Shown here in pieces: positions 1 to 64,000 of a stretch of DNA of 64,000 bases. The translations under genes were made by a program, and so were the position numbers. The stretch's first letter is position 1, and each line of letters opens with the position of its first letter. This DNA is from an uncultured Eubacteriales bacterium (GTDB lineage: Bacteria > Bacillota > Clostridia > Christensenellales > Aristaeellaceae). The notes below the pieces were generated by a model. That model was not told where the DNA came from and made no database searches. It saw only the letters and a program-made list of their open reading frames with translations. Location of the stretch: positions 62,001 through 126,000 of the forward strand of contig CACWZP010000008.1 of NCBI GenBank assembly GCA_902765395.1. The letters run 5' to 3'.

Positions 1-2
1 CC

Positions 3-410
3 GTTGAAGACACCCGCGTGGGCCAGGTTACCGACTACGATAAGCTGACCATCGAAGTGTGGACCAACGGCTCGATCCTGCCCAAGGAGGCGCTGGCCTC
101 CGCGGCGCAGATCCTTACGAACAACATGCGCCTGTTCATCGACCTGACGGTGAACGTCGTCCGCGTCGATTACAACGAACCGGAGATCGACGACAAGAGC
201 AAGGTCCTGGAGATGACCATCGAAGAGCTGGATCTCTCCGTCCGTGCGTTCAACTGCCTGAAGCGCGCCGGCATCAACACGGTTGCCGAGCTGGTGCAGC
301 GCAATCAGGAGGACATGATGAAGGTGCGCAACCTCGGCAAAAAGTCGCTTGAAGAGGTGGAACAGAAGCTGATCGCTCTGGGCCTGAGCCTCAAGACGAG
401 CGAAGAATAA
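3..410 (+). CDS. rpoA: RNA polymerase alpha subunit, C-terminal part (partial)
   Basis: This is the 3' part of the gene for the alpha subunit of RNA polymerase; the 5' part lies outside the window. The reading frame is open from base 3 (V-E-D-T-R-V...). It holds the end of the N-terminal assembly domain, with the signature [13 protein letters not shown], and a complete alpha-CTD (about the last 70 residues) with its helix-hairpin-helix ([11 protein letters not shown], then [13 protein letters not shown]). The alpha-CTD contacts UP elements and activators. It sits 40 bp before rplQ, the usual end of the large ribosomal-protein operon. The identification is secure; only the start is missing. 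Confidence 0.97.
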
Positions 411-450
411 CCGGGACTGAATGATTTAAGCATCAAGGGAGGAACCAGAA

Positions 451-960
451 ATGGCCAATCGCAAGCTGGGTCGGCCGACCGACCAGAGGATGGCGATGCT
501 TCGCAACCAGGTGACCAATCTGATCTGGTACGGCAGGATCGAAACCACTCTGGCGCGCGGCAAGGAAGTTCAGTCTCTGGCTGAGCACCTCGTGACCATC
601 GCCATGCGTCAGTGTGATAACACCATCGAAGTGACCAAGAAGCACATGAACGACAAGAAGCAGGTTGAGGAGCTGACCGTGCAGAACGACAGCCCCGAGC
701 GCCTGGCTGCCCGTCGTCAGGTCATGCGCTATCTGTACGACATCCCCGCCGTCCAGAACGAGGGCGAGGACAAGGAAGATTTCAAGAAGCGCCAGAAGGA
801 CGTCAAGCACCAGGTCGTCGAGAAGCTGTTCCGCGAGATCGCGCCGAAGTACAAGAAGCGCGCCGAGGAAAAGGGCCAGGGCGGCGGGTACACCCGCATC
901 GTCAAGAAGGGCCCCCGTCGCGGCGATGCCGCCGAGATGTGCATCCTGGAGTTCATCTGA
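451..960 (+). CDS. rplQ: 50S ribosomal protein L17, long form
   Basis: This encodes ribosomal protein L17 of the large subunit. The N-terminus ([18 protein letters not shown]) and the C-terminal [19 protein letters not shown] block are typical. At 169 residues it is longer than the common 110-130. The extra length lies in two charged insertions, roughly residues 55-82 and 99-121, between the conserved helices. The ATG follows a clear GGGAGGA Shine-Dalgarno sequence. It is the last gene of the rpoA transcript and is followed at once by a strong terminator. Confidence 0.97.
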
Positions 961-969
961 CGGAATCAC

Positions 970-1012
970 AACAACCCACCTTTGCCATGGGCATGGGTGG
1001 GTTGTTTCGTTT
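970..1012 (+). terminator. Intrinsic terminator of the rpoA-rplQ operon
   Basis: A perfect 11-bp stem (970-980 pairing with 996-1006, AACAACCCACC/GGTGGGTTGTT) is followed by a T-rich tail. It starts 10 bp after the rplQ stop and ends the ribosomal operon. Confidence 0.9.
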
Positions 1013-1047
1013 TGGCGGGGTGGGGCAATGCGGTTATATGAACAGAA

Positions 1048-1144
1048 AGAGATCCTTCGACTGCGCTGGCGCTGCGCACAGGATGACACGAATCCTTATT
1101 GATGTCATTCTGAGCGAAGGCGAAGCCGAAGTCGAAGAATCCTT
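1048..1144. repeat. REP-like dispersed palindromic element
   Basis: This non-coding element of about 97 bp has nested imperfect inverted repeats. The outer arms are GATCCTTCGACT near 1051 and AGTCGAAGAATCCTT at 1130-1144; the inner arms are CAGGATGACA (1079-1088) and TGTCATTCTG (1103-1112), matching at nine of ten positions. It lies between the rplQ terminator and the convergent nuclease gene. The form is that of repetitive extragenic palindromes; other copies in the genome cannot be checked from this window. Confidence 0.6.
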
Positions 1145-1189
1145 CTTAACGATAAGGCTTTGGGGTAAGAGGGGCTGCCGATCCAACGC

Positions 1190-1573
1190 CTATGGCAGCG
1201 CCACGCCCCACAGGCGGTTCAGCGATACCAGGAGCACCGGCTTGCCGCAGATCGTCCCGGGCAGGGCGGTCGCCCGCTGGGTGACCACGATCACCGCGTC
1301 CAGGTCGTCCGACTCCAGATAGCGCCGAAGCTGCTCGGTCAGCTGGGACGTGGCCGGGCGGCCCTTCTTCACCTCGATGCCCACGCGGCCTACGCGAAAG
1401 TCGATGCGGCGGCGGGGACCCAATTTGTATTCGTGGGCGTACTCCAGCCCCGCCCCGGCCAGCGCTTCGGCCACGGCGGCGTGGATGTCGTATTCCTCCG
1501 GCTGGGCCGGCACGCGCACGGCGGCGAGGGCAGATATGACGCGGGCAATGGATTGTTCGAGGGCTTCAGTCAT
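1190..1573 (-). CDS. Small PD-(D/E)XK nuclease-like protein
   Basis: The 127-residue protein has a helical N-terminus and then the spacing of a PD-(D/E)XK nuclease core. A Glu in the helix (LEYAHEYKL) is followed by RRRIDFRVGRVGIEVKKG, in which D, then E-x-K, are placed as in restriction-endonuclease-like folds. A hydrophobic strand (DAVIVVTQR) and a QL-rich helix follow. The ATG has an AGGAGC ribosome site. It is the last gene of a minus-strand operon downstream of a GNAT gene, a Nudix gene and an rluD-like gene. The fold is inferred from motif spacing only. DNA repair, restriction or a phage-related role are all possible, and no partner helicase or methylase is nearby. Confidence 0.55.
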   Translation of the reverse strand: MTEALEQSIARVISALAAVRVPAQPEEYDIHAAVAEALAGAGLEYAHEYKLGPRRRIDFRVGRVGIEVKKGRPATSQLTEQLRRYLESDDLDAVIVVTQRATALPGTICGKPVLLVSLNRLWGVALP

Positions 1574-1585
1574 GGGCGGCTCCTG

Positions 1586-2041
1586 TCAGTCGAATGCGTA
1601 CATCAGGTTCAGGCAGTCCGGCGCGTCCGGGTCGACGTAGCCGGTGTCGGCAAAGCCTGCCTTTTCATAGAGGCGCAGCGCGGGCCGGTCGTCCCGCTTG
1701 ACGCACACCTCCACGCAGCCATACTTTCTTTCGGCCCGCAGGCGCGCGAGGATCAGCCGTAGCGCTTCGCCGCCGAAGCCACGCCGCTGGAAGCGGGCGT
1801 CGATCATGAACTGCTGCAAATCGTAGCAAGCGGGCGCCTCGTCCATGTCCTTCACCAGCGCCAGGCCAACCACCGCGCCATCGGCCTCGACGGCCCAAAC
1901 GCGGGCATTCTCCCGGCGATAGAGATAGCCCCGGGCGAGGATGCCATCGGCGGTGTCCAGGAAGCCCCGCTGCTCCGGGGCGACAGAGAGCGCCCGGGCG
2001 GCGAAGAAGTTGTTCTCGTGGATGTCGGTCAGTTGGATCAT
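1586..2041 (-). CDS. GNAT family N-acetyltransferase
   Basis: This 151-residue single-domain acetyltransferase of the Gcn5 family transfers acetyl from acetyl-CoA to an amine. The central acetyl-CoA loop is visible as QFMIDARFQRRGFGGEAL (Q/R-x-x-G-x-G/A). The C-terminal part (VCVKRDDRPALRLYEKAGF) is the usual motif B region. The overall pattern, including the DLQQFMID strand, resembles polyamine-type (BltD/PaiA-like) members, but the substrate cannot be assigned. An AAGGAAG ribosome site precedes the ATG. It lies 30 bp after the Nudix gene and 12 bp before the nuclease gene, so all are probably one transcript. Confidence 0.85.
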   Translation of the reverse strand: MIQLTDIHENNFFAARALSVAPEQRGFLDTADGILARGYLYRRENARVWAVEADGAVVGLALVKDMDEAPACYDLQQFMIDARFQRRGFGGEALRLILARLRAERKYGCVEVCVKRDDRPALRLYEKAGFADTGYVDPDAPDCLNLMYAFD

Positions 2042-2071
2042 GGCGGCTTCCTTTCCTTCATGGTGTCGGTT

Positions 2072-2512
2072 TCACAGGCCTTTCTCCACCATCAAATCGA
2101 TCCTGCGCCTGGGAAGCAGCGCGTCGCTGTCCATGCCCAGAAGCGCCGCCCGGCTGATCCACCGGAAGTCGACGGTCTCGCCCTCCTGCAGGGTGATGGC
2201 CGACTTGTCGCAGCGGGTTACGCACAGGAAGGCGACGTAGACGGCGTGCCGCTCGGGGCTTACGACTTGGCCAATTTCAGTCAACGCCTCCGCGGCGATG
2301 CCCGTCTCCACCCGCAGCTCCCGGAAGGCGCCTTCCATGGCGGTCTCACCCCGCTGCACCGCGCCGCCGGCGCTGGCCTCCCACATGCCGCCGTAGTGCT
2401 TGCGGGGATCGCGCTGCATCAGCAGGTAGTCGCCGTCCGCGTGGCGCACGAGGATGTCGCACACCAGGTGGTAGACGCCGTCCGGGATAGGCTCACCCCG
2501 AACCAGCGTCAC
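2072..2512 (-). CDS. Nudix hydrolase
   Basis: This 146-residue Nudix hydrolase should cleave a nucleoside diphosphate linked to another group. The Nudix box is GGAVQRGETAMEGAFREL followed by RVETGI. It fits G-x5-E-x7-R-E-U-x-x-E-x-G-U, except that the first Glu of the usual EE pair is Val; the second, normally metal-binding, Glu is kept. The start is a GTG preceded by GGAGG at short spacing. The frame continues directly from the stop of the upstream rluD-like gene, 27 bases earlier, so translation may be coupled. The substrate is unknown. Confidence 0.85.
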   Translation of the reverse strand: MTLVRGEPIPDGVYHLVCDILVRHADGDYLLMQRDPRKHYGGMWEASAGGAVQRGETAMEGAFRELRVETGIAAEALTEIGQVVSPERHAVYVAFLCVTRCDKSAITLQEGETVDFRWISRAALLGMDSDALLPRRRIDLMVEKGL

Positions 2513-2539
2513 GCCCTCCAGGCGGTTGAAGTCTTCGTC

Positions 2540-3436
2540 TTAAGCGTCCCAAAGCTCCATAGGCTTATCCTCCAGCAGCGCCGCCAGTTCCACCGGCAGC
2601 GGCGATGTTCGCTCGATGATCTCCCCGGTGACAGGGTGGGTGAGGCGGATGCGGGTGGAGTGCAGCGCGAAGCGCCCCGGCAGGCGCGGGTTCTCCTTGC
2701 CGTAGAGGAAGTCCCCCGCGATGGGATGCCCCAGATGGGCCATGTGCACGCGGATCTGGTGGGTGCGGCCCGTTTCCAGCCGCAGGCGCACCAGGCTGTA
2801 TCGGTCGCCGGACACCTCCGCCTGATAGTGGGTGACGGCGGGAACACCCCGCTCATAATCCACGACCCGGCGCACGGTGGCGGCGGCCTCCTTGGCGATG
2901 GGGGCGTCGATCACGCCCTCGCCCTCGAAGCGCCCCTCCACCACGGCCAGGTACTCCCGCAGGAACCGGTCGGTGTGCAGCTGCCGCTGCAGCCGCTGGG
3001 CGGCGTGGGCGTTCTTCGCGGCGGCCATCAGCCCGCTGGTGCCCTTGTCCAGCCGGTTCAGCGGGCGAAAGGGCAGGCCCGGGCTGCGAAAGGCCAGCCG
3101 GTTCTCGAGCGTCCCGCCGGGCTGCTTCGGGGAGCACTGGCAGGCCAGCGGCGCGGGCTTGTCCAGGATGAGGATGTCCTCGTCCTCGTACACGATGTTC
3201 ACCGGCTTGTCCTCCGGCACCACCGCCTTGACCGCGCCGTCCGCCAGCAGTACCGTCACCTCGTCCCCGGGCTTGAGCTCGTAATTGGCGTGGACGATTT
3301 CGCCGTTCACCCGCAGGCCGCCCGCCGCCTTCAACGCGGTGAATTGCCCGTAGGACACGCCCATCGTGCCCCGGACGAAGTACTTGACCTTGCGCCCGGC
3401 GTCCGATTCCCCGGCCACGGCGGTCAGTTTGCGCAT
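2540..3436 (-). CDS. RluA-family pseudouridine synthase
   Basis: This 298-residue pseudouridine synthase modifies uridines in rRNA or tRNA. An N-terminal S4-like RNA-binding part (residues 1-75, with LRVNGEIVHANYELKPGDEV) precedes the catalytic domain. The active-site motif is NRLDKGTSGLM near residue 125; its Asp is the catalytic residue, and the family usually has HRLDxxTSG. The TGRTHQIRVHMAHLGHPI block and the C-terminal RFALHS strand are typical. The ATG follows a full AGGAGG. It leads a four-gene minus-strand operon. It is close to RluD but the exact target site cannot be read from sequence. Confidence 0.93.
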   Translation of the reverse strand: MRKLTAVAGESDAGRKVKYFVRGTMGVSYGQFTALKAAGGLRVNGEIVHANYELKPGDEVTVLLADGAVKAVVPEDKPVNIVYEDEDILILDKPAPLACQCSPKQPGGTLENRLAFRSPGLPFRPLNRLDKGTSGLMAAAKNAHAAQRLQRQLHTDRFLREYLAVVEGRFEGEGVIDAPIAKEAAATVRRVVDYERGVPAVTHYQAEVSGDRYSLVRLRLETGRTHQIRVHMAHLGHPIAGDFLYGKENPRLPGRFALHSTRIRLTHPVTGEIIERTSPLPVELAALLEDKPMELWDA

Positions 3437-3464
3437 GGTTGCCTCCTGATGTGTTGTTACGATA

Positions 3465-3492
3465 ATTATACCATATTTGTCGCTCCGTGCAA
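3465..3492 (-). promoter_or_regulatory. Probable promoter of the rluD-like operon
   Basis: On the minus strand there is a perfect TATAAT -10 box (plus-strand 3465-3470) with a weak -35 (TTGCAC or TTTGCA) 16-17 bp upstream. It lies about 30 bp before the ATG at 3436, back to back with the promoter of the gene at 3583. Confidence 0.5.
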
Positions 3493-3522
3493 AGCCCTTC
3501 CCATGTGGGAGGCCTTCGTTGC

Positions 3523-3551
3523 TTGACAGAAGCGCCTGTTCAATCTATAAT
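3523..3551 (+). promoter_or_regulatory. Consensus sigma-A promoter for the gene at 3583
   Basis: TTGACA (3523-3528), a 17-bp spacer and TATAAT (3546-3551): a perfect match to the housekeeping consensus. It sits about 30 bp before the start codon and suggests strong constitutive expression. Confidence 0.92.
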
Positions 3552-3582
3552 GAATCTACATTATCGAAGGGAATGAGGAGCG

Positions 3583-4029
3583 ATGAGCGAGAACAAGAAG
3601 CACCATTCCGGGATCAACCTGATTTGCGGCATCGTGGCGCTGGTATGCCTGGCGATGATGTTCGTTCCGATGGGTGAGGCTCGGGGCAATTTCAACAGCG
3701 GCTGGAGCACCGTCGGCGCGATGCCGTATATCTGGAGCGAGGCCACCAGCGGCTTCAACAGCCAGGAGCCCATCTACATGGTCGTCGCGATGGCGCTGAC
3801 CGCTTCGGCCATCCTGCTGGCGATCTGGGCGATTCAGTCGTTCCGGGGCGACGGGAAGGTGGGCCTGGGTGCCGCCATCTACCACCTGATCGCCACGGCG
3901 TTCGCGACGCTCTTCTTTGTCGAGGGCTTCAACGGCAACCTGACCATGCCCGTGGTGGCCGTCAACGGCGCGCTGGCCGTGGCCGCGCTGGTGCTGGCGA
4001 TCCTCCAGAAGAAGAAAGCCGCCAAGTGA
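3583..4029 (+). CDS. Small multi-pass membrane protein of unknown function
   Basis: I do not recognise the family. The 148-residue protein has about four hydrophobic segments: residues 10-30, 65-87 and two in the C-terminal half around 93-145. The loop after the first segment is Gly/Asn-rich and includes WSTVGAMPYIW. The protein ends in a basic KKKAAK tail. A good AGGAG ribosome site precedes the ATG. It is a single-gene transcript between a consensus promoter and a terminator, so it is probably well expressed. Nothing in the context gives a function. Confidence 0.75.
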   Translation: MSENKKHHSGINLICGIVALVCLAMMFVPMGEARGNFNSGWSTVGAMPYIWSEATSGFNSQEPIYMVVAMALTASAILLAIWAIQSFRGDGKVGLGAAIYHLIATAFATLFFVEGFNGNLTMPVVAVNGALAVAALVLAILQKKKAAK

Positions 4030-4047
4030 CGCGGCGGCATGACAAAA

Positions 4048-4076
4048 GCCCGCGGCGCTGACGTCGCGGGCCTTGC
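4048..4076. terminator. Bidirectional terminator between two convergent genes
   Basis: A GC-rich stem of about 10 bp (4048-4057 with 4062-4071, GCCCGCG...CGCGGGC, one G-U pair) is flanked by A-rich sequence on the left and a T-rich stretch on the right. It can serve both the membrane-protein gene and the convergent rpmB. Confidence 0.75.
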
Positions 4077-4107
4077 TTTCATTCTTTGTCGATCGGCGCT
4101 TCCGATA

Positions 4108-4299
4108 TTACAGGGCGCGCTCAACCTTCTTGCTGCGCAGGCAGCGGGTGCACACGGACATGCGCTGCGGAACGCCGTTGACCAGCACGCGAACCTTCTG
4201 CGTGTTCGGAGCCCAGGTGCGGCGCGTCTTGCGGTTGGAATGGCTCACGTTGTTGCCGTAGGTCACGCCCTTGCCGCAGATTTCACAAAACTTTCCCAT
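4108..4299 (-). CDS. rpmB: 50S ribosomal protein L28
   Basis: The 63-residue ribosomal protein L28 has two CxxC pairs (CEIC near the N-terminus, CTRC near the C-terminus), so it is the zinc-binding form. The SHSNRKTRRTWAPN and KVRVLVNG segments are diagnostic. An AGGAGG ribosome site lies just before the ATG. It is alone on the minus strand and divergent from asp23-fakA; rpmB next to asp23 and fakA and near recG is a common arrangement in Firmicutes. Confidence 0.97.
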   Translation of the reverse strand: MGKFCEICGKGVTYGNNVSHSNRKTRRTWAPNTQKVRVLVNGVPQRMSVCTRCLRSKKVERAL

Positions 4300-4346
4300 A
4301 CTCTATCACACCTCCTTCAAGGATATGTCCACATCAAAACAGTGAA

Positions 4347-4375
4347 ATTATATCATTTCTTCCCCCAAAACGCAA
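4347..4375 (-). promoter_or_regulatory. Promoter of rpmB
   Basis: On the minus strand: TTGCGT (plus 4370-4375), a 17-bp spacer and TATAAT (plus 4347-4352), about 50 bp before the rpmB start. Confidence 0.8.
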
Positions 4376-4467
4376 GGGCTGGGCGTGTAAAAGTTCTGGT
4401 AATACCAAATTTTACCGATAATTTGTAAAAAATCGCTCTATTGCCACGGGCGCGGCGTGGGTTTTGC

Positions 4468-4496
4468 TTGCATATTTGACGGAAAAAAGGTATACT
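4468..4496 (+). promoter_or_regulatory. Promoter of the asp23-fakA operon
   Basis: TTGCAT (4468-4473), 17-bp spacer, TATACT (4491-4496), about 90 bp before asp23. A TTGACG at 4476 is too close to the -10 box to be the -35. Confidence 0.65.
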
Positions 4497-4586
4497 GTTA
4501 GATGAAGAGTTATAATTGCTTCGTGTACGCGCCTGCGGCCATGCGGCTTTCAGGCGCGGGCCCCGATGAAAAGGGAGGTATAAATC

Positions 4587-4937
4587 ATGGATTGCAAGTA
4601 CAATACCGAACTGGGCGTCGTCACCGTGAACGACGACGTGATCGTGCGCGTCGCGGGCTATGCGGCGCTGGACTGCTACGGCATTGTGGGCATGGCCTCC
4701 AAGCGCGGCACCGACGGCCTGGTGCAGATGATGGGCCGGGAAAACCTGGGCCGCGGCGTGAAGGTGCGCTCCTCCGGCGACAAGGTGGACATCGATCTTT
4801 TCATCATTGTGGAATATGGCATCTCGATCAGCGCCGTGGCCGCGGCCATCATCGAGACCGTGAAATACAAGGTGGAGCATCTCACCGGCGTGCCCGTGGG
4901 CCGCGTCAATGTGTGCGTCGAGGACATCCGCGTCTGA
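4587..4937 (+). CDS. Asp23/Gls24 family envelope stress protein
   Basis: This 116-residue Asp23/Gls24-family (DUF322) protein is a small alpha/beta protein linked to envelope homeostasis in Gram-positives. The recognisable pattern is the N-terminal GVVTVNDDVIVRVAGYAALD, the central GRGVKVRSSGDKVDIDLFI strands and the C-terminal GVPVGRVNVCVEDIRV. GGGAGGT precedes the ATG. It lies 26 bp upstream of fakA, its usual partner (yloU-yloV in Bacillus), and shares its transcript. Confidence 0.93.
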   Translation: MDCKYNTELGVVTVNDDVIVRVAGYAALDCYGIVGMASKRGTDGLVQMMGRENLGRGVKVRSSGDKVDIDLFIIVEYGISISAVAAAIIETVKYKVEHLTGVPVGRVNVCVEDIRV

Positions 4938-4963
4938 TCGCGCCGTGAAGGTTGGAGGATAAT

Positions 4964-6616
4964 ATGGCAAGCAAGAGAATAGACGGCATGCTGCTCAAGG
5001 AGATGTTCTCCTCCGGCGCGGCACTGCTGGTGAACAACCGCGAGAACGTGGACGCGCTGAACGTGTTCCCCGTGCCGGACGGCGATACGGGCACCAACAT
5101 GTCCCAGACCATCACGTCCGCGATCAAGGAAATCAACGCCAAGCCCTATTCCAGCGTCGCTGACGTGTCCAGCGCCGCGGCGCGCGGCGCGCTGAAGGGC
5201 GCGCGGGGCAACTCCGGCGTCATACTCAGCCAGATCCTGCGCGGCTTTTCCAAGGCCCTGGCGGGGCACGAGGACATCGACGGCCCGCTGCTGGCGGCGG
5301 CGCTGCGCTCCGGCGCGAACACCGCCTACAAGGCCGTGATGAAGCCCAAGGAGGGCACGATCCTCACCGTCATCCGCGTCATCGCGGAGGAGGCCGAGGA
5401 GGCCCGGGACAAGCAGCACGACGTGGTCGAGCTGTTCAAGCTGGTGCTGGCGGTGGGCGACGCGATCTTAAAGCGCACGCCCGACATGCTGCCGGTGCTG
5501 AAGCAGGCCGGCGTGGTGGACAGCGGCGGCATGGGCCTGATGGTGATCCTGCGGGGCATGTACGCCTCGCTGACCGGCGAGCCGGTGGACGCCATGACCG
5601 AGGAAAAGCCGGACGCCGTGGCCATGCCGGGCGAGTTCGTGGACGACCACGACGCCATCGGCGAGATCAAGTTCGGCTACTGCACCGAATTCATCGTCAG
5701 CCATCCCCGCGAGGACATGACCAACGCGGACGTGGTGCGGCTGCGCAAGCGGCTGGAGCGCATGGGCGACTGCGTGCTGGTCATTTCCGACATGAACGTG
5801 GTGAAGGTGCACGTGCACACCAACGAGCCGGGCAAGGCGCTGCAGTACGCGCTGGAGCTGGGCGAGCTGGACTCCATCAAGATCGACAACATGATGGAGG
5901 AGCGCCGCGAGCGCGAGGCCAAGCAGGCCGAGGAGGCCGCGAAGAAGGCCGCCGAGCAGAAGGACTACGGCATCGTGGCCGTGGCCCTGGGCGAGGGATT
6001 GACGGAGATCTTCCGCAACCTGAACGTGGATCAGATCGTGGACGGCGGGCAGACCATGAACCCCTCCATCCAGGACCTGGCCAAGGCCTGCGACGACACC
6101 AACGCCCGCACGGTCATCATACTGCCCAACAACACCAACATCATCCTCGCGGCCCAGCAGGCCACCCGCCTGACCGACCGCCGGGTGATCGTGCTGCCCA
6201 CCAAGTCGGTGCCCATGGGCATCAGCGCGGCGCTGGCCTTCGATCCCACCGTCTCCGCCGAGGAGAACGAGGCCGCCATGACCGAGGCCGCCGAGGCCGT
6301 GCACACCGCCTCCATCACCTACGCCGTCCGCGACACCAATTACGACGGCCAGGAGATCCACGAGGGCGATATCATGGGCATGATCGACAACAAGCTCAGC
6401 GTGCTGGGCAGCGACGTGGCCCAGGTGGGCGTGGACGTGACCGAGAAGATGGTGAACGAGGATTCCGCGCTGATCACCATCTACTACGGCGCCGACGTCG
6501 CCGAGGCCGACGCCCAGGCGCTGCGCGACCGGCTGGCGGAGCAGTACACCGATTGCGACGTGGAGCTGCAGGCCGGCGGGCAGCCGCTGTATTACTACCT
6601 GATCGCGGTGGAATAA
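4964..6616 (+). CDS. fakA: Fatty acid kinase FakA (DAK2 + DegV-like domains)
   Basis: This 550-residue protein phosphorylates fatty acids presented by FakB, feeding exogenous fatty acids into phospholipid synthesis. Residues 1-200 form the DhaL/DAK2 ATP-binding domain: NVFPVPDGDTGTNM with the Mg-binding Asp residues, GARGNSGVILSQILRG, and VVDSGGMGL. The C-terminal half (FGYCTEFIV..., KVHVHTNEPG, then IILPNNTNIILAAQQA) is the FakA/YloV regulatory part. The ATG at 4964 is chosen because GGAGG lies 7 bp upstream; the TTG at 4952 would overlap that site. The length matches known FakA proteins (about 550). Confidence 0.93.
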   Translation: MASKRIDGMLLKEMFSSGAALLVNNRENVDALNVFPVPDGDTGTNMSQTITSAIKEINAKPYSSVADVSSAAARGALKGARGNSGVILSQILRGFSKALAGHEDIDGPLLAAALRSGANTAYKAVMKPKEGTILTVIRVIAEEAEEARDKQHDVVELFKLVLAVGDAILKRTPDMLPVLKQAGVVDSGGMGLMVILRGMYASLTGEPVDAMTEEKPDAVAMPGEFVDDHDAIGEIKFGYCTEFIVSHPREDMTNADVVRLRKRLERMGDCVLVISDMNVVKVHVHTNEPGKALQYALELGELDSIKIDNMMEERREREAKQAEEAAKKAAEQKDYGIVAVALGEGLTEIFRNLNVDQIVDGGQTMNPSIQDLAKACDDTNARTVIILPNNTNIILAAQQATRLTDRRVIVLPTKSVPMGISAALAFDPTVSAEENEAAMTEAAEAVHTASITYAVRDTNYDGQEIHEGDIMGMIDNKLSVLGSDVAQVGVDVTEKMVNEDSALITIYYGADVAEADAQALRDRLAEQYTDCDVELQAGGQPLYYYLIAVE

Positions 6617-6638
6617 GCGCAATAACAATGTGAGTATT

Positions 6639-6756
6639 TGCAGGGGCGACGTTGCGTCACCCGCCTCCGGGGCATTGCCCCGGACCCGTTTGCTGCCGCG
6701 CAGAATTGCGCGTCGCATGAAGGAAGAAGGGCGGGCGCCGTGACGGCGCCCCTGCA
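6639..6756. repeat. MITE-like element with 10-bp terminal inverted repeats
   Basis: This 118-bp non-coding element is bounded by perfect inverted repeats TGCAGGGGCG (6639-6648) and CGCCCCTGCA (6747-6756). It has internal GC-rich palindromes such as CCGGGGCATTGCCCCGG and GGCGCCGTGACGGCGCC. It fills most of the fakA to oxidoreductase gap. The form fits a non-autonomous mobile element or a dispersed repeat; copy number cannot be seen here. Confidence 0.6.
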
Positions 6757-6777
6757 TATGGATAAGGAGGAGATCCT

Positions 6778-7767
6778 ATGTACGAGGGCAATATCCGCTG
6801 GGCCATCGTGGGCACGGGCTATATCGCCAACCGCTTCGCCCAGGGCATGGACGAGGTGTACGACGCCGAGCTGGTCGCCGTGGTCAGCCGCAGCGTTGAG
6901 CGGGGCCGGGAGTTCGCGAAAAAGTATGACGCGGGCGCGGTCTACACCGACCTGCAGCAGATGCTTTCCGAGGTGAAGCCGGACGCGCTCTACATCGGCA
7001 CGCCCAACGACTGCCACTACGGCGCCATCGTGGCCGCGCTGAACGCCGGGGTGAACGTGCTCAGCGAAAAGCCCATGGTGGACAACCGGCGGCAGCTGGA
7101 CGAGGTGACGGCGCTGGCGAAGGAGAAGGGCCTCTTCCTGATGGAGGGCATGTGGACGCGTTGCTTCCCGGCGGTCAAAAAGGCCCGCCAGTGGTTGCGC
7201 GAGGGCCGCATCGGAAGGCCCCTCACTGTGCGCTCCTTCTTCGAGATGCACGCCGACCCGGACAACTGGCAGTGGTGGAAGGCGGGCCTGGAGCACGCCG
7301 GCGGCGCGCTGAGGGACGTGGGCATCTATTCCGTCGCCATGGCGGACATGGCCTTCCCGCGGGTGCCCGTGCGCATCCTCTCCGCCATGGATTCCAACGG
7401 CGAGGTGGACCAATCCTTCCGCATGCTGCTGGATTACGGCGAGGGCCAGATGGCCATGGTGGGCGGCGCGTTCAACCAGGACTCCGGCTGGGAGACCCAG
7501 ATCGTGGGGGAGAAGGGCTCCATCCTCATCGGCCCCGAGTTCTGGGATCCCACCACCGCCACGCTGAAGACCTACGACGGCGAAAGCGAGCGCTTCGAGG
7601 AGCCCTATCCGGCCACCGGCTTCCAGTACGAGATCCGCACCGTGCAGGAGTGCCTGCGCAAGGGCCTGAAGCAGTGCCCGGAATACGACTGGGACGACAT
7701 GAGCCGGGTATCCGACATCATCGAATCCGCCCGGAAGGAGCACGGCATCGTGTATCCGGCGGATTGA
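6778..7767 (+). CDS. Gfo/Idh/MocA family oxidoreductase
   Basis: This 329-residue NAD(P)-dependent dehydrogenase acts on sugars or polyols. The N-terminal Rossmann fold has the GTGYIANRFAQGM dinucleotide loop. The EKPMVDN motif (near residue 97) carries the catalytic Lys. The GGALRDVGIYSVAMA segment in the C-terminal half is typical of the dihydrodiol/xylose-dehydrogenase-like branch. AAGGAGG precedes the ATG. It stands alone after fakA; the substrate cannot be told. Confidence 0.9.
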   Translation: MYEGNIRWAIVGTGYIANRFAQGMDEVYDAELVAVVSRSVERGREFAKKYDAGAVYTDLQQMLSEVKPDALYIGTPNDCHYGAIVAALNAGVNVLSEKPMVDNRRQLDEVTALAKEKGLFLMEGMWTRCFPAVKKARQWLREGRIGRPLTVRSFFEMHADPDNWQWWKAGLEHAGGALRDVGIYSVAMADMAFPRVPVRILSAMDSNGEVDQSFRMLLDYGEGQMAMVGGAFNQDSGWETQIVGEKGSILIGPEFWDPTTATLKTYDGESERFEEPYPATGFQYEIRTVQECLRKGLKQCPEYDWDDMSRVSDIIESARKEHGIVYPAD

Positions 7768-7880
7768 GGGTCAGGGATCAGGGAGTAGGGAGCAGGAATA
7801 GTGGCTGCCGCGTTTCTCCCTTGCCTCGCCCCCGTGAGGGGGAGAGGTGCCCCGCAGGGGCGGAGAGGGGGAATCCCATT
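7768..7880. repeat. GC-rich hairpin repeat region
   Basis: This stretch before the GNAT gene holds short direct repeats of the type GGGATCAGGGAGTAGGGAGCAGG (7768-7798). They are followed by a compact block of hairpins (CCCCCGTGAGGGGG, GCCCCGCAGGGGC) flanked by CTCCC and GGAGAGGGG. It resembles a dispersed intergenic repeat rather than a terminator, because no T-run follows. Confidence 0.5.
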
Positions 7881-7894
7881 CTCCGGAGGTATAT

Positions 7895-8344
7895 ATGGAC
7901 GCATCCATTCGCATCATCCCCTATGACGAAAAATACCGCGACGACATGATCTTCGTGGTGCTGTCGGCCAAGGACGCCCTGGGTCGGGCGCCCCGGCTGA
8001 ACGAGGACCTGCTGGACGTGCGGGCGAATTACCTGGACCGGGGCGACGGCTTCTTCCTGGCGCTGGATGAGCGCGACCGGGTGGTCGGCTGCGGCGGCTA
8101 CAGCCGCATCTCCGGCGCCGACGAGGCCTTCCTGCACCGGCTGTTCGTGAAGCCGGCGCTCAAGCGCCGGGGCATCGGCTCCGCGCTGCTGCTGGCCTGC
8201 GAAAGCGCCATGCGCGCGGCGGGCGTCCGCGTCTCCCGCGTCCACCTGGGCGAACCCCGTGTACAGTGGTTTGAATCCTGGGCCTTTTACCCGAAGCACG
8301 GCTATGCGGAATATGAGCCCAGATATATGAAGAAGGAACTTTGA
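7895..8344 (+). CDS. GNAT family N-acetyltransferase
   Basis: This 149-residue Gcn5-type acetyltransferase has its acetyl-CoA binding motif at LHRLFVKPALKRRGIGSALL (V-x-x-x-x-R-x-x-G-I-G), after a strand DRVVGCGGYSRI. The C-terminal FESWAFYPKHGYAEYEPRYM has the family's final Tyr-containing strand. The start is the ATG 5 bp after CCGGAGGT; an upstream in-frame start would lie inside the repeat region. It ends 5 bp before recG and is probably co-transcribed with it. The substrate is unknown. Confidence 0.87.
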   Translation: MDASIRIIPYDEKYRDDMIFVVLSAKDALGRAPRLNEDLLDVRANYLDRGDGFFLALDERDRVVGCGGYSRISGADEAFLHRLFVKPALKRRGIGSALLLACESAMRAAGVRVSRVHLGEPRVQWFESWAFYPKHGYAEYEPRYMKKEL

Positions 8345-8349
8345 ACGCC

Positions 8350-10350
8350 ATGGACATTTCCCTTTCCAAGATCAAGGGCATTGGCCCGGCGCGGCTCAAG
8401 GCATTCGAGGCGGCAGGCATCCATACCGTGCGGGAGCTGGTGATGTTCCTGCCCCGGGAGTACCGCGACCTGACCCGGACCGTGCCCCTGTGCGAGCTGA
8501 AGCCCGGGGACACGGCGGCGGTGCGGGTGAAGGTGGCGGGGGAGGTGCACGAGCGCCGCGCCCGGCGGCTGCTGATCACGAAGCTGTACGTTACCGACGG
8601 CACCGAGACCCTGCCCGTGCTGTGGTACAACCAGCCCTGGCTGAAAAAACAGATGGCGCCCGGGCGGGAGCTGCTGCTCTACGGCAAGGCCGAGCACAAG
8701 CAGGGCTACGTCACCCTCGTCAGCCCCGCCATCGAATCCGCCGAGGGCCTGATCCCCGTCTACCGCAACATCGCCGGCATCCCGCCCAAGGCCCTGAAGA
8801 GCAGCGTGGAGGCGGCGCTGAAGATCTGCGAGGGCCAGTGGCCGGACGAGCTGCCGGAGTCGCTGCGCCGCCGCTACGGGCTGTGCGAACGCAATTTCGC
8901 CATGCGCAACGCCCACTTTCCGCTGAACCGCGAGGCGCTGGAGGCCGCCCGCCGGCGCATCGCCTTCGAGGAGCTGCTGCTCTACCAGATCGCGCTGCGC
9001 CTGTTCCGCAGCACGGGGCGCGAGGGCGTGCGCATCGACTTTGACGACGCCGAACTGGAGGCGTTTTGGAGCCGCCTGCCCTTTGAGCCCACGAACGCCC
9101 AGCGGCGGGTGCTTATGGAGGTGGCCGCCGACCTGCGCTCCAGGAAGGCCATGGCCCGCATGGTGCAGGGCGACGTGGGCAGCGGAAAGACCGCCATCGC
9201 CTTCGCCGCCATCGCCCTGGCGCATGCCGGGGGCTGGCAGTCGGCGCTGATGGCCCCCACCGAAGTGCTGGCCCGCCAGCACTATGAGGCCGCGCAGAGG
9301 ATATTGGAGCCCCTGGGCATGAAGGTGGGGCTGCTGGTGGGCAGCCTGACCCCAAAGCAGCACCGCCTGGCCCACGAGGCCATCGCAAGCGGCGAGTGGG
9401 ACGTGGCCATCGGCACCCACGCGCTGATCACCGAGGGCGTGGAGTATCACAGGCTCGGGCTGGTGGTCACCGACGAGCAGCACCGCTTCGGCGTGCGCCA
9501 GCGCACGTCCCTCAGCGAAAAGGGCGACGCGCCCAACGTGCTGGTGATGTCGGCCACGCCCATCCCGCGCACGCTGTCGCTGATCCTCTACGGCGATCTG
9601 GACATCTCCATCGTGAACGAGCTGCCCCCGGGCCGCACGCCCGTGGCCACCCGCATCGTGCCGGAGGCCAGGCGGGAGGATATGTATGACTTCCTGCGTC
9701 GGGAGGTGGCCAAGGGCCGCCAGGTCTACTTCGTCTGCCCGCTGGTGGAGGAGTCCGAGGCGGTGGAGGCGCTGCCGGCGGAGGCGGTCTACGAGGACCT
9801 GCGCACGAACAAGCTGCCGGAGCTGCGCATCGAGCTGGTCCACGGCCGGATGAAGGCCGCCGACAAGGACGCGGCACTGGAGCGCTTCCGCACCGGCGAG
9901 GCGGACGTGCTGGTGTCCACCACGGTGATCGAGGTGGGCGTGAACGTGCCCAACGCCACGGTGATGGTCATCGAAAACGCCGAGCGCTTCGGCCTGGCCC
10001 AGCTGCACCAGCTGCGCGGGCGCGTGGGCCGGGGCACCGAGGAATCCTGGTGCTTTTTGATGGCCGAGCCGAATACCCGGCTGCGGTTCCTCCGCTCCAC
10101 CACCGACGGCTTCAGGATCGCCGAGAAGGACATGGAGCTGCGCGGCCCGGGCGAGCTGTTCGGCACCCGCCAATCCGGCACCCTCACGGCGGGCATCGGC
10201 GCGCTGGCCGGGGACACCGAGCTGTTGAAGCTGACCCACGACGAGGCGAAAGCCCTGATGGCCAGCCCAGACGATGCCGACGCCCGCGCCGTGATCGCCC
10301 TGGCGCAGGAGCGCTTTGCCGACAAGCTGAGGGACGTGGCGGTGAACTGA
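8350..10350 (+). CDS. recG: ATP-dependent DNA helicase RecG
   Basis: This 666-residue branched-DNA helicase remodels stalled replication forks and Holliday junctions. The N-terminal wedge domain begins IKGIGPARLKAFEAAGI and includes the OB-fold around LKPGDTAAVRVKV. Walker A is GDVGSGKTAIAF near residue 273, motif II is VVTDEQHRFG near 373, and motif III is MSATPIPRTL. Helicase C motifs are TTVIEVGVNVPNA and HQLRGRVGRG. The length is normal. The ATG at 8350 is preferred; a TTG at 8341 is an in-frame alternative overlapping the GNAT stop. Confidence 0.97.
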   Translation: MDISLSKIKGIGPARLKAFEAAGIHTVRELVMFLPREYRDLTRTVPLCELKPGDTAAVRVKVAGEVHERRARRLLITKLYVTDGTETLPVLWYNQPWLKKQMAPGRELLLYGKAEHKQGYVTLVSPAIESAEGLIPVYRNIAGIPPKALKSSVEAALKICEGQWPDELPESLRRRYGLCERNFAMRNAHFPLNREALEAARRRIAFEELLLYQIALRLFRSTGREGVRIDFDDAELEAFWSRLPFEPTNAQRRVLMEVAADLRSRKAMARMVQGDVGSGKTAIAFAAIALAHAGGWQSALMAPTEVLARQHYEAAQRILEPLGMKVGLLVGSLTPKQHRLAHEAIASGEWDVAIGTHALITEGVEYHRLGLVVTDEQHRFGVRQRTSLSEKGDAPNVLVMSATPIPRTLSLILYGDLDISIVNELPPGRTPVATRIVPEARREDMYDFLRREVAKGRQVYFVCPLVEESEAVEALPAEAVYEDLRTNKLPELRIELVHGRMKAADKDAALERFRTGEADVLVSTTVIEVGVNVPNATVMVIENAERFGLAQLHQLRGRVGRGTEESWCFLMAEPNTRLRFLRSTTDGFRIAEKDMELRGPGELFGTRQSGTLTAGIGALAGDTELLKLTHDEAKALMASPDDADARAVIALAQERFADKLRDVAVN

Positions 10351-10417
10351 CATCTTCCAGGCCTCCCGCGCTTCGGCCTTGCCGCTTCACAATTCTTGTG
10401 TTTTTGCCTCCGACCAC

Positions 10418-10445
10418 TGGACAAAATAACAAAATATGCTATAAT
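10418..10445 (+). promoter_or_regulatory. Promoter of the secreted-protein gene at 10528
   Basis: TGGACA (10418-10423), 16-bp spacer and TATAAT (10440-10445), about 80 bp before the ATG. Confidence 0.7.
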
Positions 10446-10527
10446 GGTAGCATAAGAAATTGTGCATTGAACAGCGCGAGCTGTTTGATAATAATGGGGC
10501 GCGTCCCCGATACAGGAGGAAAAACCT

Positions 10528-11253
10528 ATGAAGAAGGCATTTGCGGCACTGTTGATCCTGTCCATGCTGCTGGGCGCCGTGGCCGTGGCAGAGGCTGCGG
10601 GGGCGGCTGGCACCTGGTATATGATCGAGATGAACAACGATGGCCAGGTCATCAATCCAGCCGAATTTGGCATGGAAGTGACCCTGACGCTGGCCGAGGA
10701 CGGCACCGCCACCATGGCCGGCATGACCGGCGAGGAAGACAGCGTGGGCACCTGGACGATTGACGGCACGACGGTCACTGTGACCATCGATGGCGATCCC
10801 TTGGACTTTGCCCTGGAGGACGGCAAGCTGACCGCCAGCCAGGACGATATGACCATGATCTTCAGCCAGGAAGCCCCCGATGTGGAGGCCTTTGTGCCCG
10901 GCGAGCCGGTGGAGGCCGCCGTGGAGGATTTCGCCGGCGCGTGGAAGGCCGTGAAGATCGGCATGGATGGCGCCTACTATGACGTGGCCATTCTGAATGC
11001 GGACATCACCGTCACCTTCGAGGACACCACCATCACCCTGGACGGCTTCATGTTCAGCAACCAGAGCCTGTCCCTGGAGTATGCCGACGGTGCGCTGAGC
11101 TTCTCCGGCTCCGCGGGAACCATGGAGATGAGCATCAAGGCCAGCATGCTGGCGGACGGCATGGTCGCGCTGGATCTGGCGGCCAACGGCCAGGCGTTCA
11201 CCTTCTATCTCAGCCGTGCCGAGGAGGCTGCTGAGGAAGCGCCCGCGGCCTGA
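10528..11253 (+). CDS. Secreted two-domain lipocalin-like protein
   Basis: The 241-residue protein has a clear signal peptide (MKKAFAALLILSMLLGAVAV, cleavage probably after AEA, about residue 23). Two similar beta-rich domains follow, one starting GTWYMIEMNNDG (about 27-125) and one starting GAWKAVKIGMDG (about 140-235). Each has the W-x-x-x-x-x-x-x-G opening and alternating Thr/Val strands of lipocalin-like beta barrels. AGGAGG precedes the ATG. The next gene encodes a paralogue with the same two domains, so this is a duplicated pair. The ligand is unknown. Confidence 0.8.
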   Translation: MKKAFAALLILSMLLGAVAVAEAAGAAGTWYMIEMNNDGQVINPAEFGMEVTLTLAEDGTATMAGMTGEEDSVGTWTIDGTTVTVTIDGDPLDFALEDGKLTASQDDMTMIFSQEAPDVEAFVPGEPVEAAVEDFAGAWKAVKIGMDGAYYDVAILNADITVTFEDTTITLDGFMFSNQSLSLEYADGALSFSGSAGTMEMSIKASMLADGMVALDLAANGQAFTFYLSRAEEAAEEAPAA

Positions 11254-11272
11254 TCGACCGATTTGGATCTGG

Positions 11273-11306
11273 ACGCCGCGCGGGTCATCGGCCTGCGCGG
11301 CGTTTT
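11273..11306 (+). terminator. Terminator after the first lipocalin-like gene
   Basis: Perfect 9-bp stem ACGCCGCGC (11273-11281) / GCGCGGCGT (11295-11303), followed by a short T-rich tail. Confidence 0.8.
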
Positions 11307-11321
11307 CGTGCCCAAAAACAC

Positions 11322-11350
11322 TTGACTACCGGCGCGAAATCTGGTTAAAT
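11322..11350 (+). promoter_or_regulatory. Promoter of the gene at 11388
   Basis: TTGACT (11322-11327), 17-bp spacer, TTAAAT (11345-11350), about 40 bp before the ATG. The paralogous pair therefore has separate promoters. Confidence 0.7.
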
Positions 11351-11387
11351 ATATGGAGAGAACAACCTCGATTGGGAGGACAAATCC

Positions 11388-12245
11388 ATGAAAAAGCTAT
11401 TTGCCGCGCTGCTGGCGCTGGCGATGTTGATGACGGCCTGCGCGCTGGCCGAGGAGACGACGGCCGTGCCGGAACCGGTCACGCCGGAGCCCACCCCCAC
11501 GCCCGTGCCCACGCCCACCCCCAGTCCGACGCCCACCCCCACGCCCTCGCCGACCCCGACGCCGGACCCGGTGGAGGTGGCCCGGCAGGAGCTGATCGCC
11601 AAGGTGACGGGCACCTGGTACCTGAACGAGATGCTCATGGATGACGTGAGCTATCCGCCGGAGACCTTCGGCCTGGAGATGACCCTGACGCTTTCGGACG
11701 GGGCGGCGGCCGCCGCCGACTACGGCGAGGACCGCATGAACCGCAAGGGCGACTGGGACGTGCAGGGCGAGCGCATCATCGTCACCATCGACGGCGTCAC
11801 CCGCTTCTTCCTGCTCCAAGAGGACGACACCCTGACCTGCGACGTGGAGGGCGGCAGCATGGTGCTGGGCCGCGAGCGGGTCACGGCTCAGACCTTTGAG
11901 CCCGCCGAGGCCGTCGACGCCGAGCAGGATCAGTTCATCGGCCAGTGGCGCGCCACCATGATCGGCGTGAACGACACCTACTACGACACCGAGCTGTTCG
12001 GCCAAGTGATCACCGCCGACATCCGCGACACTACCATCTCCCTCAGCGGCTACGTGTTCAACGGCATATCCGCCCAGGTGGAGTACGCGGACGGCGCTCT
12101 GCGCTTCACCGGTGCGGACGACGAGGGCGGCATGTTCGACACCGTCACCGCCCGGCTGCTTGCGGACGACACGATGAGCGTGACGCTGACGGCGGGAACG
12201 GCTGGCAGCTTTACGCTGATCATGGCCCGCGTGGACGCGATGTAA
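11388..12245 (+). CDS. Secreted lipocalin-like paralogue with Pro-Thr linker
   Basis: The 285-residue protein starts with a signal peptide (MKKLFAALLALAMLMTACALA). It could be cut after ALA, or be a lipoprotein through the Cys in MTAC, an imperfect lipobox. A linker of about 30 residues made almost only of Thr-Pro follows (residues 28-60). Two domains then match those of the upstream protein (GTWYLNEMLMDD and GQWRATMIGVND), with identical spacing of the WxxxxxG openings. The linker should hold the domains away from the membrane or wall. A perfect terminator follows. The function is unknown. Confidence 0.8.
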   Translation: MKKLFAALLALAMLMTACALAEETTAVPEPVTPEPTPTPVPTPTPSPTPTPTPSPTPTPDPVEVARQELIAKVTGTWYLNEMLMDDVSYPPETFGLEMTLTLSDGAAAAADYGEDRMNRKGDWDVQGERIIVTIDGVTRFFLLQEDDTLTCDVEGGSMVLGRERVTAQTFEPAEAVDAEQDQFIGQWRATMIGVNDTYYDTELFGQVITADIRDTTISLSGYVFNGISAQVEYADGALRFTGADDEGGMFDTVTARLLADDTMSVTLTAGTAGSFTLIMARVDAM

Positions 12246-12260
12246 TCCCTAAAATCATAC

Positions 12261-12299
12261 AAAATGGCGGCGGGAACCATCCCGCCGCCATTTTTTCAC
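12261..12299 (+). terminator. Strong terminator after the second lipocalin-like gene
   Basis: A perfect 15-bp stem (12261-12275 with 12280-12294, ending GGCGGGA/TCCCGCC) with an ACCA loop and T-runs TTTTTT and TTTTTTT. Confidence 0.95.
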
Positions 12300-12423
12300 T
12301 TTTTTTGGATTCGCTGACAGTCGACAATTTCCAGTGTAATCCGCGCCGCTCGGGTCAAAATAGTGTCAGACTGAACGGCGGGCGCCGGAAGGTCGAAAAT
12401 GAATCTGAAAGGAGTCTTTCAAA

Positions 12424-12696
12424 ATGGCGAACTATTCCAACAACAACCAGATCAACGTTCCCGAAGCGCGCGAGGCGATGCGCAACATGAAGCACGAGGT
12501 GGCCAACGAGCTGGGCATCACCCTGAACCAGGGCTACAACGGCAACATCTCCGCCAAGGATGCCGGCCACATCGGCGGCAACATGGTCAAGAACATGTTG
12601 CCCGTACGAACCACCCGTCACACCCTCCGGCGGGAAAACCGTTTCATAGGAAGAAAGCTTGCGACAGTAGAGTACCGGGCGAGGCTGGTGGTTTAA
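12424..12696 (+). CDS. Alpha/beta-type small acid-soluble spore protein with an abnormal tail
   Basis: Residues 1-59 are a typical alpha/beta SASP, which coats and protects spore DNA. The N-terminal helix is VPEAREAMRNMKHEVANELGI, with the GPR protease site region EVANELG. The C-terminal block is GHIGGNMVKNML. From residue 60 the sequence changes to an Arg-rich stretch of 31 residues (starting PVRTTRHTLRREN) that does not fit the family, which normally ends about 10 residues after this block. GAAAGGAG precedes the ATG. The tail probably comes from an insertion or rearrangement at about 12600. The spore-protein part is convincing; whether the full product is made is uncertain. Confidence 0.75.
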   Translation: MANYSNNNQINVPEAREAMRNMKHEVANELGITLNQGYNGNISAKDAGHIGGNMVKNMLPVRTTRHTLRRENRFIGRKLATVEYRARLVV

Positions 12697-12706
12697 ATCC
12701 ACAGGC

Positions 12707-14533
12707 TCAGAACCCCAGGAACTGCCTCCAGAACGCCTCAGAGGTGATCTCGTCGTGGCGGTCACGCCATTCGTCGGCGACGCGGTCGAAGCCCTTGTCG
12801 ATGGCCCTGAGGGTCTTGAACAGATGGCGGGCGACGCGGAATGCCTCGCGGTAGCTGCGCCGGGCGACGAGAGCCATGTGCGTGTCCACGTCGTATTTCA
12901 CGACGGTTCCGGCGCGGTAGAAGTATTGCATGTGAGGCCAGAACTTTTCCACGACGACCACCTTGCGCTTGGCGGGAAACACCCAGCCATTTACCGTGAT
13001 CAACCGCAGGAAACTCTCGATCGGGTTTTTGTGGAGGATTTTGTTCATGATGATGTCTTGCGGATCAAAGGGCACAGGCACTTGATCAGCGGGTATGGCA
13101 GGCTCCAATGCGGCCAGCAGTTCCTTGTTCAGGGCTGCCGGGTCCTGGCTGGTGAGCCAGTCCACGCCCTTGAGAAAGTCCTCGATGCCCCGAAGGGTCA
13201 TATGCGCCCTTCCGTAGGTGAAAGTAAAGACCATGTGGGCACAATCCCTGAACAGTGTGAATTTCAGCCGTTTCGCGTTGAATTCCTTCGGGTAATACAG
13301 CAGTTCCATAATGGTGGAGTTACGGTAGTTATAGTAATAGCGGGCGTCGGTCTCCTTGTGTTTCAGCGGATCGTGCCAGCAGCAGACGCCGTTCAGGCAG
13401 ATCTTGGGAACGTCCCCGCAGCGCAGGCTGAACTCAATGTCATCGTACTGCACGAAGAAGGGCATGGAGAATTGCTTTTGCTTGAGCAGCGGCACCGGGA
13501 TGCAGCAATACCACCAGCCGTAGTAGTCAACGGGGATATCCGTTTCCCCCAGCAGTATGTACTTGAGATCGAGGAGGTTCCAATCTTCCCTGTCGTTCTC
13601 GATGCACTTCAGCGAAAAGAGTTCTCCCGCTGCATACAGCAGGTGACGATGATCCGCATTCAACATCGCTCCGCCAAGCAGATTGATTGCGTATTCCGGC
13701 TTGATCAGAGACAGAAAGGCGTGGTGGCGCTCCAGCGCCCAGGCGTTAAAGGAAATATCATCGTCCATCAGGATGACGTGTGTTGCCTGGTAGTTATCGT
13801 CGTGGATTGCCTCGATGGCGGCGCGGCTGAACCCGCCCGAGCCACCGCTGTTCTTGTTGGGATAGATCGTTACCGGCATGCCCTCGAATCGATGGATGTC
13901 CAGTGTCTGTCCATTGTCGGCAATGTAGACGCGCACATGCCCGTTCAGCGGGGAGCTTGGAACGTCAAAGATATTCCGCTTGAGCATGTCCATGTTAGCT
14001 GCGACGTATTTTTCCCGATTGTAGGTGCAGATCGCCAGCGCCAGATTGACCGTCTCCGGCTTAGCGCCGCCCGACGGTGTACAATAGGCGGCATTGCGCA
14101 GGGACGCGCCGCCTGACAGCGGCCTGACGAGAAAGCTCAGCCCTACAGCACCTTCGCAGTCGGGATAGTCCAGCGCCACCGCGGTGTATTCATCAAAATG
14201 AAAGCGCTCAGTGCGTACTGCCGTTGTGATTGCTTCAAACTCCGGTTGCTCCGATATGGCGGGCAGGGCGATGAGTTCGCCCTCCAGGTCATGGCGCAGC
14301 AGCGATATCTCCGCTTCGCCCTTCAATTCCAGCGACAAGGAGACGCCTTCCAGGCGGGTATGCTTTTTCCATTTGCACAGCGAAAAGACGTTGAAATAGG
14401 TATCAAAGCGAATGGAATGGCCCGAGAGATGGAAAGCCGCGGACTTCGGCTCCAGCTCGACGCTGCCTTCCGAGCGATAGAACAACTCCCGATCTTCGAT
14501 CCGATCCGGCCAGGCGATGCGCTGCAGTATCAT
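12707..14533 (-). CDS. GlfT2-like family 2 glycosyltransferase
   Basis: This 608-residue glycosyltransferase resembles the galactofuranosyltransferase GlfT2 that builds mycobacterial galactan. Residues 1-140 form a beta-rich N-terminal domain with the signature FDTYFNVFSLCKWKKHT. The GT-A domain starts near 165 (LAICTYNRE), with FEGMPVTIYPNKNSGGSGGFSR, a metal-binding DDD (ILMDDDISF) and later WWYCCIPV and the CCWHDPLKHKE acceptor region. It ends only 10 bp from the spore-protein gene, which converges on it. It is the distal gene of a minus-strand unit with its paralogue and an ABC exporter. The actual sugar may not be galactofuranose, as no UDP-galactopyranose mutase is in the window. Confidence 0.87.
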   Translation of the reverse strand: MILQRIAWPDRIEDRELFYRSEGSVELEPKSAAFHLSGHSIRFDTYFNVFSLCKWKKHTRLEGVSLSLELKGEAEISLLRHDLEGELIALPAISEQPEFEAITTAVRTERFHFDEYTAVALDYPDCEGAVGLSFLVRPLSGGASLRNAAYCTPSGGAKPETVNLALAICTYNREKYVAANMDMLKRNIFDVPSSPLNGHVRVYIADNGQTLDIHRFEGMPVTIYPNKNSGGSGGFSRAAIEAIHDDNYQATHVILMDDDISFNAWALERHHAFLSLIKPEYAINLLGGAMLNADHRHLLYAAGELFSLKCIENDREDWNLLDLKYILLGETDIPVDYYGWWYCCIPVPLLKQKQFSMPFFVQYDDIEFSLRCGDVPKICLNGVCCWHDPLKHKETDARYYYNYRNSTIMELLYYPKEFNAKRLKFTLFRDCAHMVFTFTYGRAHMTLRGIEDFLKGVDWLTSQDPAALNKELLAALEPAIPADQVPVPFDPQDIIMNKILHKNPIESFLRLITVNGWVFPAKRKVVVVEKFWPHMQYFYRAGTVVKYDVDTHMALVARRSYREAFRVARHLFKTLRAIDKGFDRVADEWRDRHDEITSEAFWRQFLGF

Positions 14534-14563
14534 GAGGGACTCCTTTCGTCGCGCCTGTTTGGC

Positions 14564-16360
14564 TTACAGGCCAAGGTATTCGTTCCAGAAAGAGCGGGAG
14601 GTCAGGATAGGCTCAGCCTGCCGCCAGATTTCCCTTAAGGCGCCATAGCGCCGTATCAGTCGCCAGGTGCGAAGGGTGATTCTTCCCAGGGCGGAGAGCG
14701 ATTTTTTGATGCTTCGGCGCGTTACAAAGCCCGTGTGGTTCATTTCGTCATAGTTCAGGACCGCGCTGCGTCGATAGAAGTTGTGCGGCCAGCTGTTGCC
14801 TATATTGACGATGTTGATGCCCTTGGCGGGCAGAAACAGGCCGTTGAGAAGGACGATGCGCAGGTTATTCAGCAAGCTGTCCTTCCTCTGGAGGGTTTTG
14901 ACGTAGACACCCTCTTGGAAGGGAATGTCCAGCTGCTCCACCGGAAGCAGTTGATCCCGCATCGCCTGAACCTGGGCATGCAGCGATTCCGGGTCGGCCA
15001 TGATCAGCCAGTCCGGCCCCTTCATGAAGTCGTCGATACCCTTGATCACCAGCTCGCAGTTGTTGTATCGATATCGTATGACATCACTGAAAACATGCCG
15101 AAATGAATCAAGAGCAACCCGCCAGGCGCTGAGTTGCGGCTTGCGCAGGGCATAGAAGACCAGTATGTTTCGCGCTTCATAGTACGCCATGCTGGCGATG
15201 TATCGATTGTCGAAGGACTCATGCCACAGGCATATGCCGTTCAGCGTGATGATTTCGCTGCCGGTGCGCAGACCGAACTCCACATCGTCGAAATGAACGA
15301 ACATTGGCAGCGGCAGGCTGTCGTTGTTGATCCATTGAATCGGGATGCAGCTGTACCACCAGCCACTGTAATGGATCGTTTCCTCTTTCTCGTTGTTCAG
15401 CACACTGGATACACTGTTCAGGTTCAGGTTGTGCTTGCACGGCCTGAGGACATAGTTGTTTGCCACCGCGCCGGATTCATACTGTACGTGCCGCTCATCC
15501 AACCGTATCAGCCCGCCAGCGATGGTCCAGTCAGCGTACTCCGGTTTCAGCAGACGCAGGAATCGGTAGGTGCGCAGGATGGCGTCCGAATTGATCAGGA
15601 CGTCGTCGTCCATCATCAACACATGGGAGAAGGACTTGTGTGCTTCGATGATCTCGATCATACCGCGGGCAAAGCCGCCCGAGCCGCCCACATTTTTGTT
15701 CGGGAAAATGTGGATGCCGTGCGTCGAAAGTCGTGAGATGTCCAGCGTCTGTCCGTTATCGGAGATGAATACCTCAAGATGGCTGAACAGCGGGCTCTCG
15801 GGATTTTCGATGAGGCCGCGGCGCAGCTTGTCGAGGTTCTTCTCAAGGTAGATCTCCCGCTTGTAGGTGCAGATGTCCAGCGCGATGTCCACCGGGTTCA
15901 ATTCGTCCTCGTCAACCTCGGTCACATATTGCCCGCCGTGGAAGGCGCAATCCTCGCTCAGCGCGTACAGCGCGCAGGCATAGATGCCACGCGGAGAAAG
16001 GTCTTCCGGGAAAGCGATCTCAAAAGCAGAGCCCTTCCCGCCGCTGCAGACCTGCTCGGCCACGATGGTGCGGGTACATTCGTCCTTCAGCAGCTGCCAA
16101 TGGATCAGCTCCACGCGAAACTCGCCGGATAACTTGAGCCGCAGTCTCAGATTGCCCAGAGAAGTGTATTTCATCCACTTGCCGATGGAGAAGCCGTTGA
16201 AATAGGTGTCCGTCGAGAGGGTACACCACTGCGGCACGCGGACACAGTCCGCCCCGGGATCGACGTAGGCGTGCTTATGCCCCTTGTCGGTGCGGAAATA
16301 CATCTCGAACGACGGACATGTCTCCAGATCGGGGAAGAGGATATCCTGTAAAACCATCAT
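14564..16360 (-). CDS. GlfT2-like family 2 glycosyltransferase (paralogue)
   Basis: This 598-residue paralogue of the next gene has the same layout: N-terminal domain with TDTYFNGFSIGKWMKYT, GT-A domain from DICTYKRE, HIFPNKNVGGSGGFARG, the DDD metal site (VLMMDDDVLIN), YSGWWYSCIPIQW and a C-terminal ICLWHESFDNRY region. The start is set at 16360, where ATG overlaps the TGA of the upstream ATPase gene (ATGA); an in-frame ATG 7 codons upstream is less likely. Two adjacent members suggest that one starts and one extends a polymer, or that they alternate linkages, as GlfT1 and GlfT2 do. This role is inferred. Confidence 0.87.
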   Translation of the reverse strand: MMVLQDILFPDLETCPSFEMYFRTDKGHKHAYVDPGADCVRVPQWCTLSTDTYFNGFSIGKWMKYTSLGNLRLRLKLSGEFRVELIHWQLLKDECTRTIVAEQVCSGGKGSAFEIAFPEDLSPRGIYACALYALSEDCAFHGGQYVTEVDEDELNPVDIALDICTYKREIYLEKNLDKLRRGLIENPESPLFSHLEVFISDNGQTLDISRLSTHGIHIFPNKNVGGSGGFARGMIEIIEAHKSFSHVLMMDDDVLINSDAILRTYRFLRLLKPEYADWTIAGGLIRLDERHVQYESGAVANNYVLRPCKHNLNLNSVSSVLNNEKEETIHYSGWWYSCIPIQWINNDSLPLPMFVHFDDVEFGLRTGSEIITLNGICLWHESFDNRYIASMAYYEARNILVFYALRKPQLSAWRVALDSFRHVFSDVIRYRYNNCELVIKGIDDFMKGPDWLIMADPESLHAQVQAMRDQLLPVEQLDIPFQEGVYVKTLQRKDSLLNNLRIVLLNGLFLPAKGINIVNIGNSWPHNFYRRSAVLNYDEMNHTGFVTRRSIKKSLSALGRITLRTWRLIRRYGALREIWRQAEPILTSRSFWNEYLGL

Positions 16361-17103
16361 TGCTCTTGCCCTTTCATCCATTCCCGGTAGGCGTCGCAGA
16401 CCTCCCTGGCGGGGCCGTCAGCCATCAGGTGGCCATGGTCCAGCCAGATGGCGCGCTTGCAGAGCCGCTTGACCAGCTTCGTGTCGTGGGAGACGAACAG
16501 CAGCGTCTTGCCCTCTTTCAGCATGCGGCTCATGCGCTGGTTGCACTTGCGCTGGAAGTTGTAGTCGCCCACGGCCAGCACCTCGTCCACGACGAGTATG
16601 TCCGCCTGCACGTGCGTGGCGATGGAGAAACCCAGGCGGGCGATCATGCCGGAGGAATAGCTGCGCACCGGCACGTCGATGAACTGCTCCAGCTCTGCGT
16701 AGGAGACTATCTCGTCGTAGTTTTCCTGCATATAGCGGTGCTTGTGGCCCAGCAGCGCACCGTTCAAATACACGTTTTCCCGGCCCGTCAGGTCCGGGTC
16801 AAAGCCGGCGCCCAGCTCGATCAGCGGTGCGATGCTGCCGTTGACCCGGACGCTGCCTTCGGTGGCGTCCATGACCCCGGCGATGATCTTCAGCATGGTG
16901 CTCTTGCCGCTGCCGTTCTGGCCGATCAGGGCCACGGATTCGCCGCGCTGGATGTTAAAGCTGACGTTGTCCAGCGCAGTGAAGCGGGAGAAGCGCAGCT
17001 TACGCCGGACCAGCTTGACCATGTATTCCTTGAGCGTGTTCGTGCGCTCCTGCTCCATGATGAAGTGCATGGAGACGTTGTTGGCCTCAATCATGTTGCT
17101 CAT
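16357..17103 (-). CDS. Polysaccharide ABC exporter ATPase (Wzt/TagH type, no glycan-binding domain)
   Basis: The 248-residue ATPase has Walker A GQNGSGKST (about residue 63), the exporter-typical IELGAGFDPDLTGRENVYLNG block, signature VRSYSSGMIARLGFS and Walker B ILVVDEVLAVGD, followed by a switch His in FVSHD. It ends soon after the NBD, so it lacks the C-terminal glycan-binding domain of the second ATPase in this window. It pairs with the permease 18 bp upstream and overlaps the first GlfT2-like gene by 4 bp. Together they should move a lipid-linked glycan across the membrane. Confidence 0.93.
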   Translation of the reverse strand: MSNMIEANNVSMHFIMEQERTNTLKEYMVKLVRRKLRFSRFTALDNVSFNIQRGESVALIGQNGSGKSTMLKIIAGVMDATEGSVRVNGSIAPLIELGAGFDPDLTGRENVYLNGALLGHKHRYMQENYDEIVSYAELEQFIDVPVRSYSSGMIARLGFSIATHVQADILVVDEVLAVGDYNFQRKCNQRMSRMLKEGKTLLFVSHDTKLVKRLCKRAIWLDHGHLMADGPAREVCDAYREWMKGQEQ

Positions 17104-17121
17104 AATCCACTCTCCGGCCCG

Positions 17122-17916
17122 TCAGATGTAGTAGATGAAGTCCTTGCGCATGTGGTCGAACAGCAGTGAGCCGAGGACGAACATCGCCAGCGACGCGCCT
17201 GCCGCGTAAAGCCAGTTCGGCGCAGGGGGAATGCGCCCGTACAGCATTAGCTCGCGGAAAAGGTAGATGATGCTGTACAGGGGGTTCAGCCGGATGAAGC
17301 GGGCCACGCTTTCGGGTACGGCTTCGATGGGATAGAAGATCGGCGTGGCGTACATCAGGACCATCGTGAGCACGCCGTACAGGTGCGTCACGTCCTGGAA
17401 CTTCACCGCCAGGCCCGAGAGGATCATGCCTACGCCGCTGGCAAAGAACAGCAGGAAAACCAGGGGTACAAAGAACAGGAGCATTGAAAGGTGAAACTGC
17501 ACGCGGGTGAAGATCATCACGATCAACACCGCCAGCAGGCTCAGCGCCATCGTCGTAAAGCACGAAAGTACCCGTGCCAGCGGGAACACGCACTTGGGCA
17601 CGTAGACCTTTTTTAAAAGCGGCGCGTTTTCCAGGATAGCGTACATCGCCTTGTTCGTGGACTCGTTGAAGAAGTTGAACACGGTCTGGCCGCAGATCAG
17701 GTACAGCGGGTAGTTTTCAATGTTGAATCGGAACATGTAGCTGAACACGACCATCATCACCGACATCATCATCAGCGGGTTCAGCAAGCTCCAGAAATAG
17801 CCCAGGAAGCTGCGCCGGTATTTGAGCTTCAAATCGCGCTTCACCAACTCACCGATCAAGTGAGCGTACCGAACCGTCATCTTGACTTCATGTATGATAC
17901 CCAATGCATTCTCCAC
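17122..17916 (-). CDS. Polysaccharide ABC exporter permease (Wzm/TagG type)
   Basis: This 264-residue ABC-2 type permease has about six membrane segments and the family N-terminus LVKRDLKLKYRRSFLGYFWSLLNPL, an amphipathic coupling helix before the first membrane span. LRNPLYSIIYLFRELML-type features follow (here IRLNPLYSIIYLFRE). It is the first gene of the minus-strand unit and has its own promoter. It forms the transport channel with the ATPase downstream. Confidence 0.93.
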   Translation of the reverse strand: MENALGIIHEVKMTVRYAHLIGELVKRDLKLKYRRSFLGYFWSLLNPLMMMSVMMVVFSYMFRFNIENYPLYLICGQTVFNFFNESTNKAMYAILENAPLLKKVYVPKCVFPLARVLSCFTTMALSLLAVLIVMIFTRVQFHLSMLLFFVPLVFLLFFASGVGMILSGLAVKFQDVTHLYGVLTMVLMYATPIFYPIEAVPESVARFIRLNPLYSIIYLFRELMLYGRIPPAPNWLYAAGASLAMFVLGSLLFDHMRKDFIYYI

Positions 17917-17957
17917 ATTTCCGCGCTACGCGCAGTTAATTATATACATCCACGTAT

Positions 17958-17986
17958 ATTGTACAATGGATGCGTCGATGGGTCAA
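17958..17986 (-). promoter_or_regulatory. Promoter of the left glycan-export operon
   Basis: On the minus strand: TTGACC (plus 17981-17986), 17-bp spacer, TACAAT (plus 17958-17963), about 40 bp before the permease start. It is back to back with the promoter at 18051. Confidence 0.8.
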
Positions 17987-18050
17987 CCGGTTCTGTCGAA
18001 AAATCCTGTGACATTTACTATAGACACAATAAGGAGCCTACCTGGCGACC

Positions 18051-18080
18051 TTGACGAAGCGGGGGAAGGAAAGATATAAT
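18051..18080 (+). promoter_or_regulatory. Promoter of the FlaA1/CapD-like gene
   Basis: TTGACG (18051-18056), 18-bp spacer and TATAAT (18075-18080), about 55 bp before the ATG at 18137. Confidence 0.8.
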
Positions 18081-18136
18081 AATGTTGGGTGATATAGGAT
18101 TATATCAATTGGACACAGCGAGAGGTAAGACACCAG

Positions 18137-20149
18137 ATGAACCGGCATTCGATGAACAGCCAAACGGAGCAGATGCAAAGGCAGCGACGCGGCATCGCGC
18201 GATGGCAGGTGATCGCCTTTTTCATGGCGCTCTATGACTTTGCGGCGGTCTGCGGCGCGTATTTCCTGGCGCTCCTGCTCAGGGTTGATGGCATTTATCG
18301 AGCTATCCCGGTGCGCTATCTGATGTCCTATCGAGCATGCATTCTGCCGGTGGCACTCGTCGCAGTGATTGTGTTCCTGCTCTTCCGCATGTATAACAGT
18401 ATGTGGAAATTCGCCAGTTTTTCAGAATTCATGCGCGCGTTTCTGGGCTCACTGACAGCTTCGGCCATTCACAGCGTCGCCATTACTGTGCTCTGCCGCA
18501 GAATGCCGCTCTCCTACCACATTCTCGGCGCGGGCTTCCAGTTCATACTGCTGCTTGTCGTGCGGTTCTTCAACGTCACCAATGGTTGGCGGGAGCCGAA
18601 GCATGTTGAGTCGAAGAACGTGATGCTCATCGGCGCGGGCAACGCGGCGCAGATGATCCTGCGGGACATGACCCGGGCCAACGAGATCAACGACCGGGTG
18701 GCCTGCATCATCGACGACGACCCGAACAAGTGGCACCGCACGCTGGACGGCATCCCCGTCGTGGGCGGTCGGGACGACATCCTGAGCGCCGTGGAGCGCT
18801 ACAAGGTGGACAAGATCTTCCTGGCTATCCCCAGCGCCTCGATGCAGCAGAAGCGGGACATCCTGGCCATCTGCTCCGAGACCGGCTGCGAGCTGAGGCA
18901 GCTGCCGGGCATGTTCCAGCTGATGCTGGGCCAGGTCTCCGTCAGCGACCTGAAAAAGGTCTCGGTGGAGGATCTGCTGGGCCGCGAGCCCATCCGGGCG
19001 GACTTGGAGGAGGTCTTCTCCTTCATCAACGGCAAGACCGTCATGGTCACCGGCGGCGGTGGGAGCATCGGCTCCGAACTGTGCCGCCAGATCGCCGCCC
19101 ACAACCCCAGGCAGCTGATCATCTTCGATATCTACGAAAACAACGCCTACAGCATCCAGCTGGAGCTGAAGGAGAAGTATCCGAAGCTGAACCTGGTGAC
19201 GCTGATCGGCTCCGTGCGGGACAGCCGCAGGATGTTCGAAGTATTCGAGACCTACCGGCCCCAGATCGTCTATCACGCGGCGGCCCACAAGCACGTGCCG
19301 CTGATGGAGGACAGCCCCTGCGAGGCCATCAAGAACAACGCCATCGGCACCTATAAGACGGCCTATGCCGCCATGATGCACGGCTGTGAGCGCTTTGTGC
19401 TGATCTCCACGGACAAGGCGGTGCATCCCACCAACATCATGGGCGCGTCCAAGCGCCTGTGCGAGATGATCGTGCAGTCCTTCGACCGCAAGATCAAGGC
19501 CGGGCAGGCGGGGGAGATCCCCCAGCTGTTCACCCACGAGGGCATCGAGAACGCCGACAAGGTTGGCGATGGCAAGGTGTTCGAGGGCATCCGCACCGAG
19601 TTCGTGGCGGTGCGCTTCGGCAATGTGCTGGGCAGCAACGGCTCCGTCATCCCGCTGTTCAAGAAGCAGATCGAGAAGGGCGGCCCGGTGACGGTCACCC
19701 ACCCGGACATCATTCGCTACTTCATGACCATCCCCGAGGCCGTGAGCCTGGTGATGCTGGCGGGCACCTACGCCAAAGGCGGCGAGATCTTCGTGCTGGA
19801 CATGGGCAGCCCGGTGAAGATCGACACCCTGGCCCGCAACCTCATCCGCCTCTCCGGCCTCAAGCCGGACGTGGACATCAAGATCGAGTACACCGGCCTG
19901 CGCCCCGGCGAGAAGCTGTATGAGGAGAAGCTGATGGCGGAGGAGGGCCTGCAGAAGACCGACAACGACCTGATCCACATCGGCAACCCCATCCCCTTCG
20001 ATGAAGAAGAGTTCCTCTCCAGGCTGGAGCAGCTGATGAAGGCCGCTTACTCCAATCGAGAGAACGATATCCGGGTTATGGTGAAGGCGATTGTTCCCAG
20101 CTACCACTTGGAGAATGATTCTACGGAGATCGTCCGACGAGCTGGATAG
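18137..20149 (+). CDS. Membrane nucleotide-sugar 4,6-dehydratase (FlaA1/CapD/WbpM type)
   Basis: The 670-residue protein has four N-terminal membrane segments (about residues 25-150), a first Rossmann-like domain (MLIGAGNAAQMILRDM) and a C-terminal short-chain dehydratase domain. The NAD loop is VTGGGGSIGSELCRQI, with HAAAHKHVPLMED and the catalytic region LISTDKAVHPTNIMGASKR. This family converts UDP-GlcNAc (or a related UDP-sugar) to a 4-keto-6-deoxy sugar, the first step to bacillosamine, QuiNAc or FucNAc-type sugars. It is a single-gene unit with its own promoter and terminator upstream of the main right-arm operon. Confidence 0.93.
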   Translation: MNRHSMNSQTEQMQRQRRGIARWQVIAFFMALYDFAAVCGAYFLALLLRVDGIYRAIPVRYLMSYRACILPVALVAVIVFLLFRMYNSMWKFASFSEFMRAFLGSLTASAIHSVAITVLCRRMPLSYHILGAGFQFILLLVVRFFNVTNGWREPKHVESKNVMLIGAGNAAQMILRDMTRANEINDRVACIIDDDPNKWHRTLDGIPVVGGRDDILSAVERYKVDKIFLAIPSASMQQKRDILAICSETGCELRQLPGMFQLMLGQVSVSDLKKVSVEDLLGREPIRADLEEVFSFINGKTVMVTGGGGSIGSELCRQIAAHNPRQLIIFDIYENNAYSIQLELKEKYPKLNLVTLIGSVRDSRRMFEVFETYRPQIVYHAAAHKHVPLMEDSPCEAIKNNAIGTYKTAYAAMMHGCERFVLISTDKAVHPTNIMGASKRLCEMIVQSFDRKIKAGQAGEIPQLFTHEGIENADKVGDGKVFEGIRTEFVAVRFGNVLGSNGSVIPLFKKQIEKGGPVTVTHPDIIRYFMTIPEAVSLVMLAGTYAKGGEIFVLDMGSPVKIDTLARNLIRLSGLKPDVDIKIEYTGLRPGEKLYEEKLMAEEGLQKTDNDLIHIGNPIPFDEEEFLSRLEQLMKAAYSNRENDIRVMVKAIVPSYHLENDSTEIVRRAG

Positions 20150-20198
20150 CGACGTGATTCTCCAATAGGGGGATGATTCAAATTATTACAATAGAAAA

Positions 20199-20248
20199 AA
20201 GTGCCTACCTCTCTTTTTTCGATGCAAGGAGACTGGCACTTCTTTTTT
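20199..20248 (+). terminator. Terminator after the dehydratase gene
   Basis: AAGTGCC (20199-20205) pairs with GGCACTT (20235-20241) and is followed at once by CTTTTTT. The long loop is itself partly complementary. Confidence 0.8.
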
Positions 20249-20317
20249 GCATTGTTAATTCAAACAGGCAAAAAAAGTAAATAAGCGTAACAATGTGTTG
20301 CAAGTTCGTCAATCAGA

Positions 20318-20346
20318 TTGACGCCGAGGAGAATTTAAAGTATAAT
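20318..20346 (+). promoter_or_regulatory. Strong promoter of the right-arm glycan operon
   Basis: TTGACG (20318-20323), exactly 17 bp, TATAAT (20341-20346). Transcription should start near 20353, giving a leader of about 210 nt before the first gene. Confidence 0.88.
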
Positions 20347-20352
20347 GAAAAA

Positions 20353-20563
20353 TGTATAATTGGAGGCAAGTAGGGGCGGAGGGACTTTTCCCGAGGGCAC
20401 AAAGGACGAGGCGGAGACGGCATCAGCTGGATTGGCGGGCTGCTGAAACCTTTGACATAGCTGACCAAGCGCGGGATACGACGAAATGCCGACCGGCGCC
20501 GCGCGAAGCTATGCCCATCCTCCCTTAACGGAGCCCGGAGTAATACACAAGGGTGATTATTGA
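20353..20563 (+). ncRNA. Candidate structured leader RNA of the glycan operon
   Basis: The leader between the promoter and the gene at 20564 is GC-rich and non-coding and can fold as a closed multi-helix unit. A basal stem GGAGG (20362-20366) / CCTCC (20519-20523) is continued by GGGC (20374-20377) / GCCC (20513-20516). Inside are a GGGA/TCCC hairpin (20381-20392), TCAGC/GCTGA (20423-20427 with 20442-20446) and GCGCGG/CCGCGC (20469-20474 with 20499-20504). I compared it from memory with the common riboswitch classes (c-di-GMP, c-di-AMP, cobalamin, TPP, T-box and others) and found no match. It may be a riboswitch, a protein-binding leader such as an antitermination site, or an unrelated structured RNA. 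Confidence 0.55.
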
Positions 20564-22009
20564 ATGTACAAACGATCAGAACAAGGCTGGTTGAAGCACT
20601 TGGACTTTATCCTGCTGGATATCCTGTGTGCACAGTTGGCTTTTGTGCTGAGCTATGGCTGGCGCTTCGGGTTCCGGAGACTGGTCTACGACGAGATCAT
20701 CTACCGTAATCTGGCGATTTGGATGGCGGTTTTCGACTTGGTCATCGCGGTGATGTTTAACACCATGCACGACGTGTTGAAGCGCCGCTGGGCAACGGAG
20801 CTCCGCCAGACATTTACACAAAGTTTGCTGGTATTCGGCACGATCGTAGTATACCTGTTTTCGGTAAAGGAGTCTGAGCAGTATTCCCGACAGGTGTTGT
20901 GGACGACGCTTTTCATTTACATGAATTTCTCGTTTGGAACACGGATGGTCTGGAAGAGACTTATGCGCCGCTGGCTTCGAATAGGTCATAGGCGTACAAT
21001 GCTCCTGATTGCACCGGCAGATTCAGCATCGGAGGCTATTAAACATATCAAGGCCCACCCGCTGGAAGGCCTTGAGTTATGCGGTGTTGTATTGATTGAC
21101 CGTGATGAGATCGGAGGAGATTTGGAGAGCGTACCCATCGTAGCCAATATGGATAATACAGTCCAGTATATTTGCAGGGAGTGGATTGATGAAGTTTTTG
21201 TCAGTGTAACGGTCTTAAACCAACAAATCTACACACTGCTTGAACAATGCCGGGAAATGGGTGTCACAGTGCATCTGCACATGCTGGCGCTGGGCGAAGG
21301 AAAGCAGATCGTTGAGAGAGTCGCGGGTATGCCAGTGTTGACTTCCAGCATCAATCTGATCAGCCCCGTTGAAATGATAGTCAAGCGGCTCGTGGATCTT
21401 GTTGGAGGGATAATCCTGAGTCTGCTGGCATTGATTGCCATTGCCATTTTTGGACCTATCATCAAGCACGCATCTCCGGGGCCAGTGCTGTATTCGCAGG
21501 AACGTATCGGTCAGAATGGTCGCAGATTCAAAATGTACAAAATTCGCAGCATGGTAATGGATGCTGATATGCGTAAAGACACTCTGATGGACCAAAACGT
21601 AATGACAGAAGGGCTCATGTTCAAAATGGCTTTTGATCCAAGAGTTATTGGCAACTTAGTCATGCCGGATGGTACGAAAAAGACGGGCGTGGGGGAGTTT
21701 ATCAGAAAATACAGTATTGACGAGCTGCCTCAAGCATTCAATCTTCTGTTAGGCAATATGAGCTTGGTGGGTACTCGTCCTCCTACGGTGGACGAGTGGG
21801 AAAAATACGAGTTGCACCATCGAGCACGGTTAGCGATTAAACCCGGTATTACTGGTATGTGGCAGGTACAGGGCCGCAACAAGATTACTGATTTTGAAGA
21901 GATTACAAAGCTGGATACTTATTATATTACCAACTGGAGCTTTGCGCTGGACGCGAGAATACTTTTCAAGACTGTCTTGGTCGTGTTGCAGCGCAAGGGT
22001 GCGATGTGA
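20564..22009 (+). CDS. Polyprenyl-phosphate sugar-1-phosphate transferase (WcaJ/CpsE type)
   Basis: This 481-residue initiating enzyme moves a sugar-1-phosphate from a nucleotide sugar to undecaprenyl phosphate. The N-terminal half has four to five membrane segments and a soluble Rossmann-like domain. The C-terminal catalytic domain (about 275-481) shows PGPVLYSQERIGQNGRRFKMYKIRSM, GEFIRKYSIDELPQAFNLL, the Asp-Glu pair, and GTRPP followed by KPGITGMWQVQGRN. It is the first gene of the right-arm operon, behind the strong promoter and structured leader. It therefore commits carbon to the polymer made by the downstream enzymes. Confidence 0.95.
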   Translation: MYKRSEQGWLKHLDFILLDILCAQLAFVLSYGWRFGFRRLVYDEIIYRNLAIWMAVFDLVIAVMFNTMHDVLKRRWATELRQTFTQSLLVFGTIVVYLFSVKESEQYSRQVLWTTLFIYMNFSFGTRMVWKRLMRRWLRIGHRRTMLLIAPADSASEAIKHIKAHPLEGLELCGVVLIDRDEIGGDLESVPIVANMDNTVQYICREWIDEVFVSVTVLNQQIYTLLEQCREMGVTVHLHMLALGEGKQIVERVAGMPVLTSSINLISPVEMIVKRLVDLVGGIILSLLALIAIAIFGPIIKHASPGPVLYSQERIGQNGRRFKMYKIRSMVMDADMRKDTLMDQNVMTEGLMFKMAFDPRVIGNLVMPDGTKKTGVGEFIRKYSIDELPQAFNLLLGNMSLVGTRPPTVDEWEKYELHHRARLAIKPGITGMWQVQGRNKITDFEEITKLDTYYITNWSFALDARILFKTVLVVLQRKGAM

Positions 22010-22017
22010 TACCTGTC

Positions 22018-23145
22018 ATGAAGAAGATACTGCATATCTCCAAGTACTACGAGCCGTTCAAGGGCGGGACGGAGCAGGTGGCTCGGAACTGCGTGCGCGC
22101 TCTGGACGGGTACTACGAGCAGAAGGTGATCTGCTTCAACCACGAGCCAGGGGATGCCATGGATATGGTAGACGGCGTGGAGGTCGTCCGCGTGGGGTGC
22201 TTCGCTAAGATTGCCTCCCAGCCGCTGTCCCTGCATTATAGACGCCGGCTGAAGCAGATGCTCGAGATGTTCAGACCGGACGTCGTGGTGTTCCACTATC
22301 CCAATCCCTTCGTGGCGGCATTCTTGCTGCACTGTCTACCGGCGGGAACGAAATTGGTAATCTTTTGGCACTTGGATATCGTGCGGCAGAAGCTGCTGGG
22401 CAGGCTGTTCCGCGGCCAGAACCGGCGCTTGGTGGAGCGGGCGGACAAGCTGATCGCAACCAGCCCGCGCTATGCCGAGGGCAGCGAGTGGCTGAGCAGC
22501 GCAAGGGAGAAGGTGCGGGTGATCCCCAACTGCATCGACGAGTCCCGCCTGGAGATGACACCGGAGGCCAGGGATTTTGCGGCGAAGGTCCGCGCCGAGG
22601 TCGGGGACAGGATGTTGTGCCTGGCGGTTGGCCGCCACACCCGATACAAGGGCTTTGATATGCTAATCGAGGCTTCCAGGGAGCTGGATGGCCGGTTCAT
22701 CGTCTGCATCGCCGGCACCGGCGAGGAGACTGAGGCACTGAAGAAGCAGGCGGAGGGCGTGCCGCGGGTGCGGTTCCTCGGCAGGGTCGGGGACGATGAG
22801 CTGCTGGGATGGATGTCTGCCATGGATATATTCTGCTTCCCCTCGATCACGAAAAATGAAGCCTTTGGCATTGCGCTGGCGGAGGCAATGTACTTTGCAA
22901 AGCCCGCAGTGACCTTTACGATTCCGGGTTCCGGCGTGAACTATGTCTGCCGGAACGGGGTGGATGGGCTGGAGGTGCCCAACGGAGACGCCCATGCCTA
23001 CGCCGAGGCTATACGTCGATTGGCTGACGATCCGAAGCAGCGGGCGCGGCTGGGTGAAAACGGGCGTCAACGCGTGGTGGAGCATTTCCTTTATGAGAAG
23101 TTCGCCTCACGGGTGGAGGCGCTAATGGAGGAACTAGAGAATTGA
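22018..23145 (+). CDS. Family 4 glycosyltransferase
   Basis: This 375-residue GT-B enzyme of family GT4 starts MKKILHISKYYEPFKGGTEQ, a typical acceptor-side loop with GG. The nucleotide-sugar domain has DMLIEASRELDG, IAGTGEE and the E-x7-E motif in EAFGIALAEAM. The ATG at 22018 fits the family start; a GTG at 22006 overlapping the upstream TGA is the alternative. It follows the initiating transferase and is likely to add the second sugar. Confidence 0.92.
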   Translation: MKKILHISKYYEPFKGGTEQVARNCVRALDGYYEQKVICFNHEPGDAMDMVDGVEVVRVGCFAKIASQPLSLHYRRRLKQMLEMFRPDVVVFHYPNPFVAAFLLHCLPAGTKLVIFWHLDIVRQKLLGRLFRGQNRRLVERADKLIATSPRYAEGSEWLSSAREKVRVIPNCIDESRLEMTPEARDFAAKVRAEVGDRMLCLAVGRHTRYKGFDMLIEASRELDGRFIVCIAGTGEETEALKKQAEGVPRVRFLGRVGDDELLGWMSAMDIFCFPSITKNEAFGIALAEAMYFAKPAVTFTIPGSGVNYVCRNGVDGLEVPNGDAHAYAEAIRRLADDPKQRARLGENGRQRVVEHFLYEKFASRVEALMEELEN

Positions 23146-23164
23146 CAACAAGGGGTAATGCCGC

Positions 23165-24241
23165 TTGAAGGTGGTACAGATCGTCACTAACCTGAGCTAC
23201 GGCGACGCCATCGGCAACGACGTGCTGGCGCTGCACAACATGCTCGCCCAGGCGGGGTACGACAGCCGGATCATGGCCATGACCATCCACGAGAAGTTGG
23301 CCGGGCGGGCCGAGCCCGTGGATTTCTCCCGCTTCGAGCAGGAGGATCTGGCCATCTTCCACAAGGCGACGGGGGACTCGTTCCCCGGCTTCGCCGCGCG
23401 GCTGAAGTGCCGCAAGGCCGTCATCTACCACAACATCACCCCCGCGAAGTACTTCTTGGCCTACGACGAGGTGATGGCCTGGAACCTCTGGCGGGGCCGC
23501 CGCCAGCTGAAGCAGCTGGCGAAGTGCGTGGACTGGGGCTGGGGCGATTCCCGCTACAACTGCCAAGAGCTGATCGCCGCGGGCTTCGATCCGGACCGGG
23601 TGGACGTGCTGCCCATCCCCTTCACGGCGGGCACCGGGGCGGAGCGGGGCCCGCGGCCTGACCGGCCCGTGGGAGCGGATCTGCTCTTCATCGGGCGCAT
23701 CGCCTCCAACAAGAAGCAGGAGGACGTCATCAAGGTGTTCTACTGCTACCTGCGGGACGTGGACCCGAAGGCTACGCTGACGTTGGTGGGCTCCTGGACA
23801 GGCTTTGAAAAGTATTACGCCAAGCTGAAGGGCTTCGCGGCGGACCTGGGCCTGACGGACGAGCAGGTGGTGTTCACCGGCCACGTCACCGACGAGGAGA
23901 AGCGCCGCTACCTGGAGCGGGCGGACGCCTTTGTCTGCATGAGCGAGCACGAGGGCTTCTGCGTGCCGCTGCTGGAGGCCATCGACCGGGACATCCCCGT
24001 GGCGGCCTTCGCCGCGGCGGCGGTACCGGAGACGCTGGGCGATAATGGCCTGCTGTTCCGGGAGAAGGATTACGCGAAGATCGCTGCCGACATCGGCCGG
24101 GTGCTGCGGGAGGGCGCGCTGCGCGCCGAGGTGCTGCGCAAGCAGCGGGAGAGCCTGAGGCGCTTTGACCTGGAGGCCACCCGGCGGAAGCTGCTGGAGC
24201 TGGTGGCCCGGGCGACGGAAGGCGGGGTGAAGCGCGGATGA
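23165..24241 (+). CDS. GT4-type glycosyltransferase, 'GDAIGND' subgroup
   Basis: This 358-residue GT-B enzyme starts at a TTG preceded by AAGGGG. It begins MKVVQIVTNLSYGDAIGNDVLALH, has YHNITPAKYF in the acceptor domain and LLFIGRIASNKKQEDVIKVF, then CMSEHEGFCVPLLEAI (the E-x7-E motif) in the donor domain. The same layout appears in the enzymes at 31459 and 32582, so the locus has three paralogues of this type. It precedes the GDP-D-rhamnose genes, so a D-rhamnosyl- or mannosyltransferase role is plausible but not shown. Confidence 0.9.
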   Translation: MKVVQIVTNLSYGDAIGNDVLALHNMLAQAGYDSRIMAMTIHEKLAGRAEPVDFSRFEQEDLAIFHKATGDSFPGFAARLKCRKAVIYHNITPAKYFLAYDEVMAWNLWRGRRQLKQLAKCVDWGWGDSRYNCQELIAAGFDPDRVDVLPIPFTAGTGAERGPRPDRPVGADLLFIGRIASNKKQEDVIKVFYCYLRDVDPKATLTLVGSWTGFEKYYAKLKGFAADLGLTDEQVVFTGHVTDEEKRRYLERADAFVCMSEHEGFCVPLLEAIDRDIPVAAFAAAAVPETLGDNGLLFREKDYAKIAADIGRVLREGALRAEVLRKQRESLRRFDLEATRRKLLELVARATEGGVKRG

Positions 24242-24402
24242 AACAGGTCGAGCGCTTCAAGCCGCTGTGGCAGATCCACAACCGCACCTATCGGCGCTAC
24301 GCCCGGGGCTGCTTCTTCAGGCGGCTCAGGCGCTATTGGGGCAAGTTCAAGGCACTGGCGAAGCTGCTGCTGCGGCCGGTGCTGCGCCGGCTGGGCAAGT
24401 GA
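24238..24402 (+). CDS. Small very basic protein (54 aa)
   Basis: This short frame starts at an ATG overlapping the TGA of the upstream glycosyltransferase gene (ATGA), a sign of translational coupling. The product (MKQVERFKPLWQIHNRTYRR...VLRRLGK) has about 17 Arg/Lys residues with Trp, Tyr and Phe and should form an amphipathic helix. It could bind membrane or nucleic acid or the enzyme upstream. Codon use matches the neighbours. I do not recognise a family. It is absent from the two paralogous glycosyltransferase contexts. Confidence 0.6.
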   Translation: MKQVERFKPLWQIHNRTYRRYARGCFFRRLRRYWGKFKALAKLLLRPVLRRLGK

Positions 24403-24437
24403 GCCGACGAAAGACTACCTGAAAAGGGGAAGAGGAT

Positions 24438-25508
24438 ATGAAGAAGACCGCATTGATCATGGCCGGCGGTCGGGGCGAGCGCTTCTGGCCCCAGAGCCGC
24501 ATGGACATGCCCAAGCAGTTCCTGTCGCTGACGGGCGACGGCAAGACAATGATCCAGTTGACGGTGGAGCGCATCCGCACACTGGTGGAGCTGGAGGACA
24601 TCTTCATCGCCACCAATGAGAATTACCGCGAGCTGGTGAAGGCCCAGCTGCCGGGGCTGCCGGAGGAGAACATCCTCTGCGAGCCCATCGGCCGCAACAC
24701 CGCGCCGTGCATCGGTTTGGGTGCAGAACACATATTCCGCCGCTGCGGCGACGCGCTGATGCTGGTGCTGCCCAGCGACCACCTCATCAAGTACAATTCC
24801 ATCTTCTGCCAGGCGCTGGAGGATGCCTGTGCCGTGGCGGAGCGGGGCGAGAACCTGGTCACGCTGGGCATCACGCCCAACAACCCGGACACCGGCTACG
24901 GCTACATCAAGTTCGACCCCTCCCAGACCCTGGATCGGGCCTTCAGGGTGGAGCGCTTCGTGGAAAAGCCGGACCTGGAGACTGCCAAGAGCTACCTTGC
25001 CTCCCACGAATACCTGTGGAACAGTGGCATGTTCATCTGGAGGACTTCCACGATCCTGGCCAACCTGAAGCGCTACCTGCCCGACATGTACGAGGGCCTG
25101 GAGCGCATCGGCGAGGCCATCGGCACGCCGGAGCAGGAGCCGGTGCTGGAGCGGGAGTTCCGCGCCTTCAAGTCCGTCTCCATCGACTATGGCGTGATGG
25201 AGAAGGCGGAGAACATCTACTGCCTGGCCGGCAACTTCGGCTGGGATGACGTGGGCTCCTGGCTGGCGGTGAGCCGCATCCGCAAGACCAACGAGTTCGG
25301 CAACGTGGTCAACGGCAACGTGGTGACCATCGACACCAAGCGCTCGATCATCCAGGGTGGCGACAAGCTGATCGCCACCGTGGGCCTGCGGGACATCATC
25401 ATCGTGGATACCGACGACGCTATCCTCATCTGCGATAAGGACAGCGCCGGCGACATCAAGAAGGTGCTGGAGAACCTGCGCATCTGCAACAAGTACCAAT
25501 ACCTGTAA
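24438..25508 (+). CDS. manC: Mannose-1-phosphate guanylyltransferase
   Basis: This 356-residue enzyme forms GDP-mannose from mannose-1-phosphate and GTP. Signatures are MAGGRGERFWPQSR (pyrophosphorylase loop), EPIGRNTAP, LPSDHLIKYN, FVEKPD and SIDYGVMEKA. It lacks the C-terminal phosphomannose isomerase domain found in the longer bifunctional enzymes (about 470 residues). It is the first step of the GDP-D-rhamnose branch with the next two genes. GGGGAAGAGG precedes the ATG. Confidence 0.95.
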   Translation: MKKTALIMAGGRGERFWPQSRMDMPKQFLSLTGDGKTMIQLTVERIRTLVELEDIFIATNENYRELVKAQLPGLPEENILCEPIGRNTAPCIGLGAEHIFRRCGDALMLVLPSDHLIKYNSIFCQALEDACAVAERGENLVTLGITPNNPDTGYGYIKFDPSQTLDRAFRVERFVEKPDLETAKSYLASHEYLWNSGMFIWRTSTILANLKRYLPDMYEGLERIGEAIGTPEQEPVLEREFRAFKSVSIDYGVMEKAENIYCLAGNFGWDDVGSWLAVSRIRKTNEFGNVVNGNVVTIDTKRSIIQGGDKLIATVGLRDIIIVDTDDAILICDKDSAGDIKKVLENLRICNKYQYL

Positions 25509-25541
25509 ACCCAATCAAAGGAAAGCAAAGGAGATAAAGAC

Positions 25542-26579
25542 ATGAAGAAGGCATTGATCACCGGCATCACTGGACAAGACGGCTCCTATCTGGCCGAGCT
25601 GCTGCTTGAGAAGGGCTACGAGGTACACGGCATCGTACGCCGCGCCTCCGTCTCCACCACCCGGCGCATTGACCACATCCTGGACAAGCTGGTCATCCAC
25701 GAGGGCGACCTGTCCGACTCCTCCAGCATCATCCGCATCGTGCTGCAGGTGAAGCCGGACGAGATCTACAACCTGGCGGCCCAGAGCCACGTGGGCGTCA
25801 GCTTTGAGGCCGCGGAGTACACCGGCGACGTGGACGCGCTGGGTGTGCTGCGCATCCTGGAGGCCGTGCACACCGCCGGCCTGGACAAGACCTGCCGCGT
25901 GTACCAGGCGTCCACCTCCGAGTTGTACGGCAAGGTTGAGGAATGCCCCCAGAGCGAGACAACCCCCTTCCATCCCTACAGTCCCTACGCCGTCGCGAAG
26001 CAGTACGGCTTCTGGATGATCAAGGAGTACCGCGAGGCCTACGGCATCTTCGCATGCAACGGCATCCTGTTTAACCACGAGTCCGAGCGCCGTGGTGACA
26101 ACTTCGTCACCCGCAAGATCACCCTGGCTGCCGGCCGCATCGCCTGCGGGCTCCAGGACCACTTGGAGCTGGGCAACTTGGATTCCCTGCGCGACTGGGG
26201 CTACGCCAAGGACTACGTCGAGTGCATGTGGCTGATTCTGCAGCAGGATGAGCCGGACGACTACGTCATCGCTACCGGCGTGCAGCACACCGTGCGCGAG
26301 TTCACCACCCTGGCCTTTGCCCACGACGGCATCGAGATCGAGTGGAAGGGCTCTGGCCTGGACGAGAAGGGCTACGACAAGAAGACCGGCAAGATGGTGG
26401 TCTGCGTCAATCCCCAGTGGTTCCGCCCGACCGACGTGGTGAACCTGTGGGGCAACCCGACCAAGGCCCGCACCAAGCTGGGCTGGAACCCGCAGAAGAC
26501 CAGCTATGAGCAGCTGTGCGCCATCATGGCCGAGCATGACCTGCAGCTGGCCCGCCGCGAGGCGAGGGACAAGGCATGA
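25542..26579 (+). CDS. gmd: GDP-mannose 4,6-dehydratase
   Basis: This 345-residue short-chain dehydratase converts GDP-D-mannose to GDP-4-keto-6-deoxy-D-mannose. It has the NADP loop [32 protein letters not shown], the Ser-Thr active site in QASTSELYG and the catalytic [21 protein letters not shown] is a Gmd hallmark. It lies 33 bp after manC and overlaps the next gene by 4 bp (ATGA). Confidence 0.97.
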
Positions 26580-27496
26580 AAGCACTGATTACCGGCAGCC
26601 TCGGGTTTGTCGGCAACTATCTGAGAAGAGAGCTGGAGGCGCATGGGTATGAGGTCGTCGGGCTGGACATCCGGCCCGGTGAGGCCACCCTGCAGGTGGA
26701 CCTGATGGACGCGACCCAGATCGCGGAAGTCGTCGTCCGGGAGAAGCCAGACGCCATCTTCCACCTTGCTGCCCAGGCGGACGTGGGCCGCTCCTGGAAG
26801 GCGCCGCAGCTGACCGTACAGCTGAATATCGTGGCCACCCTCAACCTGATGGAGGCCGTTCGCCAGCTGGATCCCCACGGGATCCGGATGGTCATCGTGG
26901 GCTCCTCCGACCAGTACGGCAGCCTTGGAGCCGCCGGCGCTCGGGTCAGCGAGGACATGGATATGAAGCCGCAGACTCCTTACGCCATCTCCAAGCGGGC
27001 CCAGGAAGAGTTGGCAAAGCTCTATGCCCGCAGTTACGACATGAACATCTGCCTGACCCGCTCCTTCAACCACGGCGGCGCCGGCCAGCGCACGGGCTTC
27101 ATGATCCCGGACTTCGCCTCCGGCATCGTGATGGTTGAGCGGGGCCAGGCGACGGAGCTGAAGGTGGGTAACCTGTCCTCCCGGCGGGACTTCACCCACG
27201 TGGAGGACGTGGTGCGCGCGTACCGGCTGATCGCCGAGAAGGGCGTGCCGGGTGAGGTATATAACGTGGGCTCCGGCGTGACCTACAGCGCCCAGGAGGT
27301 GCTGGACATGCTGCGCGGCCTGGCCCGGTGCGAGGTGCCCGTGGTCCAGGATCCAGCCCGGATGCGCCCCAGTGACACGCCGGTGATCTGCTGTGACCAC
27401 TCCAAGCTGACCCGGGACACTGGCTGGGAGCCGGCACTGGGCATGGAGCGGATCGTGGGGGATACCCTTGAATATTACAGGAGCTTGGGAGCATGA
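26576..27496 (+). CDS. rmd: GDP-6-deoxy-D-lyxo-4-hexulose reductase (GDP-D-rhamnose synthase)
   Basis: This 306-residue short-chain dehydrogenase has [22 protein letters not shown], the YAISK catalytic pair and [20 protein letters not shown]. This pattern and the late [17 protein letters not shown] segment resemble Rmd, which reduces the Gmd product to GDP-D-rhamnose. A GDP-fucose synthase would carry epimerase features not seen here. The 4-bp overlaps with gmd and with the permease gene tie D-rhamnose supply to the second exporter. Confidence 0.88.
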
Positions 27497-28269
27497 TTGA
27501 ACAGATCAAAGAGATATATTGCTACCGGGAAATGATTTGGATGCTGGTGCGGCGTGACCTGCGTGGCCGCTATAAGGCGTCCGCCTTGGGCTTTTTGTGG
27601 ACCTTCCTCAACCCACTGCTGCAGCTGGGAGTGTACACTATCGTGTTCTCGATCATCATGCGCGCGGGCATCGAAAAGTACTACCTGTTCCTGTTCGTGG
27701 CACTGATTCCATGGATGTTCTTCGCCACGTCGATCCAGGGCGGCGCGACCTGCATCCTGACGCAAAAGGACATGGTCGCCAAGATCCATTTTCCTAGACA
27801 GGTGCTGCCCATCGCCCATGTGACCGCCAGCTTCGTGAATATGTTGTTGTGCTTCATTGTGGTGTTGCTCGTCTGCGCCTTCGGACTCGGGCTGGAACTG
27901 GTGCTGCTGCCGTTACTGATCCCCGTGATGCTGACGGAATATCTGCTGGCGCTGGGACTGTGTTTTGTCGTAGCCGGCGTCACCGTGTATTTCCGCGATC
28001 TTGAGCACATCACCGGCATCTTCGTAATGTTGTGGCAGTTCCTCACTCCGGTCATGTACTCGGTGGAACAAGTGCCGGAGCAGTTGAGGGATGTGTTCAT
28101 GCTCAACCCGATGACCCCGGTCATTAGCTGCTACCGCGACATTTTGTACTATCGGCAGGCGCCACAGATGAATAACCTGGTACTGTCCATAGGCTTTGGA
28201 TTGCTTTTCCTGGTTATTGGATGGTTCCTGTTCGACCATTTGCAGAAACATTTTGCGGAGGAACTCTGA
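27493..28269 (+). CDS. wzm: Polysaccharide ABC exporter permease (Wzm type), second system
   Basis: This 258-residue ABC-2 permease has about six membrane segments and the family N-terminus MIWMLVRRDLRGRYKASALGFLWTFLNPLLQLG; the C-terminal part shows LNPMTPVISCYRDILYY. It overlaps rmd by 4 bp and the ATPase by 1 bp, so the three should be made together. It differs clearly from the permease at 17122. It should export the D-rhamnose-containing glycan. Confidence 0.94.
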   Translation: MIEQIKEIYCYREMIWMLVRRDLRGRYKASALGFLWTFLNPLLQLGVYTIVFSIIMRAGIEKYYLFLFVALIPWMFFATSIQGGATCILTQKDMVAKIHFPRQVLPIAHVTASFVNMLLCFIVVLLVCAFGLGLELVLLPLLIPVMLTEYLLALGLCFVVAGVTVYFRDLEHITGIFVMLWQFLTPVMYSVEQVPEQLRDVFMLNPMTPVISCYRDILYYRQAPQMNNLVLSIGFGLLFLVIGWFLFDHLQKHFAEEL

Positions 28270-29585
28270 TGAGCGAATTTATACCGGTACGCGAAAAGAA
28301 GGATGACGGTGTTGCGATCCGCGTGGAAAACATCACCAAGCGATTCAAGGTTTATTTGGACAAGGGCGTCTACCTGAAGGAGCGAGTGCTGTTCAAGAAC
28401 CGCAACCGCTATGAGGAGCGCAATGTGCTGCGCGGAATCAGTTTCGAAGTGAAGAAAGGTGAGGCCATCGGCCTGATTGGCGAAAACGGTTGCGGCAAAA
28501 GCACGACGCTGAAGTTGCTCTCCCGCATTATGTATCCCGATTCAGGAAAAATCGAGATTAACGGACGCGTCTCGGCGTTGATTGAACTGGGCGCAGGCTT
28601 CCACCCGGACATGAGCGGCCGCGAAAATATCTATACCAACGCTGCTATCTTTGGTTTGAGTAAGGGCGAGATCGACCGGCGTTTACAGACGATCATCGAC
28701 TTTTCAGAGTTGGGCGATTACATCGACAATCCTGTGCGCACCTATTCCTCGGGCATGTACATGCGTTTGGCTTTCTCGGTGGCCATCAATGTGGACGCGG
28801 ATGTGCTGTTGATTGACGAGATACTTGCCGTGGGCGACATGGCCTTTCAGGCCAAGTGTTTTAACAAGCTGAGGGAGATCAAGAACAGAGGTACGACGAT
28901 CGTGATCGTGTCCCACTCCCTGGCCCAGATTGAACAGATCTGTGAGCGTAGCTACTGGATCAGCGAGGGCAAGATTCGCGAACAGGGCGCGCCAAGGGAC
29001 GTGCATCCGCTGTACATGGATTATATGTCCCACAAGGGGCAGGGCATCGACGGAGGCGCGAAAACTGACGTGTCGGCGGAAACCCTGGCTCCGGCATCGG
29101 CTGAAGCGATGGAGCAGCCCGCGCCTGAGACGCCAGTTGAACCGGTCCAGCCGGAGGCCAAGAAACGCTGGGGCAGCGGCGAGGCTACAATGCAGAGCGT
29201 GCAGGTGCTGGACAGGGACGGAAATGAGAGGACCAACTTCGCTCCGAACGAGCCCATTACTGTGCGAATCGCCTACACTGCCCAACGGATGCTACCGGAT
29301 TCGGTGGTGGGTATCGCTATTTATAAATCCGACCAAACGTTTATGTACGGTACCAATTCGTTGATAGACACGTCGCAGCCTGTCAAGCTGCAGCGCCAGG
29401 GAACCATCGATTTGGTGATCGACAGCCTCCCGGTCGCTAATGGCTGCTACACTATCGACCTGGCGCTGCATCGACCGGACGGCTTCAACTTCGATTTCTG
29501 GCGGGAGATTTGCACGATCAACATCGCAGGCAAGGTCAACCCGCCGGGGTTGATCTATCTGCCTCACCTCTGGGAATTCCACTGA
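28269..29585 (+). CDS. wzt: Polysaccharide ABC exporter ATPase with C-terminal glycan-binding domain (Wzt type)
   Basis: The 438-residue protein starts at the ATG overlapping the permease stop (TGATG). The NBD (1-245) has GENGCGKST, IELGAGFHPDMSGRENIY, RTYSSGMYMRLAFS and VLLIDEILAVGD. An Ala/Pro/Glu-rich linker (about 258-292) leads to a beta-sandwich domain (about 294-438) starting RWGSGEATMQSVQVLDRDG. That is the Wzt C-terminal domain pattern, which in E. coli O8/O9a systems binds the capped end of the polymer. The next gene encodes a candidate cap enzyme. The sequence thus predicts an export system that checks chain termination. Confidence 0.93.
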   Translation: MSEFIPVREKKDDGVAIRVENITKRFKVYLDKGVYLKERVLFKNRNRYEERNVLRGISFEVKKGEAIGLIGENGCGKSTTLKLLSRIMYPDSGKIEINGRVSALIELGAGFHPDMSGRENIYTNAAIFGLSKGEIDRRLQTIIDFSELGDYIDNPVRTYSSGMYMRLAFSVAINVDADVLLIDEILAVGDMAFQAKCFNKLREIKNRGTTIVIVSHSLAQIEQICERSYWISEGKIREQGAPRDVHPLYMDYMSHKGQGIDGGAKTDVSAETLAPASAEAMEQPAPETPVEPVQPEAKKRWGSGEATMQSVQVLDRDGNERTNFAPNEPITVRIAYTAQRMLPDSVVGIAIYKSDQTFMYGTNSLIDTSQPVKLQRQGTIDLVIDSLPVANGCYTIDLALHRPDGFNFDFWREICTINIAGKVNPPGLIYLPHLWEFH

Positions 29586-29634
29586 GGCGAGACCGAAAAG
29601 GACAAGAGCCGGATAAGGAAGTGGATCAACGAGA

Positions 29635-31029
29635 ATGAGCCGTCTAACTAAGATCCCTGTGCTTGGGCGCCTGCTGCGAGTTGCGAGTTCCGTATTCAGG
29701 GGGCCGGAGCGCTTTGACGCGCTGTTTGCCGAGAACGACCTGCTCAAACGGAAACTGGAGCAGGAGCAGGCGCGGTCGCAGCAGTGGGAGCAGACCCTCA
29801 CCATCCACGGAGCAGAGCTTCAGCGACAGATGCAGGCAATAGAATTGGAGCGGACACGCGTGCGGGTGCACAGCCGTCTGCTGGAGGCTATGGAAGCCAG
29901 AATGCGGGGGTGGATGGGTAGTGCAGAGGAGCATGTGTTGCGTACGGACCGCCGCTTGGATTCGGCCGAGGAGCGAATGCGGCACACCGACAAGCGGCTG
30001 GATTCGGCCGAGGATTCGGCCGAGGAGCGAATGCTACACACGGATCGCCGCTTGGATTCGGCCGAGGAGCGAATGCGGCACACCGACAAGCGGCTGGATT
30101 CGGCCGAGGGACGCATGGCCCAACACGATATACAGTTTAAGATGATATTCGACGGTGAGCCGAGCTTCATGAACGTTGTGTTGACGCGGCTGTATACGGA
30201 TCACGAGGTGCTGGAAACGCTCAACCGTCAGCTGAGCAGCCATCCTACCGTCTGGGGCGACCCTGCACGGCTGCACATCGCAGATTCTGCTGCAGTGTAT
30301 ACCTGCCTGTTCAATACCAATTCCGGCACTATTACTGTGGGCGAGTATACCTTTGCTGGCTCGCGGGTCAGCCTGCTGGCAGGTAGCCATGACCAGCATT
30401 TGAAAGGCTTTTTGCGCCGGGATGCCGAAATCACAGAGGGTTGCGATATCGTCGTCGGCAACGGCGTTTGGCTAGCCTCGAACTGCGTACTGCTGGGTCC
30501 CTGTGAGGTGGGAGATAACGCTGTCATCGCTGCTGGTGCGGTAGTGACACCGGGAACGAGGGTCCCTGCTAATGCCATCTATGGCGGCGTGCCGGCCCGA
30601 AAGATTGGGGAGTTGGAGTTCGAAACACCACAGGATGCCGACAACCCGTTCGTTATAAAGGCGCTGGAGCGTGCACACGGTCTGCTGTTCATTGAAGGCT
30701 GGACGGAGAAGCAGCTGTTTCCCGACACCGACAAGGTCGGACACTGGCTTTGTGATAAGACGGGTAGCATACTATTAGAGCGCGGCGGGATGAGGCTGCG
30801 CTGTCGGCTGAACGGTGCCGAGGCAGCGGAGCTGCTGGTCGTTGGACCGGAGGGAGAATGCCGCATCACCCTGCGACAGGGAGAGGAAACGGCGCTGGAG
30901 CTTTGCATGGGGAGCGAGACCCCAGAATACGTGACTTTCCGCTTGGAGAACGGTGCCGGTCACTTGTTTGTGATGTGCGCGACGGATTCGGATAAAGGTA
31001 TAATGAATGGAGGAAGCCGGAATGAGTAA
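29635..31029 (+). CDS. Coiled-coil / left-handed beta-helix acyltransferase with internal 14-residue repeats
   Basis: This 464-residue three-part protein begins with a long coiled coil (about 25-165). The coil holds four 14-residue units: RRLDSAEERMRHTD at 106 and 138, KRLDSAE variants at 120 and 152, one with an extra DSAE. A left-handed beta-helix acyltransferase follows (about 212-322), with SGTITVGEYTFAGSRVSLLAGSH, then GVWLASNCVLLGPCEVGDNAVIAAGAVVTPG and the VPANAIYGGVPARKIG end. It probably O-acetylates sugar. The last 130 residues are beta-rich and may bind glycan. It sits just after the Wzt with a glycan-binding domain. By analogy with WbdD, whose coiled coil sets O-antigen length, I infer a chain-terminating, length-setting role. 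Confidence 0.8.
   Translation: MSRLTKIPVLGRLLRVASSVFRGPERFDALFAENDLLKRKLEQEQARSQQWEQTLTIHGAELQRQMQAIELERTRVRVHSRLLEAMEARMRGWMGSAEEHVLRTDRRLDSAEERMRHTDKRLDSAEDSAEERMLHTDRRLDSAEERMRHTDKRLDSAEGRMAQHDIQFKMIFDGEPSFMNVVLTRLYTDHEVLETLNRQLSSHPTVWGDPARLHIADSAAVYTCLFNTNSGTITVGEYTFAGSRVSLLAGSHDQHLKGFLRRDAEITEGCDIVVGNGVWLASNCVLLGPCEVGDNAVIAAGAVVTPGTRVPANAIYGGVPARKIGELEFETPQDADNPFVIKALERAHGLLFIEGWTEKQLFPDTDKVGHWLCDKTGSILLERGGMRLRCRLNGAEAAELLVVGPEGECRITLRQGEETALELCMGSETPEYVTFRLENGAGHLFVMCATDSDKGIMNGGSRNE
29950..30109 (+). repeat. In-frame tandem repeat inside the coiled-coil acyltransferase gene
   Basis: Two identical 64-bp copies lie at 29950-30013 and 30046-30109 (96-bp period, 32 residues). Within the first period a 12-bp unit GATTCGGCCGAG is tandemly duplicated (30001-30012 and 30013-30024). 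All units are multiples of three, so gain or loss keeps the frame and changes coil length. Confidence 0.92.
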
Positions 31030-31462
31030 TCCCATGGAAGTGAGCGTGGACGTCAGCAAGATCATGGCGGACATCAAGCGGGAGATCAAGGAAAAGGGTC
31101 TGTACGACGAGCTGCCTGCCTTTGAGCAGGTGACGATCCTGAACAACCAGGAGATCAATGCACTGGACGCTACGGGCCTGCGCAATAGGATCCAGGGCGC
31201 CAAGGCCAACACGGCGGTACCTGCGGATTATCCCGTCGAAGGCAACGCCCTCAAGCGGCTATTCAAGAAGGCTTCCCAGAAGTTCACCCGCTGCACAATC
31301 GGCCCCATGTCCATCCGCCTGACGGACAATCACGCCGCCATCCTCGACTGTTTGGAGTATGCATGCAACGTCATCGAGCAGCAGCAGGCCCAGATCGCCG
31401 AGCAGAACCAGAAGATCGCGAAGATCTATGCAGCGCTTGATCGGGGAGAGGATGCGGAATGA
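31022..31462 (+). CDS. Small protein with C-terminal coiled coil
   Basis: I do not recognise the family. The 146-residue protein starts at the ATG with GGAGGAAG upstream, overlapping the end of the acyltransferase gene by 8 bp. The N-terminal part (VDVSKIMADIKREIKEKGLYDEL) and middle are charged and helical. The segment around SQKFTRCTIGPMSIRLTDNHAAI is conserved-looking, and the end (NVIEQQQAQIAEQNQKIAKIYAAL) is a short coiled coil. The overlap and the shared coiled-coil character suggest that it partners the acyltransferase. Confidence 0.75.
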   Translation: MSNPMEVSVDVSKIMADIKREIKEKGLYDELPAFEQVTILNNQEINALDATGLRNRIQGAKANTAVPADYPVEGNALKRLFKKASQKFTRCTIGPMSIRLTDNHAAILDCLEYACNVIEQQQAQIAEQNQKIAKIYAALDRGEDAE

Positions 31463-32514
31463 GGATTGTTCAGGTTCTACCGACTTTGAGCCGGGGAGAC
31501 GCAGTGGGAAACAACTGCCGCGCGATCGACGGTATCCTGCGGGAAGAGGGTTGCGACACCCAGATATACGCCGGCATCATTGACCAGGGCGTGCCAGACG
31601 GTGTCGCGAAGCTCTTTTCCGAAATGGGTAGGCTGGAGAAAGACGACATCCTACTCTATCATTTGGCAATCGCCTTCGATCACGATATGCGCAATGTGGG
31701 TGGCCACACCATCTTTCAGTACCACAACGTAACGCCACCACACTTTTTTGATCGATACAGTCCGTTTATTGCCAACGCTTGCCGGTCCGGACTGGAAGAG
31801 GTAAGGTCCTACCGGGACGCTCCAGAGATGTGCTGGGCGGATTCAGATTTCAATAAAAACGACCTAATCGAGATGGGCTACACCTGTCCGATTCACACGA
31901 TCCCGATCCTGGTGCCCTTTGAGGATTATGAGAAGCCGGCCGACCTGGAGGTCATCAAACGGTATGATGACGACTATGTTAACTTCATTTTCGTGGGTCG
32001 AGTGGTGCCAAACAAGGCGCATGAAGATGTCATCCGGACCTTTGCATGGTACCAGAAGCACATCAACCGCAGGTGTCGACTGTTTTTGGTAGGTAATGCC
32101 AGCCTCGAAAGCTATGTAAACCACCTCAAGCGCTACATCAAGACACTCGGGGTGAAGAATGTGATCTTTCCCGGCCACATCAGTTTCAACGCAATCCTCG
32201 CATTCTATCGGGTCGCAGACATTTTCCTGTGCATGAGCCAGCACGAGGGATTCTGCGTACCGCTGTTGGAAGCGATGTACTTCCACATCCCCATCATTGC
32301 TAGAGATACAACGGCGATTCCCTATACCCTGGGCGGTGCAGGCGCGCTGGTTGAGGACAACGATCCGATCAAGGCTGCTCTGATGGCCGACCGGATCGTT
32401 AATGACAAGGCGCTGCGCGATGCGATCGTGGCTGGACAGGACAGAAGACTGGCTGATTTCGCACACGACAAGATCAAGGAGCAGATTCTGCGGGAGCTTC
32501 GCGCGTTCATATAA
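31459..32514 (+). CDS. GT4-type glycosyltransferase, 'GDAVGNN' paralogue A
   Basis: This 351-residue GT-B enzyme begins MRIVQVLPTLSRGDAVGNNCRAIDGIL and overlaps the upstream gene by 4 bp (ATGA). It has FQYHNVTPPHFFDRY, IFVGRVVPNKAHEDVIRTF and the donor-site motif CMSQHEGFCVPLLEAM. Its sequence is very similar to the next gene over its full length, with the same length of 351. They look like a recent tandem duplication with some divergence of acceptor residues. Family and context point to a mannosyl- or D-rhamnosyltransferase; this is inferred. Confidence 0.92.
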   Translation: MRIVQVLPTLSRGDAVGNNCRAIDGILREEGCDTQIYAGIIDQGVPDGVAKLFSEMGRLEKDDILLYHLAIAFDHDMRNVGGHTIFQYHNVTPPHFFDRYSPFIANACRSGLEEVRSYRDAPEMCWADSDFNKNDLIEMGYTCPIHTIPILVPFEDYEKPADLEVIKRYDDDYVNFIFVGRVVPNKAHEDVIRTFAWYQKHINRRCRLFLVGNASLESYVNHLKRYIKTLGVKNVIFPGHISFNAILAFYRVADIFLCMSQHEGFCVPLLEAMYFHIPIIARDTTAIPYTLGGAGALVEDNDPIKAALMADRIVNDKALRDAIVAGQDRRLADFAHDKIKEQILRELRAFI

Positions 32515-32581
32515 GCGCGCCTTCATGGCAGGACGGAGCCGGAAGCTGGGACGAAGCAATGCACAAGGAGTTGAAAGCCAT

Positions 32582-33637
32582 ATGCGGATCGCACAACTGG
32601 TGCCAACGCTATTGATGGGCGACGCGGTGGGTAACAATTGCCTCGCTATCGATCGTATCCTACGAGAAGCCGGGTACGATGCTTCGCTGTACGCGGAGAA
32701 CATCGATGCACGCTTGCCTGAAGGCGCTGCCGCCCATCTGTCCACTATGGGTAGGTTGGGGGACAACGACATACTGCTGTATCAGCAGGTGACGACCTTT
32801 GACCATGACATTAGGAGCTTCGGAGGCCAGCGAGTCTTCCAGTACCACAATGTGACACCACCGACCTTCTACTCCGATTACGATCGGAAGGTGGCCGAAT
32901 CCTGTGCTAAGTCTCTCGAACAGATGCGCACCTTGCGGGACCTGCCAGGCCTGTGCTGGGTGGATTCAGATTTCAACCGACGGGATCTGATAGACGCAGG
33001 CTATGCATGTAGCATCCACACGATCCCCATCCTGGTGCCCTTTTCGGACTACGACCAGCCCGCAGATGCGCAGATCATGGAGCGGTATGATGACGACTAC
33101 GTCAACTTCATTTTTGTGGGCCGAGTGGTGCCGAACAAAGCCCATGAGGACGTCATCCGTACCTTCGCATGGTACCAGAGGAATATCAATGCCAAATGTC
33201 GCCTGTTCCTAGTGGGCAACGCTGATTTCCAGCCCTATGTGGGCCGGCTCATGCGTTATATCCGCAAGCTGGGGGTCGAGAACGTGATTTTTCCCGGACA
33301 CATAAGCTTCAGCGCGGTGCTGGCCTACTACCGCGTTGCAGATATCTTTTTGTGTATGAGTAGACACGAGGGCTTCTGCGTGCCGCTACTGGAGGCGATG
33401 CACTTCCATATCCCGGTGTTGGCGTTGGCTGCCACGGCCGTGCCCTCCACGCTGGGCGGGGCGGGTGTGCTGCTGGAGGACAACAATCCCATCGCCGCCG
33501 CCCTGATAGTGGACCGCGTCGTCAGGGACGAGACTCTGCGCAAGCGGATTGTCGCTGGACAGGACGAGCGGCTCGAGTACTTCTCTATGGAAAACATTAA
33601 GCGGATGATCTTGGACGACATCCGTATGCTTTCCTGA
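32582..33637 (+). CDS. GT4-type glycosyltransferase, 'GDAVGNN' paralogue B
   Basis: This 351-residue paralogue of the preceding gene begins MRIAQLVPTLLMGDAVGNNCLAIDRIL and shares FQYHNVTPPTFYSDY, the whole NFIFVGRVVPNKAHEDVIRTF block and CMSRHEGFCVPLLEAM. The start is the ATG 9 bp after CAAGGAG; the open frame upstream is not similar to the paralogue and is not used. Two such enzymes could add alternating linkages to a D-rhamnan or mannan backbone. Confidence 0.92.
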   Translation: MRIAQLVPTLLMGDAVGNNCLAIDRILREAGYDASLYAENIDARLPEGAAAHLSTMGRLGDNDILLYQQVTTFDHDIRSFGGQRVFQYHNVTPPTFYSDYDRKVAESCAKSLEQMRTLRDLPGLCWVDSDFNRRDLIDAGYACSIHTIPILVPFSDYDQPADAQIMERYDDDYVNFIFVGRVVPNKAHEDVIRTFAWYQRNINAKCRLFLVGNADFQPYVGRLMRYIRKLGVENVIFPGHISFSAVLAYYRVADIFLCMSRHEGFCVPLLEAMHFHIPVLALAATAVPSTLGGAGVLLEDNNPIAAALIVDRVVRDETLRKRIVAGQDERLEYFSMENIKRMILDDIRMLS

Positions 33638-33652
33638 CGGGGGGTGAACGCA

Positions 33653-34837
33653 GTGAGTGACAATCGGAAAAAGATACTGTTCGTCAGCCCGCGCTACGGG
33701 CTGGAAGTAAACGGAGGTGCGGAGATGGAGTGCCGTGCCTATGCTGAACATCTGCTGCCTTATTTCGACGTATCGGTGCTTACGACCTGCTCCAGGGACC
33801 ACATGACCTGGGACAACAGCTATCCTGAGGGCAGGACCGATATCAACGGTGTAGATGTAATTCGTGTCCGGAACGAGAGTAGCCGGGTGATGGATGATTT
33901 CGGCGCGGGCATCGTGCGGGCCACCAATCCGCGGCATAACCGGGAGGACGAACTGTTTTTCATCGAAAAGCAGGGCCCCTATTGTCCGGCACTGATCGAA
34001 TACCTGCAGGAACACGGCCGGGAATACGAAGCCGTGTTGTTCATGACATATCTGTACTATCCCATCATACATGGTATTGCGGTGAAGGGTATGAACTCGA
34101 TCCTAATCCCCACGGTGCATGATGAGTGGGTAGCACATTTGGAGATCATTCAGAATGTCTTTGAGAAGGCTAAGGGCTACATCTACAACACCGACGAGGA
34201 GCGGGTTTTCGCCGAGAAGCAGTATCCCTCTGCGGTAGGCAAGCCTTCCTGTACGGTGGGCTATGGCATCAATGTACCCGAGCCGGAGACCTTACCGGAT
34301 GTAAAGGCCAAGTATGGCATTGATGACTATGTGCTTTATGCTGGTCGCGTGGACGAGGCTAAGGGCTGCGGTTACCTGTTTACCTATTTCCAGCAGTTTA
34401 AAAAGCACCATCCCAGCGATTTGAAGCTGGTGCTCTGCGGAAAGCCAGGCATGGAGATTCCTAAGGACAGGGACATCCTGTCCCTGGGCTTTGTCAGCGA
34501 GGACGACAAATACGCGCTGATGAGGGACGCGAAGGTGTTGGCACTAGCCTCGGAGTTCGAGAGCCTGTCTATCGTGGTGCTCGAGGCAATGATGAGCGGA
34601 ACGCCGGTACTGGTGAACGGCCAGTCTGAGGTGTTGCGCGGCCACTGCCACAAGAGCAACGCTGGGCTGTATTTCTCCAATTACACCCAGTTTGAGCGCA
34701 CACTGACCTGGCTTCTGACCCATCCAGCGGAATACGCTCAGATGCAGGAAAATGGCAAGGCCTACGTGCTGGAGCACTATCAGTGGCCCCATATCGTGGA
34801 GCAGATGAGTAAGCTGATCGAAAAGGTCACCGATTGA
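33653..34837 (+). CDS. Family 4 glycosyltransferase
   Basis: This 394-residue GT-B enzyme has an acceptor domain starting KKILFVSPRYGLEVNGGAEMECRAYAEHL. The donor domain shows VLYAGRVDEAKGCGYLF and the E-x7-E motif in SEFESLSIVVLEAM. A GTG at 33653 with GGGGGTG upstream is the likely start; another GTG three codons earlier is possible. It ends just before the AT-rich gene, where base composition changes sharply. Confidence 0.9.
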   Translation: MSDNRKKILFVSPRYGLEVNGGAEMECRAYAEHLLPYFDVSVLTTCSRDHMTWDNSYPEGRTDINGVDVIRVRNESSRVMDDFGAGIVRATNPRHNREDELFFIEKQGPYCPALIEYLQEHGREYEAVLFMTYLYYPIIHGIAVKGMNSILIPTVHDEWVAHLEIIQNVFEKAKGYIYNTDEERVFAEKQYPSAVGKPSCTVGYGINVPEPETLPDVKAKYGIDDYVLYAGRVDEAKGCGYLFTYFQQFKKHHPSDLKLVLCGKPGMEIPKDRDILSLGFVSEDDKYALMRDAKVLALASEFESLSIVVLEAMMSGTPVLVNGQSEVLRGHCHKSNAGLYFSNYTQFERTLTWLLTHPAEYAQMQENGKAYVLEHYQWPHIVEQMSKLIEKVTD

Positions 34838-34854
34838 ATAGAGAGGTATGTATG

Positions 34855-37050
34855 ATGAGTGATCAGATTAAGGACAATACATCATGTTTGAAAAAGGAAT
34901 GGCTACATCTATTGATTGCCGTTATAGTTTTTCTTATTAATATTCTATACCTCAACAGAATGTATGGCTACTTCGTGTTGGATGATGAGTTGGGATATTG
35001 GAGCCATGCTGCTAATATGGCAGGTTATGATTGGTCTGGAATAACGGGTAAAATGCAGTGGTATTCTTATGGTTATAGTATCGTTTTGTTTTTGATTATA
35101 CAGTTAAATAGACTATTTGGCGGGAATTTCATAATTGCATATCGCCTTGCAATTGCTGTCAATGCGTTATTCTGTAGCTCTATATACATTATGTGCTATC
35201 ACGTAGCGAAAAAAGTAACAAAACACGATTGTTTATCTGTTATTAGTGCAATAGTTTCTACGTTATCTTGTGTTTTACTATTCCACTCACGAATTGCATG
35301 GACCGAATGCTATATTGCTTTGATAACTACTGCTATAGCTGCAATCACAATATGGGATATTAATAGGAATAAGATTTGGCTTAATATCTTACTTGGTTTT
35401 CTTGTTGGATATATATATATTGTTCACAATCGGAATCTTGGTATAGTTATAGCATATTTAGTTTATGCTTTATTAATGTCGGTAAATAAAAATAAACGTG
35501 CAATTACGACTGTATCTCTTTTGTTTCCGCTGTTAATTCTTCTAATTGATGGACATATTAGCAATGTTCTCAAGATAAAAATGTGGGGTACGACATCGAA
35601 TCCTATTGATACAAACAATGCTTCTAACAGATTATTACTCTTGGCGAATGTTTTTTCTGTTCAAGGTATAATGGCAGCGATTAGAACAGCTATAGGGCAA
35701 TTATGGTATTTAGGCACATCTAGTTTTGGCTTGTTTTATCTTGGTATCTTTTACATGTTTACAAAGATAAAGTATTACTTTAAAATGGGAGAAGTAAATG
35801 CTGCTTTATCTTGTAGTTTTGTTTTGGTAGCTTTTGTATTTACATTAGGTATTTCAGTTTCTTCATTCTTTCAATTCTATATTCCTGATAGTATTGTCAA
35901 TCGTGCGGATATATATTTCTACGGAAGATATATTGAAGCCTGGTTACCTCTCTTTACTACACTAGGATGTCTCCAATTATATAGTTTATGGGACAATAAG
36001 AAGTATGCATTTAAACTTCTTATTACTATTTGTTTCTTCCATTTTATAGCTTCTATTTCTATCTGTTCTGTCCCGAACATAAATAATATGGTGGCAAATT
36101 GGATTTGCGTAAGCGGAGTAGCTGCATTATCAAACATTCTCACTTCGAAACTTTCTTATGTGGCGCTAATACTTTTGTTCTATACTTTTTTATTTGTATT
36201 ATCATTATGTTCTTGGTGTGCACATAATAGTGAAAAGCATAAGGCGGTGTTCTATGCTCCTTTGGTATGTCTTATTGCCTTGTCGATAGTCTCCTCAACA
36301 AAGCTTGTCGATATATATATCAATAACTATCAGAACGATATTGCTCAGTTGGTGTTAGGAACGGATCAAGTTGAGGATCAAAACATAGGAGACAATAAAA
36401 CTTTAGTTGGTATAGTAAATAATAATGTGCCAACAGATAAGATAAGTGTCACAGTAAAACGGATACAGTTTTTAAATCCTTCTATGAAGTGTATACTTGC
36501 AAGCGCCGATGCCATTAAACAATATACGCAGAACGGCGTTGAGTATATATTATTAAATTTTGATGATAGAGTAAACTATTCTGAAGAATTTGAAAAGTCG
36601 TATCAAGAAGAGTTTGCAGACTCCTTAGATTATATAGTGTGCAAATATGTAACTAATGATATAGGCAGGGGTATAAAAATACCTATTTCCAAGTTTAAAG
36701 TAATGAACGGTACAATTGAAAGTGATGCTATCTATTCAAATGATAACAGCAGTTTTACAATGTACGGGCCATATATAACATTGCTAGCAGGAACATATAA
36801 CCTTATAATAGAGGGGGAACTTATTGATAGTGTTTATACGGATGATTGCTTTGTTGATGTAACAACGAACATGGGACATAAGCAAATAATTAAGTGTGAT
36901 CATCTAGAGAAATATGTAGATGGGAATAATTATCATATTGAATGTAGTTTTACATTAGATGCTGTATCAGAGAATTGCGAATTCAGAATGTTTACTACTG
37001 ACATGGTAAAAGTCAGAATTCATTGTGTGAGCATTGATACAGTAGATTAG
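34855..37050 (+). CDS. AT-rich GT-C-like membrane glycosyltransferase with extracytoplasmic domain
   Basis: The 731-residue protein has about a dozen membrane segments (residues 15-470). An acidic first loop, YFVLDDELGYW, is placed like the catalytic Asp of lipid-linked-sugar (GT-C) transferases. The last 230 residues are soluble; near residue 635 a beta domain opens with MYGPYITLLAGTYNLIIEGEL, a motif that recurs at 45111 and 50763. The ATG at 34855 lies 8 bp after GAGAGG. The gene is strongly AT-rich with many AT-ending codons between GC-rich neighbours, so it was probably acquired by transfer. It likely moves sugar from a polyprenyl-phosphate donor outside the cell. Confidence 0.75.
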   Translation: MSDQIKDNTSCLKKEWLHLLIAVIVFLINILYLNRMYGYFVLDDELGYWSHAANMAGYDWSGITGKMQWYSYGYSIVLFLIIQLNRLFGGNFIIAYRLAIAVNALFCSSIYIMCYHVAKKVTKHDCLSVISAIVSTLSCVLLFHSRIAWTECYIALITTAIAAITIWDINRNKIWLNILLGFLVGYIYIVHNRNLGIVIAYLVYALLMSVNKNKRAITTVSLLFPLLILLIDGHISNVLKIKMWGTTSNPIDTNNASNRLLLLANVFSVQGIMAAIRTAIGQLWYLGTSSFGLFYLGIFYMFTKIKYYFKMGEVNAALSCSFVLVAFVFTLGISVSSFFQFYIPDSIVNRADIYFYGRYIEAWLPLFTTLGCLQLYSLWDNKKYAFKLLITICFFHFIASISICSVPNINNMVANWICVSGVAALSNILTSKLSYVALILLFYTFLFVLSLCSWCAHNSEKHKAVFYAPLVCLIALSIVSSTKLVDIYINNYQNDIAQLVLGTDQVEDQNIGDNKTLVGIVNNNVPTDKISVTVKRIQFLNPSMKCILASADAIKQYTQNGVEYILLNFDDRVNYSEEFEKSYQEEFADSLDYIVCKYVTNDIGRGIKIPISKFKVMNGTIESDAIYSNDNSSFTMYGPYITLLAGTYNLIIEGELIDSVYTDDCFVDVTTNMGHKQIIKCDHLEKYVDGNNYHIECSFTLDAVSENCEFRMFTTDMVKVRIHCVSIDTVD

Positions 37051-37066
37051 AAATGGAGGAAACGTC

Positions 37067-38047
37067 ATGAAACTCATCATCCAGATCCCCTGCTACAACG
37101 AGGCCGAGACCCTGGAGATCGCGCTGAATGACCTGCCAAAGCACATCGACGGCATCGACACCATCGAGTATCTTATTATCAATGATGGCAGCCACGACAA
37201 GACCGTCGAGGTGGCCCGGCGCTGGGGCGTGCACTATGTCGTGAACTTCACAAAAAACCGCGGTCTGGCCAAGGGCTTCATGGCGGGTCTGGATGCTTGC
37301 CTGCGCAATGGCGCGGACATTATCGTGAACACCGATGCCGACAATCAGTACTGCGGTGACGATATTGAGACCATCGTTCGCCCCATCCTGGAGGGCAAGA
37401 GCGACATCGTCATTGGCGCGCGTCCGATCGACCAGACCGAACACTTCTCACCACTGAAGAAGAAGTTACAGCATTTGGGCAGCTGGGTGGTACGCAAGGC
37501 GTCAAAGTCCGACATCCCGGACGCCCCCAGCGGTTTCCGTGCCTATAGCCGTGAGGCGGCGCTGAGGATAAACGTGACCAATGAGTACACCTACACACTG
37601 GAGACCATTGTGCAAGCGGGGCGTGAGCGAATCCCCATGACCTCTGTGCCTATCCGGACCAATGGAGAGCTGCGGCCCTCCCGGCTGTTCCACAGCATGC
37701 TTGGCTATGTCAAGAAGTCTATGCTCACTATCCTGCGTGCCTATGTGTTGTATAAGCCATTGAAATTCTTCACCATCCTGGGCTCTATTCCCTTCGGCAT
37801 CGGCCTGATCCTGGGCATCCGCTTCCTGGTATATGTGTTCATTGGCAATTCCGCCGGGCATGTACAATCTCTGATTCTGGCCAGCACGCTGCTGATGATG
37901 GGCTTCATGACCTACGTGGTGGGCATTCTCAGTGATACCATTGCCGCCGAGCGGAAGATTCTGGAGGATGTGCAGTATCACGCCCGTAGGGCTGACTATC
38001 AGACGGGCGAGAGCATGACACAAGACGAGGAGAAAAACAAGGGGTGA
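37067..38047 (+). CDS. DPM1/GtrB-like family 2 glycosyltransferase with two membrane helices
   Basis: This 326-residue GT-A enzyme begins KLIIQIPCYNEAETLEIAL, with the NDGSHDKT and NTDADNQY (DxD) donor motifs. The C-terminus has two membrane spans (about 230-290). It resembles enzymes that load sugar onto polyprenyl phosphate. Its likely product is the donor for the GT-C enzymes around it. The base composition returns to the GC-rich average here. Confidence 0.92.
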   Translation: MKLIIQIPCYNEAETLEIALNDLPKHIDGIDTIEYLIINDGSHDKTVEVARRWGVHYVVNFTKNRGLAKGFMAGLDACLRNGADIIVNTDADNQYCGDDIETIVRPILEGKSDIVIGARPIDQTEHFSPLKKKLQHLGSWVVRKASKSDIPDAPSGFRAYSREAALRINVTNEYTYTLETIVQAGRERIPMTSVPIRTNGELRPSRLFHSMLGYVKKSMLTILRAYVLYKPLKFFTILGSIPFGIGLILGIRFLVYVFIGNSAGHVQSLILASTLLMMGFMTYVVGILSDTIAAERKILEDVQYHARRADYQTGESMTQDEEKNKG

Positions 38048-38054
38048 GAGCGGC

Positions 38055-39212
38055 ATGAGGATTGCCATGATTGGCCCGGTGTATCCGTTCAAGGGCGGAA
38101 TTGCGCAGTACACGGGCGCGATGAGCAATAACCTGAAGAAGGAACACGATGTGCGCGTGTTCTCCTTCTCCATGCAATACCCGAAGGCGCTCTATAAGCA
38201 CGAGCAGAGGGATTATGACAACAAGACCTTTGCCTTTGACGACGCCGTCTACCGCCTGAACAGCATCAATCCGATCAGCTGGTACAAGACGGTTTCGGAG
38301 ATCAAGAAGTTCAAGCCCGATACCGTGATCGTGCAGTGGTGGCACCCGTGGTTTGCACCCTGCTACTGGGTCATGCTCCGTCACCTGAAAAAGAGCGCCA
38401 GGATCGTGTTCCTGTGCCACAACGTACTGCCGCACGAGGGCTTTCCCCTGAAGTGGCTGCTGAGCCGCATGGTGCTGAGCAAGGGAGACGGCTTTATCGT
38501 GCATTCCGAGCAGGACGAGAGGGACCTGAGGGAACTGGTATCCTCGCCCAAACTCATCCGGACGGTGCACCCGACCTATAACCAATTCAGGAAGCGCAAA
38601 ATCGACAAGAAGACAGCGCGCAAAGAGTTGGGCATTCCCGACGATCAGGAGATGCTGCTGTTCTTCGGCTTCATCCGCAAGTACAAGGGCCTTGCACACC
38701 TGATCAAGGCGCTGCCGGACATCTGCTCGGCCCGGCCCAACGCGCATCTGTGGGTCGTCGGCGACTTCTTTGAAAACGACAAAGAGGAATACCTGGCGCT
38801 GATCAGGGAATGCAAGTGTGAGGACAAACTGACCCTGGTGGATGGCTATCTGCCCGACGACAAGGTCGAGCCGTATTTCGCCGCGGCGGATCTGTGTGTG
38901 CTGCCCTATGAAAGCGCTACCCAAAGCGGCGTGATCCAGATCTCGTACAGCTTTGGCTGCCCGGTGGTGGCGACTAATGTGGGCGGTTTACCCGAGGTGG
39001 TGATGGAGAACAAGACGGGATACGTTGTGCCAGCACTCGATGATAGAGCGCTGGCAGATGCCGTGATTCGCTTCTTTGAGGAGAAGAAAGCCCCGGAGTT
39101 TGCCAGGTGGATCAAGGAGGAAGAGTGGAAGTATTCGTGGGACAGGATGAATGAGAATGTGAAAAAGCTATCTGTTTTCTCGGGTAAGGATATGTGCAAT
39201 GAACAGTCATAG
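38055..39212 (+). CDS. Family 4 glycosyltransferase
   Basis: This 385-residue GT-B enzyme begins MRIAMIGPVYPFKGGIAQYTGAM. The donor domain shows LLFFGFIRKYKGLAHLIKAL and VLPYESATQSGVIQISYSFGCPVVATNVGGLPEV. It follows the GT2 gene by 7 bp. The role in the glycan is not known. Confidence 0.9.
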   Translation: MRIAMIGPVYPFKGGIAQYTGAMSNNLKKEHDVRVFSFSMQYPKALYKHEQRDYDNKTFAFDDAVYRLNSINPISWYKTVSEIKKFKPDTVIVQWWHPWFAPCYWVMLRHLKKSARIVFLCHNVLPHEGFPLKWLLSRMVLSKGDGFIVHSEQDERDLRELVSSPKLIRTVHPTYNQFRKRKIDKKTARKELGIPDDQEMLLFFGFIRKYKGLAHLIKALPDICSARPNAHLWVVGDFFENDKEEYLALIRECKCEDKLTLVDGYLPDDKVEPYFAAADLCVLPYESATQSGVIQISYSFGCPVVATNVGGLPEVVMENKTGYVVPALDDRALADAVIRFFEEKKAPEFARWIKEEEWKYSWDRMNENVKKLSVFSGKDMCNEQS

Positions 39213-39384
39213 AAGTTTACAGTCAGATACGACAGGTTTTATCGGACAGAACCTCGATAGAGAATCTGAATAGAGTCATACGGGCAGATGTTTGGTCAGG
39301 AATCATAAGGCATTTAGTTTCCAAGGGGAGTCGCTTTCATGCTTGGTGATAATGGGAGTATAGAACGAAAGAGGGAATTCGTTT
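39213..39384. other. Intergenic gap within the glycan operon
   Basis: These 172 bp between the GT4 gene and the UPF0104-like gene show no clear promoter, terminator or small frame. Only the ribosome site (AAAGAGGGAA near 39370) for the next gene stands out. Base composition is more AT-rich than the flanks. Confidence 0.4.
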
Positions 39385-40326
39385 GTGAAGCGTAAAAAAC
39401 TCGTGCGGACCTTGGGCAATGTGCTGATGGTCATCGCAATTGTCTTTATCGGCTATAAGTTGTACCAATATCGGGACAAGGTCTCAGACGCCTTTACATG
39501 GAAGATTGGCGTGGTGATGCTCGTTTCATCGCTCATCACTACTAGCTTAATCATCATTAGTAGCGTCTTCTATGCAAACTTGGTTGCACGGGTTTCCGAC
39601 AAAGAAGTGCCATTGGGTATGGCCTCTCAGATGTATTGTAAGTCGAACCTGTACAAATATATTCCAGGCAATGTTTTGCAATATGTGGGCAGGAACCAGA
39701 TCGCGGAATTATCCAACGCTAGGCATGATCGCGTAATTTTCGCTTCTTTCCTTGAAGTGGGTTTTACTGTGATAGGCGCCTTGACAGCATCTATCATTCT
39801 TGCAAGACAATATGTGTTTGAATGGATTCGCAATCAGAATACCGGTCTCATTGTAGCGGTGATAGCTGCTGTCACGGTGATTGTTATTTTCATAAGTATC
39901 CTATTGGCGAAAAAAGTACCAAAGCTGTTCAAAGAACTCCGGAGAATTCTGAATCATCGCAACATAGGTTACTTTGTTGCGATGATTGTTTTCATTGTGT
40001 TCAATCAAATGTTGAATGGCATCATGTTTACTTATTTGATGAAAGAAATAGTCGGCACTCTACCCAAAGAATACTGGAGTAATGTTGCTGGCGTATATTC
40101 TTTTGCGTGGTTGGTGGGCTTTGTCACTCCAGGCGCTCCTGGTGGCATGGGCATCCGGGAGGCACTGCTTTCGGTGTTACTGGCCAATACTGTCGCCCCG
40201 GAGATGGTGACGATTGCGGTTATCTTCAACCGGATCGTGACTGTGCTGGGCGATTTGATTGCCTATCCCGCGTCAATACTGCTCAGCGTGTTTTCTTCGA
40301 AGAAGAAGCGGGACCTGATCGAATAG
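39385..40326 (+). CDS. UPF0104/LPG-synthase-like integral membrane protein
   Basis: The 313-residue protein starts at a GTG with AGAGGGAATT upstream and has about eight membrane helices. The GNVLQYVGRNQIA-type segment (here YIPGNVLQYVGRNQ) and WLVGFVTPGAPGGMGIREALL are hallmarks of the UPF0104 / lysylphosphatidylglycerol-synthase membrane region (YbhN, AglD-like). Such proteins are often next to GT2 and lipid-linked-sugar genes and may move lipid-linked sugars across the membrane. That role is inferred. Confidence 0.87.
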   Translation: MKRKKLVRTLGNVLMVIAIVFIGYKLYQYRDKVSDAFTWKIGVVMLVSSLITTSLIIISSVFYANLVARVSDKEVPLGMASQMYCKSNLYKYIPGNVLQYVGRNQIAELSNARHDRVIFASFLEVGFTVIGALTASIILARQYVFEWIRNQNTGLIVAVIAAVTVIVIFISILLAKKVPKLFKELRRILNHRNIGYFVAMIVFIVFNQMLNGIMFTYLMKEIVGTLPKEYWSNVAGVYSFAWLVGFVTPGAPGGMGIREALLSVLLANTVAPEMVTIAVIFNRIVTVLGDLIAYPASILLSVFSSKKKRDLIE

Positions 40327-40364
40327 AGATTACGAGTGCTACATTGAAATGGAGGTAATACTTA

Positions 40365-41603
40365 ATGAACATCGCTGTCGCAGGCACAGGTTATGTGGGG
40401 CTCTCCATCGCTACGCTGCTATCGCAGCGCCACCATGTGGAGGCTGTGGACATCATCCCCGAAAAGGTGGAGATGATCAACCGCCGCCAAAGCCCGATCC
40501 AGGATGAATACATTGAAAAGTACTTCGCCGAGGAGGCACTAGACCTGCATGCTACCCTGGACGGGGAGGCGGCATATCGGCAGGCGGAGTTTGTGGTCAT
40601 CGCGGCGCCGACCAATTACGACCCTGCCAAGAATTTCTTTGACACCAGTGCGGTGGAGAGTGTGATCGAGCTGGTTCTGCAGGTCAATCCGTCAGCTACC
40701 ATGGTCATCAAGAGCACCATTCCCGTGGGTTATACGGTCTACGCCCGAAAAAAGTACGGCATCCGCAACCTGTTGTTCAGCCCGGAATTTCTGAGGGAAT
40801 CCAGAGCGCTGTACGACAACCTCTATCCCAGCCGCATTGTCGTGGGTACAGACCTGGCGGATGAAGAGATGAAAGCCCGGGCCCAGACCTTCGCTGGCTT
40901 GTTGCGGGAGGCAGCGCTCAAGGAGGATGTGTCCACGCTGCTGATGGGTACAACCGAAGCCGAGGCTGTGAAGCTGTTCGCTAACACCTATCTTGCACTA
41001 CGCGTGTCCTACTTCAATGAGTTGGACACTTACGCCGAGGTGAAAGGGCTGGACACTCGTTCCATCATTGAGGGCGTGTGCCTAGATCCGCGCATTGGTA
41101 TGCACTATAACAATCCCTCCTTTGGTTATGGCGGCTACTGTCTGCCGAAGGACACCAAGCAGCTGTTGGCCAACTACGATCATGTGCCACAGAACATGAT
41201 GTCCGCAGTAGTAGAGGCCAACCGGACGCGCAAGGACTTTATCGCTGACCGTGTGCTACACATGGCGGGCGGCTACACCTATTCCAACGACATCGAGTAC
41301 GATCCTCGGCATGAAAAGCCGGTTACCGTTGGCGTATTTCGCCTGACGATGAAGAGCAATAGTGATAATTTTCGTCAGAGCTCCATCCAGGGCGTCATCA
41401 AGCGCATTAAGGCCAAAGGTGCCACTGTCATCATCTACGAGCCTACGTTGAAGTCGGAGTCTACCTTCTACGGATCTCGCGTTGTGGGTGACCTGGAGGA
41501 GTTCAAGCGCCTGAGCCAGGTGATCGTCGCCAACCGAATTGAGGATTGTCTGTCGGACGTGCGGGACAAGGTGTATACACGGGATATCTATAATCGTGAT
41601 TAA
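40365..41603 (+). CDS. ugd: UDP-glucose/nucleotide-sugar 6-dehydrogenase
   Basis: This 412-residue enzyme oxidises UDP-glucose or a similar sugar to the uronic acid. It has the NAD loop [37 protein letters not shown] and the catalytic Cys in [16 protein letters not shown]. The length is as expected for single-step Ugd enzymes. It supplies an acidic sugar for the surface polymer. Confidence 0.94.
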
Positions 41604-41656
41604 CTCTGTTAGAGATGGGAATCAGTCAAAACACGAATATGGATGATTAATCGACG

Positions 41657-42502
41657 ATGAAGACTGAATTGTTGCACATACGGCGGGTGGGGTTGGTTTG
41701 CCTGCTGATCTGTGTGATTGTGCTTGGCTTTTTTTCAGAAATGAAAGCGCTGACTGCGGCGGAAGAAGCCAAGCACCCGCTGGCGGGCAAGGTCGTCTTC
41801 CTGGCGGGGGACAGCCGCAGCTCGACGGATTACACCTTTTACGGGGAACAGCTGGAGCAAAAGGCGGGCGTGACGGCGCTGGTGGAGGGCGCGAGCGGCC
41901 GGACCGCGGCGTACAACGCGTCCGACGCCTATTTTGAGCGCCTGGCGGCGTCGCCCCACGACTTCTCGATCTGGCTGGTGGGCGGCAATGACGACGGCAG
42001 CCCCGGCACGGTGGGCACCTTCGACGCCGATTCCGAGCTGGCCTGCGGGGGCGAGCCGGTGGTGGCGCCGACCGATGTATCCCGGGATTACGACGGGGAA
42101 TGCTTTATACAGGCTGTGGATCACATCATGCGCAAGTACATGGCGGAATTCGGCGCTATGGAGGGGCCCGGCGGCCTGCCGCCGGTGATGATCTTCTGCA
42201 CCGACCTGCCCCAGCAGCGGGAGGGGCCGGACACGCCCTGGAGCCAGCGGGAGAACTGGGAGCGCAAGCGCCTGGCGATCCTGGAGTGCTGCGCGCGCAA
42301 CGGCATGACCTGCGTGGACCTGTACGCGCTGTGCGGCTTCGACATGTCCGTGGAGCCCTGGTTCGTGCCGCCCACGGACAAGGTCAATGACCGCGGCGTC
42401 TACTATATGGACGGCCTGCACCCCAATGCCCGGGGCATGGACGTGATTACAGACCTGGAGATCCAGGAGATGATGAATTGCTCTGGCGACGGGGGCATTT
42501 AG
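41657..42502 (+). CDS. Membrane-anchored or secreted SGNH hydrolase
   Basis: The 281-residue protein has one N-terminal membrane/signal segment (about 11-30) followed by an SGNH hydrolase. Block I is FLAGDSRSS with the catalytic Ser, a Gly-containing GASGRTAAYN fits block II, GGND is block III and DGLHPNARG holds the catalytic Asp-x-x-His. It probably deacylates the exported glycan outside the cell, opposite to the acyltransferase upstream. Confidence 0.87.
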   Translation: MKTELLHIRRVGLVCLLICVIVLGFFSEMKALTAAEEAKHPLAGKVVFLAGDSRSSTDYTFYGEQLEQKAGVTALVEGASGRTAAYNASDAYFERLAASPHDFSIWLVGGNDDGSPGTVGTFDADSELACGGEPVVAPTDVSRDYDGECFIQAVDHIMRKYMAEFGAMEGPGGLPPVMIFCTDLPQQREGPDTPWSQRENWERKRLAILECCARNGMTCVDLYALCGFDMSVEPWFVPPTDKVNDRGVYYMDGLHPNARGMDVITDLEIQEMMNCSGDGGI

Positions 42503-43157
42503 TTCGCTTCTTTGAGAAAGATAAGTTTGCATGGTAGGCATCGGATCGGATGATGAGAATTAAGAAAGACTTGCATGCCCTGCTCGTCTCGGGTGGGGCA
42601 TGAGTAGCTTTTGGAGACTGAGTAGTGTAACAAGAGATGAGAAAGCATACCAGGAAACTGGCTGTTGAGGCTGTTGTTTAACAATTTGGCGGCTTGCTGG
42701 CACCGCCCAGTGGATCACTTGGTGTACGCCAACAGCTCCATCCATGGCAGCAGCAAAAAAGGTGCCCTTTTAGGCGTATAACCGGGTGGATTGCCCGTTT
42801 CCCCGTACTTTGCCACTGAATAGCTGTTGGAGGTACGAGCTGTAAAGCGTTGGCCGCGGTTAGCTGGAGAACCTGATGGACTTCTTGACGACACTGGTGG
42901 AGGTGTGTATACTGACGCCGGGCTTCGATTCTTGAGGTCCATCGTGAACTGGGAAGCATGCAGTTTGGGGATGTACTGCTGGCAAGCACAGACTTTGGAT
43001 TGCTGGAGTAGTACTACGGCTTCAAGCCGCGTATCGGCTTACAGAACGGCCTGCGGCGCGCTGCATGGCGGCGCTGCGAGTACACGCCCCGGCGAAGAAT
43101 ATCGGTGAATTGAAAATACAATCGGGATCAACGGAAATGGAGGGCGGTAGTGCCATC
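42503..43157. other. Long intergenic region without a clear gene
   Basis: This is about 650 bp between the SGNH hydrolase and the ligase-like gene. I see no conserved frame on either strand; short open frames exist but lack ribosome sites. A hairpin CATGCCC/GGGCATG near 42574-42601 followed by AGTAGCTTTT may be a weak terminator. The composition is mixed and parts look like eroded coding sequence. It may be the remains of a lost glycan gene or insertion. Confidence 0.4.
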
Positions 43158-45884
43158 ATGAGTGTTCGGGATATCCTTTCCAACTGCGACGCGCGGTCGA
43201 AAGCGGAGCGGGTTTTAGACAGCGTGTTTTTGGCGCTGTCCGCCCTCTATGTGTTTTTCTTTTACTCGACCTCTACCACCTTTTTCCTTCCCTACCCGCC
43301 GAAGTTCGAGAAGATACTGTTTTTTGTGATGCTCGCGGTAGCGGCGGCGCGGCTTCCGCTGGTGGGGCTGAGGCGGAAGGAGGTCTGGATCGGCGTTGGC
43401 CTGGCGGCGATCTATGCTGCGGTCTACTTGAAGACGGACTACATCTTCATACTGTTTCTGGGCTTGTTGGTCGTGGGCTTCACCGGGATGGACTACCGGC
43501 GGGTTTTGAAGGTCCACACGCTGGTGCTTGGCGCGGCATTTGCAGCGACGGTGCTGGCAGCACTGATCGGCGTCATCACCAACCTGATGTATGTCAAGGC
43601 AGGGCTGAGAAGCTCCTGGGGTATCTGCTATCCCACAGACTTTGCTACTCAGGCCTTCATGTGGACGCTGATGGTCTGGGTGGCCTGGAAGAAGCTGTCC
43701 AACCCGGCGATGCTGCTGATTGTCGGCGCTTCGCTGTTCCTGTCCTGGCGCATCGCCCGGAGTACTACTAGTACAGTCTGCGGGCTGTTGCTGATCGTGG
43801 CCATTTTGTATGAGACCCTTGAACGCCGGGTGCTTTCCCGGAGGAAAGGCTTGCGGTGGATATCCCGGGGCGTCGACGGCCTGCTGACCGCCGCTATGCC
43901 GCTGATGGCGCTGGCAATGTTTGCGCTGATGTTCTCCTATGCGAAGGGGACCGGGTTAGGCATTCGTGTCAACGACCTGATGTCCGACCGGCTGCGGCTG
44001 GCGGTGGAGGCTTGGCGAGCGCATGGCCTGCATCCCTTTGGCACACCCTTTGAAATGATCGGCTACGGCTTCTATGCCATCCCGGGGCTGACCTACAACT
44101 ACGTGGACAGCTCCTATCCCGCGCTGCTGATCCGTTACGGCTGGGTGCTGACCATCGCGCTGATCGCTGGTTGGGTGTGGATGACGCACAAGGCCATCCG
44201 CTGCGGCGACAGGCGGCTGGCGCTGGTGCTGGGCATCATCGCCGTGCACTGCTTCTCGGAGCAGCACCTGGTGGAAGTCAAGAACAACCTACTGGTGGTG
44301 CTGCCCTGCGCGGCGTTCCTGGCGGACAGCGCGCCTGTCGATTTGAAGGAACAGCGGCGATCCAACCTCGCGGCCGCCATTGTCGTGGCGGTGGTCGGCG
44401 TCCTGCTGTCGTTGCTTCTGCCTCGGGTGCTGACGGTGCTGCGCACTGCGGCGGCGGTGAAAGACATTCCCAGCGAGGGGTTGACCGGCTGGGCAGTGCT
44501 CGCCGTGCTGGTCCTGCTGCTGGCGCTGGCCTGCGGTGTTGTAGTCGGTTTGTACCGAATCATCCGGGCGCTGCTGGCGCATGATAAGATGAACGGAAGG
44601 GCCGCGCTGGCGACGGCGCTGTGCGCCGTGCTGCTCTGCGGCTTAGGAATCTGGGCGAGCCGCGCCGCCGGGGCACTGAGCCCGGAGGATGCGGCGCTCG
44701 TGGAGGCCGACGCCGGAGCTGTGGAGGTCATCACCGAGAACGCAACAGGCAAAGTCTACTCCGATGTGCTCCCCGAGGCCTATGTGCGACGCTATGGAGG
44801 GATCAGCCCGTCAGTGCTGTGTGGCGAGGACCTGGCCCGCCATAGGGGCTCCACGGTCATCGTTGACGCGAACCGGGAATACAACCTGTTCATCCGAAGC
44901 GGTTTCCTCTACGCCCCGATCTCCGATGCTCACGGGGTGTATACCGACGATCCAGCGGTAGCCACGGCGCTGGAGGCGGCGGGATACCGACTGGCAGGCT
45001 ACTTCAACAGCCCCGTGGAGGTGGACCTGGCCCAGCAAGCGCTGCTCAACAATCTGACCTATGAGCCGGATCGCGGCGTGTTGCTGGATGGTCCGCTGAC
45101 CTCCATCAGCCAGGGCCCCTATTTGGATGTCCGATCAGGCAAGTACACCGCATCCTATACCCTGCGGTTGACAGAGAAGGCCAGCCGGGAGCCAGGTACT
45201 GCCTGTAGCCTTCGGGTGTATGCCTACTACGGTACGAGGCAGCTTGCCGAGCGGACGGTGCCCATCGAGGCCTTTGACGCGAAGGATCGAGTGACGATTG
45301 ACGTGCCATTCGAGCTGGAGGACAGCCAAGGCGTGGAGTTCCTTGTGTTTGTTGATGACATGCGGGATATGTACGTGGAACAAATCACCTTCACCCGCAC
45401 ACCGGACATCGATCTCCGTCGGACTGTGGATTCTCATGCGCGAGTGACCCGGGAAGCCTATTATTCGTTGGAGGGTGTGCCCATTTCTTTGGGTGACGGC
45501 AGCTATGCCCGCGAGTATGGCTATGACAGGGACGGCAACGTAAACACCATCCGCATCTGTGATGTCAATGGAACGCCGATGCTCAACGCCGAGGGCTGGG
45601 CTGAGCGGCGGATGGTCTACAATCGCGCCCGACAGATCGTCCGGGAAGAGTATTATGGCGTAGACGGGGAGCCTGTCACTATCGCCGCGGGCTACGCGGC
45701 GCTGAACCGTGCTTTCAACGCCGCCGGCAAACCGGAACGGGAGGATTATTTCGACGTGAACGGTTCTCCCGCGTCGATCGGGGCAGGTTATTCCAGCGTC
45801 GTCTTCCATTATGACGAGAACGGGCAGCTGATTCAGGCCGACTATCTGGACGCTGGGGGAAACCCGGTGGAAGCCGGAAACTGA
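43158..45884 (+). CDS. O-antigen-ligase-like membrane protein with extracytoplasmic domain and C-terminal repeats
   Basis: The 908-residue protein has three parts. Residues 15-520 carry about ten to twelve membrane helices in the style of O-antigen ligase/polymerase proteins, with an extracytoplasmic loop around LGIRVNDLMSDRLRLAVEAW. Residues 530-760 are soluble and include a beta domain opening QGPYLDVRSGKYTASYTLRL, matching the domain in the two AT-rich GT-C genes. The last 150 residues are short repeats built on Y-D-x-x-G-x and D-V-N-G-x-P. GGAGGGCGG precedes the ATG. It may polymerise or ligate the exported glycan to a surface acceptor. Confidence 0.72.
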   Translation: MSVRDILSNCDARSKAERVLDSVFLALSALYVFFFYSTSTTFFLPYPPKFEKILFFVMLAVAAARLPLVGLRRKEVWIGVGLAAIYAAVYLKTDYIFILFLGLLVVGFTGMDYRRVLKVHTLVLGAAFAATVLAALIGVITNLMYVKAGLRSSWGICYPTDFATQAFMWTLMVWVAWKKLSNPAMLLIVGASLFLSWRIARSTTSTVCGLLLIVAILYETLERRVLSRRKGLRWISRGVDGLLTAAMPLMALAMFALMFSYAKGTGLGIRVNDLMSDRLRLAVEAWRAHGLHPFGTPFEMIGYGFYAIPGLTYNYVDSSYPALLIRYGWVLTIALIAGWVWMTHKAIRCGDRRLALVLGIIAVHCFSEQHLVEVKNNLLVVLPCAAFLADSAPVDLKEQRRSNLAAAIVVAVVGVLLSLLLPRVLTVLRTAAAVKDIPSEGLTGWAVLAVLVLLLALACGVVVGLYRIIRALLAHDKMNGRAALATALCAVLLCGLGIWASRAAGALSPEDAALVEADAGAVEVITENATGKVYSDVLPEAYVRRYGGISPSVLCGEDLARHRGSTVIVDANREYNLFIRSGFLYAPISDAHGVYTDDPAVATALEAAGYRLAGYFNSPVEVDLAQQALLNNLTYEPDRGVLLDGPLTSISQGPYLDVRSGKYTASYTLRLTEKASREPGTACSLRVYAYYGTRQLAERTVPIEAFDAKDRVTIDVPFELEDSQGVEFLVFVDDMRDMYVEQITFTRTPDIDLRRTVDSHARVTREAYYSLEGVPISLGDGSYAREYGYDRDGNVNTIRICDVNGTPMLNAEGWAERRMVYNRARQIVREEYYGVDGEPVTIAAGYAALNRAFNAAGKPEREDYFDVNGSPASIGAGYSSVVFHYDENGQLIQADYLDAGGNPVEAGN

Positions 45885-45936
45885 CCGCCGGTAGGACCGC
45901 AGGGATTCATAAACGTAGAAACCGACACTGTGCATT

Positions 45937-46110
45937 ATGATACCTTGCTCCAACGAGCAGGAGGTGCTGCTTCTGACGGCGCCAATGTTGCTGGAGAAAC
46001 TGACGGCACTGATCGGTGCGGGCTAGATCGCGGACGACAGCTGGATACTGTTCGTCGACGACAGGTCAATGTATGGTGCCCATCGAGGCAGGGAGCGACT
46101 GAGAAACATC
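45937..46110 (+). pseudogene. Remnant of a family 2 glycosyltransferase gene
   Basis: From the ATG at 45937 the frame reads MIPCSNEQEVLLLTAPMLLEKL and then ALIGAG, an in-frame TAG at 46024, and further on SWILFVDDRSMYGAHRGRERL. This is the N-terminal end of a DPM1-like GT2 (usual pattern IPCYNEEEVLPLTAPMFLEKL ... FVDDGSKDGT), with the catalytic-strand residues altered and the rest missing. It lies directly upstream of an intact GT2 gene, which may have replaced it. Confidence 0.7.
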
Positions 46111-46132
46111 ATCAGAGAGAGGACCGGCGAGC

Positions 46133-46894
46133 ATGAAGAACGGTGAGGCGCTGTACATCGTCATACCGGCATACAACGAGGCGGAGAATATCGCCGACTG
46201 TGTGAACGACTGGTATCCCATCGTCCAGCGGCACGACGGGAGTGGGCGTTCCAGGCTGGTGGTAGTGGACGACGGCTCGCAGGACAACACCCTCCGCCTG
46301 CTGAGAGAGATGGCGGCAGACCGGCCACTGCTGGAGCCGTTGACCAAGCCCAACGGAGGGCATGGCCCTGCGGTGCTGTTCGGGTACCGGTACGCCATCG
46401 CCCGAGGCGCGGACTACATATTCCAGACCGATTCCGACGGCCAGACGAACCCGGACGAGTTCGAGCCCTTCTGGAAGAACCGGCTGGATTGCGACGCCGT
46501 GCTGGGCTACCGGCCCCACCGGGGAGACGGCTGGACGCGGAAGGTGGTGGAGCAGGTGGTCTGTGCGCTGCTGCGATTGATCTTCAGAGTGAAGGTGCGG
46601 GACGCGAACGCGCCCTTCCGGCTGATGCGATCGGAGTTGGTGGCGCGGTACATAGGCAAGCTGCCGGAGAACTACAACATCCCCAACATCATGTTCACCA
46701 CTTACTTCGCCTACAACCATGAAAAGGTGTGCTTCCTGCCCGTCAGCTTCCACCCCCGGAAGAAGGGCAGCAACTCCATCAACGTGAGGAAGATATTTGG
46801 GATCGGCTGGCAGGCCCTCGGGGAGTTCCGGGCCTTCCGGCGGGATATGGGACCGTTAAAAGAGCCCTTCACCGGCGAAACGGGGAAGGAATAG
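46133..46894 (+). CDS. DPM1-like family 2 glycosyltransferase
   Basis: This 253-residue GT-A enzyme begins EALYIVIPAYNEAENIADCV, with VVVDDGSQDNT and TDSDGQTNPDEF (DxD). It lacks C-terminal membrane helices, unlike the GT2 at 37067. It probably charges polyprenyl phosphate with sugar for the GT-C proteins that follow. It resides just after a degraded relative. Confidence 0.92.
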   Translation: MKNGEALYIVIPAYNEAENIADCVNDWYPIVQRHDGSGRSRLVVVDDGSQDNTLRLLREMAADRPLLEPLTKPNGGHGPAVLFGYRYAIARGADYIFQTDSDGQTNPDEFEPFWKNRLDCDAVLGYRPHRGDGWTRKVVEQVVCALLRLIFRVKVRDANAPFRLMRSELVARYIGKLPENYNIPNIMFTTYFAYNHEKVCFLPVSFHPRKKGSNSINVRKIFGIGWQALGEFRAFRRDMGPLKEPFTGETGKE

Positions 46895-46994
46895 CCGATC
46901 GGGACAGAACGGCATGAAGCGATGAAAAACGTGTGGCGCGAGCCGCAATGCGTGAACCGATGCGCCTGGACGGGCGCTGATACTACTTGAGAAC

Positions 46995-48554
46995 ATGAAG
47001 AAGAAAACAGGGAAAAGTACAGATAGGAGGTACTGGCTTGTATACGGGCTATACGCCGTCGTGCTGCTCTTTATACTGGTGGCGGTGTATTTCCTCGGGG
47101 ATATGAGCTATGCCTGCAAGCGAGAATACCTGCCAAACGGCCTGCTGCTGGCGGGCGGGGTGGTGCTGATCTGTGCGCTGGCCTGGCTGGCAAACCGTAT
47201 CCGCCTGGACAGCCTGCGCGGGAAGAGGCATTGGCGGCTCCTGGTTGTCGCCTTTTTTGGCGGCATGTTCCTCATCCAGGTGGCGGCAGTGGTCAGTTAC
47301 TTTTTCGTCACCCGAGATTGGGATGCCGGCACCATATTTGATGCCTGCGAGCGCATGGCGCATGGGCTGGAACCGGACAATAACGGGCTGTACTTCTCTC
47401 AGAACCCCAACAACCTGTTCTTCGCCTGGCTGTTCATAAGGGTCATCCGACTGACAGATCTCCTTCTGGGGCAGGCCGTGCGCGGCGCAGAGTACCTGGC
47501 GATGATCGTTGTCCAATGCGCGATCAGCCAGGCGACAGGTTTCATGCTGTATGTGCTGGCGAGAAAGCTGGCGAAGCGCGATGGCCCCGCGCTGCTGGCC
47601 TACTTGCTGTACGTGCTGCTGGTGGGACTGTCGCCATGGGTGGCGATCCCCTACACGGACTCTGTGGCGCTGTTCATACCGACGTCGATCCTGCTGGTCT
47701 ACGTCTGCTGGCCAAAAGGCCGACTCGCTGCGGTGAAATGGCTGCTGGTTGGCGTGCTGACGATGCTGGCCTATCGGCTGAAGCCCCAGGGAATGATCGT
47801 AACCATCGCCATCGCGCTGTGCGAACTGGTGCGGGCGCTCCGCCGGGGCTTCATCAAGCGCTGGTGGAAACAGATCGTCCGAGCCGGTGCAGGATTGGCT
47901 GCAGGGCTATTGTTGTGCTTGCTGCTGACCGGTTGGGCGGTGAACTCCCTGCCGCTTACGCTGGACACTGAACAGGCCTTTGGCCTGCGGCATTTCCTGC
48001 TGTTGGGGTTGAACGAGGATTCCATGGGCGTGTGGAACATTGAAGACGTGTATTTCAGCGACAGCTTTGATGACCAGGCGACCCGCCGCGCGGCCACTGA
48101 TCAGGTGCTGCGGACCCGGATCGAGCACATGGGCGTGAAAGGGCTGGCCCTCCAGGGCCTGCGCAAGACGCTGACCAATTACAACGACGGCACGTTCTTC
48201 TGGGGTGGCGAGGGGAACTTCTTTGGGGAGGTGTCGGAGCCGAGAGTGCCGGTGTTGTCGCAATTCACTCGCGGCCTGTACTACCCGGAGGGCAGCCTGT
48301 ACAGGCTGTGGAGCAATTTTGAACAAGCGGTGTGGCTGGCGATACTGACGCTTGGACTGCTGTCCTGCCTGCGGAAGCCGAATCGGAGGATTGCCGTGGT
48401 GATGCTGTCGGTGGTGGGGTTGACGCTGTTCAACATGATCTTCGAGGCCCGGGCACGGTACCTGTACACTTATCTGCCTTACTTCATCCTGCTGACTTCC
48501 ATTGGGATTGGGAAGCTGAGGGATTCGAAGCAAACAATAGGCAGGGCGAGATAG
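46995..48554 (+). CDS. GT-C-like membrane glycosyltransferase
   Basis: The 519-residue protein has about eleven membrane segments. The first large loop carries FFVTRDWDAGTIFDACERMAHG, where the Asp pair is placed like the catalytic Asp of GT39/GT-C enzymes that use polyprenyl-phosphate sugars. It is GC-rich like most of the locus and has no large soluble C-terminal domain, unlike the enzymes at 34855 and 48655. It follows the GT2 gene that likely makes its donor. Confidence 0.78.
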   Translation: MKKKTGKSTDRRYWLVYGLYAVVLLFILVAVYFLGDMSYACKREYLPNGLLLAGGVVLICALAWLANRIRLDSLRGKRHWRLLVVAFFGGMFLIQVAAVVSYFFVTRDWDAGTIFDACERMAHGLEPDNNGLYFSQNPNNLFFAWLFIRVIRLTDLLLGQAVRGAEYLAMIVVQCAISQATGFMLYVLARKLAKRDGPALLAYLLYVLLVGLSPWVAIPYTDSVALFIPTSILLVYVCWPKGRLAAVKWLLVGVLTMLAYRLKPQGMIVTIAIALCELVRALRRGFIKRWWKQIVRAGAGLAAGLLLCLLLTGWAVNSLPLTLDTEQAFGLRHFLLLGLNEDSMGVWNIEDVYFSDSFDDQATRRAATDQVLRTRIEHMGVKGLALQGLRKTLTNYNDGTFFWGGEGNFFGEVSEPRVPVLSQFTRGLYYPEGSLYRLWSNFEQAVWLAILTLGLLSCLRKPNRRIAVVMLSVVGLTLFNMIFEARARYLYTYLPYFILLTSIGIGKLRDSKQTIGRAR

Positions 48555-48654
48555 AGAATGAGAGGAATCCATCAACAGGCATTCCTGCGGCTGAGTCTGC
48601 TCTCTTATTTGAAGTGCAGCCTGAAAACGATAATAACCAAAAGGGTGCTGTTCT

Positions 48655-51024
48655 ATGAAAGGCTTTAAGACCGAACACGGCAAATCAGAGAAGGTATTAT
48701 TCCTGCTTTCCATAGTCTTCTTTCTCGTTTCTTTCGCTTGCCTGTGCATATATATAAAAGGGCATTACATTTATCATTTGGATAGCGATCAAGCAAGTGA
48801 GCTTATACTATCAAAGCTTTTAGCGGATGAAAAGAAGCTGGTAACTGATAATTGGTATTACTCCACAGAACTACGGGTTCTAAATACTCAGATCGTTTAC
48901 TCATTCTTTTTTGGGATCACACAGAATTGGCGTCATGTCAGGCTCTTGTCATTTGGGTGCCTATACATTATCATGCTTCTCTCATTGCTATTCATGATGG
49001 ATAGGCTGAGAATAAAGAAGTACTATTTTATCGTCGCTGGGATTCTATGCATTCCCATTTCGAACGATTATTTTGATGTTGTGCAGGAGGGAGCTTATTA
49101 TCTTCCACACATTTCAATCTCATTTCTTGCGATTGGACTTACAGAATGGATTGCGGATAGTCAATTAAGGACAATTAAGAACGCAGCACTTATCTGTGTT
49201 TCTTTTCTATTAGCTCTCATTGCTGGTCTGGGCGGAGCTCGACAGGTGGTGGTCACATATATGCCGTTGCTCTTATCGGGACTCTATATATTTACTCGAT
49301 CTACTGTATCAACCGTGGAATACGACTCAAGAAGAAGGCACATATCTATTTCAGTTAAGTCATTGACAGATAGAAGAAAACTATACATTATCGCATCTAT
49401 CGTAAGTTATATAGGTTCTTTCATAGGATATGTGATTAACACGAAGGTATTATCGAAGTTTTTCTCTTTTCATCAGTACAATATCTCGTTTTCCTCTTTT
49501 GATATAAACAGATTATCAAAAGTACTTGATGGTTTCTTAAACACACTAGGTTTCACGAATCATTACGTTTTTTCATATGCAGCGATATATAATGCTGTAT
49601 GTTTCGCATGTGCATCAGCAATACTCGTTGCTCTTATCTATGGTTACAGGCAGAAATACTATGAAAAACTATATTGTTATGCGATACTTTGCTTGGCATC
49701 TATGCTGGTATTCATAGCTCTGTATGCTTTTTCCGATATGCCCTATTCAGCGGGGCCCAATCCCGACAGATATAATCTTCCGTTAATTGTCCTATTTATC
49801 CCTTTCTCTGTATTTGCGCTTGGCAAGTGTTCTCTTGACAGAAGAAAAAAAACTCATATTCTGATTTTCTTTGTAATTCTTCTGGCTCTACGAGGAGGAA
49901 CATTCTATTATGTAGAACAAAAAACGGACAACACAAGTGAACTGCGTACAATATCAAGCGAACTTGTAAATAGAGATTATCACAATGGCTATGCAACATT
50001 TTGGAATGCAAATGTTTTGACGGAACTGACGAACGGCAGTATAGAGGTTTGGGACTGGGCGAGTACCTCAAGTGACTTTGAATGTATCGATCAGACATGG
50101 CAATGGCTTCAACTGAAATCTCATTTATCAGAGCACCCTGAGGGTAAAGTGTTTTGGGTTCTCACAAATGAACAAAACAACAATTTCCATTTTCCAAGAG
50201 TTGTTTCGCCTGGCCATATCATCTATGAAACTCCAGAAGATATTAACTGGGATGTGTTTGAGGAAAAAGACAGAATTACACGGTATAAAGTGTACGGTTT
50301 TTCAAACTATGATGAGATGTATTACTTGGCAGGGAGATACTCACATAGCAATGAAATCTCAATTGCTTCAGGAAAAACGATGAAAACGGATTCTACAACA
50401 TTGTACCCTGATACATACACTATGATATGTGTGGGGGAGAATCTTGATACTGTTGAAGTTGGCTTAGAGTATAAAAAAACGATAAAGTACAAAGGAAACA
50501 ATCGCGTATGGGATAGGCTATTTGATGTTGAAGACTTAAGCGTGGAAAAAGGGTCGTGTTATATGGTCTGCGAGTTTTCGCTGGAAGAAATAGCTACAGA
50601 TATACAACCAGTGTTTACGAATAACGGTGATGGGAATGCAAAAGTGTCATCGGTTCAGATGTATAAAAACTATGTCTATTATGCTGACTTTTGGAGCAAT
50701 TCATGGTTGATAAATGGCCACGATGAAGACGGAATCCGACACTTGAACGCCAACGCAGTATCCTATGGACCTTATATCACTTTGACGCCAGGTAAGTATG
50801 TTGTTGAATGTGAGGGAGAAAACCTTGACTATGTCAGTTTTGATTGTGTATATAATGAAGGAGAAAGGCTCAAAAGTATTGGATTGGAAGACATAGATAG
50901 ATCAAATAGTGTAGTCCGAATCACCATCAATAATGACACGGTATTAAAGAATTTCGAAGTCCGTTTTTTCAATAACTCAAACAATGATGTGACAATGCAT
51001 CGATTAACTATAGCTCGTGAGTAA
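48655..51024 (+). CDS. AT-rich GT-C-like membrane protein with two extracytoplasmic beta domains
   Basis: The 789-residue protein has about a dozen membrane helices in residues 15-430. The first loop has YHLDSDQASELILSKLL, again an acidic GT-C-like site. The soluble C-terminal region (about 430-789) appears to hold two beta domains; the last opens SYGPYITLTPGKYVVECEGENL and resembles the domains in the genes at 34855 and 43158. AAAGGGTG precedes the ATG. The gene is AT-rich like the one at 34855 and ends exactly where an IS21 remnant begins, so transfer is likely. Confidence 0.75.
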   Translation: MKGFKTEHGKSEKVLFLLSIVFFLVSFACLCIYIKGHYIYHLDSDQASELILSKLLADEKKLVTDNWYYSTELRVLNTQIVYSFFFGITQNWRHVRLLSFGCLYIIMLLSLLFMMDRLRIKKYYFIVAGILCIPISNDYFDVVQEGAYYLPHISISFLAIGLTEWIADSQLRTIKNAALICVSFLLALIAGLGGARQVVVTYMPLLLSGLYIFTRSTVSTVEYDSRRRHISISVKSLTDRRKLYIIASIVSYIGSFIGYVINTKVLSKFFSFHQYNISFSSFDINRLSKVLDGFLNTLGFTNHYVFSYAAIYNAVCFACASAILVALIYGYRQKYYEKLYCYAILCLASMLVFIALYAFSDMPYSAGPNPDRYNLPLIVLFIPFSVFALGKCSLDRRKKTHILIFFVILLALRGGTFYYVEQKTDNTSELRTISSELVNRDYHNGYATFWNANVLTELTNGSIEVWDWASTSSDFECIDQTWQWLQLKSHLSEHPEGKVFWVLTNEQNNNFHFPRVVSPGHIIYETPEDINWDVFEEKDRITRYKVYGFSNYDEMYYLAGRYSHSNEISIASGKTMKTDSTTLYPDTYTMICVGENLDTVEVGLEYKKTIKYKGNNRVWDRLFDVEDLSVEKGSCYMVCEFSLEEIATDIQPVFTNNGDGNAKVSSVQMYKNYVYYADFWSNSWLINGHDEDGIRHLNANAVSYGPYITLTPGKYVVECEGENLDYVSFDCVYNEGERLKSIGLEDIDRSNSVVRITINNDTVLKNFEVRFFNNSNNDVTMHRLTIARE

Positions 51025-51264
51025 GCTGATGGCCGTCTGCTTTTGCGCACTGGTGGAGGAGACATAGTACCAGGCCTCAATGATGACATCCTGCATGTCG
51101 TGGGTTTCCTTTTTCCCCATACTGTATAGCAGCTACTTGTCCAGAATTAATAAGACGGGCCACTTGCACTGCTGAAGGACCTTTATGAAGGAGCCCTCTC
51201 CACAGAAAATGTCCAACTCCGTGAACATCTCAGGAAGGCGGACATAGCGCACCATCATAAAGTT
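51025..51264 (-). pseudogene. istB: IS21-family istB (transposition helper ATPase) remnant
   Basis: On the minus strand the frame reads MVRYVRLPEMFTELDIF, GEGSFIKVL and VLLILDK, an in-frame TAG at 51135-51133, then LLYSMGKKE. This fits the middle of IstB (usual RYVRLPELLTEL ... GEG ... LLILDEWLLY), where the Walker B Glu has become Lys and the Trp codon a stop. The N-terminal Walker A part and the partner transposase istA are missing. It is a dead fragment next to the AT-rich gene. Confidence 0.7.
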
Positions 51265-51360
51265 GAGGACGGCGGCTATGCTCATAGCGAAGACCAAGCA
51301 TGACGACCGTGACAACCGTGACAACCTATTCGATACCTCCAACTAAAACCGGGTTGTCTC

Positions 51361-51525
51361 CCACGGCCGTGGCCGTGCTGTGAGCGCAGCGAACCAATGC
51401 ACGTCTGCCTGCAGGCGGGCATTCGAGGGTATGGGGAGCGAAAGGTGCCGCGCCTCAATCTGTGATTGAGCCGTGGCAGTCCCGCAGGGACCAACTTTGC
51501 CCCTGGCAAAGTTGCCTCTCCCCAT
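51361..51525. repeat. Compact multi-hairpin element
   Basis: A run of perfect hairpins: palindrome CCACGGCCGTGG (51361-51372); AATGC/GCATT (51396-51400 with 51419-51423) around GCCTGCAGGC; then an 8-bp stem ATGGGGAG/CTCCCCAT (51431-51438 with 51518-51525). This last stem encloses three hairpins: CTCAATC/GATTGAG (51454-51470), GTCCC/GGGAC (51479-51491) and AACTTTGCC/GGCAAAGTT (51493-51513). The last part is cloverleaf-like but has no tRNA features. It may be an insertion-element end or a structured RNA. Confidence 0.6.
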
Positions 51526-52096
51526 CAAGATTGCCAGTTAACATATTGCGAAAGCAATTTGTTTGACATGGCGTATCTTGCGCTGGGAAAGGAGCGAAAG
51601 GCTGTTAAGATGATGCCATCTTGTCTCAGGTTTAAAAGTCACCAGGTGTCACCAAAAAACAGGTGAAAACGGGGGATTGGCGCCAGGTGGTGACGCCTCT
51701 TGATGCAGAGGATTTTGTGGCTTTTCATGAGCTGGGGAATGGAACGAACTGTTCCAAAGACTTCTCTTTCGATGCTGTTAGTCAACGCAACGTACAAACC
51801 CTGACGTTTTGCGAGGCATGCCCCTTCGGTCAGGATGACAACGCAGCAAAAAACCTGCCTTCTTATACTCCTCTCAGCTTAAACCAGCGATTCTGTGGGC
51901 GTCTTTTTCGCCTTGGCAGCGTCAAGCCCCCTTGACTTGCCGCCAGCAAGCCTGCGGAGGCTTTCCTTGCCAAAACGGAAAATCCGCTCCGCAGCTTTCG
52001 CTGCTTTAGTCTGAGAGTAGTATTAGCCAAAGGGGGGAACCTGTACGAATCGTTGAGAGACATCGTTCTGCAAATCCTACAGCTCTCTCCGTGAAG
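51526..52096. other. Non-coding tract after the IS21 scar
   Basis: About 570 bp with stops in all frames and no family I recognise. It includes an interrupted inverted repeat, GTCACCAGGTGTCACC near 51638-51656 and CAGGTGGTGACG near 51682-51696. It looks like eroded mobile or intergenic DNA. Confidence 0.4.
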
Positions 52097-52100
52097 AGCA

Positions 52101-52149
52101 GAAAAGAGTGTGTCTCCAAGCCGCTGCTGCGGCGATGGAAACACACTCT
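52101..52149 (-). terminator. Hairpin terminator for the small minus-strand frame
   Basis: AGAGTGTGT (52105-52113) pairs with ACACACTCT (52141-52149), continued inside by TCCA/TGGA and GCCGC/GCGGC. On the minus strand it is followed by CTTTTCTGCTCTTC. It begins 6 bp after the stop of the frame at 52156. Confidence 0.6.
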
Positions 52150-52155
52150 GCTTCA

Positions 52156-52419
52156 TCAACTGCTGAAATGTCGGTCAAACAGCGTCCTGCAATCGCGGAG
52201 CATCTCCAGGGGTCGACCGCACTGGCAGGCCAGAAAGTGCAGCGCCAGCACAGCGCAGCATGAGCAGCCACGGGCAATCGCCTGTCTGCCGGGCGGCGCG
52301 GCTTGCCCGCCCGGTGCGCGCTGCAGCGTCGGTCTGCCCGCCATTTCCAGCAGCTGTTCCCGCAGGGCGCAGTCCGTCCGCGCCCCGCGGCAGTCCATAT
52401 GGTTCATGTGAGCATTCAT
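52156..52419 (-). CDS. Possible Cys-rich small protein
   Basis: This 87-residue frame starts at an ATG with AAAGG just upstream and ends 6 bp before a good terminator, which supports a real transcript. The product has Cys in MDCRGARTDC near the N-terminus and GCSCCAVL, LACQC and RDCR later: a spaced Cys pattern that could bind metal. I do not recognise a family, codon use is not convincing, and it lies in a degraded region, so it may be spurious. Confidence 0.35.
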   Translation of the reverse strand: MNAHMNHMDCRGARTDCALREQLLEMAGRPTLQRAPGGQAAPPGRQAIARGCSCCAVLALHFLACQCGRPLEMLRDCRTLFDRHFSS

Positions 52420-52441
52420 CCTTTGTGTTGATTCAGTTTTC

Positions 52442-52470
52442 AAATGAAAGGGTGGGGGAGCTCCCTACCC
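52442..52470 (-). terminator. Terminator of the sigma/anti-sigma operon
   Basis: On the minus strand the hairpin reads GGGTAGGGAGCTCCCCCACCC followed by TTTCATTT (plus 52450-52470 and 52442-52449). It lies about 60 bp after the secreted-protein stop. Confidence 0.6.
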
Positions 52471-52527
52471 GCGATCCAAGCCGCCTCGAATCGCCCTGAG
52501 CAGGTTGAAGACCAACTCCCAGGGTAT

Positions 52528-52953
52528 TCAGGTGGCTTTCTTCTTGATGCTGGTGTAGGACTTTGATTCCATAGATCCGCCCTTGACGCAAACAAACACG
52601 CACCGCACACGATAGGTCTCTCCCGCCACGCCATAGAATATCTTGCTGAAGGAATGCGAGGTGGTGTTGGTGCTGGTGGAGCCGGAGAGCCAATTTGTGA
52701 CATCTTCCCAGTTTCCTGAACTGTTCTTCTTCTGTACACAGTAATTTGCCACCCCAAGCTGGTCGGCCAGGCCGACGGCGGAGCAGCTGAACGACAGCTG
52801 GAGCCTGCCGCTGCCGATGGCGGTGACGGCCATGCCGTAGCTTTGGAAATAGTTGCTTTGCTGGATTTCGTCTGTCTCAGGCAGCGCGGCGAACGCGACG
52901 GAGCTGCAGAGCAGCATGGAAACGGCCAGAATCATGGCGATGAATTTCTTCAT
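52528..52953 (-). CDS. Small secreted protein of unknown function
   Basis: The 141-residue protein has a signal peptide MKKFIAMILAVSMLLCSSVAFA, cut after about residue 22. The mature part is a small beta-rich domain starting ALPETDEIQQSNYFQSYGM, with three Cys that could form a disulfide, and a Lys-rich end. It resembles the small secreted proteins often found in clostridial genomes (DUF6147-like, from memory). GGGAGGAATT precedes the ATG. It is the third gene behind the ECF sigma factor and its likely anti-sigma factor, so it may be a regulon member. Confidence 0.7.
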   Translation of the reverse strand: MKKFIAMILAVSMLLCSSVAFAALPETDEIQQSNYFQSYGMAVTAIGSGRLQLSFSCSAVGLADQLGVANYCVQKKNSSGNWEDVTNWLSGSTSTNTTSHSFSKIFYGVAGETYRVRCVFVCVKGGSMESKSYTSIKKKAT

Positions 52954-53016
52954 ATTGAATTCCTCCCTTTATCTTCGCTTCGGGAAGAGCGCGTCTCCAT
53001 CTGTGCAGAACCGACG

Positions 53017-53850
53017 CTATGTATTCAGGGCATGGATGACATGGCGCAGCTCATCCTCGGTCAGCGTCCCGTACAGGTTGTAGTGAACGCCTTTCGACAG
53101 CCAGGATACACTCAATCCATCTTCGTCTGAATTGTAGTACACCGTCACGTCGACGCCGTCGATCTCGATGGTCTCAGGCACTTCCGCCTGACGCTCGTAC
53201 TCCATATCAAACGACGTGCCTGCATCCTGTGCAATTTCCAGCGCTTCGAGGGTGGCCCACTGGTCTCCCTTCGTCATGTACAGGCTCCACTTCTGGAGGA
53301 CGCCGTCGTCCGACCAGGTTCCCTGAACGAACGCATACCCTTCCGGCAGGCACCCAGAGGCCGCGATGGCCTTGCCGATCTCGCCGGGGATGTCATCCAG
53401 GGATGTGAACTTCATTTTCCGACTGCTATCGTTCTCTGCCGCCCAATACTGCGTATTCTGCCCTTGTTCCACCTCGTAATCAGGTGTCACGATGCCGAAT
53501 GTCTGCGCAACCGGCATCAGATACTTCAGCAGCAGCGTCCAGTTGAACGCCCGCGCGGAAGTGTAGGTGACGAGGAATGCCGCTATGATCGAGGCCGCCG
53601 CAATGGCCGCGCGGCGCAGCACCACGGGCAAGCGCCGCCGATTCAGCTTTCGGGAAATCGCCTGCCAGTCCGCCGCCCTGTCGGCGTCGGTCGGCGCGTC
53701 CTTCTCCACCAGCTGAAGCAGCTCCGATACAAGCTGGGTATCCATCTCATCCTCTGGTTTTGCCAGCTCCGCATCAAGCAGCCGCGTTAGCTCATCGGGC
53801 ATCAACTCCAACCTTTTATCTTTCACCAAGCGGTTCAAAACATTCGGCAT
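53017..53850 (-). CDS. Anti-sigma-like membrane protein (DUF4367 type)
   Basis: The 277-residue protein has a cytoplasmic helical N-terminus (about 1-70, including LVEKDAPTDADRAADW), one membrane span near 80-100 (AIAAASIIAAFLVTYTS) and an extracytoplasmic domain. That domain ends VTVYYNSDEDGLSVSWLSKGVHYNLYGTLTEDELRHVIHAL, the DUF4367 pattern. The ATG at 53850, with GGAG 9 bp upstream, is preferred to one five codons earlier. It lies 66 bp after the ECF sigma gene and should hold that sigma factor at the membrane. Confidence 0.85.
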   Translation of the reverse strand: MPNVLNRLVKDKRLELMPDELTRLLDAELAKPEDEMDTQLVSELLQLVEKDAPTDADRAADWQAISRKLNRRRLPVVLRRAAIAAASIIAAFLVTYTSARAFNWTLLLKYLMPVAQTFGIVTPDYEVEQGQNTQYWAAENDSSRKMKFTSLDDIPGEIGKAIAASGCLPEGYAFVQGTWSDDGVLQKWSLYMTKGDQWATLEALEIAQDAGTSFDMEYERQAEVPETIEIDGVDVTVYYNSDEDGLSVSWLSKGVHYNLYGTLTEDELRHVIHALNT

Positions 53851-53916
53851 TTTTGCACGCTCCATTTCTATCTATGTCGTCAGAAGCCTGAATATTACAA
53901 TACAAAGTGAAAAACT

Positions 53917-54465
53917 TTATCTTATCGCCATGTGGATCATAAAGGCGACGATGCAGACCAGAAGCACCGCCCGCAGACGCTCCCGGATCCGGTGGATGCG
54001 CACGCGGATGCAGTTTTCGCTCAGGCCTGTCTTCACGCTGAGGTCGTGAAGGGACGTGCCCTTGATGCAGTATTCTTCGATCAGTTCATAGTCCTCCGCG
54101 GGCAAGGTTGATCGCAGCGTCAGCATCGTGTCCACGGCGTTCGTCTCATCCGGAACGGCGCTGTCCAGCGCTTCGGCGGACTGGGTGGTGAGGTGGAGGG
54201 CTTGCAGTGAAGCCGCCTTCTGTGCCTGGCGGAAGTGGGCTTTTTTGTGATTCTTGCACAGGTTTCGCGCCGTGACGAACAGCCACCCCTCCGGCTTCAC
54301 ATGGTCGGAGATGTCCTTCTCCGCCGCCAGCAGGAACACCTGTTGCACGATGTCGTGCGAATCCTCCACAGGGTATTGCTTCAGCAGATATCTGACAAGC
54401 TTGAATACGTTGACATACTGCGTCTTGTACAATTCCTCCAGCCAGGTCCCGCCGCGCTTCGACAT
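53917..54465 (-). CDS. ECF-type RNA polymerase sigma factor with hydrophobic C-terminal tail
   Basis: The 182-residue protein has a sigma-70 region 2 (FKLVRYLLKQYPVEDSHDIVQQVFLLAAEKD ... EGWLFVTARNLCKNHKKA) and a region 4 helix-turn-helix (GTSLHDLSVKTGLSENCIRVRIHRIRERL). Unusually it ends in a hydrophobic stretch AVLLVCIVAFMIHMAIR that could insert in the membrane. It starts a three-gene operon with its own consensus-like promoter. Confidence 0.9.
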   Translation of the reverse strand: MSKRGGTWLEELYKTQYVNVFKLVRYLLKQYPVEDSHDIVQQVFLLAAEKDISDHVKPEGWLFVTARNLCKNHKKAHFRQAQKAASLQALHLTTQSAEALDSAVPDETNAVDTMLTLRSTLPAEDYELIEEYCIKGTSLHDLSVKTGLSENCIRVRIHRIRERLRAVLLVCIVAFMIHMAIR

Positions 54466-54539
54466 GGTGCTCTTCCTCTCATATGTTTCTTTAGATCGAT
54501 GGAATGGTTACCAAATTATTAATTGATGTTGTAATGGTA

Positions 54540-54568
54540 ATTATACCCTGTGAAACCATGTAAGTCAA
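54540..54568 (-). promoter_or_regulatory. Promoter of the ECF sigma operon
   Basis: On the minus strand: TTGACT (plus 54563-54568), 17-bp spacer, TATAAT (plus 54540-54545), about 75 bp before the ATG. This is a housekeeping promoter, so any autoregulated ECF promoter would be separate. Confidence 0.85.
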
Positions 54569-54945
54569 TCGCCCGAGGGGACGTATTGTTGTACTACAGT
54601 GTCTCCTCAATGGATGCTTCGCATATGCTGAAATTCATTTTGCAAGGCACTCGACGACAGCGGAATCGCTGCTCAACGCCGCCGGCTTGACTGCCCAATT
54701 CGTCCGGTCACGGCGCTCGTTCTGGGGCGGAATACTCACCATCCAACGGCGAAACGGCGAGGCTCGAAAAAAGATTTGTAAAATACATGTAAAAACGGCT
54801 TGTCATTTGTGCTCCAAATCCCTTAAAGGGTGAAGGGGTTGGGAGATTTCAACCCCGGATAAAGGGATGTCTCCCGGCGAGCGGCGTGGCAAAGAATGGA
54901 ATATCGCGGGCTTTCCGGGGCATCCTCTCATCGGGAGGAATTTGG
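54569..54945. other. Intergenic region between ECF sigma and recombinase genes
   Basis: No frame with a ribosome site is seen before 54946. There is a hairpin GGGGTTG/CAACCCC (54835-54841 with 54850-54856) preceded by CCCTTAAAGGG. An attachment site for the recombinase could lie here but cannot be recognised from one sequence. Confidence 0.4.
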
Positions 54946-55140
54946 ATGAAGGAAAGCAAGGCGAGCGCGAAGGAGCAGCGGCGCAGCGTGGCGGAGCAGA
55001 TCTGGCTCCATTATTACAATCAAAAGCTGTACGACAAGGGCTTGATCACGGCGGATGAGCGGAACCGGATGACCAATCGCATCAACGCGCGGGGCCGCGG
55101 GGATGGGGCGAAGGGGAAGCGATATGAAGAATGTCGTTGA
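54946..55140 (+). CDS. Small SHOCT-like protein upstream of the recombinase
   Basis: The 64-residue protein starts at an ATG with GGGAGGAA upstream. After a charged N-terminus (MKESKASAKEQRR) it has EQIWLHYYNQKLYDKGLITADERNRM, a short two-helix module like SHOCT domains (L-x-x-x-G-L-I-T-x-x-E). Such genes often precede serine recombinase genes in clostridia. It ends in a basic tail (GAKGKRYEECR). The function is not known; it may help the recombinase. Confidence 0.72.
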   Translation: MKESKASAKEQRRSVAEQIWLHYYNQKLYDKGLITADERNRMTNRINARGRGDGAKGKRYEECR

Positions 55141-55165
55141 CATATTCCTGTTTTGGAAATATAAT
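55137..55165 (+). promoter_or_regulatory. Consensus promoter of the serine recombinase
   Basis: TTGACA (55137-55142), 17-bp spacer and TATAAT (55160-55165): a perfect match. It overlaps the stop codon of the SHOCT-like gene and lies 35 bp before the recombinase ATG, so the recombinase can be made independently. Confidence 0.88.
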
Positions 55166-55199
55166 AAGAACATGATACAGCGACATTTTGGAGGAAGCC

Positions 55200-56963
55200 A
55201 TGGATATATTGTCGACGCGCCAGCTGCTTCGGACCCGGACGATCTACGACATACCGCTGCGGGTGACGTACTATGCCCGCGTGTCGTCGGAGAGCGACGA
55301 GCAGCTGAATTCACTGGGCAACCAGGTGGCCTACTATGAAAGCCTCATCAGGAAGAACCGGGCGTGGACGTTTGTGCCCGGCTACATCGACGAGGGCCTG
55401 TCCGGGATCTCGACGCGCAAGCGGGAGAACTTTCACCGGATGATTTCGGACGCCAAAGACGGCCTGTTCGACCTCATCATTACCAAGGAGATCACGCGGT
55501 TCGCCAGGAACACGCTGGATTCCATACAGTACACCCGCCAGCTGCTGGGCGACGGGGTGGCGGTGTTCTTCCAGAACGACAACATCAACACGCTGGAAGA
55601 GGATTCGGAGCTGCGGCTGACGATCATGTCCGGCATCGCCCAGGACGAGCTGCGGAAGCTGTCCAGCCGCGTAAAGTTCGGGCACCAGCAGGCCATCAAA
55701 TCGAAGGTGGTGCTGGGGAACAGCCGCATCTTCGGCTATCGGAAGGACAACAAGCGCCTGGTGATCGACGAGGCCGAGGCGCCCATGGTGCGGGAGCTGT
55801 TCGGGCTGTACGCCACGGGCCGATACAGCATGAAGCAGATCGAGAATCTGTTCTGGGAGAAGGGCTATCGCAACCTGAATGGGAACCGAATCTCCCACGT
55901 GACCATGTCCAACATGATCTCCAACCCGAAGTACAAGGGGTATTACGTGGGGAACAAGGTGAAGGTGGTGGACATGTTCACCAAGAAGCAGAAGTTCCTG
56001 CCGCCGGAGGAGTGGGTGATGTTCAAGGACGAGACAGGCGAGATCGTGCCCGCCATCGTCAGCGAGGAGCTCTGGGATGCCGCCAACGCCGTGCTGCGCA
56101 AGCGCAGCGAGGACGTGAAGAGCCGCCAGGGCATCTGCAACCACGCGAACCTGCTCACCGGCAAGTTGTTCTGCACCTGCTGCGGCCAGCCCTACTACAG
56201 GAAGGAGTCAAAGGACATCCAGGGCAGGCGCAACAGCAAGTGGATCTGCTCCGGTAAGATCAAGAACGGCAGGGAAAGCTGCCCGTCCTTCGCCATCTAC
56301 GAAAGCGAGCTGCAGCCGCTGCTGTACGAGGTGTTCAGGGACACGAAGGCGGACGCCGACGCGATGGTGGAGGAGTACGTGCGCCTGTACACCGAGATGA
56401 CCGACCACAACCAACTGCCCGGCCGCATCGCGGAGCTTGAAAAGGCCGTCGACAACGCCAACCGGAAGAAGGGCAAGCTGCTTCAGCTGAACGTGGACGG
56501 CATGATTACCGACAGGGACTTCAAGGCCATGACCGAGCAGTGCAACGCCGAGATCGCCGACGCCGAGGCGCAGATGGAGGAGCTGAACGAACAGCTGCAG
56601 TCCAGCGAGGCGTTCAGGGAAAAGATAAGCGCCATCCGGCAAGTGCTTTCGGAGGCGCAGAAGGACGCGGCCAGCGGCATCATCGGCAAGGCGTTCGTGG
56701 ATAAGTACATCGACCGGATCTTCGTGACCCCGGAGGCGGAGAACGCCATGCGGCTGGACATCCGCATCTTCACCGGCGAGACCACTGAAAAGCTGCTGGA
56801 AAAGGTGCGAAGCCGTGGGGGTAACATGACTGTGGGAGCTTCGAGGCCATCTAAAAACCCTGATATTGCAGGGGATTTGGAGGCCCGGAGTTGTACGGGT
56901 AACACGTTCAAGAAGATGATCGAGGCCCAGGAGCGCCAGATGAGCGGCAATTCCCGCTACTAA
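55200..56963 (+). CDS. Large serine recombinase
   Basis: This 587-residue site-specific recombinase has a resolvase domain (about 20-165) with the nucleophilic Ser in YARVSSESDEQ, then DEGLSGISTRKRENFHRMI and ITKEITRFARNT. A recombinase domain follows (FGYRKDNKRLVIDEAEAPMVRELF). The zinc beta-ribbon is CTCCGQPYYRKES ... WICSGKIKNGRESC. A long coiled coil (about 390-480) ends the protein, as in phage integrases and transposon recombinases. GGAGGAAG precedes the ATG at 55200. No phage or conjugation genes are near, so it may be a relic or a DNA inversion/excision enzyme. Confidence 0.95.
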   Translation: MDILSTRQLLRTRTIYDIPLRVTYYARVSSESDEQLNSLGNQVAYYESLIRKNRAWTFVPGYIDEGLSGISTRKRENFHRMISDAKDGLFDLIITKEITRFARNTLDSIQYTRQLLGDGVAVFFQNDNINTLEEDSELRLTIMSGIAQDELRKLSSRVKFGHQQAIKSKVVLGNSRIFGYRKDNKRLVIDEAEAPMVRELFGLYATGRYSMKQIENLFWEKGYRNLNGNRISHVTMSNMISNPKYKGYYVGNKVKVVDMFTKKQKFLPPEEWVMFKDETGEIVPAIVSEELWDAANAVLRKRSEDVKSRQGICNHANLLTGKLFCTCCGQPYYRKESKDIQGRRNSKWICSGKIKNGRESCPSFAIYESELQPLLYEVFRDTKADADAMVEEYVRLYTEMTDHNQLPGRIAELEKAVDNANRKKGKLLQLNVDGMITDRDFKAMTEQCNAEIADAEAQMEELNEQLQSSEAFREKISAIRQVLSEAQKDAASGIIGKAFVDKYIDRIFVTPEAENAMRLDIRIFTGETTEKLLEKVRSRGGNMTVGASRPSKNPDIAGDLEARSCTGNTFKKMIEAQERQMSGNSRY

Positions 56964-56991
56964 GCGGTCCGGGGAGGCTTCTCCCCGCCCG

Positions 56992-57027
56992 GCCGGCCCT
57001 CGCCCCAGCGGCGACGGCCGGCTTTCT
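56992..57027 (+). terminator. Terminator after the recombinase gene
   Basis: GCCGGCC (56992-56998) pairs with GGCCGGC (57016-57022), continued by TCGCC/GGCGA, followed by TTTCTTAT. Confidence 0.8.
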
Positions 57028-57267
57028 TATAGCCGCCGCCGCGCCCGGGAGGCGATCCTGAAAAGTCCATCTCTGTTCATATTGAGTACACGAATGGCAT
57101 ATATAATGACAGCATCGGGGGTCGCCACTCTCGTTTTACATAGAACCATAAACCCCACTGTTCCCCGCCCGGGGCGTCGGCGTTGGCCGGCGTCCGATTG
57201 GGCGGGGACAGACAATTTTTGGCGGCTCCGCCAAATCTTTCCTTATGTATCAATACATAGAAATAAT
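57028..57267. other. Intergenic region upstream of the NusG-like gene
   Basis: These bases, part of a gap of about 380 bp, hold no convincing frame. A GC-rich palindromic stretch (GCCCGGGGC, GGCGTTGGCCGGCGTCC near 57165-57195) and the hairpin TTTGGCGGCTCCGCCAAA (57217-57235) are the only structures seen. The promoter of the next gene follows at 57268. Confidence 0.4.
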
Positions 57268-57296
57268 TTGACTTTACCCTGCCTGTCCCTTAAAAT
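57268..57296 (+). promoter_or_regulatory. Promoter of the NusG-like gene
   Basis: TTGACT (57268-57273), 17-bp spacer, TAAAAT (57291-57296), 50 bp before the ATG. Confidence 0.75.
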
Positions 57297-57346
57297 GATA
57301 TGGGCTTGCCCAATATGGACGCGTTCGGCGCGGGGAAGGAGGGCGT

Positions 57347-57874
57347 ATGTATTCCTATTGCTTCTTTTGTAACACCGTGAAGTGTGCCCTGGTGGCGGCG
57401 GCGATCCGACAGAAGTTCGGCTATGCGGCGTTTTCCCCGAAGATCGTGCAGCGCAAGTGGATCAAGGGCGCCTGCCACGAGGAGGTCCGGGACTACCTGC
57501 CCGGCTATGTGTTCGTCTATTCCGAGCGGCCCATCACCGAGTTCCGGGAGATCCGGGTGATGGAGGGCGTGCTGCGCTGCCTGGGCCAGCGGGACGACGA
57601 CTACCGGCTGCAGGGCAACGACCGGAAGTTCGCGGAGATGCTCTATGCTCACAACGGCACCATCGGCATCGTGAAGACCTATCGGGAGGGTGACCGGGTA
57701 AAGCTGTGCAGGGAGATGATGGGCGGCTTCGAGGGTGAGATCATCAAGCTGGATCGGCGCAAGGGCCGGGCCCTTTTGCAGTTCAGCTTCGACGGCAACT
57801 GCCTGCAGGTGTGGGTGGGCTATGAGATGATCGACGACGGTTCGCTGGTGATCGAACGTAGTGACAGCATGTGA
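57347..57874 (+). CDS. NusG-family antitermination factor (LoaP-like)
   Basis: The 175-residue protein has an N-terminal NGN domain (about 1-105: YCFFCNTVKCALVAAAIRQKFG, the VRDYLPGYVFVYSE strand and the VMEGVLRCLG region) and a C-terminal KOW domain (about 110-165: GIVKTYREGDRVKLCREMMGGFEGEIIKLDRRKGRALLQF). It is a specialised NusG paralogue of the LoaP type, which lets RNA polymerase read through terminators in long biosynthetic operons. The main nusG would lie with ribosomal genes elsewhere. It has its own promoter. The long glycan operon beginning at 20564 is an obvious candidate target, although it is 37 kb away. Confidence 0.85.
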   Translation: MYSYCFFCNTVKCALVAAAIRQKFGYAAFSPKIVQRKWIKGACHEEVRDYLPGYVFVYSERPITEFREIRVMEGVLRCLGQRDDDYRLQGNDRKFAEMLYAHNGTIGIVKTYREGDRVKLCREMMGGFEGEIIKLDRRKGRALLQFSFDGNCLQVWVGYEMIDDGSLVIERSDSM

Positions 57875-57919
57875 TATCCGTAAATTTGCGTTGAAAGTGA
57901 ATAATATATAAAATATTAC

Positions 57920-57947
57920 TTGCGCTGGCGCGGATTTATGATATAAT
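57920..57947 (+). promoter_or_regulatory. Promoter of the hydrogenase operon
   Basis: TTGCGC (57920-57925), 16-bp spacer, TATAAT (57942-57947), giving a leader of about 110 nt before the first gene. Confidence 0.75.
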
Positions 57948-57950
57948 ATA

Positions 57951-57970
57951 ATTAATGGGATGGCATTAAT
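57951..57970 (+). promoter_or_regulatory. Candidate operator at the hydrogenase promoter
   Basis: A perfect inverted repeat ATTAATG-GGATGG-CATTAAT starts 4 bp after the -10 box and spans the expected transcription start. The position suits a repressor site. It does not match the Rex consensus TTGTTAAN4TTAACAA. Confidence 0.55.
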
Positions 57971-58063
57971 TAGACACGACAAACTAATGTTAGTCCAATC
58001 AAATTGATCGGGCGGTTCCGGCAGCCGGGCGGCGCGATCGGCAATTAGAATGGAGGTTTTTGC

Positions 58064-58552
58064 ATGGGTGGTTTGAAGGCAGAAGCTGTGGCCCTGATCA
58101 AAGAGATCTGCGGTCGCTACAAGGACGAGAATACGCCGCTGATGATGATCCTCAGCGACATCCAGAACGAATATGGCTATATTCCTCTGGACGTGCAGGA
58201 GATCGTGTCCCAGGAGACGGGCATCTCCGTGGCGGAGATCTACGGCGTGGTCACGTTCTATTCGTTCTTCTCGCTCACGCCGAAGGGCAAGTATGTCATC
58301 GGCTGCTGTCTGGGCACGGCGTGCTACGTCAAGGGCGCGCAGAACGTCATCGACAAGTTCTCCGAGATTCTGAAGATCAAGCCCGGCGAGACGACCGCGG
58401 ACGGCCTGTTCACGCTGGACGCTCTGCGCTGCATCGGCGCCTGCGGCATCGCCCCGGCCGTCACCATCAACGGCACGGTCTATCCCAAGATGAGCGCGGG
58501 CCAGGTGCCTGACGTATTGGCGCATTATACGAAGGAGGGTGCAACGGCATGA
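58064..58552 (+). CDS. hydC: Bifurcating hydrogenase, NuoE-like [2Fe-2S] subunit
   Basis: This 162-residue thioredoxin-like ferredoxin of the NuoE/24-kDa family has an N-terminal helical part (NTPLMMILSDIQNEYGYIP-type segment) followed by CCLGTACYVKGA and CIGACGIAPAVTI, whose four Cys hold a [2Fe-2S] cluster. TGGAGG precedes the ATG. It overlaps the next gene by 4 bp (ATGA). It is the small subunit of the NADH- and ferredoxin-linked hydrogenase. Confidence 0.94.
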   Translation: MGGLKAEAVALIKEICGRYKDENTPLMMILSDIQNEYGYIPLDVQEIVSQETGISVAEIYGVVTFYSFFSLTPKGKYVIGCCLGTACYVKGAQNVIDKFSEILKIKPGETTADGLFTLDALRCIGACGIAPAVTINGTVYPKMSAGQVPDVLAHYTKEGATA

Positions 58553-60432
58553 TCAATACGGTCGAAAAACTCAATGAGAATATTGCCGCGCGTACTAAGG
58601 ACCTGCAGGACAAGCTGAGCGGCGCGGACGGCAAGCGGCATATCGTCCTCTGCGGCGGTACCGGCTGTCTTTCCAACCATTCCAGGGAGATCGCCGAGAA
58701 GTTCAACGAAGTCCTGGCCGCCAAGGGCGTGGCCGACAAGGTCACCGTGAACCAGGTGGGCTGCTTCGGCTTCTGCTCCCAGGGCCCCTTCGTGAAGATC
58801 TATCCCGAGGATACCCTGTATCGCCTGGTGAAGATCGAGGACGTCGAGGAGATCGTGGACACCGACATCTGCGGCGGCACCGTCGTGGAGCGCCTGCTGT
58901 ATGTGGAGCCCGGCTCCGGCGAGAAGGTCTCCAAGCAGGACGACATCAACTTCTACAAGAAGCAGCGCCGCGTGGCCCTGCACGGCTGCGGCGTCATCAA
59001 CCCCGAGGACATCAACGAAGCGCTGGGCATGGGCGCGTTCCAGGGCCTGAAGCGCGCGCTGAGCATGAGCCGCCAGGAAGTCATCGACGAAGTGCTGGCC
59101 TCCGGCATTCGCGGCCGCGGCGGCGCGGGCTTCCCCTCCGGCAGGAAGTGGCAGTTCGCCTACAATTCCCAGGGCGATGAGAAGTACGTGGTCTGCAACG
59201 GCGACGAGGGCGACCCCGGCGCGTTCATGGACCGCTCCATCCTGGAAGGCAACCCCCTGGGCGTCATCGAGGGCATGATGATCGCGGGCTACGCCATCGG
59301 CGCGCAGAACGGCTATTTCTACGTTCGCGCCGAGTATCCCATCGCGGTCAACCGCCTGCGCATCGCCATCAAGCAGGCCAAGGAGCTGGGCCTGCTGGGC
59401 AAGAACATCCTGGGCACCGACTTCTCCTTCGACTGCCACCTGCGCCTTGGCGCCGGCGCGTTCGTCTGCGGCGAAGAGACCGCCCTGCTGAACTCCATCG
59501 AGGGCAAGCGCGGCATGCCGCGTCCCCGCCCGCCGTTCCCGGCCGTGAAGGGCCTGTGGGGCAAGCCCACCATCATCAACAACGTTGAGACGCTGGCCTG
59601 CGTGCCCTACATCCTGCGCGAAGGCGCCGAGAAGTTCGCAAGCGTTGGCACCGAGCGCTCCAAGGGCACCAAGGTGTTCGCCCTGGGCGGCAAGGTGAAC
59701 AACGTCGGCCTGGTGGAAGTCCCCATGGGCACCACCCTGCGCGAGCTGATCTACGACATCGGCGGCGGCATTCCCGGCGGCAAGAAGTTCAAGGCTATCC
59801 AGACCGGCGGCCCCTCCGGCGGCTGCCTGACCGAGGAGTTCCTGGACGAGCCCATCGACTTTGACAACCTGGTGGCCAAGGGATCCATGATGGGTTCCGG
59901 CGGCGCCATCGTCATGGACGAGGACAACTGCATGGTGGACGTGGCCAAGTTCTACATGGAGTTCATCTGTGATGAGAGCTGCGGCAAGTGCACCCCCTGC
60001 CGCATCGGCACCAAGCGCATGCTGGAGATCCTGACCCGCATCACCGAGGGCAAGGGCACCATGAAGGACCTGGACGACCTGGAGGACCTGAGCCGCACCG
60101 TGAAGACCAACTCCCTGTGCGCCCTGGGCCAGACGGCCTCCAACCCCATCACCTCCACCCTGTCCCACTTCCGGGATGAGTACATTGCCCACATCGTGGA
60201 CAAGAAGTGCCCGGCCCACGTCTGCAAGAGCATGATGCAGTACGTGATCGACCCCGAGAAGTGCATCGGCTGCGGCAAGTGTGCCAAGGGCTGCCCCGGC
60301 GAGTGCATCACCCGCACGGACTATATCGCCCCCGGCCACAAGCTGGCTTCGATGACCATCGACACCGCCAAGTGCGTCAAGTGCGGCGCCTGCATCAGCA
60401 ACTGCCGCTTCGGCGCCATCGAGAAGAGATAG
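58549..60432 (+). CDS. hydB: Bifurcating hydrogenase, NuoF-like NADH/FMN subunit
   Basis: The 627-residue protein has an N-terminal [2Fe-2S] thioredoxin-like domain (CGGTGCLS ... VGCFGFCSQGPFV), a NuoF core with the NADH/FMN sites GRGGAGFPSGRKWQF and GDEGDPGAFMDRS, and the [4Fe-4S] motif ESCGKCTPCRIG. A C-terminal 2[4Fe-4S] ferredoxin domain follows (CIGCGKCAKGCP, CVKCGACISNC). It binds NADH and splits electrons between NAD and ferredoxin. The domain order matches HydB of electron-bifurcating hydrogenases. Confidence 0.96.
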   Translation: MINTVEKLNENIAARTKDLQDKLSGADGKRHIVLCGGTGCLSNHSREIAEKFNEVLAAKGVADKVTVNQVGCFGFCSQGPFVKIYPEDTLYRLVKIEDVEEIVDTDICGGTVVERLLYVEPGSGEKVSKQDDINFYKKQRRVALHGCGVINPEDINEALGMGAFQGLKRALSMSRQEVIDEVLASGIRGRGGAGFPSGRKWQFAYNSQGDEKYVVCNGDEGDPGAFMDRSILEGNPLGVIEGMMIAGYAIGAQNGYFYVRAEYPIAVNRLRIAIKQAKELGLLGKNILGTDFSFDCHLRLGAGAFVCGEETALLNSIEGKRGMPRPRPPFPAVKGLWGKPTIINNVETLACVPYILREGAEKFASVGTERSKGTKVFALGGKVNNVGLVEVPMGTTLRELIYDIGGGIPGGKKFKAIQTGGPSGGCLTEEFLDEPIDFDNLVAKGSMMGSGGAIVMDEDNCMVDVAKFYMEFICDESCGKCTPCRIGTKRMLEILTRITEGKGTMKDLDDLEDLSRTVKTNSLCALGQTASNPITSTLSHFRDEYIAHIVDKKCPAHVCKSMMQYVIDPEKCIGCGKCAKGCPGECITRTDYIAPGHKLASMTIDTAKCVKCGACISNCRFGAIEKR

Positions 60433-60447
60433 ACAGGAGAATGAGTT

Positions 60448-62223
60448 ATGGCAAAGATCAATATCAAAATTGAGGGGATTCCCTATCAGGTAGAGGCTGG
60501 CCAGACCATTCTGGAAGCCGCCAAGGCCTGCGGATATGAGATTCCGTCCCTGTGTACCTACAATCACGGGGAGTGCAATGTGGGCTCCTGCCGCGTCTGT
60601 CTCGTCGAGGCGACCGGCGCGCGCGGCCTGGTGGCCAGCTGCGTCTATCCCGTGGCCGAGGGCATGGAGATCCGCATCGGCTCTCCCGCGGCCGTGGAAG
60701 CGCGCCGCCACAGCGTGGAGCTGCTGCTGAGCAACCACAACAAGAACTGCCAGCAGTGCGAGAAGAACGGCCACTGCGAGCTGCTGTACGTGGCCCAGCT
60801 GACCGGCGCCCGCGACGACGCCTTCGCCGGCGCCCACTCCGAGACCTACCTGGACCAGGTGGCTCCCGGCCTGGTGCGCGACACCAGCAAGTGCATCCTG
60901 TGCGGCCGCTGCGTGGAGCGCTGCAAGAACGCTCACGGCCTGGGCATCCTGGGCTTTGAGAACCGCGGCTTCTCCACCATCGTGTCTCCCGCCGAGAACC
61001 GCTCCTTCGCGGATTCTCCCTGCATCCAGTGCGGCCAGTGCGTGAACGTGTGTCCCACCGGCGCCCTGATGGAGCACAGCGAGATCGACAAGATCGACGC
61101 CGCCTTCAAGGCCGGCAAGCATGTGATCGCGCAGGCGGCTCCCGCCGTGCGCGCTGCCCTGGGCGAGGAGTTCGGCTATCCGATCGGCACTCCCGTGACC
61201 GGCAAGATGGCCGCCGCCATGCGCCGCCTGGGCTTCGAGCGGGTCTACGACGTGAACTTCGGCGCGGACCTGACCATCATGGAGGAGGGCACCGAGCTGC
61301 TCAAGCGCCTGACCGAAGGCGGCGTGCTGCCGATGATCACCTCCTGCTCTCCCGGCTGGGTGAACTACGCCGAGTACAACTATGGCGATCTGCTGCCCCA
61401 CCTGTCCAGCTGCAAGAGCCCGCATCAGATGCAGGGCGCCATCATCAAGGCTTGGTGGGCCAAGCAGAACAACATCGACCCCAAGGACGTGTTCGTGGTC
61501 TCCGTCATGCCCTGCACCGCCAAGAAGTTTGAGAAGGAGCGCGAGCAGGAGAAGGTGGATGGCATCCCGGATGTGGACGCCGTCATCACCACCCGCGAGC
61601 TGGCCCGTATGATCAAGCGCAGCGGCATGCTGTTCAACCGCTTGCCCGACGAGCCCTGGGATCAGGACATCATGGGCGATTACTCCGGCGCTGGCGTCAT
61701 CTTCGGCGTCACCGGCGGCGTTATGGAAGCGGCCCTGCGTACCGTGTACTTCAAGCTGACCGGCAAGGAGCACGATCCCATCGAGTTCACCGCCGTGCGC
61801 GGCCATGACGCGGGCATCCGCGAGGCCAGCATCGACATCAACGGCACCACCGTGAACGTGGCCATCGCCTCCGGCATGAAGAGCGCCAAGGTGCTGCTGG
61901 ACGAGATCCGCGAGGGCACCAGCAAGTATCAGTTCATCGAGATCATGGGCTGCCCCGGCGGCTGCATCAATGGCGGCGGCCAGCCCTATGTGCGCCCGGT
62001 GTTCCTGCCCAACGAGGCCGACGACATCCTGGACACCTACAAGGAAAAGCGCGCCCAGGCCCTCTACACCGAGGACGAGCGCCAGGTGGTGCGCCAGAGC
62101 CACAACAACCCCCAGATCGTGGAGCTGTACGAGAAGTTCCTGGGCGAGCCCAACGGACACCTGTCCCACAAGCTGCTGCACACTTCCTACGCCGCCCGCG
62201 AGGGTTTCAATGAGGTGAAGTAA
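60448..62223 (+). CDS. hydA: [FeFe]-hydrogenase catalytic subunit
   Basis: This 591-residue catalytic subunit makes or uses H2. The N-terminal [2Fe-2S] domain has CTYNHGECNVGSCRVC. The His-Cys3 cluster is HNKNCQQCEKNGHC, and the two [4Fe-4S] sites are CILCGRCVERC and CIQCGQCVNVCPTG. H-cluster motifs L1 TSCSPGWVN, L2 MPCTAKKFE and L3 EIMGCPGGCINGGGQ are complete. Relatives of this length are trimeric with HydB and HydC. The operon lacks the maturases HydE, HydF and HydG here. AGGAG precedes the ATG. Confidence 0.97.
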   Translation: MAKINIKIEGIPYQVEAGQTILEAAKACGYEIPSLCTYNHGECNVGSCRVCLVEATGARGLVASCVYPVAEGMEIRIGSPAAVEARRHSVELLLSNHNKNCQQCEKNGHCELLYVAQLTGARDDAFAGAHSETYLDQVAPGLVRDTSKCILCGRCVERCKNAHGLGILGFENRGFSTIVSPAENRSFADSPCIQCGQCVNVCPTGALMEHSEIDKIDAAFKAGKHVIAQAAPAVRAALGEEFGYPIGTPVTGKMAAAMRRLGFERVYDVNFGADLTIMEEGTELLKRLTEGGVLPMITSCSPGWVNYAEYNYGDLLPHLSSCKSPHQMQGAIIKAWWAKQNNIDPKDVFVVSVMPCTAKKFEKEREQEKVDGIPDVDAVITTRELARMIKRSGMLFNRLPDEPWDQDIMGDYSGAGVIFGVTGGVMEAALRTVYFKLTGKEHDPIEFTAVRGHDAGIREASIDINGTTVNVAIASGMKSAKVLLDEIREGTSKYQFIEIMGCPGGCINGGGQPYVRPVFLPNEADDILDTYKEKRAQALYTEDERQVVRQSHNNPQIVELYEKFLGEPNGHLSHKLLHTSYAAREGFNEVK

Positions 62224-62247
62224 GCCGACAGGCTTGATTCAACGGCG

Positions 62248-62284
62248 AGGCCCCGTCCCTCCATTCGGAGGGGCGGGGCCTTTT
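62248..62284 (+). terminator. Strong terminator of the hydrogenase operon
   Basis: A perfect 15-bp stem (62248-62262 with 62267-62281, AGGCCCCG/CGGGGCCT at the base, ATTC loop) followed by TTTTC. Confidence 0.95.
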
Positions 62285-62293
62285 CGCGCCTGG

Positions 62294-62330
62294 GAAATGA
62301 GAAAGAGAACCGTCCCCATTTCTCACAAGA
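62294..62330. repeat. Short inverted repeat of the GAGAACCGTCCCC type
   Basis: GAAATGAGAAAG (about 62295-62306) and CATTTCTC (about 62318-62325) flank AGAACCGTCCCC, forming a hairpin of about 30 bp. Short repeats of this wording are familiar from REP-type elements in Firmicutes; copies cannot be checked here. Confidence 0.4.
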
Positions 62331-62395
62331 ACGAGAATCATTGCGATCAGCTTTTTCATGGGATTGACCTCGTTGTGTTGTGTGAGACGGTTGGT

Positions 62396-63064
62396 TCAGC
62401 GGATGCTGATGCCGCGAAGGCCGCTGTTCAGCTCCTCCCAGGAGATGAAGCGGGGCTCGTTCTTTTCCAGGCCCTCCAGCTCCTTGAGCAGCGCGGCCTT
62501 CTTCGCGTTGCCCCTGTTGACCAGCTGCCTGCCAATGAGGAAGGTGAGCCCCTCGCCAAGGACGATGCACCCGATCAAAGTCGCGATCACAATTGCTGTT
62601 CGTGAAGCAGTATCGGGAATGAGCCCTATCGCGGGAATGGCAAGGATCGCACCGCCCCAGAAGCCGCCGATGGCCATCCCGCAGCCGGTGTCGCGATTCT
62701 CTTTCTTTCGCTTCTCCTCGCTCCAGAATTGGGAGGACGCGTAATTCCGCAGGGCGGGCGACCAGTGCTGGTACTTCCTGCAATGGGGGCACCTGCCGTC
62801 CTCCTTCTCGGGTACGTCGAACCGCCCCGCGTCGAGCTTCGCCTGCATCTGGGCCACGGGGCCGGCCAGCTGCATCCGGGCCTGCTCCTCCATCGCCTTC
62901 GCGCCTGCCTCGGAGGTGGTCACCCAGGTGGTGGACTTGTGCATGCTGCCCACCTGGGTGGAGATGTAGTTTTTCTTCTCCACCGGCTGCTTGCAGTATT
63001 CGCAGGTGTAGCCCCAGCGGTAGGCCTGGGACGCCACCGCGCCGCAGAACTTCTGATTCGCCAT
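62396..63064 (-). CDS. Zinc-ribbon protein with two membrane helices, unknown function
   Basis: I do not recognise the family. The 222-residue protein has two CxxC knuckles, CEYC near residue 20 and CPHC near 92, which together could bind zinc. Two membrane spans lie at about 130-150 and 157-178 (GGFWGGAILAIPAIGLI and AIVIATLIGCIVLGEGLTFLI), and a charged cytoplasmic tail follows. AGGAGG precedes the ATG. It lies 33 bp after the gene at 63098 and probably shares its transcript. Confidence 0.75.
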   Translation of the reverse strand: MANQKFCGAVASQAYRWGYTCEYCKQPVEKKNYISTQVGSMHKSTTWVTTSEAGAKAMEEQARMQLAGPVAQMQAKLDAGRFDVPEKEDGRCPHCRKYQHWSPALRNYASSQFWSEEKRKKENRDTGCGMAIGGFWGGAILAIPAIGLIPDTASRTAIVIATLIGCIVLGEGLTFLIGRQLVNRGNAKKAALLKELEGLEKNEPRFISWEELNSGLRGISIR

Positions 63065-63097
63065 GGAAAAACCTCCTCGTTCAATCGTTCGCGTGAA

Positions 63098-64000
63098 TTA
63101 CATCCGTCCGTAGTGCTCCAAATACAGCCTGGCGTGCATGTCCCGCAGGCTCCTGGGCAGGGCGGCGAATTGCAGCATGGTCTGGGTGAAGGCGGCCTCG
63201 GCCTGGCTGGGCGGCCAGAAGCCGGTCAGGGAGCGGTAGTGGTTCCGGGCAGGCACGCCGCTGAACGCCAGGAAGAACATCTCGATGGTGGCGCGGTCGC
63301 CGGTCTCGTGGGGGATCATCATCTTGGCCGCCAGCCGGTTGCACAGCCAGATGACGTTGTTGGCCTCCTGTCCGTCCTCGCCGAACAGGATCAATTCCAT
63401 CAGCTGGCGGGGCGAGAGTTTGTTCACGTATTCCGCGGCGGCGGGACCGGAGAGGGCGTTGTAGCCGCCGGCGGCGCTGGCCTGCGGCGCGGGCTTTGAG
63501 GCGCTGCCTGTGCTTCCGATGCCCCGGGCGACGTCGGCCCCCTCCCGGGGCTTTTCGGGCCGGGGCGCTTTTTGCACGGGCGCGGCGGGCCTCGGCGGCT
63601 CGGCCTTCTTCGGCTCGTTGGCCTTCACGATGGCCGCCGCCTTCTCGCGCACGTTGGAATCCCGGCTCTCGCTGGCCACTTTGCGCAGGGCGTCCAGGTC
63701 GGTGAGGCACTGCACCGCCACCAGGCGGTTGTCGGGCCACTCGTCCTCCAGCGCGATCCGCGTCAAGAGCGTCGCGTCCTTCACCTTGCGTATGGCGACC
63801 TGCCGGTCCAGGAAGTCGAAGCCCGCGCCGTCCTTATAGTTGGCGTTGATGATGTGCTCCAGCAGCTCCGGCCGGGTGACGCGCCCCAGCAGCTCCCACC
63901 GCAGGATGTCCAGGAACCGCACGCGGCTGTGTTCGAGGATGTCCACCAGGAAGGCCTGGTCCTCGATGCGCCAGCCCGCCGCTTTCAGCACCTCCGGGTG
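63098..64000 (-). CDS. HEAT-like helical protein, unknown function (partial)
   Basis: The 5' end is outside the window; the frame is open to the last base (H-P-E-V-L-K...). The N-terminal half has repeating helices (LLTRIALEDEWPDNRLVAVQCLTDLDALRKVASES and similar), as in HEAT/Armadillo-like repeats, with each helix pair tied to a D-x-x-x-L-x-x-I-A pattern. A Pro/Lys/Ala-rich linker follows (EPKKAEPPRPAAPVQKAPRPEK). The C-terminal 150 residues are helical and have no assignment. It is likely co-transcribed with the zinc-ribbon gene downstream. Confidence 0.72.
   Translation of the reverse strand, partial: HPEVLKAAGWRIEDQAFLVDILEHSRVRFLDILRWELLGRVTRPELLEHIINANYKDGAGFDFLDRQVAIRKVKDATLLTRIALEDEWPDNRLVAVQCLTDLDALRKVASESRDSNVREKAAAIVKANEPKKAEPPRPAAPVQKAPRPEKPREGADVARGIGSTGSASKPAPQASAAGGYNALSGPAAAEYVNKLSPRQLMELILFGEDGQEANNVIWLCNRLAAKMMIPHETGDRATIEMFFLAFSGVPARNHYRSLTGFWPPSQAEAAFTQTMLQFAALPRSLRDMHARLYLEHYGRM

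What the first reader, a model, noticed from the sequence alone, without database searches (positions are those of the whole stretch)
29635..31029. Candidate 'molecular ruler' acyltransferase: coiled coil with in-frame repeats fused to a beta-helix acyltransferase, next to a Wzt with a glycan-binding domain
Seen: a coiled coil with four 14-residue units, then a left-handed beta-helix acyltransferase, then a beta-rich tail, directly after Wzm/Wzt with a C-terminal glycan-binding domain. Known: in E. coli O9a, WbdD caps the chain, its coiled coil length sets polymer length, and Wzt recognises the cap. Inference: this enzyme is an unrelated solution to the same task, using an acyl cap instead of a methyl or phosphate cap.
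Basis: partly seen in the sequence, partly recalled or inferred. Interest (0 to 1): 0.82.

Follow-up and report, generated by a model that had tools for sequence, protein, structure and literature searches.

The report
Acyl cap enzyme with coil ruler
A relative of rumen Clostridia appears to finish and measure its surface sugar chains with a rod-mounted acyl-adding enzyme where its kin use a rod-mounted methyl-adding enzyme, and the exporter part that reads the chain end seems to have been exchanged along with it.

Summary
Gene 29635-31029 encodes an amphipathic N-terminus, one long predicted helix with five 14-residue units, a left-handed beta-helix acyltransferase and a beta-sandwich, between wzt and glycosyltransferase genes of a GDP-D-rhamnose/ABC-export cluster.

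Ten of 308 family genomes, the own one included, have a full-type homologue. The Wzt cap-binding domain was found in 15 of 308: the window, eight other acyltransferase genomes (48-65% identical to it) and six without the acyltransferase (22-44%). Of those six, four clusters hold a coil protein with a methyltransferase domain, one a coil ORF cut by a contig end, one neither. The window's Wzt looks mosaic: its ATPase part groups with methyl-type transporters (98/99); grouping its cap-binding part with them is rejected (p-AU 0.008); the switch lies at the domain junction.

Best reading: a terminator that works like WbdD but caps with an acyl group. Acylation, termination and length control are inferred, not shown. 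Against: G046 has no detected cap-binding Wzt; G031 has a methyltransferase ORF beside the acyltransferase. Main rival: a NeuO-like side-chain acetylase.

The parts
24438..25508 (+). ManC-like mannose-1-phosphate guanylyltransferase (GDP-mannose supply)
   Evidence: TIGR01479 1e-102, below its curated cut-off; a ManC match in all 9 other family acyltransferase loci
25542..26579 (+). GDP-mannose 4,6-dehydratase GMD
   Evidence: TIGR01472 over cut-off
26576..27496 (+). RMD-like reductase, probably giving GDP-D-rhamnose
   Evidence: best solved match 2pk3 GDP-6-deoxy-D-lyxo-4-hexulose reductase 1.3e-65; no NCBIfam model over its cut-off
27493..28269 (+). Wzm, ABC-2 permease
   Evidence: PF01061 6.6e-17
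28269..29585 (+). Wzt, ATPase plus C-terminal cap-binding domain (ORF opens at 28221; likely start 28269)
   Evidence: PF00005 and PF14524; closest solved relative A. aeolicus Wzt
28311..29030 (+). Wzt nucleotide-binding part, of methyl-type ancestry
   Evidence: groups with G003, G011, G047, G056, support 98/99
29130..29582 (+). Wzt cap-binding domain, acyl-type
   Evidence: 48-65% identity to 8 other acyltransferase genomes, 22-44% to 6 without
29635..31029 (+). coil-acyltransferase gene (464 aa)
29659..29718 (+). N-terminal amphipathic segment (residues 9-28), putative membrane anchor
   Evidence: highest hydrophobic moment of the protein; helix 9-20 predicted at low confidence
29704..30150 (+). 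long helix / coiled coil, residues 24-172
   Evidence: confident for 31-150; periodicity
29920..30141 (+). five 14-residue units with one 4-residue insert at 30004-30015
30247..30612 (+). left-handed beta-helix acyltransferase domain (residues 205-326); H252 at 30388-30390, W279 at 30469-30471
   Evidence: H252 and W279 invariant in 20 of 20 aligned sequences
30676..30978 (+). C-terminal beta-sandwich (residues 348-448), weakly like carbohydrate-binding modules
31022..31462 (+). p146: small protein with a VDV..IM motif, an amphipathic helix and (by eye) a short C-terminal coil; fused to the acyltransferase C-terminus in two relatives
   Evidence: overlaps both neighbouring genes
31459..32514 (+). 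GT4-type glycosyltransferase
   Evidence: PF00534 6.3e-24
32582..33637 (+). GT4-type glycosyltransferase
   Evidence: PF00534 7.9e-24
33644..34837 (+). GT4-type glycosyltransferase
   Evidence: PF00534 1.9e-18

Best explanation
The gene makes a chain-terminating acyltransferase for an ABC-exported D-rhamnose polysaccharide. Three chains associate; the N-terminal amphipathic segment holds one end at the membrane where the glycosyltransferases work, and the coil holds the beta-helix active sites up to about 22 nm away (149 predicted helical residues x 0.149 nm). A growing chain reaches the active site only when long enough; the enzyme then puts an acyl group (probably acetyl, from acetyl-CoA) on its non-reducing end, which stops growth and marks the chain for the matching Wzt cap-binding domain. 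Supported by computation: domain order, helix, conserved catalytic residues, synteny, methyltransferase coil proteins in the related clusters without it, and change of the Wzt cap-binding domain together with the enzyme. Inferred only: trimer, membrane binding, cap chemistry, termination, ruler action.
For: (1) Slot: the acyltransferase follows Wzt directly in 7 of 9 other family loci. Of six genomes with a related cap-binding domain but no full-type acyltransferase, four have in the cluster a coil protein with a methyltransferase domain (FkbM: directly after Wzt in G056 and G047, one gene further in G133; Methyltransf_23 behind DUF4214 and coil, several genes further, in G011); in G003 a DUF4214-coil ORF is cut by the contig end. 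(2) In 16 genomes searched whole, FkbM (E <= 1e-5) was found only in those three genes and in 0 of 10 acyltransferase genomes. (3) Cap reader: identity to the window 48-65% in the 8 other acyltransferase genomes, 22-44% in the 6 others, although Wzm of four of the latter is closer (79-80% against 48-66%). (4) Mosaic: the ATPase tree places the window with those four (98/99) and rejects one acyl clade (p-AU 0.0074); the cap-domain tree rejects window plus those four (p-AU 0.008); identity to G003/G011 falls from 88-98% to 18-47% at the domain junction. (5) DUF4214-coil front ends occur on a methyltransferase (G011) and on an acyltransferase (L049, RUG13559). (6) Spacer 43-172 residues; the near pair L038/L039 differs in length by one 7-residue indel there. 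(7) Catalytic His and Trp conserved.
Against: No chemistry is shown. G046 has the acyltransferase, but no cap-binding domain was found in its genome (87% complete) and no Wzm/Wzt in 29.9 kb around it; a Wzt-like ATPase match without the cap domain lies further along that contig. G031 has a Methyltransf_23 ORF directly after its acyltransferase. G067 has a 44% cap domain and no cap enzyme seen in 19 kb; RUG13559, which has the acyltransferase, is also only 44%, so the identity ranking blurs there. The all-acyl clade is not the best cap-domain tree (p-AU 0.085, not rejected), and that tree has long branches. The amphipathic segment is weak in L046 (rank 58 of 404), and in L039, L042 and L045 the best 18-mer overlaps the coil start and is not positively charged. 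Periodicity is not significant in 4 of 12 coils. Cap-pocket residues do not separate acyl-type from methyl-type domains. In NeuO the N-termini lie almost 65 A apart, which excluded a triple coil (PMC3046976, passages); the trimer here could not be modelled.
Confidence: 0.66

Rival explanations
1. NeuO-like tailoring enzyme: the beta-helix domain O-acetylates residues along the rhamnan, and the N-terminal repeats only raise affinity or processivity; the chain is not terminated by it. (The rivals here are not mutually exclusive.)
For: NeuO is a beta-helix O-acetyltransferase with 1-31 N-terminal heptads whose number raises catalytic efficiency linearly, and it needs chains of at least 14 residues (PMC3046976, passages). 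The C-terminal beta-sandwich, weakly like carbohydrate-binding modules, would suit a tailoring enzyme too.
Against: NeuO's repeats come from a heptanucleotide array and are disordered in the crystal; here the units are 14 residues in frame and a long helix is predicted. A tailoring enzyme gives no reason for the Wzt cap-binding domain to change with it, nor for coil-methyltransferases in the related clusters.
Confidence: 0.2
2. Scaffold: the coil protein mainly gathers glycosyltransferases at the membrane; acylation of a sugar or of the chain start is secondary, and length is set elsewhere, for example by p146 or the DUF4214 proteins.
For: p146 is fused to the acyltransferase in two relatives and has its own amphipathic helix; long p146-like coil ORFs stand alone in G003 and G011.
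Against: H252 and W279 are invariant in the ten aligned members, and in the family members the spacer lies between a conserved N-terminal segment and the enzyme.
Confidence: 0.1
3. The joint change of cap-binding domain and cap enzyme is a passenger effect: one stretch of DNA starting inside wzt was replaced by recombination, and its genes need not work together.
For: The switch point and the acyltransferase gene are contiguous in the window, so one event could move both.
Against: The association also holds in 8 other acyltransferase genomes and, with a 44% domain, in RUG13559, whose transporters are not of the window's mosaic type.
Confidence: 0.1

Closest known systems
WbdD of E. coli O8/O9a (K. 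pneumoniae O5/O3)
   Same: Coil between a membrane-proximal end and a distal cap enzyme; partner Wzt with cap-binding domain; WbdD is a trimer (PMC3482155 and PMC11231755, passages)
   Different: WbdD has its catalytic domains at the N-terminus and the anchor at the C-terminus; here the order is reversed and the enzyme is a beta-helix acyltransferase
WbbB (O12), ORF7-O4 and ORF6-O7 of K. pneumoniae
   Same: Coil proteins with other caps (Kdo, methylphosphate); ORF6-O7 has a predicted CBM-like domain (PMC11231755, passages)
   Different: No acyltransferase among them in the passages seen
Coil plus FkbM methyltransferase proteins of the same bacterial family (G056, G047, G133)
   Same: Same kind of cluster and place; coils with internal repeats
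   Different: Methyltransferase instead of acyltransferase; N-terminal region different (by eye)
NeuO and OatWY polysialate O-acetyltransferases
   Same: Left-handed beta-helix O-acetyltransferases acting on a polysaccharide; NeuO has variable N-terminal heptads (PMC3046976, passages)
   Different: NeuO is prophage-borne, phase-variable, transfers several acetyl groups per chain; its N-terminal repeats are disordered
Aquifex aeolicus WzmWzt
   Same: Closest solved relative of the cap-binding domain (2.9e-9); exports a rhamnose-mannose chain; residues that I read as matching its cap contacts Asn313 and His350 are invariant in the 9 acyl-type domains (contacts from PMC9445017, passages)
   Different: Its cap is a 3-O-methylated mannose or rhamnose; the same two residues are also kept in most methyl-type domains here, so they do not tell the cap
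WsaE of Geobacillus stearothermophilus S-layer glycan
   Same: Gram-positive rhamnan with Wzm/Wzt and a cap at the non-reducing end (PMC2943079, passages)
   Different: 2-O-methyl cap, L-rhamnose, methyltransferase fused to glycosyltransferases; its methylation did not depend on chain length in vitro

Membership tests
Coiled-coil chain terminators of ABC-exported glycans (WbdD type) | extended coiled coil in the same protein as the enzyme | tested here: met
   helix 24-172 predicted, confident for 31-150; heptad-type period p = 0.016
Coiled-coil chain terminators of ABC-exported glycans (WbdD type) | cap-adding catalytic domain of a known kind (methyl, methylphosphate, Kdo) | tested here: not met
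   Hexapep is the only Pfam family at E <= 0.01
Coiled-coil chain terminators of ABC-exported glycans (WbdD type) | gene beside Wzm/Wzt with a C-terminal cap-binding domain | tested here: met
   PF14524 9e-22; directly after Wzt in 7 of 9 other loci; not so in G031 and G046
Coiled-coil chain terminators of ABC-exported glycans (WbdD type) | membrane-associated amphipathic helix at the far end of the coil | tested here: inconclusive
   an N-terminal 18-mer has the top hydrophobic moment in 7 of 10 homologues and the second in 2, but in 3 of these it overlaps the coil; membrane binding not tested
Coiled-coil chain terminators of ABC-exported glycans (WbdD type) | cap stops growth and is needed for export; coil length sets chain length | not testable with these tools
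   needs glycan analysis
WbdD family proper (methyltransferase/kinase) | methyltransferase and, in O9a, kinase domain | tested here: not met
   no such Pfam domain in the protein
Left-handed beta-helix acyltransferases | hexapeptide repeats and beta-helix fold | tested here: met
   PF00132 1.3e-10, over cut-off; Foldseek
Left-handed beta-helix acyltransferases | catalytic histidine | tested here: met
   H252 aligns with the His of the GHP stretch of 1kqa, galactoside O-acetyltransferase (its catalytic role is recalled) and is invariant in 20 of 20
NeuO-type polysaccharide O-acetyltransferases | N-terminal heptads from a heptanucleotide array | tested here: not met
   14-residue units, 42-bp or 54-bp DNA period
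NeuO-type polysaccharide O-acetyltransferases | acetylates many residues along the chain | not testable with these tools
   needs glycan analysis

The most novel reading that the evidence does not exclude
A class of ABC-exported bacterial polysaccharides not yet described is ended by an acyl cap, measured by a coil-mounted beta-helix acyltransferase, and read by an acyl-specific Wzt cap-binding domain; cap enzyme and cap reader move as one cassette that can replace the methyl cassette on the same transporter.
Probability: 0.58. Interest if true: 0.8.

Novelty: new variant of a known kind. Interest (0 to 1): 0.72.

Why it matters
The caps named in the passages seen for coil-measured, ABC-exported O-antigens are methyl, methylphosphate, Kdo and, as unproven candidates, pyruvate (PMC10629545 and PMC11231755); S-layer glycans may also end in O-methyl groups, N-acetylmuramic acid or N-acetylglucosamine (PMC2943079). 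An acyl cap would add a chemistry that is easily removed, so an exported chain could be uncapped. The mosaic Wzt is a natural domain swap: the same transporter lineage with a methyl-type or an acyl-type reader, which makes cap specificity and the exchange of ruler enzymes directly testable. Comparable systems in Gram-positive bacteria were already noted (PMC3482155, passage), but no acyl terminator came up in the nine literature searches.

Tried and rejected
Considered and rejected: a lone tailoring enzyme with a chance neighbour (speak against it); wide occurrence (0 of 390 other genomes in a sample of the class at E 1e-25); a plasmid or phage origin (no place covering 80% of the query among 72,556 plasmid and 50,697 phage records); a methyl cap in the window's own cluster (no FkbM in the genome at E 1e-5; all 8 PF13489 matches of G000 lie on other contigs).

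Led nowhere: a profile search with the C-terminal domain (best E 0.17); its Foldseek hits are weak and mixed (TM 0.5 or less; cupins and insecticidal proteins as well as CBMs), so it is called only CBM-like. Cap-pocket residues compared with A. aeolicus Wzt did not separate acyl-type from methyl-type. A trimer model was not possible with single-chain prediction. The RhxxhE trimer motif (recalled, no call) occurs 16 times in 12 spacers against 0.76 in shuffles, but 7 of the 16 are in the window and L040, largely inside internal repeats. One search searched papers for a genus name that I had only guessed; it bears on nothing. One search found no paper. Of papers, passages of seven were seen (PMC11231755, PMC9445017, PMC3482155, PMC3046976, PMC10629545, PMC2943079, PMC12220298); the rest only as listings. 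Subscription papers are mostly missing from the library.

L050 starts at a contig end with no Wzm/Wzt in view.

Full report
What is there. From 24438 on, one strand reads ManC, GMD, RMD, Wzm, Wzt, the coil-acyltransferase, a 146-residue protein (p146) and three GT4-type glycosyltransferases. GMD plus an RMD-like reductase (closest solved protein 2pk3) predicts GDP-D-rhamnose, so the polymer is probably a D-rhamnan. Gene ends overlap from the acyltransferase through p146 to the next glycosyltransferase.

The protein. 464 residues: an amphipathic N-terminal segment, one predicted helix 24-172, confident for residues 31-150, five 14-residue units with one 4-residue insert, a left-handed beta-helix acyltransferase and a beta-sandwich. 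H252 lines up with the His of the GHP stretch of galactoside O-acetyltransferase (catalytic role recalled) and, with W279, is invariant in 20 of 20 aligned sequences; the NeuO paper names a His and a Trp as catalytically important (PMC3046976, passages). The C-terminal domain has only weak Foldseek matches, several of them carbohydrate-binding modules.

Homologues. Ten of 308 family genomes, the own one included, have a full-type homologue; within the genus it is 1 of 28. In a sample of 391 genomes of the class only the own genome matched at E 1e-25. A capped scan of genome contigs gave four named full-type loci, of which RUG13559 (L049) and RUG12797 (L050), both labelled Lachnospiraceae, appear new. 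All nine other family loci have a ManC match; eight have GMD and RMD; seven have the acyltransferase directly after Wzt. In L042 (G031) it lies 5.7 kb beyond Wzt, and L043 (G046) shows no Wzm/Wzt.

Variable spacer. Between anchor and enzyme the ten aligned homologues have 172, 70, 63, 134, 84, 43, 85, 52, 50 and 135 residues. Heptad-type periodicity reaches p < 0.05 in 8 of 12 coils. Clear internal repeats have mostly coil-like lengths: 14 in the window, 28 in L040, 32 in L046; in methyl-type proteins 21 (L146), 28 (L148) and 51 (L145); 11 in the stand-alone coil of L147; an offset of 13 in L050 (p = 0.017) is not coil-like, and L041, L039 and the L144 coil show none. L038 and L039, neighbours on the ATPase tree, differ in spacer length by one 7-residue indel.

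The slot test. The Wzt cap-binding domain was found in 15 of 308 genomes: nine with the acyltransferase and six without. In G056, G047 and G133 the cluster has a coil protein ending in an FkbM methyltransferase domain, directly after Wzt in the first two; in G011 a DUF4214-coil-Methyltransf_23 protein further downstream; in G003 a DUF4214-coil ORF cut by the contig end; in G067 nothing was seen in 19 kb. A search of these 16 genomes for FkbM found exactly those three genes and none in the ten acyltransferase genomes. DUF4214 plus coil also precedes the acyltransferase in L049, so the same kind of front end serves both chemistries.

Relative to the window, the Wzt ATPase part is 71-79% identical in nine acyl-type loci (eight family genomes and L049) and 64-82% in six others, but the cap-binding part is 44-65% against 22-44% (one-sided rank test p = 0.0004, rows not independent). 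For G003, G011, G047 and G056 Wzm is 79-80% identical to the window's, closer than any acyl-type Wzm (48-66%), while their cap domains are far (27-34%). Trees agree: on the ATPase part the window groups with these four (98/99) and an all-acyl clade is rejected (p-AU 0.0074); on the cap part, window plus these four is rejected (p-AU 0.008), and an all-acyl clade is not rejected (p-AU 0.085) though it is not the best tree, and long branches are flagged. Identity to G003 and G011 falls from 88-98% to 18-47% over residues 220-280, the domain junction. The simplest account is recombination that exchanged the cap-reading half of Wzt together with the downstream cap enzyme.

p146. It carries a VDV..IM motif, an amphipathic basic helix and, by eye, a short C-terminal coil. 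It is fused to the acyltransferase C-terminus in G061 and G036, and a truncated remnant (by eye) is fused in G060. With stand-alone copies in the window, L040, L042, L043, L044 and L046 (L040 and L046 recognised by the motif), 9 of 10 family acyltransferase loci have it or a remnant; none was found in L041. Longer p146-like coil ORFs stand alone in G003 and G011. A scaffold or polymerase-docking role is my guess.

How it probably works. As in the WbdD scheme, where a coil separates the membrane-side polymerase from the cap enzyme and only long chains are capped (PMC11231755, PMC3482155, PMC10629545, passages), with an acyl group as cap. Supported: architecture, conservation, slot, reader tracking. 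Inferred: trimer, membrane docking, acyl transfer to the chain end, arrest of growth, export coupling, length control. The acyl group is unknown.

Exceptions told. G046 has the acyltransferase but no detected cap-binding domain and no Wzm/Wzt in 29.9 kb around it; a Wzt-like ATPase match without the cap domain lies at C9:65260-66027; the genome is 87% complete. G031 has a Methyltransf_23 ORF directly after its acyltransferase (2695926-2696318). G067 is intermediate. L049's cap domain is only 44% identical. NeuO shows that a beta-helix trimer can splay its N-termini; whether this one does is untested.

Verdict. It is a new variant of a known kind: the scheme of coil-ruler terminators, with a cap chemistry not among those named in the passages read.

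Noticed in passing
window 28221-29585: The Wzt gene looks mosaic: ATPase part near methyl-type relatives, cap-binding part near acyl-type relatives.
   Followed up: yes
window 12707-17916 (- strand): A second Wzm/Wzt, apparently without a cap-binding domain (248 aa Wzt), beside two ~605-residue proteins that read like galactofuranosyltransferases (by eye; no NCBIfam match at 1e-30).
   Followed up: no
window 41657-42502; L038, L039, L043: GDSL/SGNH hydrolase (PF13472) with an apparent signal peptide (by eye); matches lie in 3 of 9 other acyltransferase loci, just after the acyltransferase in L043, and in 0 of 6 loci without it. It could remove an acyl cap after export.
   Followed up: partly
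L049 9218-10951: Acyltransferase with DUF4214 domains and a coil in front, in a cluster with ManC and Wzm/Wzt but no GMD/RMD match.
   Followed up: partly
L144 12592-15471; L147 12534-14390: Large DUF4214-coil proteins, in G011 ending in a methyltransferase domain: candidate cap enzymes of another design.
   Followed up: partly
L042 10049-10876: Methyltransf_23 ORF directly after the acyltransferase of G031: possible second modification of the same glycan.
   Followed up: partly
window 30000-30026: A 12-bp unit in tandem (2.2 copies) gives the 4-residue insert; it suggests that slippage changes coil length.
   Followed up: partly
window 34834-37050 and 48655-51024: Two large membrane proteins end in a similar stretch (YGPYITL..G.Y), seen by eye.
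   Followed up: no
window 55188-56963: Reads like a large serine recombinase (by eye), beyond the cluster.
   Followed up: no
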